DNA of 64,000 bases. Origin: Labyrinthula sp. Ha (Eukaryota > Sar > Bigyra > Labyrinthulida > Labyrinthulaceae). Numbering within the stretch: position 1 is the stretch's first letter; each line of letters opens with the position of its first letter. The notes under the pieces are model-generated. The model saw nothing but the letters and a program-made list of their open reading frames with translations. It was not told where the DNA came from and ran no database searches. The DNA is taken from positions 186,001 through 250,000 of the forward strand of contig JAALGZ010000012.1 in the NCBI GenBank assembly GCA_015227615.1, given 5' to 3'. The translations under genes were made by a program, and so were the position numbers. Shown piece by piece: positions 1-64,000 of the stretch.

Positions 1-887
1 TGCACAGAATAAGCAGACAAAGTGCTCTCTTCATATTTCAAATACATTGGAAATTTTTTACTAGATGAGAGTCCAAAGAAAGTAAACATTTTGTGAACGA
101 TTTCATTTGCATTGCAGCCAGAAAGCTTACATAAAAAGCATGTTTTGAGATGTAACCCAGTAATAACAGTAGAAAATTCTGTAGCACACAAGCCATGCAC
201 AATGAATAGTATCTCTATTTGCATGTTGAACTCGACTGTTTCATTTTTTCTGATAATTAAGTATACTGGAATATTTAAAATATTTTCAAAGAAATACACT
301 TTGCCACTGTTCTTTTCTAAAGTTGTGAAACTTTCAAAACATGATGTTGAAAATAGAGACTGAAGTTGACTCACGTCAGTTTCGTTATTTATTTTCAAAC
401 AAAATACTTTGTAGAATGAAAGATCCATTAATGTTGAAAATAGTTTGATTGATTTTATTTTTTTGGAAGGTTTGTTTCCCCAGGAAAAATCTAAGTTTTG
501 AATTCTGTTCACAAAGCTAAAACTCTTACCCTTTGGGTGCAAAGGTAGTAGGAGCTTAGAGTCAAACCAACTGTTCTCTATACTTTGCATGACCAATCTT
601 TTTGATAGGTATGTATGCATTGATAAATATTTCTCGCTATGAAACCACATTCCAATATTTCTTTTAGATTTTCTTGCCAGCTCATCTCTCTCTTTTGGAG
701 TTTTTTCCTTTTCTAAGTTATTGAAATATCTTTTCCTTTTGTAACTTTTCGGTCTGCGTCGTAGATGATTCCTTTGAGGCTTACCAAATTCAATTTCATC
801 TTTTATGTCATTAATTAGGGTGCCTATTTCAACAGCCCTATCCACAGCAAATGCATAATATTTTATTAGTCGACCGTTATCTTCCAT
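1..887 (-). CDS. POP1: POP1-like RNase P/MRP protein subunit, N-terminal part (truncated by window edge)
   Basis: An open frame of 295 complete codons starts at the ATG at 885-887 and runs off the left edge on the minus strand. Residues 41-53 form an arginine/lysine block (RRRPKSYKRKR). Residues 91-100 (HTYLSKRLVM) match the POP1 family pattern T-H-x-W-H-A-K-R-F-x-M. Residues 113-123 (LLPLHPKGKSF) match the following LP..PT.KSF stretch, and residues 153-159 (LMDLSFY) match the D-x-SYY motif. Family knowledge: POP1 is the large scaffold protein of nuclear RNase P and RNase MRP, which process tRNA and rRNA precursors; this would be its conserved N-terminal domain. The tryptophan of the THxWH motif is replaced. 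No intron is seen in this part. The start is the first ATG in a frame that stays open further upstream, so a longer protein or an upstream intron is possible. Family assignment is by eye. Confidence 0.72.
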   Translation of the reverse strand, partial: MEDNGRLIKYYAFAVDRAVEIGTLINDIKDEIEFGKPQRNHLRRRPKSYKRKRYFNNLEKEKTPKERDELARKSKRNIGMWFHSEKYLSMHTYLSKRLVMQSIENSWFDSKLLLPLHPKGKSFSFVNRIQNLDFSWGNKPSKKIKSIKLFSTLMDLSFYKVFCLKINNETDVSQLQSLFSTSCFESFTTLEKNSGKVYFFENILNIPVYLIIRKNETVEFNMQIEILFIVHGLCATEFSTVITGLHLKTCFLCKLSGCNANEIVHKMFTFFGLSSSKKFPMYLKYEESTLSAYSV

Positions 888-2841
888 TCTCTGGTTCTTG
901 AAACACGAGTTAGTCGGGTAATGCCATATCGTGGTATAGTTTAAGAGTTCCAGCTTGTTAGTAAACATCAGTATATAAAGCCCCCAAACTTATTTTAGAA
1001 CACTTCTTTTGATTGGTTGCATTTTCTATAAGACGTTTGGTATAAGAACTATATCATAAAGTTAAATGGTAAAAATGAACAAGGGTATCCAGGTAGAAAC
1101 CTAACCAGAGACATTGATTCTTCAGAAAGAAGAAAGGGCTGAGGGAGAGGACTACTGGAGGCTATACAGATGATCTACACCAGATACGAAGTTTCAAGTT
1201 CTTTGAAATGATGGTTGTAATGGGTTTTAGAGAGTAGAGAGTTAATTATTCTATTACTACAGGAAGAAATATAAAGAATCTATTGTTTTAAGAAAATAAT
1301 GTCCAGAAGTTGCACTATAGTTTGAGCCTGATGAAAAATTTACCAGTTTGTATCCGACTTTAAACTTCTTCTAGTACTTAGAGCTCAAATATTTTGGCTA
1401 AAGTAATTACATCATGTAGTAAAGCAAATTATGTTTCTTGAATTTGAGTTGGAGTAACTAAAAATGATTTGGCACTTAAATTTAGCATACCCTACAGTTA
1501 CTGCTGTTGAAATGCCTTAATTTTTCTAGGAGACACTAATCCTATGCCCGGCTAGGATGTATTTATTTTTGTATTCTAATTTCAGCAAGGTTTAGTGTAG
1601 CCTTAATAAGAAGACCGACCCTATTTGCTGCCCAACAATTTTTCTTACTTTTCATTTTCAAATTTTACATTCTGCTGGCTCTAACTTGCATCTTGAGTCC
1701 CATACTTTAGTGCCGCAGTTTGCCTATTGGATTTATTCCATGACCTATATGTTTAGTTAGATGGTATATATTTTTTTGCTGTCATAGAAATCTTCAGATT
1801 GTTTCAAAATACGTTTTGCCGATCTTTCTATATAAGTTATTTTATTCTTAACAATGACCTGATCTGATTTATGTGTTTAATTAGTAGCTACCTTTATTGC
1901 TGTTTTTTTTATTTCTGTTTTCACTGATTTATTTTTTTTACTTTATTTAGTTCGTACTTTGGGAAATTAAATTATCTAAGCAATAGAAATGGCCTCCAAC
2001 AGGCTGCCCTGGTAGAAGCCTCGTCCATGTAGTAGAGCAAGGGGTTCTGCAATCCTTTTTATTTGAGTAAGTAAAGAAGCAATGTAGATCCTATGAAGTT
2101 AATAACAGAAAATGGTATGAGCTGTGCATAAGTGACATTAATTATACTCACTAGAGGCATATAGGTACTCATGACAAAACGTTTTCAACCGATGGAATTA
2201 TGGATTCTGCATGTTGGATGCAAGTTAAACTTAAATAGATTCTAGTCCTCATACAGTTTCCTCGCAAATTTCTTTCCTTATATACAATATAATATTTTTT
2301 GGCAGTTTAACGGCTTAGACTGCCCCAATGTATACTTCAAGCTAATAAGAGGAGCTAGATCGAACGCCAATTACATCGGAAAAAGATCTAGTGGATATAA
2401 TTGATCGTAGCTGACACAAAAATTCTATTTGAAATTTGAAAATACTTGTTCATAGCTATTTATTCCAAGTAATTTCAAAGGAAATCAACGATAAATTCCA
2501 CAATAACACATAAAGAATATTTTTCCAGGAACCTACTGAAGTTTCTTCTTGATTTACATCCCAAATTCTAAGGATTACGCTTCATATTTGGTTTGCCACT
2601 TAAGAAATTATATATCATAGTTGGATTACTTCAAGTATGCAAAGATCTGAGATCATTCCAGGAGTTATGAATGAAGTCTGGCCCTAAATGAATGAGCAAT
2701 ATTATTAATAGAGCTCTACATTACTTCAAGTGGTTTCCGCAAGAAATATTTCAACTTGATTCTATCTATTCATAAAATCTTGCAAGCTATAAGCCTGTAT
2801 AGAATCTATATTGCAGAATAAATAATCTTGTCTCTTTCCGT
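888..2841. other. Spacer upstream of the POP1-like gene
   Basis: AT-rich sequence. It must contain the promoter of the minus-strand POP1-like gene, but I can identify no specific site. A 43-codon stop-free stretch near 1580-1710 is of a length expected by chance. No RNA gene or repeat was recognised. Confidence 0.4.
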
Positions 2842-4268
2842 GCAAAAGTGGACCTTTTTGATATTTCTAAATTGGATGCTGTAAAGCATGTTCAACAGTT
2901 AGCATAAGAAAGAGCTCCCAACTTTGGGTAAGTGTTGATCGGAAATGATTTCGGGCAAAAATCTGGCACAACCTCAGCCACAAAGGAACTAGTCTCATGC
3001 AAACTAACTATATTGCGCTTAGCTTGTCTAACTAGTGAACAAATGATTGACTGCACGTGGCCAAAGACCAATATAACTCTGAACAAAGTTGGTACCAGGC
3101 TAATCCTTAAATTCGTTGCCTTTAATAAAAACCTTTCTCTTATAGTTTAACGGTTATGTCAAAACCAAACACAAAAATAACAGTTATATTGTATTTCCTG
3201 AAGATTCTTCACCTACCGTTATACCAAAAGTAGTTCCAATTGCAGACCGTCAATATCATACTGTAACTACCTAATACGACGACTTCTCATTTTCCAAAAT
3301 ATTAAAACCAAAGAATTCAAGTTGACTGAGTAAAGCTGAAACCATGTTTTCCAGATATAACAACTCTTTGGGTGACAAGGTTCATCTTTTCTGCTAAATG
3401 TTTTCATCCAACCAGATAACTGTAATCAAGTTTGGATAATGCGCTGAAGCATGAGGATATAACAATACAAGTAAATGAACAAGAAAACACCACTCCTAGG
3501 AAAAATTAGCTCTATATCGACACCTATTACCGCTTAGACCTTGAGATTAGTGCCTTATCCTTGGCATTGTCTCGGAAAAAGACACTATCAACCTCAACTG
3601 AAAAACGGTACATCTTAGTCACAACAGCAACAAAAAGTTATTCTGGTTTCATGCGGTGTATTTTTCATTGCTAAATTTAAGAAGCCAACAATTCACTAGT
3701 ACTAACTTAATAAAGAGCGATAATGAAAATGCATAAAGTGAAAATCCTTGTTCAATTTTGATGCTGGTATGTAATTACACAGTTCTGCAACACTTTGTTC
3801 CCATTGTAAGCTAATAAGATTACTACAAGACTAATAGAAAAATATGTTAATCTAGATTAGGGAAATTATTAAGAGCAAAACATTATTATGAGGACAACAA
3901 AAAGTTAACTAAAGATAATCTACTAGAACGAGTTCTTCCTCAACAAAGCTGAAACCAATTGCCTATCACATCACGATATTTTTAAAATCCATCAACTTTT
4001 TTAAGTAGGTAATCCATAGTACCATGTTATGAGTAGCGATAGACTCATAACCATACCCAAGAATTTAAGCAAAGCAGCTTATAACCGACTTAGTTATTCA
4101 AAACCCCCAGTAGCTTTAATGTCGCTGAAACATTGAATAACATTTAAATCCGAAGACGCAACAACAGCTTCATTCAAGAAAAAGAAGATTGAAATAGGGC
4201 CAGATATTTGTTATAAAGATTTTCCTACTGATATTGGATCATTCTCTCTTAAAGTATATCCTTTTTAA
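2842..4268 (+). other. Decayed coding-like tract, unidentified
   Basis: Plus-strand frames here stay open longer, and use more G-, D- and A-type codons, than the surrounding spacer. Examples are 2932-3150, about 3430-3674 and 4029-4268. The pieces lie in different frames and contain internal stops, so this is either an old gene or old transposon remnant, or a chance effect. A short string near 2930 (VLIGNDFG) resembles the end of a retroelement aspartic protease (LIGxDF), but this is far too little to assign a family. Stop-free runs of this length are expected many times in 64 kb of such AT-rich DNA, so confidence is low. Confidence 0.2.
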
Positions 4269-5687
4269 AATGTCTTCTCTTCTCTTATTATATAGCATAT
4301 TCTTTGTAGTTGTTCAAGTCTTAAGTGCTTACATGAACTTGATATTGTATTACTTCAATGTCTACTTATTTCTTTATAGGAAGTTTAAATCTTTTTCCTC
4401 TATAGATAATTTAATATTGATACAGCATTAGTCAACTATTTGCTAATGAAGAAGGAAAATCCGCCTGGAGGTATTCCTATGTTCTCGGAAGTACACAAGA
4501 TATTCATATACATAGCATATAAACCTATATTGAATATATTTTAATCTCTAGTAAGAGCCCTCAGGCTGTCATAGAATTCAGATCCATGAAATGTGGTACT
4601 TAGAATCCATCAATTGATAACAGCATATTGTACAATATGTTTTAATACTCACTCCAAATACCGAAGAGGACAACAGTGCTATACCAAGTATATTTATTTT
4701 GGTATTGTTGAATTGGTAAGCAGCTGAGGTATTAAGGAAAGTGTTTTTCTTTGTGAATGTTGTAAGGTTTTAAAACGTATTCTATTGGGAAGTTCATTAT
4801 TATATTTTCTGCTGTATTTTGACACTCGGATGAAGAACACTAAATATATGTATTGCCATTAGGAGAGGCATAGTAGTGCAACTAATATACTCTTAGAACT
4901 TGAGACTGTTTCTTTCATACATCTATGTTCTTGGGTAATACAAATGTCCATTGTTTACACCAGTCTAATATTCTAGAGTCAACGTTAATTTTTCCAGTGT
5001 GAACCTAAGCCAAAGGATATGAATACAGCAGGAGCGACAAGATAAGATACAGTTTACTTAATTTTTTGCGAAAGGTTTAGCTGAGTTAGAAAAGTATACT
5101 TGTGATTAAGTTGAATACTTTGTTTTATTTTGCTCACCGTCCTTTATATCTTGAACTTAAATATTATGGGTAAATAGCCACGCTTTTTCAGTAGTTGTTT
5201 CTCATCGTACACATCTTCACAGAGTTTCCAAAACCTTTGCAAATCTTTTAATATAAATTAGATTCATTTATTTAAAACTAGGATCGCCTGATACGAATTT
5301 TTTACTTTTGGATACCACCTTCCTCATTACCTCTTTCGATTCATCTTGATGGAATAATATGCAGTTTTTCTTCTGGGTACCAGAGTTGGGACATGCTTTC
5401 CTTACTCGTTCTAATTTAATTAATATATTGTTATAGCTTTCATTAATTTATTTTTAATATTGTCTGTTATAGATGCTATTCATAGGCTAATTGCCTTGCT
5501 CATGAAAAGAGTGTTCCTTTGCAACCCAATGACTTGACGAGCCAAACTTAGAGTGGTTTCTACCAGGAGACCTCAATACACCAATTATATGAAATTAAAA
5601 AAATATCTAAATATTATATTTTTAGAGAGGGAGAGAGAAAGTTTTTCAAATCTCTCATTAGGTGTCCTTCCCAGTCCTAAAGCACTG
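4269..5687. other. AT-rich spacer left of the retroelement
   Basis: No supported gene. A purine-rich run (about 5625-5641) lies some 50 bp before the 5' LTR. Short open frames here have no recognisable family and a hydrophobic AT-driven composition. Confidence 0.4.
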
Positions 5688-6078
5688 TGTGAACCCTGTT
5701 TTGTCTAGTTTGTGAAGTTTAACGTTATTAGTATAAGTAGTTGATATTATAATATTGGATTACCCATAGTTTCCTAGGGTAAAAATAGGTAGTTAAAATA
5801 GTGGCCAATCCAGCCATATTAAGAATTAATAATAACCAATAAAGTAAACAATTTGATTGTTGTATTAGTTTCGCCTAATATCTTGAGAACAATCTTATTA
5901 ATAACTTTAAAAACCCTCGGAATATTTGTATCTTGTTTGAACTTGGTGATCTAGTTTCTCCTAGATCTGTTCAAAGCTTGTTTGATTACGTTTCTTGTTC
6001 GGATTAAGTAACTCTTTCGTGAGTCACTTTTCTTCGGGATTTTGTGTTAGGAATATCAGTCACTCGTCGACCGATAAA
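5688..6078 (+). repeat. 5' LTR
   Basis: Begins TGTGAACCCT and is repeated at 15124-15514 with the same length. The central block, about 5790-5925, is almost identical between copies and contains CCAAT-like and AATAAA-like words. The first 100 bp and the segment about 5925-6010 differ strongly. A perfect 7-bp inverted repeat (GATCTAG 5948-5954, CTAGATC 5961-5967) is kept in both copies. The right end lacks the usual CA, so the exact boundary could be a few bases off. Confidence 0.9.
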
Positions 6079-6116
6079 TTGTTTAAACAATTGAAAACCG
6101 AAACACGATTGAATCT

Positions 6117-9100
6117 ATGGGAACTTTGAAAAAGGGTTCTGCTCGAGTCACTCGATCGGGCAAACAACTTGCCCCATTGAGTGATGAAGACCCTTTATTG
6201 AGTATAGGAGGGGGAGACCCCAAAAATAGGACTTCATCTGTAGATACGGCTAGGGAGGAGAACGAGTTTTTACCGTCTTCCGATCAGCCTACGCAGATGT
6301 CGTCATTTGGAAAGGATGATCCCTCCGTAGGGGGTGAATCTGTAAATAGGAAAAAGGGATTGTCACTGAAGGTTAAGTTAAAAACCCCAGTGACAAGTTC
6401 AAAAAGGAAAGCGATTGCTAAGGCTGTGAAGCCGGTCGTTAAGAAGTCTAAGTCTGTGAAGCCGAAGGCTATGGAATTGGGCGATGAAGGGGGTCCTTCA
6501 TCGAAATTGGTTGAATTGGATATCCCAAAGAGGAAATCTTCTGCGGCGTATTTTAGAGCCAAAGGAGTTCCTAAGAGCTCGAATTCTAGGGAGACGCAAG
6601 CCTTAGATGCGGAAACGACTAGTGGTTCGAGTGGGGATGAGATTGAAGAGGTCGATATTATAGACCGAACGATCGCCAATAAAGAAAAAATTGATGGTAA
6701 TTTGGGTTTTGAGCCTGATTTGGACGCCGTGAGCGATGATGACCGAAGAGTTTTGGCATATCGCAAGTATAGGTTGAAGAAAGGGCAATCGATTAGGAAA
6801 AGAGGTATTTCAGAGGAATCCCTAGATTATGGGGCTGGCGCTGGAGTAACCTCGATTGAAAGGTCAGCTACTTCCGTGAGGAATGCTGAGTCTAATGACG
6901 AACTTTATAAGGAAGTCACTAGAAAATTAAACGATCCTACCAGCGGGAATGCGGCTGGATCTCTTGTTGAGAAAAAGGTTATGGAAAGGGATTTGTTAGA
7001 GTTTGATTCTCTGAATCCTCAGGAGAAGAGGAAAGTTTTTGCTAAGTTGAGAGTGCAATATGAAAGGGCTCGTATTCAAAATAATACAACCCTAGCGGCA
7101 CTAAGGAGCAAGAATGCTGATAATCAAACTATGGGTCTTCCCGGACACCAAGCATGGCCTGAAAAGGTTGGTGGGGAAGAATTGGATATGGAAGCGGCTG
7201 GTCTTGCGACCAACGTGGACATTGGAATGTTTGATGCTATCCAACCTTCGGATCCTAATGCTGAGGAGTTGAAAAGATACGTCATCATTAACTATGTAAA
7301 CTCGCAAGCAGTGTCGACCTACTTGCCGAGTTTAGCTTCTCAGGTTAATTCAACTAGAGAAGAGATATACGGAGAAATCGAAAAAAGAAGATTTCGCAAT
7401 AGGGAAATCCATCAGATGATTGGTGATGCGAGGGGACATGTTGATGCCCTTCGCGTAGATACTGATAAGAAGATGGTCGACTCTAAGGTGTATATCGATA
7501 CCCTTAGAGCTGAGATTAAATCTTTGAGAGATGCTGTTAATGAAGTATCTCAATTGAGGGCTGCTCCTCTAGTGTCCACTGCTAGAGTTAAGCATATGTT
7601 GCCCAAAGTGGATGTTTTGGAGACCTTGCAAATGGAAAAGCTTGGTCAATGGTTGAACGTTGTAGGTGAGCTATTGACGTTGGATCCGTCATTCCAACCC
7701 CGCCGCTTCGTTCATGAAAAATTGTTAGAAAAATTTTGTAGATCCGAAGAGGATAGGGATGTTGTGTATTATTCCCTAAAGGATTATTATGAAAAAGGAA
7801 AGGCTGAGAATCGCCAAGATCCCATGCGACTTCTGAAGGAAGTTAAGTACCCGGCCTCAGGGGACAGCAGGGAGAGATTCCAGACTTATATGATGAACGT
7901 AAGTTCTAAGATTGGGGAAGGTTATGCGGAAAGGCTAGGGGAGGAAGCACTGATTGAGTTATTAAATGAGATAACGAGAAAAGTGCCCTCTAGCTTTAGT
8001 TTGTCGAAGGAGGCGATTCGGAGTAAGGTTAGAAACTTCGAGGATCCCCTTCGGTCGGTGGAGATGCTTCAGACCCTTTTGGAAGCCCAACGTCAGTTTG
8101 CGTTGGACAGAGGTGTCGATGCATCTAATGGTCAGGTTCCAGAGTCGGGACCTAAAATTAAGGAAAGGAAGCCGAGGACACCCTCGGTTAATAGGAAAGG
8201 AACACCTAATGTGAGTAAGGTGGCTAACTTTGTGCCATTTCCAATTGCAGCGAGTCCAGTACCCATTAACCTCACGGGTGAATCAATTGGAGTTTTGAGT
8301 AAGGAAAAAGACTTTCATCAGAAGTGGTATTCCGAGATTCCTTGGAATCACCACAGAACCTGTGCTTATTGTAAGCATCATGGGCATGGTATGCACGATT
8401 GTGTTACTTTTGCCGTAAATGTTTTGAGGAAAGATGATGAAAGGAAACTGAAATCTGTGGAGGGGAATGTTTTGAAAACTCGCCAAGTCCAAGATTTCAT
8501 TAATCGGGCGTTTCGTCGTCAGATGGAAAACCCTGGAGGCAAGTCTAACTTTCAGACACCAAGAGGGTTAACATCATTGAAACATTCTGTGATTGTGAAA
8601 GCCAGAATGATGATGGGGGGCAAGAAATCAGCTAATGATTCGCGCCCGCACTCGGGGTTTAAGGGAAGTAATGTGCTTGCCTTAGCCGCTCCACCCAGAC
8701 AAAAGGAGCTTGAGGATATGAAAGCTATGGTGCCTGAGGGCTATGATCTTATGATTGAGGGTACGAAGGAGTATCCAACTTTGGAAGTGCATGTCGGGGA
8801 AGTATCCCAATTTCGTAACTTTGGTGAAGGTTACGAGATTTGCACTAAATCGGGAAGTGTGATTGGTGATGCTAAATTTGATAGCGGAGCTGAAGTCACA
8901 GTGGGAAGTTGGTGGAAGCACAAGGATTTGCTAGAAAGCTATTCGAGTGCGAGTGGCAACGTTCATGTTGCAAATGATGCCCCGGTTAAGATTTTAGCCG
9001 TAGGTTATGTGGGACTTGTTGTTAAAGTCCATGGTTTAGAAAGTAGGGCTTGCCCAAGGGCCAAAGTTGTATTGGTTAAATCGCAAGATTGGCCAAGCTT

Positions 9101-9167
9101 TCTAATTGGGAGACCCGAATTCAGAAAGATGGGATTAGATCCCGCTCAAAACTTGGGACTCGGGTAG
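6117..9167 (+). CDS. Retrotransposon ORF1: Gag with zinc knuckle, plus aspartic protease
   Basis: 1016 residues, starting 39 bp after the 5' LTR. The N-terminal 120 residues are charged, with a lysine-rich block (about 76-120) that could bind nucleic acid or act as a nuclear signal. A predicted coiled coil lies at about 410-475, followed by a helical capsid-like region (about 485-690). Residues 749-762 form a CX2CX4HX4C zinc knuckle (CAYCKHHGHGMHDC), the classic nucleocapsid RNA-binding motif. The C-terminus is a retropepsin-type protease: the catalytic DSGA motif begins at D922 and the LIGRPEF string resembles the conserved hydrophobic-G motif. The product would package element RNA and process the polyprotein. 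ORF1 shares its frame with ORF2. Domain calls rest on motifs; the capsid assignment is inferred from position. Confidence 0.88.
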   Translation: MGTLKKGSARVTRSGKQLAPLSDEDPLLSIGGGDPKNRTSSVDTAREENEFLPSSDQPTQMSSFGKDDPSVGGESVNRKKGLSLKVKLKTPVTSSKRKAIAKAVKPVVKKSKSVKPKAMELGDEGGPSSKLVELDIPKRKSSAAYFRAKGVPKSSNSRETQALDAETTSGSSGDEIEEVDIIDRTIANKEKIDGNLGFEPDLDAVSDDDRRVLAYRKYRLKKGQSIRKRGISEESLDYGAGAGVTSIERSATSVRNAESNDELYKEVTRKLNDPTSGNAAGSLVEKKVMERDLLEFDSLNPQEKRKVFAKLRVQYERARIQNNTTLAALRSKNADNQTMGLPGHQAWPEKVGGEELDMEAAGLATNVDIGMFDAIQPSDPNAEELKRYVIINYVNSQAVSTYLPSLASQVNSTREEIYGEIEKRRFRNREIHQMIGDARGHVDALRVDTDKKMVDSKVYIDTLRAEIKSLRDAVNEVSQLRAAPLVSTARVKHMLPKVDVLETLQMEKLGQWLNVVGELLTLDPSFQPRRFVHEKLLEKFCRSEEDRDVVYYSLKDYYEKGKAENRQDPMRLLKEVKYPASGDSRERFQTYMMNVSSKIGEGYAERLGEEALIELLNEITRKVPSSFSLSKEAIRSKVRNFEDPLRSVEMLQTLLEAQRQFALDRGVDASNGQVPESGPKIKERKPRTPSVNRKGTPNVSKVANFVPFPIAASPVPINLTGESIGVLSKEKDFHQKWYSEIPWNHHRTCAYCKHHGHGMHDCVTFAVNVLRKDDERKLKSVEGNVLKTRQVQDFINRAFRRQMENPGGKSNFQTPRGLTSLKHSVIVKARMMMGGKKSANDSRPHSGFKGSNVLALAAPPRQKELEDMKAMVPEGYDLMIEGTKEYPTLEVHVGEVSQFRNFGEGYEICTKSGSVIGDAKFDSGAEVTVGSWWKHKDLLESYSSASGNVHVANDAPVKILAVGYVGLVVKVHGLESRACPRAKVVLVKSQDWPSFLIGRPEFRKMGLDPAQNLGLG

Positions 9168-9264
9168 GGAATCGGCAGCCAGGCTAACCACCTGGTGGGC
9201 CAGATACAAGGAAAGATCTCAACTCTCATTGTTTATAGATATGTAAATAGTGTCTTGTGGTTAG
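9165..9264 (+). promoter_or_regulatory. Candidate read-through signal between ORF1 and ORF2 (UAG plus pseudoknot)
   Basis: ORF1 ends in UAG and ORF2 continues in the same frame. Eleven bases after the stop, CCAGG (9179-9183) can pair with CCTGG (9191-9195). The 7-base loop between them (9184-9190, CTAACCA) is perfectly complementary to TGGTTAG at 9258-9264, giving a possible H-type pseudoknot. Gammaretroviruses and some LTR retrotransposons make Gag-Pol by UAG read-through stimulated by such a downstream knot. The pairings are seen in the sequence; the use for translation is inference. Confidence 0.5.
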
Positions 9265-12200
9265 AGAGTAGATTAGAGATCTGTAATTGGCCTAGTGTGA
9301 TATTTGTATGTACTATTTCGGTTAAACTTAAAGGGATTATGAATTATTTGACATCGAAAGGGTATAAGCTACTTGAAGTAGTCCGAGTGTTGCACTGGGT
9401 ACCTAATAAATTGATTAAGTCGGTGAGGAGGTATATGGTTCTTGGTAGGGGTATTTGCCAGTCTCGCGTTAGTAGACAAAAGCACAAGAATGTGCTGATT
9501 GAACCCCATGGTACGGTCGGGGAGGTGGCTCGGTTGATGCTGATGGCTAAATCGCTGCAGGATGGCGCCATTTCAGTTTACCCTCAAATCTCGGTCGGCA
9601 ACGTACCAAAAACCTTAATGAATCTTGATGGACATGTCGAGGTCCGATTCATTAAGGCGAGGCAATCACTTAGTGAAAACCTCACCTTGGGTAGACGCCT
9701 ATCTAACGAGGACGCTCGGGGATGTTCTACAGCGGCTTTATATTCCGCATGGGAAAGAGTCTTGGATGACGGACTAAGGGATGAACCCAAGTCATTTAAC
9801 GTCGACTCATGGATTGAACCTATACAACCGACAAGGATTTATGCCTCTATTGGTAGTCTCGATTTGGTTGAGCGCATAAATTCAGGGAATTTTGAAGGGA
9901 TTGATTTTGGAGAAATTATAAAATTGCGTCGTCATGTCGAGGACATCGCTGATGACGATTTGGGAGATAACCTTCTTCCTGATGTAGGGGAAGGTTTGAG
10001 TTTGGAGGATGAGGAACCTTTGATCAAGAAAGCCATCAATGAGATGGTAGATCGTTCGGAAGCCTCACTGGAAATGAAAAAATTACTTAGGAAATTGTGT
10101 TTGAGCTTTTGGGATGTTTTTGCCACGGACCACACTCAGACTAAGATTAGTGGGATGTCACCAATGCCGGTGTATCCTTTGGAAAATTTTGAGTTTGCCT
10201 ACCCCAGGGTTAGGCCAATGTCTTCGGAAAAATCGAATTTCATTAGGGATAAGCTGCTAAGTATGGCAGAAAGAGGATTGGTTACCAAGGTTAAGTCCGC
10301 TGAGTTCGGCTCGGTGGTATTTGCGGTGCCAAAAAAGGGAAATAAATTGAGAATGGTTGTTGATCTTGTTGATGTCAACAAGATTTTGAGAAGGGATGTT
10401 AATCAACTCCCTCATTTGGAAACTTGTTTTGATAATCTTGCGGGTAGCAAGTATTATGGTAGTTTTGATGTTGTTTCGGGCTTCGATCAGTTAGGAATAA
10501 CTGAAGAAGCTAAGAAGTATTTTAACATTGTATCGGAGCATGGCACTTTCCAGCTCCAATTTGCACCTATGGGATATCATAGTACCCCAGTATTCTTCCA
10601 TCAGAGGATGGTTGATGAGGTGGTGGGGGAAAGATTGGTAAATCGTCCAAGGAATGGAGTCATTCAATGGATTGATGATAGTCTGCTATATGCAGATGAC
10701 TTTAACGAGTATTTGAAATTATTGGAAATTATGTTGTCGAACCTAAGGAAAGCTAAGGTTCGTATTAGTCCTACTAAGTCAATTATTTTGGCAAAGGAGA
10801 TTGTGTATTGCGGCCGTAAGGTGGCAAATGGGAAATGGAATTTTAAGAAGGAGTACTATTCACGGATCTTGGATGTACCAAGGCCGGAATATGTCTACCA
10901 ATTGGCATCAATGATGCATTTGTCTCAGTGGTTATCTTTGGCAATTCCAGAGTTAGCTGAGTTGAGGAGTGTTATTATGGAATTCTACCCGGAAATGAGG
11001 GGTAAGAAATCGGAATTAAGGAGGAAAAATGAGAGGGTTCATTGGTCCACTGAGCTAACAGAGGCCTTTGAAAGATTTCTGAAAATGATTAGTATTGCGG
11101 CAAAGCAGAAGTTGAGCCTGTATGATAGAACCCAGGACTTGTTGTTAATAACAGATGCTTCTGGCATGTTCTTCAGTTCGATTCTGATGCAAGCCGATAC
11201 TTCTCAAAGAAATCGAAAACTTTTGGATAAAAGGGTAGTTCCTATGATGTTCTTTTCGGGGAAATTTCAAGATACCCAAACTAGATGGGGCATCGTACAT
11301 AAGGAACTATACCCTATCGTGAAAACTTTCAACAGGTTGTCGTATCTGTTACCTTTTCATCCTACGCCAATACAGGTGTATACGGATCATTTGAATTTGA
11401 GGGCCATTATAAAAGGAGGATCTAAGATCAACCATGGCCATTTGAATAGGTTGCAACGATGGGTTTTGACCCTGCAACAAGCAGATGTAGAGTTACATCA
11501 TATTAAGGGGGAGGATAATGTCTTTGCTGATATGCTTTCGCGTTGGGCGGCTACGCCAGAGCGAGAGAAGCAGAGAGTTGCCTCCATTAGGATAATGAGA
11601 GCGGCAATACGCCGTGATCGAAAGGAATCGGATGCGTCTTTGGGACCTCAACTGTCATTGACGTCTGGAGAGCGCAATTATTATAGGAGGATGTTCAGAC
11701 ATCCAGTGGAAGTCGATGAGGGTCTGGATCGGTGGGCTCCGTTGAAGGATAGACACCCCGATTCTGATCCTGATTCGTCAATTACGGAATTCTCGAACCC
11801 TTGGTATGAGAGTGATGGGATAAACCATGGCCTCAGGCCGGATGGGGGTTTAGAGATAAAGATTGAGAAACCGAGTCTGGAAGAGGAGTACAGTCGGTTA
11901 GCTCTAGTGGATACGGAATCTGCCGTATCCCTAGACGAAATTGGTACATGGGTTTCGTCCCAGATGGCAAAATCGGGGATTCCTTCTGATGAAGAAGTCA
12001 AACTTGAAGTTCCTAGAGTAGGACTTGATGTGATTGTTTCTGAGCTGAGATTGTCTCCGAAGAAGCAAAAGGAAAAATTGACTTATGAAAGGATGCGAGC
12101 CTTGGATAAGGATCGCATCTCGTGTTTGAATCCGTATTACCAAGGAGATTGGAAGCGGATATCGGAAAAGGAACTTTTGGATGCTCAAAAGCGTGAAGCT

Positions 12201-13439
12201 TTGGGTGATGGTATAAAAATCTCTGAGGAGGAGGGAAGGATTATCATTCCCAAATCATTGTTTGAGCGCCAACTCGTTCACATTCACTTGGCGAATAGAC
12301 ATGGGTCTAGAGTCCAGGATGTGGCGGAGGTGAGGCGATTTAAGTGGATAATACCTTCGGGTTATGGTATAAAGGTGTCAGCGGAAACGGTGATGCTGGG
12401 ATTAAGATCTAATTGCGTTCACTGTAATAGGGCACCAAAATTGGTAAAAACGAATTTGAGATTGGTTACTGAGGCTAGAAGACCTAAAGAGGTTCTTGTA
12501 GCTGATGTTTTGTATGTTAATGCTAAAGGTTATATTTTGGTTATAACGGATGCATTTTCTCGGTTTTGTTTTCTTCATTACGCTCCTAGAGCTGATGCAG
12601 GAACTGTAGTTAGGGCTCTAAGTAAGTTTCATACTTATTGGAGATTAGAGGTGGAGTTTACCCTTGTAACTGATAGGGGCTCCCATTTTGCGAACCAATT
12701 ACTTGAACTGTTACAAAAGGAGGTCCGATTTACCCATAACTACGCGGTGAGTTATGCTAGTTGGACCAATGGGGAAGTAGAAATTGTTCATAGGAAAGTT
12801 CTGAGCTTCTTGCGAAGTTTGGTTTCAGAACTTAGATTACAATGGGATCAGTGGCCGGACGTTGTCGAGTCAGTAATGACTGCGGTAAATGAGGTTCCTT
12901 TGCCTAGTAGGAAGCTTCCGGGCATGAACGATGTCCCGAGTGCTAATCTGCTGTTTTTGAATACAGATCCTACTAGGGAATACATTGAAACGGAGGCTTT
13001 TCCCAAAGTAATCTATCGGAAAATTGGAGATAGGCAGGGTGCGATTAGGGTTGATAAGGATATCCTATATCGTCTGTCGATGGAGTTCCGACGTGAGCTG
13101 GATGAGATGCATAGTCAGGTGGCTGATTACGTCTCGCTCATGAAGAGGAAAAGGAACGATTATTGGAATAAGCGCCAAAAGAGAGTCGACAAGGCTTGCA
13201 TACAATATGTGCCTGGAGACTGGTGCTTAATTAGTACAAAGAATACCCCTAGGGAGAGTAACAAGATTAAGTTGATTTGGTCTGGTCCAGTTAATGTAAT
13301 CGAGTTACTCTCGTCGAATGTATATAGGGTTAGATTATTGAATGGGGAAACCCAGATTGTACATGGAAGTCGTTTATACTTCTATGAGCCTGATGGTTTC
13401 GTTCCAGATGACTCACTTCGAAAAGTTTTTAGAAATTAG
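9195..13439 (+). CDS. Retrotransposon ORF2: reverse transcriptase, RNase H and integrase
   Basis: 1414 residues counted from a GTG; the frame is open from 9168, and no true ATG start is expected if it is made as a Gag-Pol extension. The reverse transcriptase has its catalytic pair at D494-D495 (WIDDSLLYADD). RNase H begins with LLITDASG (D654) and ends near HIKGEDNVFADMLSRW. A spacer of about 200 residues without a recognisable domain follows. Integrase has an HHCC zinc site (H1031, H1036, C1074, C1077) and a DDE triad at D1104, D1160 and E1196, with the textbook 35-residue spacing between the second and third. A GPY/F-like module lies near the C-terminus (about 1350-1400). The enzymes would copy element RNA and insert the DNA. 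The first 250 residues are unassigned. Confidence 0.92.
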   Translation: MGQIQGKISTLIVYRYVNSVLWLESRLEICNWPSVIFVCTISVKLKGIMNYLTSKGYKLLEVVRVLHWVPNKLIKSVRRYMVLGRGICQSRVSRQKHKNVLIEPHGTVGEVARLMLMAKSLQDGAISVYPQISVGNVPKTLMNLDGHVEVRFIKARQSLSENLTLGRRLSNEDARGCSTAALYSAWERVLDDGLRDEPKSFNVDSWIEPIQPTRIYASIGSLDLVERINSGNFEGIDFGEIIKLRRHVEDIADDDLGDNLLPDVGEGLSLEDEEPLIKKAINEMVDRSEASLEMKKLLRKLCLSFWDVFATDHTQTKISGMSPMPVYPLENFEFAYPRVRPMSSEKSNFIRDKLLSMAERGLVTKVKSAEFGSVVFAVPKKGNKLRMVVDLVDVNKILRRDVNQLPHLETCFDNLAGSKYYGSFDVVSGFDQLGITEEAKKYFNIVSEHGTFQLQFAPMGYHSTPVFFHQRMVDEVVGERLVNRPRNGVIQWIDDSLLYADDFNEYLKLLEIMLSNLRKAKVRISPTKSIILAKEIVYCGRKVANGKWNFKKEYYSRILDVPRPEYVYQLASMMHLSQWLSLAIPELAELRSVIMEFYPEMRGKKSELRRKNERVHWSTELTEAFERFLKMISIAAKQKLSLYDRTQDLLLITDASGMFFSSILMQADTSQRNRKLLDKRVVPMMFFSGKFQDTQTRWGIVHKELYPIVKTFNRLSYLLPFHPTPIQVYTDHLNLRAIIKGGSKINHGHLNRLQRWVLTLQQADVELHHIKGEDNVFADMLSRWAATPEREKQRVASIRIMRAAIRRDRKESDASLGPQLSLTSGERNYYRRMFRHPVEVDEGLDRWAPLKDRHPDSDPDSSITEFSNPWYESDGINHGLRPDGGLEIKIEKPSLEEEYSRLALVDTESAVSLDEIGTWVSSQMAKSGIPSDEEVKLEVPRVGLDVIVSELRLSPKKQKEKLTYERMRALDKDRISCLNPYYQGDWKRISEKELLDAQKREALGDGIKISEEEGRIIIPKSLFERQLVHIHLANRHGSRVQDVAEVRRFKWIIPSGYGIKVSAETVMLGLRSNCVHCNRAPKLVKTNLRLVTEARRPKEVLVADVLYVNAKGYILVITDAFSRFCFLHYAPRADAGTVVRALSKFHTYWRLEVEFTLVTDRGSHFANQLLELLQKEVRFTHNYAVSYASWTNGEVEIVHRKVLSFLRSLVSELRLQWDQWPDVVESVMTAVNEVPLPSRKLPGMNDVPSANLLFLNTDPTREYIETEAFPKVIYRKIGDRQGAIRVDKDILYRLSMEFRRELDEMHSQVADYVSLMKRKRNDYWNKRQKRVDKACIQYVPGDWCLISTKNTPRESNKIKLIWSGPVNVIELLSSNVYRVRLLNGETQIVHGSRLYFYEPDGFVPDDSLRKVFRN

Positions 13440-15096
13440 ATACTCAGAAGGAGAATACTTCTTAAGAGTTAGATGGAGGGGTTTCGAACCCGTAGATGAT
13501 ACATGGGAGCCGTTGCTCACCATGTATAGGGATGTGAAGGAGCTAACTCTTAAATTCCTGGGAGAAAAGCGAATTTCAAATAGGAGAAAGTTAGTTAGGA
13601 AGCAAGCGCAAGCTTGGTTAGATAGGAAATTTGCTATAGATGTGTCGGCAGCTTGGGTTGGGAGACTCCGCCCGAGCCTGCTACACTACTTAAGGGATAA
13701 GGAAGATCTTAGTGTTTGGGGGAAACTCCCTGGACGAAAAGATTTTGTATCGGGTTGGAAAACTTTTGATCATAAGTTAATTAGGAACCTTATTCTGAAA
13801 TTTGGAATGGGAAATTTTGAGCAATTTACGCAATATATGCCTAATAAATCGAAGGCGATGATGTATTCGTATTTGCAAAGAAAGTTAGGTAGGATGGACT
13901 TGGCTCCCTTGAGGGGTCAGTTCATAGATATAGACAAGGGAAGAGGAACCTCGGAGAGGTTTTCCCTTGATAATTTGGAATTTGATAGGAGATTTGATTC
14001 GCTGGGATCAGCGAAATCATTTCTAATGGAGACTTGTCCTGAGGGAGTAAGTCAATCGTATAGGAACGCTTTCGAACGAAAGAGAAAAGAGGTTGAGACG
14101 ATGGTAAAAATTTGTGAAGATCGTTTCATTAAACTTTATAAAAATCTGGTGTCGAGATCTGGGATGAAATGTACGTATCTCTTATACTCACTAGAGCTAA
14201 GCCGTAAGAGGCACCTACACGAAGTCTTGGATAAAGATTACCCTAAAGAGTTAGTTTCAAAAATTGAAGGTATACTTGTTGCTCCAGTGGAGTGCGAGTT
14301 ATCTGGGGAAAGTCCTGCCATAGGATTTGAGCATGTACAAGCTTTTACGCTTAAACGTCTTTTTGGCAATTTAGTTTTGGTTGGTTTTGAAGGGTGTCCG
14401 TTCTGGACAAGGATTTGTGTCCCACCTCGGGATAAACTATGGTTTACTGCGGACTTATATAAGTCGGCAATTTTGACTGAGTGGCCTGGAGACAAGGTGG
14501 ACTTGTTATTAATGGATCCACCTTGGGCGATAGGTCAGGCGAATCCTATTAGAGGATTGAGGGTTCCGTATGCGCGGAAACCCGATTCGCAAGTTTTGAA
14601 TTTGAATTTTGAAACCTTGAAGGCTTCCTTCATTGCTGTTTGGGTAATCGATCGGACTTGGGAATTGACTTTTAATGAAATGTTTGATAGGGGATATGAA
14701 CTTGTTCATGTCATTGAATGGATAAAGCTAGCGCCGAGTGGCAAGATAAGAACATCGTTAGGATATTATTTTCAGCACTCGGCAGAGGCTTTACTGATCT
14801 TTGTTCAAAAATTGGAAAGGTTAATTGGTGACATTGCAGAGAAAATTAACCTGTTAAGACAGGAAAAGGTGATCTTTGCAGATCGTTTGATTGAAGGAGT
14901 TAAACCTCGAAAAGCATACGAATTATTTGAAAGAATATTTTTGAAAAGGCATCTTAAGGTTGAATTGTTTGCGAGATGTGCAAATTTGAAATCGGGTTGG
15001 ATTCAAATTGGATTAGAAGTGGATCCTAGAATTTCTGATTTAGTTTTCGGGTGTTACAGACCTGAAAAATCTATGGCTGAAAAGACTAGTGAATAG
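13342..15096 (+). CDS. Retrotransposon ORF3: chromodomain, SANT/Myb-like segment, MT-A70 adenine methyltransferase
   Basis: 584 residues, overlapping the end of ORF2 by 98 bp in another frame. Residues 25-75 are a chromodomain (WRGFEPVDDTWEP, with Y39, W45 and W55 at aromatic positions), the histone-reading module that steers chromovirus integration. Residues 139-183 resemble a SANT/Myb repeat (W-x3-D-x2-L start, FGMGNF, then a third helix). Residues 385-490 match the MT-A70 family: DPPW at 392-395, then VWVIDRTWEL, GYELVHVIEWIK and a final LGYYFQHSAEAL, in the order seen in METTL3, METTL4 and ciliate MTA1. Known MT-A70 enzymes transfer methyl from S-adenosylmethionine to N6 of adenine in RNA or DNA. 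The inferred role is methylating element or target DNA or RNA. Active DPPW suggests a catalytic rather than a scaffold (METTL14-type) member. How the frame is expressed is not visible. Confidence 0.82.
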   Translation: MGKPRLYMEVVYTSMSLMVSFQMTHFEKFLEIRYSEGEYFLRVRWRGFEPVDDTWEPLLTMYRDVKELTLKFLGEKRISNRRKLVRKQAQAWLDRKFAIDVSAAWVGRLRPSLLHYLRDKEDLSVWGKLPGRKDFVSGWKTFDHKLIRNLILKFGMGNFEQFTQYMPNKSKAMMYSYLQRKLGRMDLAPLRGQFIDIDKGRGTSERFSLDNLEFDRRFDSLGSAKSFLMETCPEGVSQSYRNAFERKRKEVETMVKICEDRFIKLYKNLVSRSGMKCTYLLYSLELSRKRHLHEVLDKDYPKELVSKIEGILVAPVECELSGESPAIGFEHVQAFTLKRLFGNLVLVGFEGCPFWTRICVPPRDKLWFTADLYKSAILTEWPGDKVDLLLMDPPWAIGQANPIRGLRVPYARKPDSQVLNLNFETLKASFIAVWVIDRTWELTFNEMFDRGYELVHVIEWIKLAPSGKIRTSLGYYFQHSAEALLIFVQKLERLIGDIAEKINLLRQEKVIFADRLIEGVKPRKAYELFERIFLKRHLKVELFARCANLKSGWIQIGLEVDPRISDLVFGCYRPEKSMAEKTSE

Positions 15097-15103
15097 TCTT
15101 TTA

Positions 15104-15123
15104 GAAAGAGGAGGAGGGGGAGG
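15104..15123 (+). other. Polypurine tract
   Basis: A 20-base run of only A and G ends exactly where the 3' LTR begins. This is the expected primer site for plus-strand DNA synthesis and supports the LTR boundary at 15124. Confidence 0.85.
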
Positions 15124-15514
15124 TGTGAACCCTATTTTAGTTAACGTGTGATCTTTAACACGTTTAGTATAAATATTTTATAGTAGTAGTAGAGTGCCCG
15201 TATTATCTTAGGGTAAGAAATAGGTAGTTTAAAATAGTGGCCAATCCAGCCAATTTAAGAATTAATAATAACCAATAAAGTAAACAATTTGATTGTTGTA
15301 TTAGTTTCGCCTAATATCTTGAGAGCAATCTTATTAATAACTTTAAAAACCTTCGGAATAACTTTATATTGTCTAAATTTGGTGATCTAGTTTCTCCTAG
15401 ATCTATTCGGACTAGTTTAATTTGTCTTTGGTGCTTAGATTAAGTAACTCTTTCGCGAGTCACTTTTCTTGGGCAATTTGTGTTAGGAATATCAGTCACT
15501 CGTCGACCGATAAA
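15124..15514 (+). repeat. 3' LTR
   Basis: Same length and ends as the 5' LTR, about 15% different by hand alignment. The 7-bp inverted repeat recurs at 15384-15390 and 15397-15403. A TATA-like GTATAAATA near 15167 is present here, while the 5' copy reads GTATAAGTA, so the two differ in a possible promoter element. The following sequence does not repeat the bases that precede the 5' LTR. Confidence 0.9.
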
Positions 15515-16960
15515 AGATTTAATTCCATCCTCATCTTCATGAAAGGTTGAGTTGGGACGGAGCACCGAGTCATGGGAGTCATGCTTAAAAGTATACTCCA
15601 ACCCAAACTTGAATGAATAAGTTTGATTAAGGAAAGAAGTTGATCAAATTCTATAGAAAAAGTAGAGAAAGATACTATAACAATAAATTTTTAACTCGTA
15701 CTCTTCACTCGGTATATTTTGACGAACTTTACTTTGTTTTCAGTCACCTTTAAATTTCATGAAAGTATGGTGAAGCCGCCACTGCACGCATCACTGATCC
15801 TGACAAAGCATGAGAAACTGTGTTTTGTTTTTAAGTTCTTTGCCAAAATAAATTTTAAGCAAACGTTTGACTCTGGAGTCAAAACATAAATTCCCGTTTT
15901 TAAATACTATCTTTTCCTGTGCAAGTTTGTTCAGGTAAATAACATTTCATCGGCTTCTTGGAACTGAAGAATCAATGCGGATAAAAGAATTATAAGTTAT
16001 ATAAAAAGTTAAGCAAAATCAACAGGACAAAGAAAAAGTCGAGTCTCACATTTTTTGGAAAGAATAAGGTGCTTTTATCTTAGGAGCTCTCATTGCAATA
16101 CTTATACTCTATCCATAAGGTTACTGGGATCAGTTAATTACTTTCAAGCACTTTCGTTTACATCGTACAAACATGTTTTACTAATGCATAAAAGCAACTG
16201 TCGTTCTGCAGATCCTATACTTCAACTTATTACTGAGGAAATAATCGATTGAACAGTTAGTACCCATACTAATTTAAGGCTGTAGTTGAGATCCATAGAA
16301 AACGCGATTCAGTGCAAGCGAACAATGGATAATATTGTTCTTACACCCACGCGAATGTTCAATGTGCATTGGAAACCTAACTTGACCGGCTCTTGTCAGG
16401 CTTAGTTAACGTTAACTACTGCTTAAAAAGGTTTTAGCCAGTGCTCGAAGTTTTAATACATTCTTGGCACTATCTTAGCTTTAACCATTACCTAAAGTCT
16501 ATTGTATGAGAAAAAAAGCGGGCAGTATAAAAACTACTGTTCTAGGAATTATACCGATGAATCTTACCTGAACACAATTTCAAGGAGAAGTATTGACTCG
16601 TTAGAGAGTGTTAGTATTTAGAAAGTACATTGTACTTCCTCTAGCACAATAGTGACTATGGTCAAATTTTTTATTTGACATTAATTTCGCCTATTCTTGC
16701 TTCAATATAGTACATTTAAAATTATCCCATGCATATCGCACAATACTGATGTCATATTATTATGGGGTAGTTGTATGCGATGCCAAAATTTTGAAATACG
16801 TTTTCATACCTCCTGCTCTTGAAGGAGTATGTTAAAAATAACACTTATATCCCCAAATCAGTCATTATAATCTATTTTGTTCTTTCTAAAGACAAATTCA
16901 GGACCAAGGTTTGATATATGGCTTGAGTCAGCGCCAACATAAATTATCGAGTGTAGTTAA
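15515..16960. other. AT-rich spacer
   Basis: No gene, RNA or repeat recognised. Right flank of the retroelement. Confidence 0.4.
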
Positions 16961-17323
16961 GGCATTCCAATAGAAAGTTTTTCAATTGATAATATTCCAA
17001 CTGAGCATTCCCTTACCCCAGATCCTCTTAAGTTTCTTATTTCAGAGTTGAAATATTATTTCCGCTAACAAGTCACATCTGAAATAAATGTTAAATATTT
17101 TACCCGGCCAGGAAAAGATACTACTGCTTTGACAGTTAGTTCAGTAGATGCACATGAGTTAAGAATATTCCTTTCCCGTGACACTAGTACTTCAAATGCA
17201 TCTAAGTATTCTCAAAACTACGTATTATCTAAGGTGGGCTTTTCTTTTTTGCTCTGTAAACACAATAAACCACTACTACCACTACTGCATCGAAGGGTAG
17301 GTTTTATGTATTGTTCAGGTTAG
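16961..17323 (+). other. Coding-like tract, unidentified
   Basis: One plus-strand frame is open for about 120 codons with a single internal stop, where about nine would be expected in this base composition. Its composition is protein-like (for example FTRPGKDTTALTVSSVDAH). The stop lies beside CTAACAAG, which could be a branch site and acceptor, so an intron is conceivable, as is a decayed gene. No family recognised. Confidence 0.25.
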
Positions 17324-20300
17324 TGATACTTCGCTCATTTTCATCTGCAAACCATTCTTTCCAGGTTATCTAAACTCGGTAACCGGTTTAATTTTAATGA
17401 AAAATTAAGGCCTTTACTCACGAGAATTACGAAAAAAAAATGTTTCTTTTCTCGATCTGTTCGGAGAAAGAAATCTTCATCCTGATTTGTGGCTGGAATA
17501 CAGATCTAAGGATGTACTGACGTATTGAATGTAATAATATGTGGTTCATCTTTTGCAGCAGTGCATTAAGACATCGTTACAGCATCTTGTTACGGTCCAA
17601 CCACCAAGATTATATATTATTCACTAGTGCGAAGCACACCTTATTTTTGTCGTCATTTTCTCTTCCTGTAACAAATCCTAGAACCTATCAATTAAATGTG
17701 GCGCTATGGAGTATCTATTTCTTTGTATATATTTTCACAACTTCTTCGGAGACAAAGATACGAATAACTTTTACTTGAACGAAGACATCGAAAATATTCA
17801 GTTTACGCGGAGTCAATTTGTTAACGTTCAAAAAACAATGAATGTAGCTTGATATGTCTCTCCTTGGTGACTTGTCGAGTTCATCAGTATTTTGACATCA
17901 GTTCATATTCATGAGAAACATCACTTGCCGCATAAAAAGATATTGAAGTTTTTTTCTTGGTTTTGTTCAAATTTTAACTCAAGATAAGTTCCGACACTTA
18001 TGTCACTCTCTACCTAGTATCACAATTTTTTCGGGTATCAACCGGTAACATACGATGCCACAGTCGAAGCATAGTCCCGACTCATGTGTGGAATTGAGGC
18101 ATGCAATAAGATGTATGCTAGGGGTACGAGTAAGAGACACACGTTTGCTTTTCTTCCAGATTTTTTGACTATAGGAGGTCTTTTCCTATGATTTATTACC
18201 CAATTACACCTTCTTATTCCAAACTTCTTACAGTACATTGCCAGCAAAAATATGAATATTGAGAATGTGCCCTACTAAAAACTACCAAAAATTTATATAT
18301 AAAACAAAAGCTGTAGAAAAGTCATTACCACCTTGATTGTCTTGCTTATGAAGAAGTGTTTGTTATAACAGATTTAAATTTACATTTGCACTCTTTCTCA
18401 CCGTCTTAAGGATAAATGTACACATTCCCAATCATTCTAATTATTCTTACGTTTGATTTATACATAAAAAGGTACCGTTCTTAGGCCATTGCTAGCTCTA
18501 AATGCTGCAATGGGATTAGGGTCTCCTGAGTTCATGAAACCAGCATATGATCTACTTTTGATTGCAGCATTAGCTATTATGCTTAGTCTTCTTCGATTGT
18601 GAAGATAAAAGGATTAAGAATCCTTTCCTCCCAATGTTAGAACTTATATTATCAGACGAAAGTTAAATATCTACCAAATATATTTTACTCTCTATTAGAT
18701 CTATATGGCCGGAGTATTTATGGGCTCCCTATGTAACTATCTCTATCAAAATAAACCTGGAAATCCTCAGTTGATTCTATCAAAAGAGGTGAATAGCAAA
18801 AGTAGTTAGAAATCCTTTAGAAACCATATCACTATATTAAGACTTTCTACACCGATAACAACTGGGATAAATATATGAATATATATATATATATATAGGC
18901 TTTTAGATTAGTTTTACCTCGAGATATAACATAGAATTTGCTATGGTAAGACTTCAGCTGGGTTTTTCTGCAGTTGAAAAGAGGTCGCTGTAGTTATGAC
19001 AGGAATATATATGTATCGCTTATGTGAATTGACTACTATTGTGTTCAAAACCATTGAGCATTAAATTTTCAGTTACCAGGAATATGCTAGTCGGGCATGA
19101 CAGAAGTAGCGGCTGGGGCCGAAACTCATATTATGAGTAGCAATTTCTTTGTCTACATTCTACTACCATCACTATGTTTGAACAATTTCCCACGAAATTC
19201 TCGGTTGACCGGACTACCAACCAAGGTTTCATTATGCAGCTCCGAACATTCACTCTAAGGTGTTAAGTTCAATCAGTTGCCTAAATACAAGAGATTGTGG
19301 TTTGTAGTCAGACGAAAATTGACTACTACTGAGGTCTTGAAGGCGAAGAAGTTCCAATCAACACTTACAAAAACAGTTTTTAAAGAACCTTTAGAAATAG
19401 AAGGAAAAGAAATGAATCGATTCGGTCCAAAGTTCACAAGATAACATGTCTAAGCTAGAGTAAATGTTTTTACCTCTTGGTGGAAATAGACAAAAGTATC
19501 AGGGGAGGTTGGCAGCTTAAATTTAAGTTTTTTATATTCCCAAAAGAAAGCATTTTGTTAGATGATTTTCTAGAGAGGTGCTTTGTAGAAGGGTCATGAA
19601 AGAATCTCCGACCTAACCCCTTGCACACCTATAAATCATTTTATTGTTCTTCATTCTTCCCCTGCACTAGCAACCTCAATGCACCGAATGGGGCTATCAT
19701 TTTTAACATTGAAAAAATAATGAGAAATTTATATGAACCAATCAACTGGTAAGAGATACTTCATGTAAATTATATTATCGCCCTAGTTACTCACTTGCAG
19801 ACATGCGCTTAGTTTTCAAGGAAAAACTATCGCCGCAAGGTCGCTTCTTCGGACATGGAACAATTAAAATAATAGTTTCTGCTTTGATATAGCTTATTCT
19901 TTCACCACCTCTCGCAAGCTATGCCCGCTATTTGGTTGCCACATAGACTCAAATAAAGATCAGGGATTTGTTATGCCCTATTCTCTACTCCAAGGTAACA
20001 GAGAGTGAGCTCTAGGTTTGGTACCTGGAATGTCTTTTTGCATGTATAAGCATTGCTCTTAGTTCTTGCGAAAATTGTGTTTTATTTTCAAACAATATAA
20101 CTTTTACTTATCGTGGAACCTTGAATATTTTTCTCATGCAACTGGATATTTTTTTCCCCACGCTCAGTATTTCCAGTTATTTCCCATATCTTACCAAATT
20201 GTAATTCTGGGGACTAAGCTCTAGGGTTTAACTCTTATCCTGTACTTCCGTAATAACTTTCATAATATACTATTAACTGTACTTTTCATATCTCTTGTAA

Positions 20301-20589
20301 AAGTTTGGACACAACTTTAATCTGAAACGGACATGAATTTGAATATTCGTGTTAAATAAGTAAATACGGCACTTTATTTCCCAGCAGTGATACATTTACC
20401 AACAACTGACGCACACATATTTAGAAATACTATTCTATATTCGACTAAAAAGGGCGTATATAAAAAAAACAACGAAATTTATCTTACTGTTTTCTCCGTA
20501 TTTCCAAATAATATAACACAATAAAGAATCACACATATATGCTGAAATCATCTAACCCTTTACGTGTTCGTACTATAATTCTATATAGA
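17324..20589. other. Spacer with a long-loop inverted repeat and an AT microsatellite
   Basis: An 11-bp perfect inverted repeat (AATGCTGCAAT 18501-18511, ATTGCAGCATT 18561-18571) sits in a slightly GC-richer island. An (AT)n run lies at 18879-18897. A small coding-like island occurs near 19800-19990. No gene can be supported. Confidence 0.35.
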
Positions 20590-20595
20590 ACCTAA

Positions 20596-20632
20596 TACAA
20601 AACGTATTCAAACTAACACTTGTGAAACAGTT
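20596..20632 (+). promoter_or_regulatory. Promoter-proximal block shared by genes A and B
   Basis: The words ACAAAACGTATT and CTTGTGAAA.AGT occur 63 to 27 bp before the ATG of gene A and again at 31463-31499, 60 bp before gene B. The surrounding spacers have otherwise diverged. In gene A, a TATATA lies just upstream at about 20582. This may be a core-promoter or 5'-UTR element, or recent duplication not yet erased. Confidence 0.45.
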
Positions 20633-20658
20633 AATAAGTCCCTACAAGAAGACACCAA

Positions 20659-22575
20659 ATGTTGTTTCGATATACTCTTTTGATATTAGCTTTCTTTGCA
20701 GTCTCTGTCCACTCTGTTGCTCAAGTTCCTTTAATAACTGGCAACCTTACTTTTATAACTACAAGATATTCTAACTTTATTGGAGGCTTTGATGAAGAGT
20801 GCTCCATCATAGCCCCAATGGTTAAACTTGCCCCTGGGGAAAATTTGTGTGATTTAGACACAATTCAAACAAATATTACTGGACAAGTTCTTATTACCTT
20901 TATAATATTGAACTTTGGTTGTTTTGAAGAAGTTGCATATGAGAATGCGATCAAACTTGGTGCAATAGCACTCATAGATGCTGTTGGAATACCTCCTGGA
21001 TCCTACGAAAGTATTCACAATGCAGGACAGAGTTTCCAGAAAGGAGATATTCCTTTTCTTCAAGTTGGAACTGAGTTCTTTGGCACCTTTGGTATTGAAG
21101 GTTTAAGTCCTGCGTTTAATTTCTTGAACGGAACACCAATAGTTATTCAAGGTTGTGGAGATACAAATCTTTTTAGTAAATGTTTTCTTTCCTATCAAAT
21201 TATATATATTTTCTTCTCTTTCCTTGCGTTATATGGAATTTTTTTATCTTATAAAGCAGCTAAAAAAGTAAAAGGATCTGCTTCAAGTCGTCCTAGAATA
21301 GCTCTTATTGCGTATGAAGCTTTGTTCTTATTATTTACCGCTGTTGTATTATTCTTTGGAATAGAATTAAGACAATGCAAAAACCTGTTAGATGGAAGTG
21401 TTATTTCATCGCGTGCTAAAGATGTGCTTGGTGTGTTACAAATAATAGGAAATGTTCATGGATCACTTCTAAATGCCATCTATTGGAAAGCTTTACGAAA
21501 AGGTTGCTTCTTGAAAGACTCGAAGTCAGCAATTTATTGGCGAAAGGAGTTTTTTCTTTCTCCATTGCAGATAGTTTCTGCTGCTTCAACTTTATCTCTT
21601 GTTATTGGCCTAATTAATGCAATTGACAATTTTCACGCAGGAAAAGTTGAACAGTTTAAAAGAGTATTGCGATTCGCTGTGTCACTTGACATTATTTGTG
21701 GTATAGTTCTTTTTATTAGTGTTTTACAATTTATTCTTACTTTAAGAAAAGTATTACCAAATCCAAATCAACAATCAAAGTTTGTAGAAGAAGCTGGTTT
21801 TATTGGTAATGTAAAATTTGTTCTTGAAACTATGAAAGAAGTAATGAAAGGAAAAAACTTTGCGTTGAGATTAACCAGGCAGCAAACGAATAATATAGCT
21901 ACTGTTAATTCCAAGCTTATTAACTTATCACTCCACCTTTCTAAATGGCTCACACTTTATGTGATTATCATGGTATTGAGTTCATACTGTTTGTTCTTTG
22001 GATTCTTAGATAATTTACCTTTTGGCTTGTTTCAAAATGATCCTGAAATGTGCAAATCAATTTCTTTTCTTGTTGCTTATGTATGTATAAGAATCTTTAC
22101 CTCGTACTGTAAGATCATTGGACTTGGAGGTCCATCGCGAATAAGAAATATGGAAACTGAAAGCACTATAAAAGAACTTAACAGCACACGTTTATTGAAT
22201 ACTCTTCGAAGCATGTCGAACTTGAGTTCAAGAGATAGAGCTCTAACACCACCTAGATTGACATTACCTGTAACTGAGCAAGCTATGGAGCACTATATGT
22301 CAAAGGGAAGTGATATAAATGTAAAGCGAACGCTTGATAAGAATCCGGAACCAGTTAGTATGAAGACACTATTAAGGCCTACTCTTGGTAGAGGAGTTCA
22401 TAAAAATGGTTCATCCTTCTTTTCTCTTGGTAGACGCAGTAAGAAGATTTCCTTGACAACTTTAGGTACTCCTCCATTGTCACCAAGAGGTAAGAAATTA
22501 TGGGAAACAGTTAGAGAGAGAAATAATCCTCCCGTAAACTGTAAACTAAACAGTTGCAAAGATAGTATGGTATAA
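20659..22575 (+). CDS. PA-domain seven-transmembrane receptor-like protein (paralog A)
   Basis: 638 residues, one exon. Signal peptide 1-21 (cleavage near SVAQ). Ectodomain 22-179 resembles a protease-associated (PA) domain: C64, then TGQVLITFIIL, C88-FEEVAYENAIKLGA, IPPGSY and IPFLQVGTEF follow the PA order, a fold used for ligand or protein binding outside the cell. Ectodomain cysteines are C48, C64, C88, C166 and C175; N-glycosylation sites are N29, N72 and N158. Seven hydrophobic spans lie at about 180-200, 214-236, 256-277, 300-320, 339-362, 430-450 and 467-489, with a long loop between spans 5 and 6 and a basic, Ser/Thr-rich tail of about 145 residues. This is GPCR-like topology, but I recognise no standard GPCR motif. 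ATG context has A at -3 (CCAAATG). First of four paralogs. Function unknown; a surface receptor is inferred. Confidence 0.82.
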   Translation: MLFRYTLLILAFFAVSVHSVAQVPLITGNLTFITTRYSNFIGGFDEECSIIAPMVKLAPGENLCDLDTIQTNITGQVLITFIILNFGCFEEVAYENAIKLGAIALIDAVGIPPGSYESIHNAGQSFQKGDIPFLQVGTEFFGTFGIEGLSPAFNFLNGTPIVIQGCGDTNLFSKCFLSYQIIYIFFSFLALYGIFLSYKAAKKVKGSASSRPRIALIAYEALFLLFTAVVLFFGIELRQCKNLLDGSVISSRAKDVLGVLQIIGNVHGSLLNAIYWKALRKGCFLKDSKSAIYWRKEFFLSPLQIVSAASTLSLVIGLINAIDNFHAGKVEQFKRVLRFAVSLDIICGIVLFISVLQFILTLRKVLPNPNQQSKFVEEAGFIGNVKFVLETMKEVMKGKNFALRLTRQQTNNIATVNSKLINLSLHLSKWLTLYVIIMVLSSYCLFFGFLDNLPFGLFQNDPEMCKSISFLVAYVCIRIFTSYCKIIGLGGPSRIRNMETESTIKELNSTRLLNTLRSMSNLSSRDRALTPPRLTLPVTEQAMEHYMSKGSDINVKRTLDKNPEPVSMKTLLRPTLGRGVHKNGSSFFSLGRRSKKISLTTLGTPPLSPRGKKLWETVRERNNPPVNCKLNSCKDSMV

Positions 22576-22598
22576 ACTAGATTTTAGGAATATATATT

Positions 22599-22604
22599 AA
22601 TAAA
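22599..22604 (+). terminator. Candidate poly(A) signal of gene A
   Basis: AATAAA 24 bp after the stop codon, in an AT-rich 3' region. Position and sequence fit a cleavage/polyadenylation signal. Confidence 0.4.
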
Positions 22605-25600
22605 TTTTGTTTTTGGGGCCTACTGTGCTCTTGTATAGCAGAAAATTTCAAAATCACAAAATATAGAATTTTAAGCTCTAGTACGCATTTCCTGGCAATT
22701 ACCAGCAAATCTGAAAAACATATAGGATTGACCACCACTAGTAGAACTTCCTCTAAGCTTACTATTGAATTGACAGGAATAGTGTGAACCAAACTAGTCT
22801 ATCAAAAAACTAAAACAGCTCACATAGAGCGCTAAACAGCCGCGTTGGCAATACTGTTGACATTGCAATTTAGGTGATTTGCAGTGCAACCTCAGCAGTG
22901 TAGAATATTAGTGTCTAAAATGGTTAGCTATGATATTTCAATTTATAATATAAACAGAAAACCTGATATAAGCTCTAATGCAATATGGAAAGCAATTAGA
23001 ATTTCTTAGTTAGAATGCCAGACCATAGAAGTTGAGCCTGAGCTTCTGGTATTCTGTCATTGTAATATTTGTTTTGGCTAGTCAAGAGGGCGAATTGGTA
23101 TAAATAAATATAGTAACGTAGTTTCTACTCTGCATAGACTGGTTGCGGTTATTATTCAAAACTTCAGAATCTACAACCAACTATAACAAAAATCAGTTAG
23201 AATAGCTTGGAAAAATCGAAATATCACTTATAGTAAAAAGAAATATATAAATTAGCTATGATGTTCAAAGCCGTAGTGAGAATATCATATTCTCTAAAAT
23301 AAATAGAGTCCTAGGATACTGAGCAAACCATAATTCTTACCCAAAGTGTCCTCGTGTCCTTAAAACATCTGGTAAATCATCATGCTTTCGCCATTAGCCC
23401 CATCAATTTACCAAGGTACCATGAGTTGGGCATAAAGTTTTAGTGGTTAGTTGGGCTAAAAGTTTCTCAGCTACATATTTGTTTTCATTCATAACTAAAT
23501 TTATCGTACTACGTTATCTATCAAGGGTAAGTAGCTCTGACTAAGGAGTAGTGCTCTTGTTGGTCTAGCTGAGTTTTGGCAATGTCTTGGGTACATCTAA
23601 ATAAAATATTAAGAATCCCCAGAGCTGAGCCAACGGTTTCAGTGTATTGGTAAGTGTTTATCAAGAGCTAAATTTTACGTAACATCTAAATTATCCAAAT
23701 ATTACTCTTTTCTTTGGGATTTAATGTGCTGTTAGATTGATAATGACACAATGAATCTAACCAATATTTAGCAAGATGTTACACCTAACGAAAAGCCATT
23801 GGCAAGCCTGCATTGATAACCCAGTTTTTAATGCACTATGGAAAAGAATGGTGTTATTTTACATGGGTCATTGATCTATATTCCGACTGTCTTTTAATGG
23901 TGGGTACTAATTGCGCCGCCATGACATTCATTAAAGGAATTAATTTGGGTTTAGCACCAAATATACAGCTGGTTACCCTTAATCGTGTTAACTTATGTTT
24001 ATACTTAGTTTCCAAGTAACTAATCCTCTCTCTTACGATATCGTAGTATATGTAGCAGATGTACATGAAGTTGTATACATTTATATATATATATGCTTTT
24101 AATAGACCCAATCGCCTCTTTTGTACAGAAAAAAAGACAGATTTTAAACCGAGTGCCTAAGTATTTCTCTTTGAATGTAAACACCAGAATCTAATGGTTG
24201 ATCTAGTGCTAGAATGAGCAACATAGTTCGGATGAACCAATAATTACCCTATGTTAGATTTTTTCTAATTGTAGAAGGTTTATGTATTTGATTGGTTCTT
24301 GCACATACTTTTCTTCATATCCCTTGATTGCTATTCTTAGTTTCTTTTATTTGGTTTCCCATTAAATTCTTGAGAATTACTGGTCATATATAGAAAGAAA
24401 AAGAACATAAACCATTAAAATAATCATAGTACTTTATCTATTAAGTAATATTATCAATACAGCTATATCATAGTCAATGTTATCAAAGAAACTGGGTGTG
24501 TATATCTTGCTTTTCAATTCTTTGTGTTTGTTAATATTATTCTTTTTTGCATAGATACTTGCTAAGAGATTAAAGTTCACAGTCAACCAAGTCCAAAAAT
24601 ATTTTTTTATTTAATTATTCTTACCCTTCTTTATATCTAAGCCCTAACTCTCGCATATGAAAGCAGATATGTCTTGGGCCGATATACTGTATTAAAGAAT
24701 CGTATGAAAATAGTTTGCTCCTGAGAATATAGGTGGATGATATTGTCACGATTTAGAACCCCTTTATCCTTGTTAGTATTTGATCAAAGATCATCTATTA
24801 TTCTAAGGCAAAACTACACTAAATCCTATTGTGCCATTGTTTTTTCCTATATAGTTGGTCTCAAAGGAATATCTTAAAAAAATAACCCAATCAAATATGT
24901 ATCAGTTCCCTTAGAATCAAACCAAAAGTTATTTAGTAGTGAGATCATTGAAAAAGGTGTTATCCTGCAATGCTTATAGCTTCTATCACATCCTTCTTGC
25001 AAAGAGAGTTGTACTCCTTATTTCAGTACGCGAACTGCCTCAGACTCTTTGACTTTGCTCTAGTTGTATATACTATGGTTTAAATTTCTCAATAAGATGA
25101 AGGTTATTGTGAATGAACTGATTGTTCGATGAATGAATTGAGTTTTACTACTGGGGAGAACTTGCTTGTGGCTAACTGCTAATTCACTATTTGACCAACC
25201 GGGTTGATGCAGAACTGTGTTTTTGCTAACGTCAGAACTTTGAATATGAAAGGAGTTCTTTGACTAGGAGTATAATTAATGTAATATGTATATGACCAAG
25301 CGACAACATTGCAAAGTTGGGATAGTTCTCCGCATCCATCAAAGACTTTGCAAGGTGAAAAAACAGAGGAAATATTTAAGAATATTTAGTGGTTTATTCA
25401 GTGCTTTTTTATATCTTTAATTTCCTGGCGTCGCCTTGAGAAGCTATATTCTTGTTCTAATCTTTACCACTTGACACATAATTACTTCTAGTTTGGCAGA
25501 TTATCCTATTAGTTTCATAAGAAAATAATTTTTGATAAGAACATTTTGATTTATTCCTAGACATTTTGAATTTCTTGCTCTATTCTTCCCGCGATTTTTT

Positions 25601-28600
25601 TATGTTTTCTGATAAAATAGGGGACGAGTTTCAAATTCAGATTAAATAAAAGTAATAAAATTATTAAATATCCAAGACGTGACAGGTTGCATTCGTATAA
25701 GAATAGCCAAGTTAAATCATTGGCATATTTTCATATACACAATGAAGTACCACACCCCCAGTTACCTATTTTCCATGAATTCAAATGTAAAATTTCATAT
25801 TTAGCTGTATTGAATATATTTCTTATAAATTTTATACAAATTATGATTGTTTTACTGAGAGCACGAACCATATCATCGATTAAAATATGTGGGAGTTATA
25901 CTATTATTTCTTGACATCAAGAAAACCACGAGACCAAATACGGGATAAGAAATGAAAGTAATAGCATGACTGGATAGTAATTTTCAGAAATTTATTGCTG
26001 CAATTGAGACTCATAATGGCTAATAATACCTCAGAATAGATCTTTTGAAAATATTGGCATTGCTCTTGACCAAGTATCATGGGTTGGACATGTGGTTATG
26101 CAAGGTAAACAAATATGACTAAGTTAATGCAGAATTAACTACAATTATAATGAAATACTCTATGAATAATATTTGGAAAGGTATAAATAGGTACTTGATA
26201 AAATTTAAGTGTGAGATATAAGAGCTCTTTGATACTTGTTGGGCGGTCGGAATCTTGCTGGGCATCATATATCTTGGGATTGACAATACTTATTCACTCC
26301 ACTGAAATATTTCATTGCTGAAACTGCTAAATTTCACATTAAAATCTCCCATACGATCACTATGATCATTTAAATACCGTAAGTATGTCAGATTTGAGTC
26401 AAAAATTGAATTACCCAGAATCGAGAGAGAATTCAAGAAGCAGTTAGAATTTAGGGCATAAAAAAACTAAATAGATCTAGCTCTAAGTTATAATTGTACA
26501 TCCCAAACGCACGCCTCTATGAAGATATATTTTTTCAATTCATTTGACTTTATGAACTAGATGATAAGTTATGACCCAAAAGAACACCAAAGGTGATAAC
26601 ATATAATGTAATATTCTTGAAGTAGAGGTAGCATAAGCTTACCTATTCTGGGAAAAAGATTACATCTCTCGAATTGTATGTGTTCATTCTTTGAAAGCAA
26701 TCCCGAGAAATTATTGTATCCTAATGCTTGCAAAATAAGTAGCCGTAGCGAAAATTTTTAATAACACCACAAAGCAAAACTTCAAGATAATATAATGGAG
26801 AAAACTTGGAAAACACTATAACTAAAAATGGTTAGTACATGGTTTTACACATTCTTGAGCATATAGATAGATATTATTACATAATTCAAACAATTAAGAT
26901 ACAAAATACAACACACCTAACAACTGGTTCCAAATTAGTCAACAGGAAGTAAGGTATATGATCTGTTTCAACAGAAGGTTAGAAGACATATATATATATA
27001 TATATATCATCAAGAAACAAAAAGACGAGTTCTAACATAAAAGCTAATTTTTGGAAAAGAGTGATTCTTACCTCCAAATCAATATTATAAGTTATCAGCC
27101 GTATTAGGTTAATAGGTGCATATCTTAATTTTTTCTTTTAGTTTAATGATTTTCCCATTGGTTCCGCAATATGGAGCTATATTAGTTCACATTTACCCTG
27201 AATACGCCCGGCACACAACAGCTTCGCTTCATCTATATTTATTGTTCCATACTATCTCTTTCTATCAAAATGATAACTTTCATCTCAGAGTGTTGAGTTT
27301 TCAGCCATTAAATCTAAAGAATTTGTACTTGAAAAACGGTTCTATGGATGTAATTTTATCTGGGTAGGGTTAAATGACCTATAGAAGGAGGTACATGCCT
27401 ATCGCCAAGCATCGGAAATTCTCTTAAGAATCAAGTCCATGTAAATGGTTAATAGGTGTTTAAAATTCTACAAATTTGGATTCAAAATAGTTTATCACAA
27501 TGTTTTTTCTGCAGATGGAATGCTTAGTAAGAACTGTGCGGTCTTTCTACCACGATTTAATGGTAATGAGTTATTATGACATAACGCGGTGCAGACTTTT
27601 CATAACTGGCACTACTCTACCTAGCTTCATGGCGATTAATAACACGACTTTGTACTATCAAGCTCTGTCAGCTAAAATTAAATATCCCGTGGTATAGCGA
27701 TAAGGAAAGGCCACCGTGAAAAAGATATGGAAGAAACATTGTCACATTAAGTAGCTGCAAGATCAGTAAATTAATCCTATATAAAGGTACGAATTCATGT
27801 TGAAACACCTATTTAAGGCAACATTCGGATTGCAGAGAACGGTAAACAAATGGGTTGAAGTATTCTTTTGATTTCAATCTAAATCATATAAATAATAATT
27901 ATTTGTCTTTATTATATAATTTTGCCAAGCTTAGGCATAGCAAAAAGAAAATTTTAGGCACTAACGCGAACAACTCCTACAGAAAACAACAAAGACTTTT
28001 TGCAATATGCTCACAAAAATTAATAAGCAAAGATTTTGACTGCATTTAGTTCCAATGTTCTTGATTACTGTTTTCTATTTTAGACAATGTCATATTGCGA
28101 ATGTACAAGAATTTGCTGAACTGGAGTAAACTTAAATAATATTCTAAACGTTAAAGTAGAGCTAGAGTGCTAGTTGATTGAGATTTATACCAAGTGGTTA
28201 AATTTTTTGCTAAACATAGCAAAACTATGAATATGTTCAATACCTTTCAAGTTAACGCTCAATCATGAGGACAAAATCCATATGTGCTATCGTAAGAATA
28301 CATGTAAATACTATTCCATTGTATAGAGGAAAACAAACTACTCCGCTACTTGCTTCCATCTAATTTATGAGCTGGGAAGTCCAAGTTATGACTCAGTAAC
28401 TTTAGCAGGCATATTTATTTGTCTTAATCAAAAGTTAATCTACTGTGTCATCCAGGAATTGCAGGTGTTTAAATCACGCATCAAATATATAGAAGAACAG
28501 AATAACCTGAATATTAAACATCAAAAACGTTAATGTGATCCAGAAAGACAGAGAAGTTGCTTTCGGGGGGATAGCATATGAAAAATATTTAAAATGCTTT

Positions 28601-29892
28601 TCATCGGACACATTGCTAAATTTTGTCTATATCTGGGGTTTTATCATGTCGGTAACAAAATAGAATATTTATGATTGGTTTCTTCGGAATTTATACTCAA
28701 TATAAAGAAGTTTATATTAAATTGTAATTCAATTTCTTATATCCGTTAAGTTAAGAACTAAACCGTAATTATATTTAATTCAAAGTGATTGAATTTATGC
28801 ATAGGTAGCTTTTAAGTACATATGTTACTATTTTATGGCTTAGTATTAACTACGATAAAAACAGTGCATACTGGACCATACTAACCATGATGCTAGGCTC
28901 CAAATGTAATTAGACCTCGAATGCAATTCAGAAGAATAAATAAAAAAAGATATTTTTCTTGCCTATGGTAGTTACGACAACATGGTTCCCTATTTATATC
29001 AAACAACTTTCTTTTTACTTTGATTGTCAATATTCAAAAAGAACAGTTTGGAAAATAAAAAGAATAGCCAATTAGGACTGCTACAGAGAGAGTACTCCAG
29101 CTAAACAAACCTAAAGTTATATGCTGCGATCATATTAACGATAGAATTAACATTGATAAACAAATACCTTTTCAGTTACGTGTAACTTACATTGGTAGGC
29201 AACTAACAATATAAATTAATGTTAGTACTAATGGCCCCAAAGGGTGTCAATTTTTCGAGTTTTAGGATCTATATGTATAGAGTCTAGATACGCTATTTTT
29301 TTGTTAAATATCTCTTATTAATACTCATAAATAAGAATCTCTGATTAACAGAATAGAATACTAATATCGAGAATATAAGAATTATACAAGTCCAAAATTG
29401 TTGGCGTATATATGGAAAGATTGGAGGTGAATCAAAAAAAGATCAAGTAGAGTTTTATTTGGTAAAATTCGAGGTTTGTATTTCTAGTATATGCTACAAC
29501 TTTAACCCTTAACAGACTTTAATGTAGAATCTGGTATCTCATAGGTCTTTGCTGGGTATTCCTCTTAATTCAAAACTCCTGCCTCAAGAAAGTGATACAT
29601 TAAAAGATGAAGAAAAACCTAACTTTCAAGATTAAAATTAGAATCTGCAATCCCAAAATACATGTGACTGAATGAAAGACTATATTCTTTTCAATTTTAC
29701 ATATGTTCTTGACTTTTTCACGCAAAAGGTCAAGCAATCAAGCACAAAGAGCTAGCACTATGATCAATAAGAACTTTGACAGATATGTGAGGAGATGTTT
29801 AGCAAAGACAGCCTCTACCTTTTCATACTTTAAGTGTTTTTTTTGCTTGTCAAGGTTGTTTTGCAACTTTGCGTAGATAGTGTCTTCTAGAT
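22605..29892. other. AT-rich spacer between genes A and B
   Basis: No supported gene. (AT)n microsatellites lie near 24080-24093 and at 26988-27007. Several frames of 64-85 codons occur but have AT-driven composition and no family. One at 23813-24019 was examined and rejected. Confidence 0.35.
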
Positions 29893-30716
29893 TTATGTTC
29901 GGAATCTTTCAATTTCCCATAATTTTATAGGCTTATAACAAGCTAACGTTATAACGCCAATGATAGCTATGTCTGCCCACAGGAAATAACACAAAGGTAA
30001 GTTCGGGGGAAATGAGTTCCGATACTTACCGTTAAGGAAGAAAGTATGTCTAAACACAGCAAAGCCAACTCCATGTACTATGATAATTATCCGAGCATAT
30101 GCCCAGAAAAAGTAACGACAAGCATATCTATCGACATGCTCTGCAGAAAAGATTTCAGTTGATACAGGGTTTGGTACTTCATTTCCATAAGTAACAATAA
30201 GCAGGTATTTTTACAATTCCATATCACAGTACCTATATAGTTCTCATGTTCTAAGCAGTTTCTGATGTGCTGATAGCTGGTATGTTAACCTAGAACCAGT
30301 TTTGATGAAGCCCCATGAAGACAAAAGGTCTTCCAGCGTAATGGGGAGAAAAATATAGCATTTTACGTAGATGCTATGCAAAAAACACTTTTCTTTCTGT
30401 ATAAGCTTAAATTAAATAAAAAAGGAAAAAGTACAGTCTAGAATCTCACAAAAATTTACATATTATAGCTCGCCATTCCTTATTGATACATGGAGCTTAA
30501 AATATGGAAGTAATCAACTATTTCTACACGGTTCAATGGTACTTTTTTAAGAAAGATAAATATGACAATGATTAATAACAGTACAAGAATATGTTTTTGA
30601 GAAAAAATTGTGGGGTACAAGAATGGAACCCTTTTTAATTTATCAATCGATCCACCTTTGTTCTTGAAAATGCGTTTTTCTTGCAGATATGAAATAAGAA
30701 ACCTAAATCTTAGGTG
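29893..30716 (-). CDS. Candidate intron-containing membrane protein gene (unidentified)
   Basis: Three minus-strand open pieces follow each other: 30716-30480, 30411-30244 and 30210-29893, the last open for 105 codons. The last two are in the same frame. The pieces carry hydrophobic segments (HILVLLLIIVIFIFL; RIIIIVHGVGFAVF; IAIIGVITLACY) flanked by charged residues, as in polytopic membrane proteins. Tryptophan and alanine are commoner, and lysine and asparagine rarer, than random AT-rich DNA would give. A good splice pair frames a 57-bp putative intron inside the last piece (GTAAGTATC donor at 30029, TGTGGGCAG acceptor at 29973); it is a multiple of three, so either form stays open. No start codon or family is identified. 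It could be a real small gene or a decaying one. Confidence 0.38.
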
Positions 30717-31462
30717 TTATTAGGAAGACCTAGAGGTATATGACAATATAGTTGCACGAGTCCCAGATTAGCACATTTACCTGTTTTGCGTAGAATCCAG
30801 TTTTACACATGGTTATCGAAATAATATTTTGAAGCAGGATTAGAGAAACCAATAACGAGGCCTAGCGCCTGAGATCATGGGGCTTTGCGGTACAGTTATT
30901 AATCATTTGCAAATGATGAGAAAATGTGTTTGTTTCTTCACACTTTTATCTTCATTAAAGTGCACATAAATTTTTTCTCTTATTTAGTATAATTGCTTTA
31001 TTATCCGTGAACCCTTTTCATACTATATCTTCAGAGCTTCACAAAAACTTTAAAAGAGAACATGTCAACTTCAACCCCCTTAATTTTAGTAGCAATTATT
31101 TGATATCTGCTCTGGAATATTAAACTATCTAATACAATACCATTAATCTAACGATAGCATGTTTACAATATAAAGTAGTCATATCAATACCTATATTCAT
31201 TCTCTATTGTTACATTCTTAAGACCGGGAATCCCCAAACAAAAAGCTGCTTAGTTCTTGACAACGCAAGAAATAGCTGTACATTATCGCTGAAACAGAGG
31301 AATTTAGAAGCTATGTTCTATTTTCTTCAGTAGGTTGTAGTTTAGAAGATTTATATTCTAGTATTTCACAAACATTTTCTGAACTATAGTCTTAGTCTTA
31401 TCTCCGAGTTTAGAAACTAAGCCTATCTCTCCGGTAAAACTTTGTTTCGATGAAGTACCGAG
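30717..31462. other. Spacer before gene B
   Basis: AT-rich sequence with no recognised element until the A/B shared block. Confidence 0.35.
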
Positions 31463-31499
31463 TACAAAACGTATTTAGAACAACTCTTGTGAAATAGTC
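31463..31499 (+). promoter_or_regulatory. Promoter-proximal block shared with gene A
   Basis: Repeats ACAAAACGTATT and the CTTGTGAAA word found before gene A, at nearly the same distance from the ATG (60 versus 63 bp). Sequence similarity is seen; a regulatory role is inferred. Confidence 0.45.
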
Positions 31500-31522
31500 A
31501 AAGTTTTCCTCCTTGAAATAAA

Positions 31523-33442
31523 ATGTTACTTAAATATATTCCAGCTGTCTATATTTTACTCTTACAGACAGTTTATTCAAGAGCTCAAGTTCCTTTGATA
31601 ACTGGTAACCTTACTTTTTTTACACCGAGGTACTCAAACTTCATTGGCGGATTTGATGAAGAGTGTTCAATCACAGCTCCAATGGTTAAACTTGCCCCTG
31701 GAGAAAATTTATGTGACTTAGATACTATCCAAACTAATATTACGGGACAGGTTCTTGTTACTCTTGTTATCCTAAGTTTTGGTTGTTATGAAGAAGTTGC
31801 ATATGAGAATGCGATCAAACTTGGTGCTGTTGCAGTGTTAGATGCTGTTGCTATTCCGCCCGGATCGTATGAAAGTATCCACAATGCAGGACAAGAATTC
31901 CAAAAGGGAGATATTCCTTTTCTTCAAGTTGGTACTGAGTTTTTTGTAACATTTGGGTTTGAAGGTATTAGTCCTGCGTTTGATTTATTGAATGGAACAC
32001 CAATAAATATAGAAGGATGTGGAGATACAATTCTGTTTAGCAAATGTTTCGAAGCATATAAAATTACTTACATTCCTTTTTCTATTATAGCTTTGTTTGG
32101 AGCAATTCTTGCATATAGAGTTGCAAAACGAGTAAAAGGCTCTGCTTCAAGTCGCCCCAGAATAGCCCTTATTGCTTATGAAGCACTATTCTTAGTATTT
32201 ACTGCAGTGGTACTATTCTTTGGACTTGAATTAAGACAATCTAAAAATTTGTTGAGTGGTAATATTATTTCAGCTCGTGCTAAGGATGTTCTTGGACTTT
32301 TGCAAATAATTGGTAATGTTCACGGGTCTCTACTCAATGCAATCTATTGGAATGCTCTAAGAAAAGGATGCTTCCTGAAAGATTCCCAATCAGCAGCATA
32401 TTGGAGAAAGGAATTCTTCTTCTCACCTTGGCAATTTATTTCAATTGCTTCCACTGCTACTCTTGCTGTTGGACTTATTAGAGCAAATGACAAGTTTCAT
32501 ACCGGTGAAATTGAACAATTTAAAAGTTTATTGAAGTTTGGTGTTTCTGTTGATGTCATTTGTGGTATTGTGCTGTTTCTTAGTATGTTACATTTTATTC
32601 TTACCCTAAGAAAAGTACTTCCCAAATCTAAGACAGAGTCTGGACTCTTGAGAGAAGAAACTTGCATGGAAAAGTTACTTTTTCTTTGGACAACTCTTAA
32701 AGCTATTGTGAAAGGAAGAAATTTGTCTCTAGGACTAACAAGGCCGGGAACTAATAATGTATCTGAGGTTCATGGCAAACTTATTAACTTATCTCTGCAC
32801 CTTTCGAAATGGCTTATGCTCTATGTTATTATTATGATATTTTGTTCTTATTTTCTGTTATTTGGTTTCTTAGAGTATTTACCTTTTGGTTTACTCCAAA
32901 ATGATCCTGATATGTGTAGATCTTTTTCGTTTTTTGTCTCCTACATATGCTTAAAAATTTTGACATCATATTGTAAGATAATTGGACTTGGTGGTCCAAA
33001 GAAGGTAAAAGATACAGGAACTGGAAGTTTTAGAAAATATTTTAGTAGTAACCGTATTATTGATACATATAAAGATACATCTCAAATGAGTCCAAGAATA
33101 CAAGTACCTGTTGCCCCAAGGCCAGTATCTCCTGCAGAGCATTGTGTAGAACAAAATAAACCTGATGAAGGTTATACAAATAATAAACAGGTTGCTAAAA
33201 CTTCTTCAAAACAAGATTATATAAACTTAATATTGAAACCTAGTCCAGGTAGGGGGATTAGGAAAACCGAATCAACATACTCCTCTTTTAAAGATAGGGA
33301 TAGAAGAGTATCTATTATAAGTACCAATAGTCCTCCAAATAAAAAAAAGGGTAACAGAAACATGCATTCACGAAACCGAAGAAATAAAAAGCTTCCAAAA
33401 AATAACATGACCTCTGATAAGAACATATTTGATTATGCTTAG
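31523..33442 (+). CDS. PA-domain seven-transmembrane receptor-like protein (paralog B)
   Basis: 639 residues, one exon, closest to paralog A and colinear with it. Signal peptide about 1-21 (YSRAQ). The ectodomain keeps all five cysteines and the PA-like order (LCDLD, TGQVLVT, GCYEEVAYENAIKLGA, IPPGSYESIHNAG, IPFLQVGTEFF). The seven spans and the signature strings RPRIALIAYEALF, NVHGSLLNAIYWNALRKGC and SYCKIIGLGGP are retained. Differences from A gather in the signal peptide, span 4, the loop between spans 5 and 6, and the tail. The tail is long (about 145 residues), Lys/Arg-rich and unlike that of A apart from a short PSPGRGIRK / PTLGRGVHK match. Start ATG follows AAATAAA, with A at -3. Inferred to be a plasma-membrane receptor or sensor; no ligand or signalling partner can be read from sequence. 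Confidence 0.82.
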   Translation: MLLKYIPAVYILLLQTVYSRAQVPLITGNLTFFTPRYSNFIGGFDEECSITAPMVKLAPGENLCDLDTIQTNITGQVLVTLVILSFGCYEEVAYENAIKLGAVAVLDAVAIPPGSYESIHNAGQEFQKGDIPFLQVGTEFFVTFGFEGISPAFDLLNGTPINIEGCGDTILFSKCFEAYKITYIPFSIIALFGAILAYRVAKRVKGSASSRPRIALIAYEALFLVFTAVVLFFGLELRQSKNLLSGNIISARAKDVLGLLQIIGNVHGSLLNAIYWNALRKGCFLKDSQSAAYWRKEFFFSPWQFISIASTATLAVGLIRANDKFHTGEIEQFKSLLKFGVSVDVICGIVLFLSMLHFILTLRKVLPKSKTESGLLREETCMEKLLFLWTTLKAIVKGRNLSLGLTRPGTNNVSEVHGKLINLSLHLSKWLMLYVIIMIFCSYFLLFGFLEYLPFGLLQNDPDMCRSFSFFVSYICLKILTSYCKIIGLGGPKKVKDTGTGSFRKYFSSNRIIDTYKDTSQMSPRIQVPVAPRPVSPAEHCVEQNKPDEGYTNNKQVAKTSSKQDYINLILKPSPGRGIRKTESTYSSFKDRDRRVSIISTNSPPNKKKGNRNMHSRNRRNKKLPKNNMTSDKNIFDYA

Positions 33443-36400
33443 TGTTAACTAAATCCTTACCGTATGTTGGGTACAATCTGGATTGAATTCTCTTAAGTAA
33501 TAGCTGTTACGGAATATTAGGAGAATGATGTTGCTGCATAGCATCTTACGCGCATGCAAAGAATAGAAGCTGAAGTTTGTTAACCCTCATGGAATAGAGA
33601 CGCTAGTTTCTTGGAGAATGCCAGGAATCTAGTAATTGAAAGTAGACATTATTTTCTTGTAGTTTAGTCTCTAGTGCAACTCGGGGCTTCAACTCCTGGC
33701 TAAGAATAAATTGTTCTTCAATTTTTTTATTCTTATTTAAGAGCAGGAAATATTTCGTTTTCTCTATGTTATCAAATAGATTCTCAAACTTATCTTATCG
33801 ACAATAAGAAGACAACGTTGAATTATCCGGGTGTCTCATTGAAACTTCTAGAATACCGTATTATGTAATAAGTCGTTTAATCTTGCGTTGTAATTGAAGG
33901 AGAATATGATTCATCAAGTCTGTTTTCATAGTCTTTCGGAAATTTGTGTTCGATTTAACACCTGAATAGATTGTTCGAGCGTAGGTTGGGATCTTATTGA
34001 AGTCACATTAGGAAACAAGAAATATTTTTCTTTAATAATTGCTTTTGTCACTAGCCCCTTATGTTTCTTCTGTTGCATTTTTTTAACTTTAGTGCATTGT
34101 GTTATTGCTTTAATAGATGTAGACTTGGACATTGCCTGAATCTTGCGTTATAAACCTAGACTGAAGGCCATAGAGCAATTTCTTTCGGCCATAATACTCA
34201 CAAATCCTTGAAATAATTACCAGATAAAGTATTACTAGAGTGTTCTATGCAGATTTAATGAGATTATAGGCTGGACTTTTGAATAAGCATTCTTTTTTCA
34301 AATTTGGTGCAGCTTATGCACTAATAGTAATTAGGGTTTGACCCTATGCTATTTATTCTAAATAGCTACTTGACTCTTCGTGAGTAATTTTTCTGATACA
34401 ACGGCTCCTAGTACATACATACTACCTTCTATATTAAATGGAACCAGCTGCTTAAGGACAAGAATACCTTCTTACAGATTTTACGCTGGAATGAGTTTTT
34501 CAGTGTATAAGGAACGGCTGGATATTATTCTCCTCCACCCAATTTCACTTTGGCGTGATTCAACTTTGAGATTAAGATGTTTTCATTGTCAGCGGCTTAA
34601 AAATGTTATTATCTTCCTATTAATTTATTTTGATAGTTAAAGCTTGGTAGCCTGCAATAAAGATATTGAGAATTAACTTGGAAAATCCTAACACTATTAT
34701 GACCTATTTAACAGTATATATGTATGATCTCTTCATTTTAAGCATTGGCTGAATAACGAGCAGGCTCGGATTTGATTTAGTGATAATTTATCAACAAAAA
34801 TTTTGGTCGTATTTTTATTACTGTTTGGTTCTGTTAATTCCCCAATTACTTTGACTTATGATTAATTATCAGTTGGTTATCAAGAACAGAGTTTGCCACG
34901 TTGCTTTGGGTCAAGCGGCTAATAAAAATGTATTTCATTTTGACACCAAATGAAATTCTTCAAAGTACGAGACATACGGTCATACTTCATCATGTTACAG
35001 GATTCTTCTCGGGCAATATGGAATTTCATATGAACTCTCATGCCATGCAAAAATAAATTGTATTTTTTTAGGCCGTTTGGCTCAAATTGATGTGGCCTAA
35101 TTTATTGCTGATATTCACTTGATTACCAAAATAATACCAAATTGATTTTATACAAAATAGAATTCCGTTGCTATTGTTAATAATCAGAATTCAAGCAATT
35201 AGCAAACAATTATTGACAAATTCTATCACGTCCCATGCCTAGTAACAACGGCACTCATACAAATATTTACTAAGCAGCTCATGCTGAATCTTCCTGGAGG
35301 ACTCACCACTGAGTATCTACACTATAGTAAGCTCGGGAAGTTACATAGAAACTGCCAATCTCACGAGGATGAAGTTTTCCTATTGTTCATAGTATAATTT
35401 CTGAGGTTGCATATTTCCTGAGAATAAACCTTATTGCATATTTGTCCGAGATGTTTGAAGCATAATAAGATACCTAATTATTAGAGCAATTTACCACTCT
35501 AGAATTATTATGCCAAAACTCCAATTAATTCTGTCCAAGAAGGTTACTTAATGAGAATTCTGATCTAGTCATTAAAGCTCTCAAAATCGAGTGCCCCTGG
35601 TAACTATTATTTGGGTCTTGCAAATCTCTGAAAAAAATAATATGATAGAGCTGAATAGACTTCTTCTGATCTGGTGAGACAACTGGAGGTAAAAGTTGTT
35701 CGTAGAGCAATGATAAACTACAGATGGTACAAATGTCAGAAAACAGGTCTGTCCCTCCGGAAACAGATAACTACGACTACTTTTTCAGAGGTTTGAAATA
35801 TTCTAGTCTATAAATAAATGGTGGTTTGCTTTGAGAAATTGTCTTAAGACTTTGTCGACATAAATATATGACGTTTGAAAAAAATGTAGTTTCGATGCAG
35901 CAACTCAATCCGAATATGATTCTACAGTTATACTAGGACATTTGCAATAAAAAAACGGGCTTATAGAGCTTAATTGATTTATTACAGCAAATTATTACTC
36001 TTCCCGTTACATATCTAAAAATATAATGTAAGGTACAGAATAATAGCTTCTTTAGTATCACATAAGATCTAATAGGAGAAAGGAACATAATAATGTCAAA
36101 GGTTGTTATATATGGTAGATGATACCAGTCTTAGAATATTGTAACACTCTTGATTTGAGTGAAATATGAAGTGCATAAAAGACCTACTATTTGTTGTCTT
36201 AGCGCCTTCCTTCAAAAGAAAATTAAATGCAGAAATAGAGATTATATATGTCTAGGGTATTTATAAGAGAAGATATCACATCAAGGAAGAAATTTATGGA
36301 GTACATCTAATTTCGCGCCTGCAAATCTATAAATTTTGACACTCTATCTTGTAAACATATATAGATAGATATATAGATAGATATATAGATAGATATATAG

Positions 36401-39400
36401 ATAGATAGATGATGGACTCAATTTTTAGTTTGGAATGTAAATAATTCCCTCTCTGGTGCTTCTGTAGATGATAGAATCTGTTTTTGAGACCAGGAGATAA
36501 GTGAATTAGCAAAAAGGAATTATACACCAGAGTAAATGATATAATATTCCTTGGAATATATTTGTGGTAACTTGTGCTTATAAATACTGATTCCTTAAGT
36601 TTTTCCTTATCAGCAAATAATTTGTTTTCTTTTCAGTTGGTTATATTGGTTCTTAGATATATTTTTTAACGATGGGTTAATCACCCAGGTCAAAAACATT
36701 TCATGGTCAAGAAATTAAGATTTTCTTAGAATTGATGAAATATAGCATCGGCACTCATCCAAGCTAAGTATAATGTTAGCCATTATAATTTTCTCAACTC
36801 ACTTACTAGCTAAGGCTATTTTATATTTATGAGCCATAAGAATAAAGATGCAATGATATTTGCTTTTGCATTTTTCTTGATATCAGCAGTGTAGTGTAAT
36901 AATTAACATTTTGGGGTTACCAACACAACTTTTTGTAATTGGCATCATTTGATTCTAAAACAAAAAACCATGTAAATTCTAGGTGAAGAGCCAAAACTTA
37001 GCCTCTTATAAATGATAGAATAATTAAAAGAAAACCATGGCTTAGTTTTCTTGGATTTTTTTAGATATTAGTTTTGCACTTAATTAGTTCCGTACCTTTA
37101 GTTATACTTAAGTTTAATGTAATAGTTAATATGGGTTACTGGAAGTAATATACGTCTTTTGTCAAGTTAAACGGTAAAACAAGATTTTATCCATAGTCTA
37201 TTTTTATAAGATATTCCCGACAATATTCGCCAATAAAACTGGGATTTTTGACTTAAGCGATATTACAATATAAATTATACACAAATATTCTAATAGGAAG
37301 AGATATTTATGCTAAAATATTAATAATCCTAATAATTATTAAAATACTGTTTTCAAAATAAGTTTCCCCATTTCTCCCTATATTTGTTCATCAATAGAAC
37401 TGTTATTTTTATTCTTCAAATACGTCATAAATAATATATCTACTTCAACTAATGTGTTTGGAGGGTCAAAAAAACGAAATAAAGCCAAAATCTATTGTTT
37501 TGCAAGAAAAGTAGGGTACCTTACAGGATTTTAGTACATTATTACATAACTTAAACTATCTTATCATTTTTTGTTAAGTTGGATTAACATAGAGAATAGG
37601 TATGCACATAATTCATAGTAACCCGAGATCTCCTTTTTGTCTTTGGTATATAGCTTAAAAATTATATAGATTTTATGTTCATTTATTTGCGAAAATATAA
37701 ATTCAAGTACGTGTTATACTTCTCTGGTATTATTATAAGACCCAGGCTACCGTATACATGGAAACTCAAGGTATAACTTTTTGGTTAAAAAAACAAAAAC
37801 AATATTTCCACCATATCACAATAACTTTAAAAAATCGGAACGTCGTTAGTCAGCAATTTTGAACTAGAAAAACCATGAGAAATCAGTTCAAATAAATAAA
37901 TTTGGAAAAGAAGAGAATAAGAATTTTTCAGAACGCTCAGGAACTAGCATTTTCAATACGGTAAGAAGTTGTTTAGATATAAATTTATATGTTTAGACTA
38001 TAAGAACTATCGTTTCAAGCATAATAATTGGTATAATTACATACTTACATAGTCGTTTGGATCACTTAATACACCTCATCACTGTTTCGATATATTTTAA
38101 CACAAAATTGGAAAATAAGAGACAAAACAACACAATCAATACTTTAATGCACTGAATTCTATAAGCTTGTTATTTTATGTTTTGCATGAGGAGGTTGGGG
38201 TCTAATCTTAAACGATTGGTGGTAAATTTCAATCGAAAAATGACAAAAGCTAGCTCTCCAAGTCTATAAACGGACATCCTAATACAATATATTCAACCAT
38301 AGACGAAACAAGGAATATAAAGTTTGATTTATGTTCATAGACACAGCTTTATAAGTTAAGTTAATATAATATGTTTTAATTGATGGAAATAAGGTATAAG
38401 TCCATGTATAAAATAAGACTAAATATATATATATTTCCAAATCACAATCAATAAGAGGAATAGCGTAGACAATTAAGCATTAAAATAAGACTAAGATGTG
38501 ATAAAATAATTCACGCCTATAAAAACATAGAAATTAATACCTTGAAAACAAAAAGAAATTTTTCATTGTAATTATAGAAATGTCGTAGTATATTCATGTA
38601 AGTTATGATAACAAGGTAAGTTGAGAGTAAAAAATAAGTATATACACTTACTATGTTTCTGTTAAATTATATGTTATTTAAATATTGTTAAGAATATTAT
38701 TTGTAGTTTTAACTATTTTCCTATGCAGGCATTAAACCTATGTACGATATTAACTCACTGTATGTCTTTTTGTAAAAAGTATAATACCAACCCATGTTAC
38801 TCGATCCTTATGAGGATTTTCGTAAGTGATTTGGTTTACATATCACAAGAAATATTCAACAGCTTACTATATTTAAGTAACTTACTATTATAAAAGAATG
38901 TCAAGAGAACTTCTCAAAACCTGCAAATAAATAATTTTCATGGAATACCTAAGTGTTAGTATAGATTGCAACAATTTCACGCTATTATGCTGTGCGCACA
39001 TAAAAATATTCTATTAATAGAATACGTGCTGGATACTTGGTTAGTTAAACTATGTATTTATAACAATATTAAATTTAAAAATAAATGAGGATAATACGGT
39101 TAGAAGCTTTTAAATAACCATGATTCTGTAGAAGCCGGCTTGCAAGTATGGAATCAGGTTTACATTGAATGGAATATATATATATATATATATCATATCG
39201 AATGAAGATGATGGTTAAGTCTAAGCTTGAATGCGTTATTATTTTATCTTATTTAATAGTAATTATATTAAGAAATCGCAATAAATCTTATTAATTCATA
39301 GGATAAGCCCAGCCAAAAAATACTATTTTTTTGGAATTCAGGCAAAATAAGCTCAAAATTGACGGAAACAAATATATTGGATGATAAATTTTTCAAAAGG

Positions 39401-41547
39401 CAAAGGTTTCAAGTAATATTATTACTTAGCACGAATAGAATACAGATTGTTCCCCTGAAACTATTTAAAGGCCTAAACTTAAGGATTGACAGAATACCAT
39501 CTTATTAAAGTGGATTATATGTAATGGTACAAATAATCAAAAATGAAGGGATCTTGCTATTGAGTACGAATACAAAATATAAAATAAGATTACAGTTCTT
39601 CGAAAATAATATTGATTTATTTAGGATCACCAGTGATTATACTTAATAACTTGAAAAATATTACCTAGTAATTGATAGAGAAGACCAATCTAAAACATAT
39701 GACTTGGTTAACTTGCTATAATAAATATTTATAACACAGAATAATTTTTTTTGTGTATATATAGTATTACCCAATAAAAAGTATACCCAAAAATATATAC
39801 AGGTAAAATACATACCTATCCATGAGATAAACGCAATATTCCCTGTCTAAATTGAACACCAGAAAACTGTACCACAAAAATTCAATATTAACTTGTAAGA
39901 TATTAACAAAAGATAGGAACTCAAGCCTAAAAGGATTTTATCGAGCAACAAGCAAAATGTTCTTAGAGTGATATTGTATTTATTAGTATATGATTCTTAG
40001 AGTTTATACTAAATTGAGGTATTTCATTGGTGCGAGTTGCATATGGTGCGAAGCAGGATTCTTCTTCTCAATTCAATGGTGACTAATCTAGAAGATTCTA
40101 GAAAAAATTAGTTTTTGAAAAAATATCAAGCCACAATATTATTGACCTTGATAATACTATTGCCGAGGTAGTTTTTATCAATTTTATCACGTACTTACAG
40201 TATTTTATGGGTTTTTTAATATAGATAACTAGAAGAGTTCTTCGGCTAAATTTACCTCCGATAGTTATTGTTAGCTAAAAAAAAACTCCTCTTTTTTGGT
40301 TTTTGCAGTTATTAAAAACTGCTAGAAGCAAATGGCGACGAAAGTATTCTATCCTGGAACCGAGACCCCTAAATGCTGAATTATGAAAATCGCACACCTC
40401 AACAATACCTAAGAATCATTAATCTGTTTTTCAAAAAAAAATAAGCCCTCCCCAAACTTAGTCAACTCATCTTTTAAGTTTATATTAAAGCTGAAAATAT
40501 CATCCGAAAAATATTTAAAAGCTAGAACGAGCTCTTCCTGAGGACTAACTCTATACTCCTAGTATTGCTCCAACGAGAGCTGAATATGAGCTCATTGGGT
40601 ATGACTTATCTATATTTTGGAAGTGACGTTTTTGCCGGTAAGGTCAGTCTCAGAGCTATTCAATTCCCAGATATTATATACCAGGTACTGGCTTCTTTAG
40701 GAATCTGTATCGACCCTGTGATGATTTGCTAGAAGGTTTTCCTACGACATATTTATCAACTAAACATTATCTGAGGTATAAGGGAGAACAGTACTTGATA
40801 AGCACGAAAAAATTTATCGTCACTTTTAAGATATCAAAATTGGGTAATGAATAAAATCTGAATGTTTTAATATATTATTTGGGGTTTGATAATTTTCTAT
40901 GAAACAGTAAAATAATGATTACTCTGTTCGAATATAAGGTAGCATAAGAGAAAAAAAAATATTGCAATGAAGGTCTTAGTTCTAATAATGAGGACTGGTT
41001 ATATACATTAATGATATGCAACGTAAGAATGGTCATAGAAAAGGGCCCGGTACCCAAAACAGAAGCGAAAAAAATAAAAGTTTCTTTGCAAAAGGATTTG
41101 TTGTAATTAGAATAATAATTACCAGGAAAAGGAAATGACCACCTGAATCTGGAAAAGCCTTGAAAGTTAGAACGTCTGAATCTGTTCTGAAAAGGTCTTA
41201 TAATTCATAAGCCGTAAAATTATACCTCTTACAATACTTAATTTCTATGTGGAAACAAAATAAAGAATTCTAAAATGAAATATTATGTGGTCAGACCAAC
41301 CAAGAAACAATATAGTAAACAATTTTACAAGAGCATCAAGATTGACCTTGTATCCTAGTCTCCTCTGTAATAAAGACTTGAATGAAAACAATAATAGCTT
41401 ACACTAATTAAGAATTAAAAAGCCCCATCTGGTATGATTGAGTACAACAAGTTACACCATATGGCTAGACTCAAATGAGCACAATATGGAAAAGGAATAT
41501 TAATGAAAAAAGGCAACGATGGATCTATGACTTAGATCAATATTTAA
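33443..41547. other. Long AT-rich spacer between genes B and C
   Basis: No supported gene. It contains a 12-bp-period tandem repeat (36361-36412) and an (AT)n run (39174-39193). The part from about 36600 to 41280 is the most AT-rich of the window. Short open frames are as expected by chance. Confidence 0.35.
36361..36412. repeat. 12-bp tandem repeat (ATAGATAGATAT)n
   Basis: Three copies of ATAGATAGATAT followed by ATAGATAGATAG, a compound GATA/AT microsatellite. Confidence 0.9.
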
Positions 41548-42209
41548 AACGGAGAGACCACCACAGAAGTTGAGCCATTCAAATGGTACATGGTTGGTTC
41601 AGCAGAAGAACTATCCCAGCATCTTCAAACCTTCTTATACCACATTTGTAATGGAGAAAGTAAAAACACTAAATCTTAGAATGGATTAGCAAAGACAAAT
41701 TTTGGAGGAACATTAAGAATGAAAAAGGGTAAAATTGTTTCTTCATCATCTGAAAATTTTACCATTGACATGGATTTGATCTGTGTCGTAAACAAGTCAA
41801 GAGACTTTGTCTTCATTTCCCGTGGTGACCATGTCTTTCATGAAAAAAATGTACTTGGGAATGTAAGAAAATATAAAGAGTAAATAACCAAAGCAGTACC
41901 AACCTTAAGAAAGTTTGCTGGTGTTGCTAACAGTTGCATTATAACCTTCATGGCATCAGGTAGGAATCTACCGAGAATTGTGGTTTCCAAGGATCTAGCT
42001 GTTGGCAACTTTCAGAAATGAAGGGGGTTAACAAATTTGAGGATGGAATCATTGAAACGCGAATACATTATGGAAAGGGTTACCTACAAAGAAGCGAGAA
42101 ATTTAAATTTTCAAACTTAGCAGAAGTGCACAAACATAAGCCTAAAAACCTTTCCTTGGTCTATTTTACGACATGTCCCTATGCCTTCAGTCACCACCTC
42201 TTTCTTTGA
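41548..42209 (+). pseudogene. Coding-like tract, unidentified (decayed or intron-containing gene)
   Basis: One plus-strand frame is open for most of 155 codons, with three internal stops where about eleven would be expected. A second frame is open for about 80 codons up to 42209. Residue use is protein-like (FKWYMVGSAEELSQHLQTF; VNKSRDFVFISRGDHVF; FEDGIIETRIHYGKGY). Donor-like GTAAG occurs near 41862 and 42213, and acceptor-like CTAACAG at about 41928, so a split gene is possible, but no exon model I tried is convincing throughout. I recognise no family. Either a small multi-exon gene or a pseudogene. Confidence 0.3.
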
Positions 42210-43557
42210 AAATGTAAGTATTTGAGTAAGTGTTGAACTCTAACCACAATGATTTTGTCTTGCCATTGAATTTCCTTGGATCCTGAATATGCACATTTTT
42301 TTAGGTGATAACCTTGAGTTTATCCTCTTGAATTTTGAAGCACTCGCTTTTTTCTTATGGCACTAACTTTTCTGCAAATTCCCCAACTACAAATAGCTCT
42401 ACTCTACTGGTTTTATTGTTTGAAAAACTGTTGATATTAAATCTGCTTAGTTCTTAACTCTAAAAACTCTAACCATTTATTTTTTGTTCCCAGAATTAGT
42501 GTTCCTCAAGTTCCAATGCCTATCCATATTTCCAAACAACGCATCAAACGTTCTTTCATCATTGCACGTCATCAACCTTACCTTCCTAACGCTAAATCAA
42601 ATTAACCTATATTTATATAACCAAACCTTGAACATGAAATAAAGAAATATTTCAAGCATGTAAACCCTCAAATAATCCAGAAAAGATGAGGAAGTCAGCC
42701 ACGTTTTTGTTAACGAAGGTTCCAGCAGCTATTTTCTTGCTACTAGCCTCATTTATATCTCACTATCATCACAACTATCTATATGACCACGACAAACCTT
42801 AACTTGACTAAAAAAACTCACACTCCTAAATTACAACATGAAGTACTATTAGGAAAAATAACCACAGTGAAAAAAAGTACCATTTTCTCTGATATTTTCC
42901 TTCAATGTTTGTTACCGTTACTAAATACTTTCGAACCCTACTCAGGATAAACACCTCCAAGCTTTTTTCCTTCCTTTATCTCTCTTCTAAAAATTAAAGC
43001 TTTTGACCACCTTTTCCTTCTTACCTAATAATTTAATGTCACGTAAATCGAATGAAATATTGACTGTATTGGTTGTTTTTTATTGTTTGCTCCTAAATTA
43101 ATATCCATATTCTTTTAACTTAGAGTTGATCTAGACGCCGTTTCGCAGTAAACGAATCTTCCCATATTTCTGTCTTGCTCCACATCTGCTAGGCTCCTAT
43201 GAACTATTTTTTAGGAAACGAGGGCTCTTACGAAGTGTTAATGTTAAATACTTCTCATTCTTGCTTATTTTTCTTTAAATACCAATGTTCTTCAAAGTTA
43301 ACACCGGTCTCAACAATTTGGTATAAAATAATAACTTTGCAAAACTTCTTTGTGTGAGTCTTATTATTTTTAGTTACGATTTTACAAAATTGATTTTTCT
43401 AGTTAGAATTTAGAATATCTGACTCATGGGTCAAATAGAGTTATTGAAAATTTATACTTTATATTAGATGACCAGGTGAATAACTCCCGAACCGGAAACT
43501 GAGCGACAGTAATGCTGCGTTAAGTTTTTATTTTTTTTTGCGATAATCTCTACGTTC
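42210..43557. other. Spacer before gene C
   Basis: A 37-codon protein-like stretch at about 42495-42605 follows a good acceptor-like TTTTTTGTTCCCAG and might be another exon of the preceding tract. Otherwise AT-rich with nothing recognised. Confidence 0.25.
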
Positions 43558-43607
43558 ATGCGTATCAATAAAAAAGAATTCTATACAATCCTGTCATTTG
43601 TCATTAT

Positions 43608-43830
43608 TGCTTCTAAGATACTGCACATTTTCTGGTCCCTGATTCGGGTACTTCTAGTTTTCCTTTCTTTAACTGAAACTTATTATTACTATATTCTTAC
43701 CAAAGGATCCGGTCGAACCTCGAAGTATATGAACAGAATTATCTCTAATAGAAACAATACTACTGGACTGGAACCAAATTTCATGATACCGCAACTAATA
43801 AGCTAACTTTCCCAACATGTGTTCAACTAA
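43608..43830 (+). promoter_or_regulatory. Upstream block conserved between genes C and D
   Basis: Words including TCGGGTACTTCT, a pyrimidine-rich stretch after it, and AACATGTGT about 170 bp further on are shared, in order, with 56128-56290. The first lies about 330 bp before the C start codon and about 315 bp before D. Both blocks sit inside open frames of similar length (43558-43806, 82 codons; 56047-56286, 79 codons), read in the same phase over the conserved core. A small upstream protein is therefore possible as well as a promoter. The two peptides match only weakly outside the core (RVLL). Confidence 0.45.
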
Positions 43831-43972
43831 AACTTCTAAGAGTTACTAAATTTATTCCTAGTAGCCTTTTTTATTCTTGTCTGTGTACTAACTTGTACAC
43901 CTATTTAACAAGTCCGAACGGCAACAAAACCACTTCCAGGACCAAAGTTATTATATTTTTTCCGGCCAGAAC

Positions 43973-45649
43973 ATGACGAATTATCTTGGCTTTTTTTTAT
44001 TTCTCTCAGTGTTCCTTACACTTGTAAACGCCAGTGCTCAAGTTCCTCTTGTCGCTGGTAACTTTACTTTCTCAACTCCAAGGTATTCAAATTACATGGG
44101 AGATTTTGACGAAGATTGTTCCATTACAGCTCCTATGGTCAAACTCGCACCCGATGAAAATTTATGTGACTTGGATAGTATCGAAACAAATGTTACAGGA
44201 AGAGTTCTTATTACGTTTATTATTTTAAGGTTTGGTTGTTATGAAGAAATTGCTTATGAGAACGCAATAGAACTTGGTGCTATTGCACTGATAGATGCTG
44301 TTTTCATGCCACCTGGATCTTATCATAGTGTTCATAATGCGGGACAAAGTTTCAAAAAGGGGGAAGTTCCTTTTTTGCAAGTAGGAAATGAATTCTATGA
44401 ATTGTTTGGAGACGAAGACTCTAGTCCTGGTTTTGATATATTAGATGATACTCAAATTAATATCAAAGGTTGTGCAGATATAACACCGGTTATAGAATGT
44501 TATGAAATATACCCCTATGTTGAGAAAACTTTTGCACTTGCAGCAGGATTTGGCATATTTCTAGCATACAAGGCATTTAGAAAGCTAAAGAACACACCTG
44601 CAACTATACCAAGATTAGCACTTATTGCTTATGAGTCATTGTTCTTATTGTTTACTGCTGTTGTACTTTTTTTTGGACTAAGTCTTAGACAATCCGTGAA
44701 TTGGGTTGATGGAAGAATTGTTTCTGCTCAAGCTAAAGATGTGTTTGGAACACTTCAAATAGTTGGTGTTATTCATGGTTCTCTTATGAACGCCATCTAT
44801 TGGAACGCACTGCGCAAGGGCTGTTTTCTAAGAGAAGCCATAACATCACAATACTGGAACAAAAACTTTTTCCTTTCTCCATGGCAACTCGTTGCACTAG
44901 GAATATCAATTTTCTTCTTTGTTGAGTATACAATACTTCTTGTAAACTATTATCAATGTGATGTTGAGGATTTTGAGGCTTTTCTTCGAATTGTTATATG
45001 GGTAGATATTCTAGGTGGTGTAGCTTTTTTTCTGACTATGATGTATTTCATACTTACTCTAAGAAACATTTTGGTTGGATCGAAAAGTCAAGATGGCTTC
45101 TTTAATAGGAAAAGCTGCAGTAATAAACTTCATTTCTTGTGGAATGCTTTTAAAGGAGTGATCATAGTTGAAATGGTAACCTACAGCAAAGGCTTACCAA
45201 ATAGTACCACTGTCAGAGAAATTAATACAAAGCTACTCTTTCTATCAATTCACCTGTCAAAATGGTTAATCCTCAGTGTTATCCTTATGATAACTGCCTA
45301 CTGTTTGATTCTTTTTGGTTTCTTTGACAGTTTCCCTTATGGATTAGATCAAGATGATCCTGCAGGCTGTAGAATCTTTTCTTTCTATTTTGCATATGTC
45401 AGCGTTAGAGTATTCTTATCATATTGTAAAATCATTGGATTAGCAGGACCTTCACGAAAAAAATATTCAGAAATAGAAGCTATAGAAAAAGAATTTACGA
45501 AAAATCAAACTGTGTATAATCGGCGACAAGTAAGCATTGGAGGAGCATCTCTTACTACGAATACAAAAAGTATTTTTGATCACCCTACGTTTAACAAAGG
45601 TATTGACAATAAAATTCACTATAGAAATGAAGTCGATATTAGTTTGTAA
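43973..45649 (+). CDS. PA-domain seven-transmembrane receptor-like protein (paralog C)
   Basis: 558 residues, one exon, about 80 shorter than A and B because of a reduced tail. Signal peptide about 1-22 (VNASAQ). The ectodomain has the same PA-like order (LCDLD, TGRVLIT, GCYEEIAYENAIELGA, PPGSYHSVHNAG, VPFLQVGNEFY) and an acidic stretch, FGDEDSSPGFD, shared with D but not with A or B. Span 2 follows IPRLALIAYESL, and span 3 carries HGSLMNAIYWNALRKGC. Spans 4 and 5 differ most from A and B. The loop between spans 5 and 6 is about 75 residues, and the last span ends SYCKIIGLAGPSRKK. The C-terminus EVDISL resembles EAEISL of D, a hydrophobic end that could be a PDZ-type ligand. Inferred surface receptor-like protein of unknown ligand. 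Confidence 0.82.
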   Translation: MTNYLGFFLFLSVFLTLVNASAQVPLVAGNFTFSTPRYSNYMGDFDEDCSITAPMVKLAPDENLCDLDSIETNVTGRVLITFIILRFGCYEEIAYENAIELGAIALIDAVFMPPGSYHSVHNAGQSFKKGEVPFLQVGNEFYELFGDEDSSPGFDILDDTQINIKGCADITPVIECYEIYPYVEKTFALAAGFGIFLAYKAFRKLKNTPATIPRLALIAYESLFLLFTAVVLFFGLSLRQSVNWVDGRIVSAQAKDVFGTLQIVGVIHGSLMNAIYWNALRKGCFLREAITSQYWNKNFFLSPWQLVALGISIFFFVEYTILLVNYYQCDVEDFEAFLRIVIWVDILGGVAFFLTMMYFILTLRNILVGSKSQDGFFNRKSCSNKLHFLWNAFKGVIIVEMVTYSKGLPNSTTVREINTKLLFLSIHLSKWLILSVILMITAYCLILFGFFDSFPYGLDQDDPAGCRIFSFYFAYVSVRVFLSYCKIIGLAGPSRKKYSEIEAIEKEFTKNQTVYNRRQVSIGGASLTTNTKSIFDHPTFNKGIDNKIHYRNEVDISL

Positions 45650-48600
45650 TTCCGACTTTACGAAAATTTGTCTTTATCCGATGATTTTGTATTCAGGTTT
45701 TCTAGAGAACTTGCTTAACTGAGATTTTGAGCTCCTTCCAGAAAGTAGTTATTGTGACATGGAAGGGTTTCTACACTAGAAAGGACTTCACTCGATCGCC
45801 TTATGACGAGATATATATATTGAGCTAAGGTGAATCTAATCTTGTACTACTCTTAAGATATTTGCTTTCATAATAGCATGAAAGGTTATTTCTAGTATTT
45901 TTGAGTTTTTAGTTATAACGTAATTATCTTTATTGTATTATAACTCTCACCTGAGTACCTAATGCGAAATCGCTCAAATGATCCTGTGTGTTTTCATGGG
46001 AGGTTGTAGAAACTGGGTTAAGCTTATAGAAGAATAAGTTTTGCTTTGTATTAACAGGGTGCTCGCTTGCATTTGGTCTGAAGAATCTGGCAACATCTGG
46101 AAATCATATATTCTTGTCGGTGCTAGTAAGATTATGGGGACTATAATTTTAGATTACTCATAGTCTGAAATAAAGTATTGAAGAAATATATTCTGTGGGA
46201 AATATTTCTATATAGTGGAGTGAGAGGAATAATTAGTTTTATACATATTTTTATATTATTATTATGACTATTTATTCTAGAGAATTGTTAATGAATATTA
46301 TATTACTGTACTCTTTGGAGACCGTAAAAAGTTAACAAAGCTTGTTACTTAGCTTTTACTACATTAGTTTTCCAATACTTAATATATGTCTACAGCTTTC
46401 AAAGAACAGTTGCACTTACTTATCTATTCTTTGTAAAGCCTTTTCTAACTTTGCTTTAAATTACTTTTACCTATTCCTTACAAATTAATTACAGAAAACT
46501 TCCACCTGTTGGGATCGGGCATTCACTTGGTAAATTCAGCACCGGTGAAGTAGACATAGTTACACAATTCAATACAATATTGACCATAAGGGGATTCGTA
46601 TCATTGAGTAGATAACCTGAAAGAGCTTGGAGAGATCCTTAAAATGGTATCAGTAATGTCTTCTAACTTATAATAGTTGTTGAGATATAGAAGTTATACT
46701 GTTTGCTTTTCCCTGTGATTATGTATTAGTATAGTATTGTGTAAAAGTGTATCCATCATGCAGCAATGCAATATTATGTTGTATCTATGTATATTGTGAA
46801 CAGTCAGTAAGGAGATAGTTATACAGTCGACTGCTTAGTGTTTGACTGTGTCCCAAAGCAAAGGACCAAACTATCAAGGACACAGAATGTACTAAGTAGG
46901 GAGGTAGTAGCGTGGAACTGTTAATGAACTCAGTAATACCCAACCTGGCTTAGAAGCGGCAAGTTTCTAGAGAACTTATTAATTACTCTTAACTATTAAA
47001 TCTAGCTTACATAGTCAAGTAATTATTGAAGAACGGGTAACTCAGGAATTCACTTCCTTTAGAAAACTGCTTTCTAATTAATATTCTAGATATGGTGGTT
47101 CTATAAGAAGTATTAAGTGTTCTTTAGTGGGAAAACAAGCAAGCAGAATGAAAGAAAAAATAAAGCAAGGGCGTGAACACTTCCCTGTTTCTTCCTTCAC
47201 TATATCTTTTTTCTTAGCCTTCGGTTTGAAGTAATTAATCGCACATTTGCAGCACTATTTGCTACCAGATCTGTAACATTTTATTCTTGTTGACTGTAAG
47301 CTCAGGAATTCTAGGTTCTCAGAATATTCCCTGTTCTGGTTCAAGCCAAGCTCTACATACCATGATGAACTCACTATGTGAGGAACTATATATTTCTTTT
47401 GATATTCTTTAGCCTTCAGAATTCTTATTTAAGGAGAATTTATATTTTTAGTTTTTGGAATTGATTGATTGATAAATTATCAAGAAGTTTTATGACTAGG
47501 TTTTACTTATTGATAAAGGTTAATTATGACGCAACTATTAAGGTTGAATAATGATACTCAATTTATAATCAGCAAAAACAAAATTTATCTGATACGATTC
47601 AAAAACCAAACTCTGTCATATAAAATTAGATTCCTTTAATTATCCATAAGTCTTATAAAAAACAACGCCTACTCTGAGTATATGCTTCCAGAAAATATCC
47701 CGCTCAAATCTCTTCTTTTTTGAGTTTTACCTCTAAGATAGTATAGCTGAGGTGCCTCCTATTATTGTTTAGTTTTCTTACTTTGAACTTAATATGAATA
47801 CTTTATTGAGAGAAAATATATTGAACATGTCTGAGTAGAGATTCTGAAACATCGGGGAAGACAAGACTAATTACCGTGATATTTGATTGACTGAAGTTAC
47901 TTATTATTTCTGCCATTGTGTTACTCTGGTGACACTTTCTGATGCTTCATTTCCCTTTTTTATTTTATTCAGGAATAAATAGGTTAGTCTTGAAGGTTAG
48001 TCTCGCTTCATTTTCCTATAACCATTCAGCCATATCGAGAAAGATAATTAGTGAAACTTAAATTATTGGGAAAGTTATTGATATTTCCGGGGTCAAAATT
48101 CCCAATTCCTCGTGGATAGAAGATCCTTTGGTCTAGTGCATAGAATCCGGATGTCTGCTTTCCCGGTTGCAACTTTCTCCCAAAATCAATAATATGGATT
48201 GTTAAGAACCATGCTTTTCTCATCGAAGTATCTTTTTTACTTGTCTCAACGTGACCTTCCCATCTAGTCCATTTTATATTGTTTTTCATGTTTTAATTTT
48301 GTACTGTTAGAAGATAGGGCTAATTCATACAACCCTTCGTAATTGAAGCTCACAACAAGCAGTCCCACCTTTACATTTAATTCTTGAAGTTGAAGTTTAA
48401 GCATTAAAAATATCTGTTACTGTCAACATTAAGTACCTCATATCCCTGAAACTAATCTTAGCAAAACATACAGACCCGCTCAAAAGTGTGTACACAGTTA
48501 CACTTTAGCGATTAATAAGAATATTAACGTTATTCTTCGAAGGAAAAGGTAAGCTTAACCTAACCAAATTCCAATAATTCTGTCACTCGTAAAATCTCAC

Positions 48601-51600
48601 ATGTGAAAGGCGGATTACCTTGAACATTATGTTGCATGAGGGACGTGGATAAAGCATTTTAATAAAAACTAGGATAATCTAATTACAATTAGAAATCATT
48701 CGTTTTAGATTAATACCCACGATCGGCACCTGGCAGAGTAAATAGAACAATATGACCTCCAGGTAACTTAAATATGATCATCGTCACCAAGAAACCACTC
48801 AATAAGGTTCCAAACACTATAAATATTTTATGAACCTGCAACAGTTTTAAGATGTGACTGAAATTGAGAATATCAATAGCATCACGATATTTTCGTGGTC
48901 ATAGGGTATCGAATAGCTTTTAAGTACATACTATCATCACGATAACTCTAATTTTCAGATTAATCTTTCACCTTAGGAAGGTTATCCTGTTAAGAACCCT
49001 ATATTTAATATAACAGGAAACACCTGGATACCTCGGAACAACTATCTATCAAGTCTAAAACTTTCTTAAGCCAAATTTCAGTGAAAATAAGGAAATCTTG
49101 GGGTGAAATGTACAAGGCGACATTGAGATTTTTTATCGATGATCTTAGATAATTTCAATTTTCCAGGTTTACTCAAAATGAAAATAAAACTTTAAAAAAA
49201 CAACCGAATACGAAATATAATATTGATATCTAAAAATCTTTTCAGATTATATATATATGTACAATAGGATTATTTTTTGGAGTCTCGCCAGCAAAGACTT
49301 AAGATCAAATTATCCGTAAACGCTACTTAGAACAAGTGAAGAAACATCAAAATACCCCATATTCTGATACACAATGCAAGTTGTTTATTTTGCCAGCCAT
49401 AAATATCCGATAAACGTTTTTAAAGCACGTTTTACCCTATTGTATTAATGAAGAATCAAAGTTGGGTATTTTTTTCTGAGTATCTATAAACATTAAAATT
49501 AAAATTTACGACACAGTTATATCAGGCAAAGAATTTTTAAGGCTTATACTAATCTCTAAAAGGCATTTAATATTAACCCATGAAAATTATTTTAGCCCTT
49601 GACGTGTATTCTTACGGGATTTAATCTATCGATTTTTTTTGCTTACATTACATGTACTATTTCTAACCATTTCTAAAATGTGAAAGATCAAGAAAATAAC
49701 TACTGCACAGAATATCGTCTGAATAAAATACAAAGTACAAGAAGAATCGAATTCATTTCATATAAATGGCGCAATCATTGTAATACCACAATTCAAGGAT
49801 CAGGTGACGGAAACCACAATACTAATTTGTAGAAATATGCATCGATCAACACTTGTGTCATCGGACAAAGATATTTAATACAAATATCTAGTACATGTCT
49901 TTGCTCAATATGAATTAATTGAGAGTTGAACAGAGAATTAGTACCATGAGAGCTATAAGAAGTAGTTTATGATGGGTATTCTAATATATAAGATTTGACG
50001 TGAAGAAAGACTTCTGGATTATCAGAAAATGGCATTTTGCTCTATTGCAATAGTTTTATAATTATAGTTCCAATAAACTGATAATATATCTTCTAGAAAT
50101 GTATTTGGTTATGGGGCAATGTGAAGAAAGCAGGATGATGAATAAGCGATACGAAAACCATTAATCTGTAGGTTTATATGCCATTGATTGAGTTCTTAAC
50201 GTTAACGTAGAATAGATTTGCTGTGAAATGACGTATCATTACCTTACAGGATAAAGGCACCAGTTTCTGTTTCAAGATAATCATTTCTCTAGAATACAAA
50301 TTATATATTTCATACGGCTAGATAGAGATTAATTAATACAGAATCGATAATTTATTGATTCTATTTCAGTAACGAGTCATAGTAGACCAGATTTTTACGT
50401 ATACTTTAAAGCATCCAAAATCGGTGACGCTCTTTTCATCTTATGGTATTGCTTCCTAATCAACAAGATAAAACTTACAGAATGTATGGCTTTAGATCAA
50501 CTCTTATTGAGAATATTAAGCTTATATTATCTTGTGATATATTAACTATTTCATTTTTTAGTAGTTTATTACGTTCTATTAATCACTTTTCTTTAAAAGT
50601 TTAACACCTTAATTGAAAAAAATGATAAGAATAATGTCGCCGATGTATATCCGGTTTCACTTACTTCAACAGAATAAACTAACGCTAATGAACGATCAAA
50701 AGATATTTTCAAATTGCATCAGAAATAAACCATATGTTTTGCGTGAACCTGAAATAATAAATTTGCCGTTTTTTAATATAATTACGGTTACTGAGGAGCT
50801 ATTATTGCATTTTTTTCTTATTTTTTGAGCTATAATACAACATGATAATATCACAAATTATTATGAATACAATCAAACTACATTACTAATCAATCGTTAT
50901 AAAATTTCAAGTGACTATCCCTAAAAAATTCCAATTTTCAAAGAAATGATTTTTTAAAAGAATGTTAAACTGTTTCTTTTATTGCAGAAAATTTTGAAAA
51001 GTCTATTTAACATTTTAGCTTATGTTCGAAAATTGGAATAATTAAACCAGGTGCTTCCCCCCTTATATAGGACCTCAAGGATTGTTTTCGTTATTCGATC
51101 ATGCCACTTACATTTTTTATCTCACCGAGTTCCAATAGTCAAAGTAATTATTATTTCAAGAGATGATACGATTAGCTCTTTATATTTTTGGTTGGATAAC
51201 ATATGGCCCATGTACCGGATGATCTAAACTTTGCTGAGATTAGCATGTGAATTGGTCGCCATTTCAGCTACATATTCATATTGCTATATACGTCAGTGAC
51301 GAGGTTTTTTTTTAAAGAAGTATAATTAAAATCTTGATTTTTGCTATAATAGTAGCCGCACATCAGGATCTATAGCTATGATAAACTTAGATTATGCCTC
51401 TCTAATATTCTAGTAGATCATCTTTGTATTGAACACTGGTCAAAAACTGGGTATTTTTTCCATGTGCTTTGGCTGTTTGTATTATCCTCTCATTTTTCAG
51501 TTATATTTTTATCTGCCGAAATTTGTTTTAATTGTTGAAAGTGATCTTCCGCGCATAAGAATTTTTGTTTTTCAGTGTATTCTTACAAATTTTTCCCGAT

Positions 51601-54600
51601 TAACAAGTTTCACTAACTAAATGAAGTTCTAGCAACTGAGCAAACTTTACATTTTGTTCAAAGATAAACATAGTATATCATCAGAGATTTTGTATTTCTT
51701 ATTCCTAGATACTAGTTCCGTTTATCAACTGGCTCTTTAGGTAAAAGAAGTAAATAATATATAAAAAACACAGGGAATTGATATTTTCCTGTGTGTAAAG
51801 GTAAGATCACCTTATCATATTAAGATGGTGTATATTCCCTTATCTATTTTCTAACAAAAATCTAAATTTTTAATACTCTTATTATTTATCAAGAACAATA
51901 TCTTTTCTTTGTCAATTATTGATTAAGTTGTATGAAAAAAGTATAGTAAGACTTATTAAATATGAATCTTGTAATGAATGATTACGCCTAATTATTTTAG
52001 AAAGGAATTTGTGCCACTTCAAGAAAACCTGGAAATCTTAGAAATTTTCTTAAATTTAGGCACTCACCAGAACATAGGAAATATAAACTATTTAAAATTA
52101 CTCAAATACTTCATTTGATTATTGAAAATACTCAAAGACTTTTTAGTGTGTATATTATAATAAGAGCAAATAATAACGGGAAATCTATACATACTCCTTT
52201 GCTATAAGCTAAAATCTCAAAGAAACGAGAGTGTTGCAAATATAAAAATAATTTGGAAATGGGCTCAAAACTTTCTGTAATGTTAAAATTTCTAAAGTTA
52301 GTAGCACATAAGTGTTGAATAAATATAATTGCCAAGGTAATGAATGAAAAAAGCGAAATATATAACTTGTTGATATACCTAATCACAGTTCCCCATCAAC
52401 CTGTTGATCGATTCATAACAACCTTCATCCCACTAAAACCCTAAAAAGACAAGCTAAATACCCACATAAACATCCGCCTATGTGCAAATGTGTCCAGGAA
52501 ATAGATGAGAAAGTACATATATAATATCTGTCTATTTAGATATCTTCCATCAACCCTAATTTAAATTAATTGTCATGAACAACTTTATAAGCTAGGATTG
52601 TTTTTTCTTCTCGACTATACACCTGTAAACATTGAAAAAAAACCGATAAATAGTTTTTAATTCAAAATTGCAATATTGACACAAGCTTAATAGAGTTTCA
52701 TAGAGTCTTCAATATCCCTCTGCTTCTATTGAAACAAAGTCTTTTTGGGTAGTATTATATATATATATACTGAATGTTATGCCTGAAAAGTGAGCTTGGT
52801 AATTATAAATTTGTGAGAAAGTTAAGGATTTGTACCTATTAGGAGAACAAAATCTTATAAACTTCAAGAATATGTTAAGAGATTAATAGTTGATGTTTAA
52901 TTTAATCATAATTCAAAATAGGGTTAAAATCTTATTGAAGTTAGAAACACTCGAAATTCTATTGTGTTGCTATATTAAACTGGTTTTTTTTATTGCTCTT
53001 GTTTTGCAAAATGTAGAATGAAAAGATGCCCATATATATTTAAACATTTATGGATGAATATCTCTTAACTTATTGCTCAATATATTACAATGAATTCAAC
53101 AAAATTGCATCAACCTTTACAATAAAGTGTTAAAAGAATGTTTAGATGGAGTATTCAAGATTGTTGTCAAGTTTTATGCTTATGAGAGCACAGAGTTCTC
53201 TATAAGCAGAACGGCATAAGAGTACAAAAGGCGGGTTACTCTACCAATATTTTTTATTGTGAAACCATTGTTTTAATTTCTTCTATGTTTTTGTATTCAG
53301 CGTTTTCTTATATGATTAACCCAATTTAAATCACTCGGCAGTAACATACCAGGAAGATACTGAGAAAAATCCGGAACAATAAGTTACTGGCCTAAGGAAA
53401 CTATATTGTCACTTGAGTTGTTTTGATTTGTTTTTTTGAACTCCAAAAAATAGTGAGTGCTTAAAAGGTATCCAGAGCTCATTGTTTATTCATATTGAAG
53501 TGAAGATTTATTCAACGTGCCATTCTTAAAGTGCAAACCTTTGAATTAATTGATCATGGAAAGATATTCTCACCTATTATATCCTAATATATTGCTCGAT
53601 GAGATAATATGGCCTAAAAGAAGAATAAAAAGATTCTGAAGATGAAAAGTAATAAAAAATATAAGTACGATAATTAAGATGTCAACGATATATACCAGTG
53701 TTCAGACATTTTTGGAGATTGATAAATGGAAACGCAACAAATAGGCAGGGCCACCTAATGGAATTACAATATAGTAGCTAGCAAGATAAAAATTACAAAA
53801 CCAAGTACTTAGAAGACACAGCAATTGTATGATTTCTATAATACTCATTAGTCAGGCTCTGGAATGCAATGAGTTGTTAACTCATTGATCTATATTTGAC
53901 ACCAAGTAGACCTATCTCCAAAAAGTAAAATTTGTTTGTAGAGCAGATATAAATGATATCCAATACAATAGATAGTTGAACTCATCTTTTTATTTGTCGA
54001 CTCAGCTATTTTATTCTTGTAGATTAGATAAACCATTAAATATATAAGAAAATTTGAAACGAATTTAAGTGTTTACCAATGCCTACAGTACTCATAGATA
54101 GAATCTGTTGCGTCATATATGAACATCAGCTTTATTTATTCTTGAAATTTTGAATTTACAGGGTTTGTTACTTAGTATGACCATCATCAACAACATGGGT
54201 CTCAACTGTTTATTTTTGGTACCAATATCTTATATATCAAACTGTAATATTTCTAAATTGATTCGAAGTACAACGCCCCACCTTATACTAAGACTGTAGT
54301 TTCTCTTCAAGTCGTTAAATATTAGAAGATATATGTGTTAGTGAAATACTAACAGCAAATTCTAGAAAGATATCTGCATAATGGAAACTATAGGAATAAC
54401 CAGCCTATCAGTACGAGTCTATGTAATGGGTAATGGGCAGTAAAATTTAGGAATAACATAGGCAAAGTATCGGTACAAGAATAACTCTTTGTCAAAACTG
54501 TAAGTGATTAGGATTTAGTACCAAAATATAGCCTCAAATATGTCACTATTTTCTTGAACTTTCAAATCGATTCTTACTAAGGTATTCGCACTCTAACTGA

Positions 54601-56046
54601 AAAGATGCTGGATCATTTTATGTATGCACATAACTTTATCTTGTAATATATACGTTCATATACAGGATTCATTAGGTTTTAAGATTTATGTCTTGGCGAC
54701 AGAGTGTTCCACGATATGTTGAAAAAAAAATAGATTACTTTAGCTATTATTATTATTTAATGATAGCACCTGTTGTTATTTTTTAAAAGAAACCAAAATT
54801 CAAGCTGGATTTTGCTATTCTGAAACCTGTCGCAGTTAGTCTACTAAAGAACCAGTCTCTTCAGGTTCTAAGTACAAGGAACGTACATAAAACTAAATTT
54901 ATTTTCAAATAAGTTGCTAAAGAATTAAGTGAAAGAAGTTACTTTTGCAAAAGAGTTTTGACTCATAGGAATTGCTACAGGATGATCCTGGAATCTAAGT
55001 TTTCGGTGTCAACACAGTACTGGTTCACTCATATTAGATGAGAAGAGCTATTAAATATTCTCGCCAAGTACACAACCAATCCTCTTTCAATTTTCCCGGC
55101 TTCTTCAGTCATAATTTTCTCTTGCATTTTCTTTATAATAGTCAAGAGGTTCTATCGTTTTAATCAAAATAACTGGGACTATTAGCACATTTACCACTAT
55201 CAAAGCCGCTGCACATAGACAAAGTGTTGAAATATCATCTCCATTGAACTGCTAGTATCTAAGCTCGAAATTTGTCCAAGCATCTAAAAGAATTAGCTGA
55301 AACCAAAGCAAATTATTGTGCATGTATGTATTGCTATAATTTTGATTTGTATTGTTATGATGAATGATCGATTTTGCCTTTTAAGCCAAGACATGTTTTG
55401 GTTAAGTAACTCTCGTAGTCGGGGCCTATCCTGCTACGGTAAGACCCAGTTTTCCTATATGAGTTGCTGCATAGAAGATTAATCGAGAATAGTGTAAGAC
55501 CTAGTGCCTTCTGATACGGCTTAATCATAAATTCGGTGAATGTTATTAAAACTGGAAGGCATAGAAGTATATTTGCTGCTGCTGATTTGGGTGTGTGAAT
55601 TTTTGATTTCTTCATTTCTCAATGCAATCTTGGACAGTTATAATTAGCCAGTTTAGTTTAGAATTGAAATGTCCATAAATAAAAAGGAAATCTATAGGTT
55701 TTATTTTTGAAAGAAATGATTTTGCTTTAAATTAATCAAAATTATTTAAAGACTAAAAATCGAGTTCTTTTAATAGATTCACTTATTGCTCCATGACATG
55801 TCCTTCACTGTTTTTTTGTCGGTATGCCTTTTTCAAGCACACTTGCTTTGCAATATAAAACCACAGAGTCTAATACTAGGACTGTATTTATAACCATCCG
55901 TAGTGTAGAACTTGAACTACCAGCTCGATTATACCAGGTTGTTCCAAACAAATGTTATGTTTACTACTAAGTAATCGCCCTTTGCTAGGAGCATTAGTCG
56001 ACTTACTCAGAATATTCAGTATAGGAACCTATCCAAGTTATGTCTT
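45650..56046. other. Long AT-rich spacer between genes C and D
   Basis: No supported gene or RNA. Short (AT)n runs occur near 49248 and 52757. The frame at 48026-48289 (minus strand, 87 codons) has no recognisable family and was not called. No copy of the receptor family or of the LTR was noticed here. Confidence 0.35.
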
Positions 56047-56127
56047 TTGTTGGGTTCCCAATTTATGCAGTCATCAGTTGGTCTGAATATATCAATACTA
56101 TGGATCCCAGCAACAACACGTTCTGTC

Positions 56128-56290
56128 TTTACACATATTCTGTGTATTTCCTGGTTTCATAATCGGGTACTTCTGAGTTCTTCTTTCCCGAACTTCTCGC
56201 CATTAACCAAGCTGATGGTCAATCGCACAAAAGAAAACGAGTTTTCAATGAATACAAGCTTGCTCAACTGGGAACATGTGTCGTAGAATG
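56128..56290 (+). promoter_or_regulatory. Upstream block conserved with gene C
   Basis: Counterpart of 43608-43830: TCGGGTACTTCT near 56163, a pyrimidine-rich stretch, an AACCAAG word and AACATGTGT near 56273. Conserved in order and in distance to the ATG while the flanking spacer is not. Confidence 0.45.
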
Positions 56291-56473
56291 CAAGGCACCA
56301 ACCTTTTTCCCCAAGTTTGAACACTTTGAACTTTCACAGAGCACTACTAACATACGCAGTGGTTCTCCTTCTTTTTATGGGTTTATAACTTCTGGAACTC
56401 TGTGGCTAAGGTAAACTGTAACGACACAACTCCTTGAGGTTGTTACGAATAATTCGTTAGCAAAGGTAATACA

Positions 56474-58147
56474 ATGGCACCTATTTATATATTTCCTTTA
56501 TTATCACTGTTGCTTACTCTTGTAAATACTAGTGCTCAGGTGCCTCTTGTAGCTGGTAACTTTACTTTCTTGACTCCAAGGTATTCAAACTACATGGGAG
56601 ATTTTGAAGAAGATTGCTCCATCATAGCACCTATGGTCAAACTTGCACCTGGGGAAAATTTATGTAATTTGGATAGTATAGAAACAAATGTTACAGGAAA
56701 AGTTCTTATTACGTTTATTATTTTAAGGTTTGGTTGTTATGAAGAAATTGCCTATGAGAATGCAATAGAACTTGGTGCTGTTGCACTAATAGATGCTGTT
56801 GTTATGCCGCCTGGGTCCTATCACAGTGTTCATAATGCTGGACAAAGTTTCAAGAAAGGAGAAGTTCCTTTCTTGCAAGTAGGAAATGAATTCTATGAAT
56901 TGTTTGGAGACGAAGACTCTAGTCCTGGTTTTGATATATTGGATGGAGCTCAAATTAATATCAAAGGCTGTGCAGATATAACACCAGTTATAGAATGTTA
57001 TGAAATTTATCCCTATGCAGAGAAAACTTTTTCTCTGATTGCAGTATTTGGAATATATCTAGCTTTCAAGGCAATTAGAAGGTTAAAAATGACACCTTCA
57101 ACTCATCCAAGAGTAGCACTTATTGCCTACGAGTCACTACTTTTGTTTTTTGATGCAAATGTTCTTTTCTTTGGACTAAGTTTAAGACAGTCTGTAAATT
57201 GGTTTGATGGCAGTATTGTTTCTGCACAAGCTAAAGATATTTTTGGTACACTCCAGTTAGTATGTGTGATTCACGGCTCTCTTATGAACGCAATTTATTG
57301 GAATGCACTACGGAAGGGTTGTTTTTTAATAGAAGCTATAACATCAGATTACTGGATCAAAAACTTTTTTCTTTCTCCTTGGCAAGTTGTCGCCTTAGGG
57401 TTGAGCACATTCATTTTTGTCGAATATTCAAGACTTCTTGTATACTATTATCAATGCGATGTTGACCATTTTCAGACCTTTCTTCGCGTTTTTATAACCT
57501 TTGATATCCTTGGGGGAATAATTCTTTTCCTTAGTATGACGCATTTTATTCTTACTTTAAGAAAAATACTTCCGGAGTCGTTAAAGGAGGGTATTCTAGC
57601 AAATGAGAAAGGTTGTAGCACTAAACGATGTTTATTATGGAAGAACATGAAAGGAGTACTACTAACAGAAATATCTTCCTTCCGTAGAGCTCCTCCAAAC
57701 TATAAAAATATGGCGGGAATAAACGCAAAACTTATAATATTATCTCTTCACCTTTCAAAATGGTTGACATTACATGTTATCCTAATGATTACAGCCTATT
57801 GTTTGGTTTTGTTTGGTTTGTTAAGAAGTTTTCCATTTAAAATGGATCAAGATGACCCAGCAGGATGTAGACTCTTTTCTTTTTACTTTTCCTACATTTG
57901 CGTCAGAGTATTACTATCATACTGTAAAATTATTGGCCTTGCAGGACCTTCAAGCCAAAAATATTTAGAGATAGAAACGGAGGAACAAGAAATTATGATT
58001 AGACGAGTTATGTATAATCAGCAAGAACACAGTAATAGAAGCCCATATTTAAGGACATATAGCAAAGCAAACTCTTCAAACCCCTCTTGGAACAAGGATA
58101 TTACTCGTAATGTACAAAATAGAACAGAAGCGGAGATATCTTTGTAG
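56474..58147 (+). CDS. PA-domain seven-transmembrane receptor-like protein (paralog D)
   Basis: 557 residues, one exon, sister of C and colinear with it. Signal peptide about 1-22 (VNTSAQ). The ectodomain is nearly the same as in C, including the FGDEDSSPGFD acidic stretch, and long runs of DNA are identical there. All five family cysteines are kept. Span 2 reads FFDANVLFFG where the other three paralogs have FTAVVLFFG, which puts an aspartate inside the membrane. The loop between spans 5 and 6, span 4 and the tail differ clearly from C. The C-terminal EAEISL parallels EVDISL of C. ATG context has A at -3. Last family member in the window; the spacing suggests another copy could lie beyond the right edge. 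Same inferred role as A to C. Confidence 0.82.
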   Translation: MAPIYIFPLLSLLLTLVNTSAQVPLVAGNFTFLTPRYSNYMGDFEEDCSIIAPMVKLAPGENLCNLDSIETNVTGKVLITFIILRFGCYEEIAYENAIELGAVALIDAVVMPPGSYHSVHNAGQSFKKGEVPFLQVGNEFYELFGDEDSSPGFDILDGAQINIKGCADITPVIECYEIYPYAEKTFSLIAVFGIYLAFKAIRRLKMTPSTHPRVALIAYESLLLFFDANVLFFGLSLRQSVNWFDGSIVSAQAKDIFGTLQLVCVIHGSLMNAIYWNALRKGCFLIEAITSDYWIKNFFLSPWQVVALGLSTFIFVEYSRLLVYYYQCDVDHFQTFLRVFITFDILGGIILFLSMTHFILTLRKILPESLKEGILANEKGCSTKRCLLWKNMKGVLLTEISSFRRAPPNYKNMAGINAKLIILSLHLSKWLTLHVILMITAYCLVLFGLLRSFPFKMDQDDPAGCRLFSFYFSYICVRVLLSYCKIIGLAGPSSQKYLEIETEEQEIMIRRVMYNQQEHSNRSPYLRTYSKANSSNPSWNKDITRNVQNRTEAEISL

Positions 58148-58264
58148 AAATGGCTTTGTGAAGTAATATTTTTGTTATGTAAGTTGTAAAGTGTTGTCTC
58201 TAGATAAAAAGATACATGGATCTTATTTGCTAGTTATTTTATATGGCCATGATAAAAGGCTGAT

Positions 58265-58770
58265 TTATTCCTTCAGTGAAATACATACATCGTGTAAGTT
58301 AGTACTTAGGATATATATATAGTCTGGTGTATCTGTTTCATTAATTTTAGAGTTCTGGTCGTGTGTATTAGAGTCAATTATGTTTCCGCTGTTGTCATGT
58401 ATTACATAGAATGAACCGTTTTCTCTTTTTTCAACAGCTCTAACACGATGGATTAATAGTTTGTTGCTGAAATGGTACTATCAGTCTTAAAGGTATATTC
58501 AGCAACTCCATCTTTCTTTTCCTGGGGGTAAGTAAAGCCTACAATTGCCTGTGTACGGGGATCGAATTTAATTTATCTAGAATTTATTTATGAGAAATTT
58601 GCTTGTATTTTTCTTACTGATTGATTCTAATGTTTCCCCAACCATTTTGAATGATTGTTGATATTCAATTGACTAGCAATACAAGGCAGAGTCACAAGAG
58701 CAAGGCCAAAAAAAATAATAAATTTTGTTTTTCTATTCCTTAGGGCGAGCTTCAAACAATTAGCCACATG
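58265..58770 (-). pseudogene. Remnant of a possible secreted-protein gene (unidentified)
   Basis: Three minus-strand pieces lie in order within 500 bp. One at 58770-58627 holds a typical signal-peptide pattern (basic residues, then FIIFFGLALVTLPCIASQ). One at about 58578-58447 reads FDPRTQAIVGFTYPQEKKDG and onward. One at about 58475-58265 reads RAVEKRENGSFYVIHDNSGN and onward and ends at a stop codon at 58265. The pieces differ in frame, and the last junction coincides with an acceptor-like ATTTCAG, so introns could explain part of this. Residue use (G, D, E, P) is unlike random AT-rich DNA. No family recognised and no start codon found. It faces gene D tail to tail. Confidence 0.33.
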
Positions 58771-61700
58771 GCCCAACCATATTCTATTACTGGATTATTC
58801 CCAGGTCAATTGGCTAGTTTCTTAAGCTTGTCATACGGTGGAGGAATCGCGTAAAAATCTAAACAATTTCAAACAGAGTCACATACCCCATCTTTATTTT
58901 GAAAATCAATTGATAATCAAAATTAAACCAGAATCATCTTATAAGAATAAAAATTCAAATTCTTTCATTGATAATCAGATTTAAAATAGTTACAAAATAA
59001 TTTTGATAGTTTTTATCAAATCCAACACCTACCTACATGTTAAAAAATCTTAGCTTCCAAGAATGTTAGAATATATTCATATGTAGGATTTTTAACTTTT
59101 TGGGGTGCAGCTCATTATCCATATAATTTCTTTTATTATCTCCATGTTGCTGCTGAATTTTAACAATATTTGTATATATTATCTACGGCATCAAAAAGGC
59201 TCATGTTTAGGTATCATGCAATGTAACTTATTAACGGTATGTGGAGATAATAATAGTTTAACCGCGTAAGCTTTAAGTTTGTGGTTTTTGGGGCGGCAAA
59301 AATATTATAAATACAATAAATACAGCTACGTAGTCCAGATATTTAATTCACAATAAGTTAATCATAAACGAATTTTATTGCATTTGTCAGCAGCTGCATG
59401 GTTAAAAAGTTTAGGTTACTTTTTTAAACTTAAATCCGTGATAGAACAACATAGAGCAAGCTCTCATCTTACTTGAGTATATATGTCTTTGCTCAGTAGT
59501 TTTCTTGAATTAAAAATGACCTTAGTAGCTAAGACTATTCCAGGTTCATATGTGCCTTCACTTTTTCACAAATCATGCATATAGGTAACCAATGTACTCT
59601 AGTGTATTATCCTAGAACTATACCCTACTTTGCTGTATTTATTACCCTTCTAAGATTTAATTACTCTCAAAAATGCCTTAAATTATTCTTATGGAGTTAA
59701 GTTGATCTCAAATTGTTTGTTTTACTTGTAGAATTCTCAAAATACTCTATTTGAATAAATAAAACTCGGGTTCATCCATGGATAATGTCAAGAGTATGGC
59801 TATTTTATTCAACAGAATAATGCTCTACTTTTCTCATTTGATGGTTAAAATTTTCAAAATAGGCATTTCTCAAAAAAAAAGAAAATAGTAAAAATGAAAA
59901 TAAAATGAAAAATATCAAAATCTTGATATGTTTATAAATAGCAAGAATTGATTTGAACAGAGATGTATGCCAGATACAAGAATGATAAGTATTTCGGAAC
60001 AGAGGTTTGGGGATTTGGGCGTATTTACAAAAAGAAAATCAAATATTATAGAGAAGGAGTTTGGGAACTTGAATTTATTCGAAAGGAGGAAAAATTAACC
60101 CATTAACTCTTATTTTGTCATTGCTGTCAATAATACTCAAGTCTGACATTTTAATTTAGCTTCAACTTAAATTTAAATCTTTCTAATTTTAGAGTTCGAA
60201 ACTAATGCTATAAGAACTCTAATTACATTTCTTCAAATGTGTATTCATTAACTGCTACATATATATATTAACGTTTCTGTATTGAAGCTGAGGAAAAAGA
60301 TTTAAATCAATCCTTATCTTTATCGAGGGCTGAGTGGTGAGGGAAGGTAAAGTCATGGGGCTATTTTTAAATATTTTGGGAGCATGAGAGTCTCCTCAAT
60401 ATGTTAGGGTAAAACATTTCCACATTTTATTCTTTGTTGATTCCTGTTGTTTACTTGGTCCACTCTAAGGTATTTCGCTTTGTTCTCAACCCCTCTATAT
60501 ATTGACCATGCGAAATCATCATTCTTTGTATTATTTTGATTTTTCCAGATCGTGAATTTGGCCATGTGACCAAATTCATAATTCAATCAGTTAAAAGAGT
60601 GGAGTACAATAGTCCAGAGCACATAAACAAAGGACATTAAAACGTAAAACTAATTGTTATGTAACTTCCCAATTGGCTCGAGACAACCAATAAGTTTAAC
60701 AAAATGATTATTGTCTATTAAAACATTACTTTTCTGCAAGAAACCACGATATTCTTTCGTATATTTACCAATGCATAATAAAATGACATTTCCCTTGCTT
60801 TTGATAAGAAAATTAACAGTAAAGAATGTGTTTATCTTTATAGAACGATGTGTCCAGGGTACCTAAAATTATCAGACAGGACGTGTTTTCTGTTACGTAT
60901 TAATTTAAAGGATAAGCTCTGTCGAAGATGTAATAGCTACTCTATCCAGTGAGAACGTAATTGAGTTTAAGATGAGGATTAATACACCAAAAATGGGCGC
61001 GCTAACTAATTAAGGAGCAATTCAATATATTCACAGTTTTATCTATGCTATTATAACTGCTTAGAAAATTTATATATGCTGAGTTGTTCAATATATCTCT
61101 TAGACTCATATTATACGTCAATCTGAGATAAGATCAATACACTAGACCTGGCGATGTATAAAAAACTTGAGAAAATGTACCAATTTATTTTTTGAGCAAT
61201 CGTTTTCTAAATCTTATAATATAGCAATACAAAAGAAAATCACATCTGTCAAATGGTGTCGGCATCATTTAGTCGGACAAATCCGCAATTACATCACACT
61301 ATGTTCATAGGAAAACATAGAAACTGAAGAAATATCTCCAAATCAATCTAAAATTTTTAACGAAGAACCGAAGAGGGAATGGTAAGTATATACAATGCAA
61401 TATTAACCTCTATACTTTACAGTGGAGCTAATATCTAACTAAAAATCCAGAATTTGATTTAGATACTAGATATAACCATATATTCGAAAAGGAAGAAAGG
61501 ATTCACATACAGTGATAGGAGTTAATATAACAAAACCAGGTATGTATAATCTGGTGTGATTTTTGTAGAAAAAAAAGATATCTTATTTGAGGGAAATGAA
61601 TTCTACATGTATCTGAGGTGATATTGTATAGGTGAAGAAAAAGAATCACCCAGAGGGAGATTACCAAAGTGAAGTAGTGCATCTATAAATTCAATAATAT

Positions 61701-64000
61701 ATTGAATTGTAGACAAGTTTTAAACAAAATATTAAGGGGGAAAGTAGATCAGGGTAGAGCATTTTTTGCTGGAACTCTTTAATTTGAGGTTTGACTAACA
61801 TAATCCAATGGCAGTTCATCATTAGGGGCGATATCAGTGATAATAAGAGTTTGCTGAAAGTATTATTACATAAAAAAATATTTGGCGGATGAATAAGGTG
61901 ATTGTAGAATTTATCATATAAAGGTTCAACTTGATAAATCTAATGTATAATGTAATTTAAACCTTATATTTGAAACTAAAATTGTATCAAATCTTTTAAG
62001 AAAGGGGTGATAATATATATATGACATGGTCCTTTTACCTCATAATATATTTGAAAAGCAGAAAATAAACTTTTCTAGTTGTTTTCATACATCTTCTTGA
62101 TAATTATATTGTATAATGGCGTTAAGAATAAAGTTTACTGCTTTTGTTACTGAAAAACTTCTGTTTTAATTTGTCTAGATCAAAGTTAATTACATCACTT
62201 GTTTTAAGATTCAGTTGAGCATGGCACTTAATCGTTCTTACTTTCACACACCAGCAGTGAAACCCTTTAAGAGTTATAAATGGCTTCCGCAGATACATAT
62301 TCCTAAGATCTTACCAAATTTGGAACCAATGCTAACAGAATAAGAAACTGAATATTCGGACATATACATTGTTTATATTTTATCTCCATTGATGCAGAAT
62401 CAATTTGGTGATTTGATAATTGTAGTTAATTTCTTACTCTGAAGGATGAAAATAACAGTTGAGTAATTATTTCATTAAGGTGGACTGAAGTAATGAATAA
62501 GTTTGTTGTACAAGTTCAACAGATTATTAGAAATTGCAAACGAGTCTGGCGTGGTAAAGGGGATAAGAATATGAGGGTCAATTAAAATATATTACTATGA
62601 TTTGATCGTTATTCATAGCTACTAAAACTCAAATAGAAAGAGTATCATATATGTATATTCATATCTTAAGAAATACCTTTCTTTCTACTTTAACCTTAAG
62701 AATATAATAACCCAATTACACACAATTTCATATGATTGCAGTAGAGCTATATTCATCTAAGAATATAGAAAAATAGAGGTAGTTGATCCATGAAGAGAAA
62801 AAGAATTTTAACGTTCCGTACAGCGTTCAGTACAACGTTCAGTTTAAGATAAATCGGTAAAAGTATAGTTTTAATCGAAGAAAAGAATTTTTGTTGTAGC
62901 AATATGCGAAAAAAAATGGCAGTGTATGTATGTATCTGAAATCTAAACAAACCTTAATGATAATTTTCTATTTAAGGATACTGATAGAGGGGAATATACA
63001 AGAGCACGATTTTCATTGTTGAACTCCCTAGAACGAAATTGAAATATGAACAATGTGCAATGTTAATCCCATCAGTAAACATTGTAACAGCTTCACTTTA
63101 TCATTATCACATTGTGCATATAATTAATCTTTTTCTTGGGTTTCGGATTACTATTTTTAACTTGTGTTTATTGCGATATCTGATGTTGATATTAATATGG
63201 TACCTAGAGATACTACGCGGCTTCTCAGCGAGAAATTAACTGAAGCTTCTGAAATATTGCTTCAGAAATCAATATTACTAATAAGTATCCCAAGAATCTT
63301 GAGCGTGAACAGAATAATTATGAGTTTCTCGTAGATAAATAGTCCACACGATTAATTACTAAACTCCTTTCGTTGCTCAGGCCTATTAGAGTATTATTAT
63401 TGTACCACTACCAAAATAGAACTAAATTCGGAAACAACCATTAGTTTTTGAGAGGCGCTCCTTTACCATAGAGTTCTATTCTGCAAAATGTTGCTAAAGG
63501 CACATACGCCTACATACAGTATGGATAATATGGCCCTGTGAGCAATACTCGAAATATTTCCTTTAAAATCTTTGAGTGATGTGTAATAAATATCAACAGA
63601 TAGTGTAATGTCTAAAAATTTCACAAATATGGTTCAAATTAAAATGAGAATGGGAAAGCCAATTTCTCAGTGTAAACTTTCCTCAGACTGCACTCCCAAT
63701 TGAGACTTCGACTATAGATAGGCTTAGTGTTTAAACTAGATTGTGAACCTTCCCAGTCCGGTCAAAAAATAAACTTGTTAATTTTTATTGATTGTCTCGG
63801 ACACTGTAGTAGAGAGAAAACAACACAGGTTAGAAATTAGCACTCTTTGTAATTCTCGAAGAGCACATTTACTCATAGTGCGCACCCTGTGTAGTAGACA
63901 AAGTCAGTTAGTGCTTCGGACATAGTTATGGTAAGCCAAGATCGTGTCTTTTGGTCTTTTAATCTTGAAAGATGGTATCTTGACTAGCAGTCTACATCTT
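58771..64000. other. AT-rich spacer to the right edge
   Basis: No supported gene. It contains a three-copy imperfect 12-bp tandem repeat (62811-62846) and a short inverted repeat, TTCTGAA/TTCAGAA, near 63246-63266. Confidence 0.35.
62811..62846. repeat. Imperfect 12-bp tandem repeat, three copies
   Basis: ACGTTCCGTACA, GCGTTCAGTACA and ACGTTCAGTTTA follow each other directly. Unlike the AT microsatellites nearby, this is mixed-base sequence. Confidence 0.75.

Follow-up and report, generated by a model that had tools for sequence, protein, structure and literature searches.

A Ty3-type retrotransposon of Labyrinthula sp. Ha with predicted p1-like and AMT1/MTA1-type MT-A70 domains behind its integrase chromodomain

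Anatomy of the element

The window, a stretch of 64,000 nucleotides from Labyrinthula sp. Ha, contains a Ty3-type LTR element in which a chromodomain, a Myb-like segment and an MT-A70 core all lie behind pol. Its features are as follows.

5688..6086, + strand: 5' LTR, starting TGTGAACCC; ends placed by inspection
6087..9164, + strand: ORF1, Gag and aspartic protease; open frame from 6087, first ATG at 6117
9165..9167, + strand: in-frame TAG separating gag-PR from pol, with a hairpin downstream
9168..13439, + strand: ORF2, pol; reverse transcriptase (RT), RNase H and integrase core by Pfam
10326..10814, + strand: RT (Pfam RVT_1, 5.9e-14)
11124..11480, + strand: RNase H (Pfam RT_RNaseH, 3.8e-17)
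12477..12746, + strand: integrase core (Pfam rve, 9.3e-10)
13342..15096, + strand: ORF3, 584 codons
13414..13578, + strand: chromodomain, ORF3 residues 25-79
13750..14151, + strand: predicted p1 (AMTP1)-like segment, a Myb-like domain with a C-terminal extension, residues about 137-270
14392..15036, + strand: predicted AMT1/MTA1-type MT-A70 domain, residues about 351-565; Pfam core at residues 387-559 (14500-15018)
14515..14526, + strand: catalytic DPPW at residues 392-395; the AMT1-type P-x-RG motif comes next
15107..15123, + strand: polypurine tract, from sequence, abutting the 3' LTR
15124..15522, + strand: 3' LTR

The element has the LTRs, polypurine tract, upstream gag and protease, and RT-RNase H ahead of integrase that characterize Ty3/Gypsy, and the order gag-PR, RT-RH-IN, chromodomain upholds the assignment made in an earlier note on this DNA. 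The 5' and 3' LTRs of the window copy are 84% identical (340 of 403 aligned columns), and inspection of the flanks revealed no evident target-site duplication; at locus L061, TAAC occurs at both flanks, provided that the LTR boundary there is set one base inward of the repeat match. ORF1 has no Pfam match above cut-off; pattern matches place, in open-frame codon numbers, a CCHC zinc knuckle at 759-772 and, close to the end, the aspartic protease motif FDSGA, which starts at 931. The TAG between gag-PR and pol is possibly a readthrough stop; it and its flanks are similar in copies L063 and L064, and the hairpin downstream is weak (z = -1.48). No C5 cytosine methyltransferase family of Pfam was listed for ORFs 1-3, and the element has an rve integrase and an MT-A70 domain instead of the tyrosine recombinase and Dam-like methyltransferase of DIRS elements.

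ORF3 exists with the boundaries first reported for it, and all three parts that had been placed in this one ORF (chromodomain, Myb and MT-A70) are there. It is not, however, an ORF in its own right: residues 1-24 come from pol read in an alternative frame, and in relatives the module continues in the pol frame, with the chromodomain directly continuous with the integrase C-terminus. The separate ORF3 is thus a frame break of the window copy, and the idea of an independent ORF was rejected in favour of an extension of pol. One related copy has identical LTRs and a single frame of 2363 codons.

Chromodomain and p1-like segment

Pfam Chromo falls below cut-off in every protein scanned, from the window (E only 0.0035 for ORF3) and from related copies. 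The chromodomain proposed earlier is nevertheless borne out by comparison with PDB chains, in which the window sequence alone matches the MPP8 chromodomain (1.8e-6, residues 25-79) and the family profile that of HP1-beta (1.8e-8); by the latter match, the element has the chromodomain at the integrase C-terminus that is typical of chromoviruses.

The segment that follows had been labelled SANT/Myb-like; a Myb-like domain is present, but the generic label gives way to a more specific one. Pfam Myb has no match in the window sequence itself, but the related copy L010 exceeds its cut-off (25.0 versus 24.4 bits). Among PDB chains, p1 is matched at 0.019 by the window sequence alone (residues 137-198) and at 4.3e-17 by the family profile; a family profile of the p1 segment matches p1 at 3e-26 and the next Myb protein at 4.7e-9, the Myb-like domain and its C-terminal extension scoring above other Myb proteins. 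In a fold comparison of this part, p1/MTA1c chains rank first, weakly, with no Foldseek match at E <= 0.001. Judged from the profile scores, this part is homologous to p1 (AMTP1).

An MT-A70 domain of the AMT1/MTA1 type

The MT-A70 core with an intact DPPW at residues 392-395, previously recognized from the letters alone, is confirmed by a highly significant Pfam match (residues 387-559, E 5.6e-19, with 69.1 bits where the cut-off is 23.9). Across the element alignment, variation is absent or nearly absent at H479, E482 and further positions. The window sequence alone matches MTA1 at 6.6e-25 and METTL3 at 3.2e-9 among PDB chains, and the family profile matches MTA1 at 7.7e-56; in profile scores the element enzyme is nearer to MTA1 than to METTL3, METTL14 or METTL4. 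Judged on fold only, the enzyme is as close to METTL3 as to MTA1. In a tree that took human METTL3/14 for comparison and left out AMT6/7, AMT2/5 and METTL4, the element enzymes lie on the AMT1/MTA1 side (support 92/85), the support for AMT1 as a clade being only 71/73. The element enzymes are long-branched, with families I and J outside (80/80), and the trees unite them in no one clade that would suggest a common origin for all. By these profile and tree comparisons, the enzyme is of the AMT1/MTA1 type. Since the Myb segment is a predicted p1 homologue and the enzyme is of this predicted type, the element would carry in one chain relatives of two subunits, the DNA-binding p1 and the catalytic MTA1, of MTA1c, which writes N6-methyladenine (6mA) in eukaryotic DNA.

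Some families deviate: the catalytic motif is DPAW in family E and DPPY in family J, and family C is without P-x-RG and scores no more than 35 bits with the AMT1 profile. DPPW or DPAW is kept in the 41 stop-free MT-A70 domains examined.

Copies, families and relatives

An MT-A70 domain lies within 6 kb downstream of a related RT at at least 127 of 150 places in the 50.8-Mb genome (controls: 1 and 1); at 19 of the 150 there is no MT-A70 within 6 kb among the matches listed, and 4 run off the contig. Because MT-A70 stands behind so many related RTs, the module is no one-off: the linked places span several families, and the other copies with the same domain order sought by the earlier note, which had considered that the domain might be a lone host gene fragment, were found. 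Divergent modules are only 18-23% identical to that of the window, and families D, E and H carry a protease motif after p1 and before MT-A70. For MT-A70, two families gave a median dN/dS of 0.078 and 0.103, and when 10 rows were used to build trees of the integrase and of MT-A70, the two agreed in 5 of 7 splits. Domain order assigns to Ty1/Copia two rve places, chosen from 68, that have no MT-A70.

The host has an AMT1 gene of its own (L038/P0010), which groups in the tree with Mucochytrium and Hondaea, its nearest relatives among the named proteins, and away from the element enzymes; on this one gene the host is probably a labyrinthulomycete-like stramenopile, and the earlier hint at early-diverging fungi is unsupported. 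Searches of a protein database yielded 9 and 2 proteins, all taken, on a naming style common to them, as coming from the Labyrinthula sp. Ha genome: P0004, P0005 and P0007 are identical over their whole length to stretches of loci in this genome, P0009 is identical over 360 of 377 residues to a locus of the same genome, and the remainder are 59-99% identical to the few element loci compared. The module was not found outside Labyrinthula sp. Ha in that database by a word-based search with length limits, which distant relatives may escape. In IMG/VR, neither a single-sequence query nor the full pol found a match; an alignment query found 8 distant viral MT-A70 loci, and P-x-RG is absent from five of the eight, the five put to the test. 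Literature searches by title found no MT-A70-bearing retrotransposon; the earlier note likewise knew of no described Ty3 element with such an enzyme.

Proposed mechanism and alternatives

Profile comparisons, with support from predicted folds, show that a Ty3-type lineage has fused a putative p1 (AMTP1) homologue and an AMT1/MTA1-type MT-A70 domain behind the integrase chromodomain in one polypeptide. With these writer parts, the elements may bring their own epigenetic writer. The module would be translated as the C-terminal part of Gag-Pol and would accompany the integrase in the particle and the pre-integration complex; adenine at ApT would be methylated on the element's cDNA, the fresh provirus or target chromatin; and a new copy would thereby begin with the mark that AMT1-bearing eukaryotes put on transcribed genes. 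The functions of MTA9 (AMT6/7) and p2, if required, would be supplied by the host, or they might not be needed, p1 being tethered in cis. We infer that the element writes 6mA on its own DNA or its target as a permissive mark.

For this explanation as a whole, from fused lineage to marking of self or target via Gag-Pol, we estimate a probability of about 55%. Counted against it are the requirement in Tetrahymena for p2 and MTA9 alongside MTA1 for good DNA binding (PMC9174199); the statement, in the available part of PMC12695648, that transposons are not 6mA-enriched in the AMT1 species studied so far; and the ApT content of the two LTRs tested, which shows no enrichment (0.83 and 0.74 relative to expectation). 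The DPAW and DPPY families, the weakness of family C, the non-monophyly of the element enzymes, the fold tie between MTA1 and METTL3 and the 19 of 150 RT places without a listed MT-A70 were likewise counted against it. A more far-reaching form makes the element a self-contained epigenetic activator: a single-chain p1-AMT1 6mA writer would mark its own cDNA or provirus at ApT and give each insertion active-gene chromatin, bypassing host control over where AMT1 acts, and the clade would have kept the device through divergence into many families and largely displaced, in this genome, the Ty3 elements that lack it. We offer this form tentatively, the odds being somewhat against it.

The alternatives are taken in descending order of probability. 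The module might be a targeting or tethering device, in which the integrase is placed through recognition of chromatin features, such as hemimethylated ApT close to transcription starts, by the chromodomain, p1 and the enzyme core, catalysis being secondary. Its contiguity with the integrase, the altered catalytic motif of two families and the targeting of LTR-retrotransposon integration by chromodomains described in part of PMC2864245 agree with such a role, which is nonetheless unlikely given the DPPW or DPAW retained in the 41 stop-free domains examined and a dN/dS of the catalytic domain so low that binding alone might not demand it. The enzyme might instead act on RNA, placing m6A on genomic RNA or transcripts of the element in the way METTL3/14 marks mRNA, and so serving export, packaging or evasion of decay; the fold is common to METTL3, and an enzyme kept in Gag-Pol would be packaged with the RNA. 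This is improbable in view of the closeness to MTA1 in profile score, tree and P-x-RG motif, of the fused p1 homologue, p1 being described in the available part of PMC12695648 as co-occurring only with AMT1, and of the scan of the modules, for which Pfam listed no CCCH-finger family. Protection or disguise of cDNA, with 6mA blocking a host nuclease or a sensor of unmethylated DNA and leaving no lasting effect on chromatin, would have the anatomy expected of the preferred explanation and is one option proposed for DNMT-bearing retrotransposons in the accessible text of PMC5890265. Nothing encountered incidentally suggests a 6mA-sensitive nuclease, and we give this alternative a similarly low probability. 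Finally, a single capture of a host AMT1 fragment or an assembly artefact was rejected as having almost no chance of being correct: a host AMT1 gene does exist, but it groups apart from the elements, the same order recurs in many families and copies, and the integrase and MT-A70 trees largely agree.

Significance

Transposons with cytosine or Dam-like methyltransferases are already known (PMC5890265, text seen in part), and the available part of PMC12695648 describes AMT1 as the ancestral eukaryotic DNA 6mA writer, a relatively static family tied to transcription. A retrotransposon clade with AMT1 and its partner p1 would amount to a gain-of-function experiment made by nature, permitting a direct test of whether or not 6mA is instructive for active chromatin; it would show genome parasites exploiting an activating mark, and it would possibly provide a minimal one-chain MTA1c for biochemistry.

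Comparison with known systems

The element resembles the MTA1c/AMT1 complex of ciliates (MTA1, MTA9, p1, p2) and Mta1-Mta9-P1 of Mucorales in its predicted catalytic MT-A70 domain with DPPW and P-x-RG and its predicted p1 homologue, and MTA1 and p1 are the top PDB matches of its two profiles. Unlike MTA1c, it is mobile and has the p1 and MTA1 homologues in one chain, fused to a chromodomain integrase; MTA9 and p2 were not seen in it. As the earlier note stated, both DIRS elements with Dam-like enzymes and Gypsy elements with a cytosine methyltransferase have been described (PMC3266345 and PMC5890265, each in the part available). KnitGypsy-Dnmt3 of Klebsormidium is likewise of Gypsy type and encodes, in frame with Pol and under purifying selection, a eukaryotic DNA methyltransferase, whereas its enzyme is the unrelated Dnmt3 (5mC) and it was described with DIRS-like repeats (PMC5890265, in part); the term MT-A70 has 0 occurrences in the text of that paper that was available. 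DIRS elements with a Dam-like adenine methyltransferase also carry the methyltransferase domain downstream of RT-RH, but combine a tyrosine recombinase with the Dam-like enzyme where the window element combines a DDE integrase with MT-A70 (parts of PMC3266345 and PMC5890265). With chromoviruses, the chromodomain-bearing Gypsy elements described in part of PMC2864245, the element shares LTRs, the order gag-PR-RT-RH-IN and a chromodomain behind the integrase; it differs from them by about 500 extra residues that contain the predicted p1 and AMT1 parts.

Structure of the window copy

The copy in the window, a member of family A, has the following features:

5688-6086 and 15124-15522, + strand: pair of LTRs of 399 bp each, which frame the element and start with TGTGAACCC
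directly ahead of the second LTR (15124-15522), + strand: polypurine tract, seen in the sequence
6087-9164, + strand: gag-protease frame, with a CCHC knuckle and FDSGA, recognized by motifs only
9165-9215 (region), + strand: in-frame TAG between the gag-protease and pol frames, seen in the sequence
9168-13439, + strand: pol frame with reverse transcriptase (RT), RNase H and integrase, all three above Pfam cut-offs
13342-15096, + strand: reported frame ORF3, an open frame

The earlier note described a chromodomain, a SANT/Myb segment and an MT-A70 methyltransferase in one ORF. The open frame exists; its separateness is a frame break of the window copy. The longest ORF3 matches in related copies begin mostly at residue 25 or 28, residues 1-24 are an alternative pol frame, and open frames in relatives are often far longer (one at C46:1103535 has 1988 stop-free codons), because the chromodomain, the p1-like part and the MT-A70 domain run on in the pol frame; therefore the window copy is frame-broken near the integrase end. 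ORF3 as an independent ORF is ruled out, since the module continues the pol frame in related copies. Judged from sequence, the module is shown to follow the integrase chromodomain and to be in frame with pol.

The flanks of the TAG are conserved in families A and B, with a hairpin 3' of the stop (window copy, L063, L064); readthrough of this stop is possible, and the fold beats shuffled sequences weakly (z -1.48). The usual RT catalytic box is YxDD; here it is WIDD or WLDD (window pol codon 501; L061). The window LTRs are 84% identical, yet the frames are almost open; differences between the LTRs are spread unevenly, for which recombination between subfamilies is our guess. Four related genes on one strand, apparently for multi-pass membrane proteins (20638-22575, 31517-33442, 43892-45649 and 56453-58147), are spaced 10.9-12.5 kb, and no other open frame of at least 150 codons is listed between 15500 and 64000.

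Identity of the module

The MT-A70 domain reported in ORF3 scores far above the Pfam cut-off, and the chromodomain, which falls under the Pfam cut-off, is borne out by PDB chromodomains matched at 1.8e-6 (single sequence) and 1.8e-8 (family profile). Searched against PDB sequences, a 28-row alignment (A1) matched the MT-A70 proteins MTA1 (7.7e-56), METTL3 (1.5e-37), METTL14 (2e-15) and a METTL4-type chain (1.5e-15), and in its other parts p1 (4.3e-17) and HP1-beta (1.8e-8). The profile of alignment A2 (20 rows covering the middle part of the module, with more families than A1) matched p1 at 3e-26 across p1 residues 19-161; SNAPC4 came next among the Myb proteins (4.7e-9), and p2 stood at 0.026. 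The Myb-like segment is thus present as described, but because p1 ranks ahead of other Myb proteins it is specifically p1-like. p1 is the DNA-binding partner of AMT1.

When a Tetrahymena p1 segment was searched against the genome (150 of 309 candidates scored), the two best places were G000:C1:1284461-1284844 and G000:C100:135979-136314 (at 8.2e-32 and 4.5e-29), followed by element frames from 4e-19. Neither place adjoins any of the RT or MT-A70 places listed; both match ciliate p1 better than the elements do among the scored candidates, and they are perhaps the host's own p1 genes.

DPPW followed by P-x-RG is found in 120 of 120 proteins collected by similarity to host AMT1 (a biased set), is absent from human METTL3, METTL14 and five viral rows, and occurs in 14 of 15 element rows if DPAW and DPPY are allowed, the exception being L077 (family C). 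A 25-row tree (13 rows from elements, 10 of AMT1 type, METTL3 and METTL14, leaving out L077, the database protein P0131, all five viral rows and 18 of the 28 AMT1-type rows) separates elements plus AMT1 from METTL3/14 at 92/85; AMT1 alone reaches only 71/73, and the elements do not form a single clade, families I and J falling outside the rest at 80/80. A quick tree of all 48 rows leaves the deep order without resolution, with several long branches meeting, and places L077 with families A and B (97). An element enzyme of AMT1 type, as against METTL3/14, is therefore supported at the sequence level; a single capture of MT-A70 by the elements is not proven.

The host has its own AMT1 (L038): its frame stays open for 327 codons and includes a complete MT-A70 domain, no pol match lies within the 3.5 kb examined, and EukProt contains an identical protein (P0010). 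Its nearest named relatives, with 65% identity over 62-63% of the query, come from Mucochytrium and Hondaea and cluster with it at 90/80. This one gene points to a labyrinthulomycete-like stramenopile as the probable host and therefore lends no support to the suggested parallel with early-diverging fungi.

Element families and their spread

Families of the element in the genome. Integrase, chromodomain, p1-like part and MT-A70 follow in this order in each; bits are scores against the AMT1 profile.
A: window copy, L010
B: L022, L064
C: L077, 35 bits
D: L061
E: L062
F: L054
G: L056, L058
H: L073, 169 bits
I: L074, 145 bits
J: L075, 123 bits
K: L076, 139 bits

For A, B, D, E, F and G this order is based on Pfam, applied to representatives (in F to the MT-A70 frame only; in F and G the integrase is covered just at its end), and for C, H, I, J and K on alignment A2, the AMT1 profile and reading of the sequence. 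The L054 and L058 copies are frame-broken, and modules of D, E and G are 18-23% identical to that of the window (A1). Families D, E and H carry a retropepsin-like DSGA segment behind the integrase, between the p1-like part and MT-A70 (L061:6180-8258, L062:6219-8303 and likewise L073), with Pfam protease matches under the cut-off in D and E; families A and B have an aspartic protease motif at the Gag end. In families D, E and H the retropepsin has apparently been relocated. Two 10-row trees, one for integrase and one for MT-A70, have five of seven splits in common, the conflicting ones being supported at 100/99 and 76/79 for integrase and at 46/12 and 95/97 for MT-A70, which fits an integrase and an enzyme that have long descended together, though exchange may have occurred.

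The genome searched (50,840,425 bases, 153 contigs) yielded 80 matches to ORF3, and all 150 candidates scored of 354 exceeded the Pfam MT-A70 cut-off, one being host AMT1. Pooling these 150 with the 64 of 80 ORF3 matches judged to span the MT-A70 core, and with a further 11 judged new among the 125 rows of a third search, gives at least 222 separate MT-A70 places, among which broken copies may be counted twice and other host MT-A70 genes are possible. Further Ty3 copies with MT-A70, which the earlier note proposed to seek, were found: RT queries from two families far apart from each other (97 and 87 rows) gave 150 RT places similar to these queries, and at least 127 are followed by a listed MT-A70 on the same strand within 6 kb, the rest lying at a contig end (4) or without a listed MT-A70 (19); controls among the matches listed gave one upstream and one on the opposite strand. 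Likewise, at least 82 of the best 150 integrase-core places (549 candidates) are followed by a listed MT-A70 on the same strand within 4 kb, with none upstream and one downstream on the opposite strand. Two integrase places without MT-A70, read out of 68, are Ty1/Copia-type (L078, L079), with integrase ahead of RT and no MT-A70 in the pieces read.

Intactness and selection

L061 has LTRs identical across 443 bp and a single open frame of 2363 codons from stop to stop. LTR identity is 99.4% over 346 bp in L063, 99.1% over 435 bp in L064 and 96.4% over 385 bp in L062, lengths that may be cut, as these matches touch the end of the stretch examined. Among the 59 best-scoring element loci of the ORF3 and Pfam MT-A70 searches (L001-L060 minus L038), 57 have a full-length MT-A70 domain, 41 of them stop-free, with the catalytic motif DPPW in 31 and DPAW in 10. 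By a simple counting method applied to open-module copies only (seven from A and ten from B), median dN/dS of MT-A70 is 0.078 in A (19 of 21 pairs usable, 0.061-0.323) and 0.103 in B (45 of 45 pairs, 0.057-0.268); the Myb part gives 0.084 (15 of 21 pairs usable, up to 0.758) and 0.077 (45 of 45 pairs, up to 0.387), and the linker 0.408 and 0.084, respectively.

Proposed function and comparison with known elements

Kinship of the module to two subunits of the 6mA writer complex MTA1c (MTA1, MTA9, p1, p2), and its conservation, are shown by these comparisons. The module would be delivered together with the integrase and would methylate cDNA, provirus or target, with a permissive outcome. Counting against this mechanism, p2 and MTA9 were not seen in the element, the catalytic motif is changed in families E and J, and ApT is not enriched in the two LTRs examined. 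According to the available text of a survey of 231 eukaryotic genomes and transcriptomes (PMC12695648), 6mA lies at ApT close to starts of expressed genes, transposons are without 6mA enrichment, and p1 and p2 are found only together with AMT1; a Mucorales complex made up of Mta1, Mta9 and P1 is described in the text available of PMC13297926.

The available text of that survey names no AMT1/MT-A70 retrotransposon, nor does that of the literature on methyltransferase-bearing retroelements (PMC5890265, PMC3266345; titles otherwise). Such retroelements are already known from the portions available of these two papers: Dnmt3 in a Gypsy element of Klebsormidium and in DIRS of Symbiodinium (PMC5890265), DNMTs in Symbiodinium LINEs (PMC5890265), and Dam-like enzymes in DIRS (PMC5890265, PMC3266345). 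The Labyrinthula element, here a Ty3 type, likewise bears a methyltransferase and differs in the class of the enzyme and in its fused partner subunit; we file it, on its predicted domains, as a Ty3 element with a new methyltransferase class and the partner subunit fused in.
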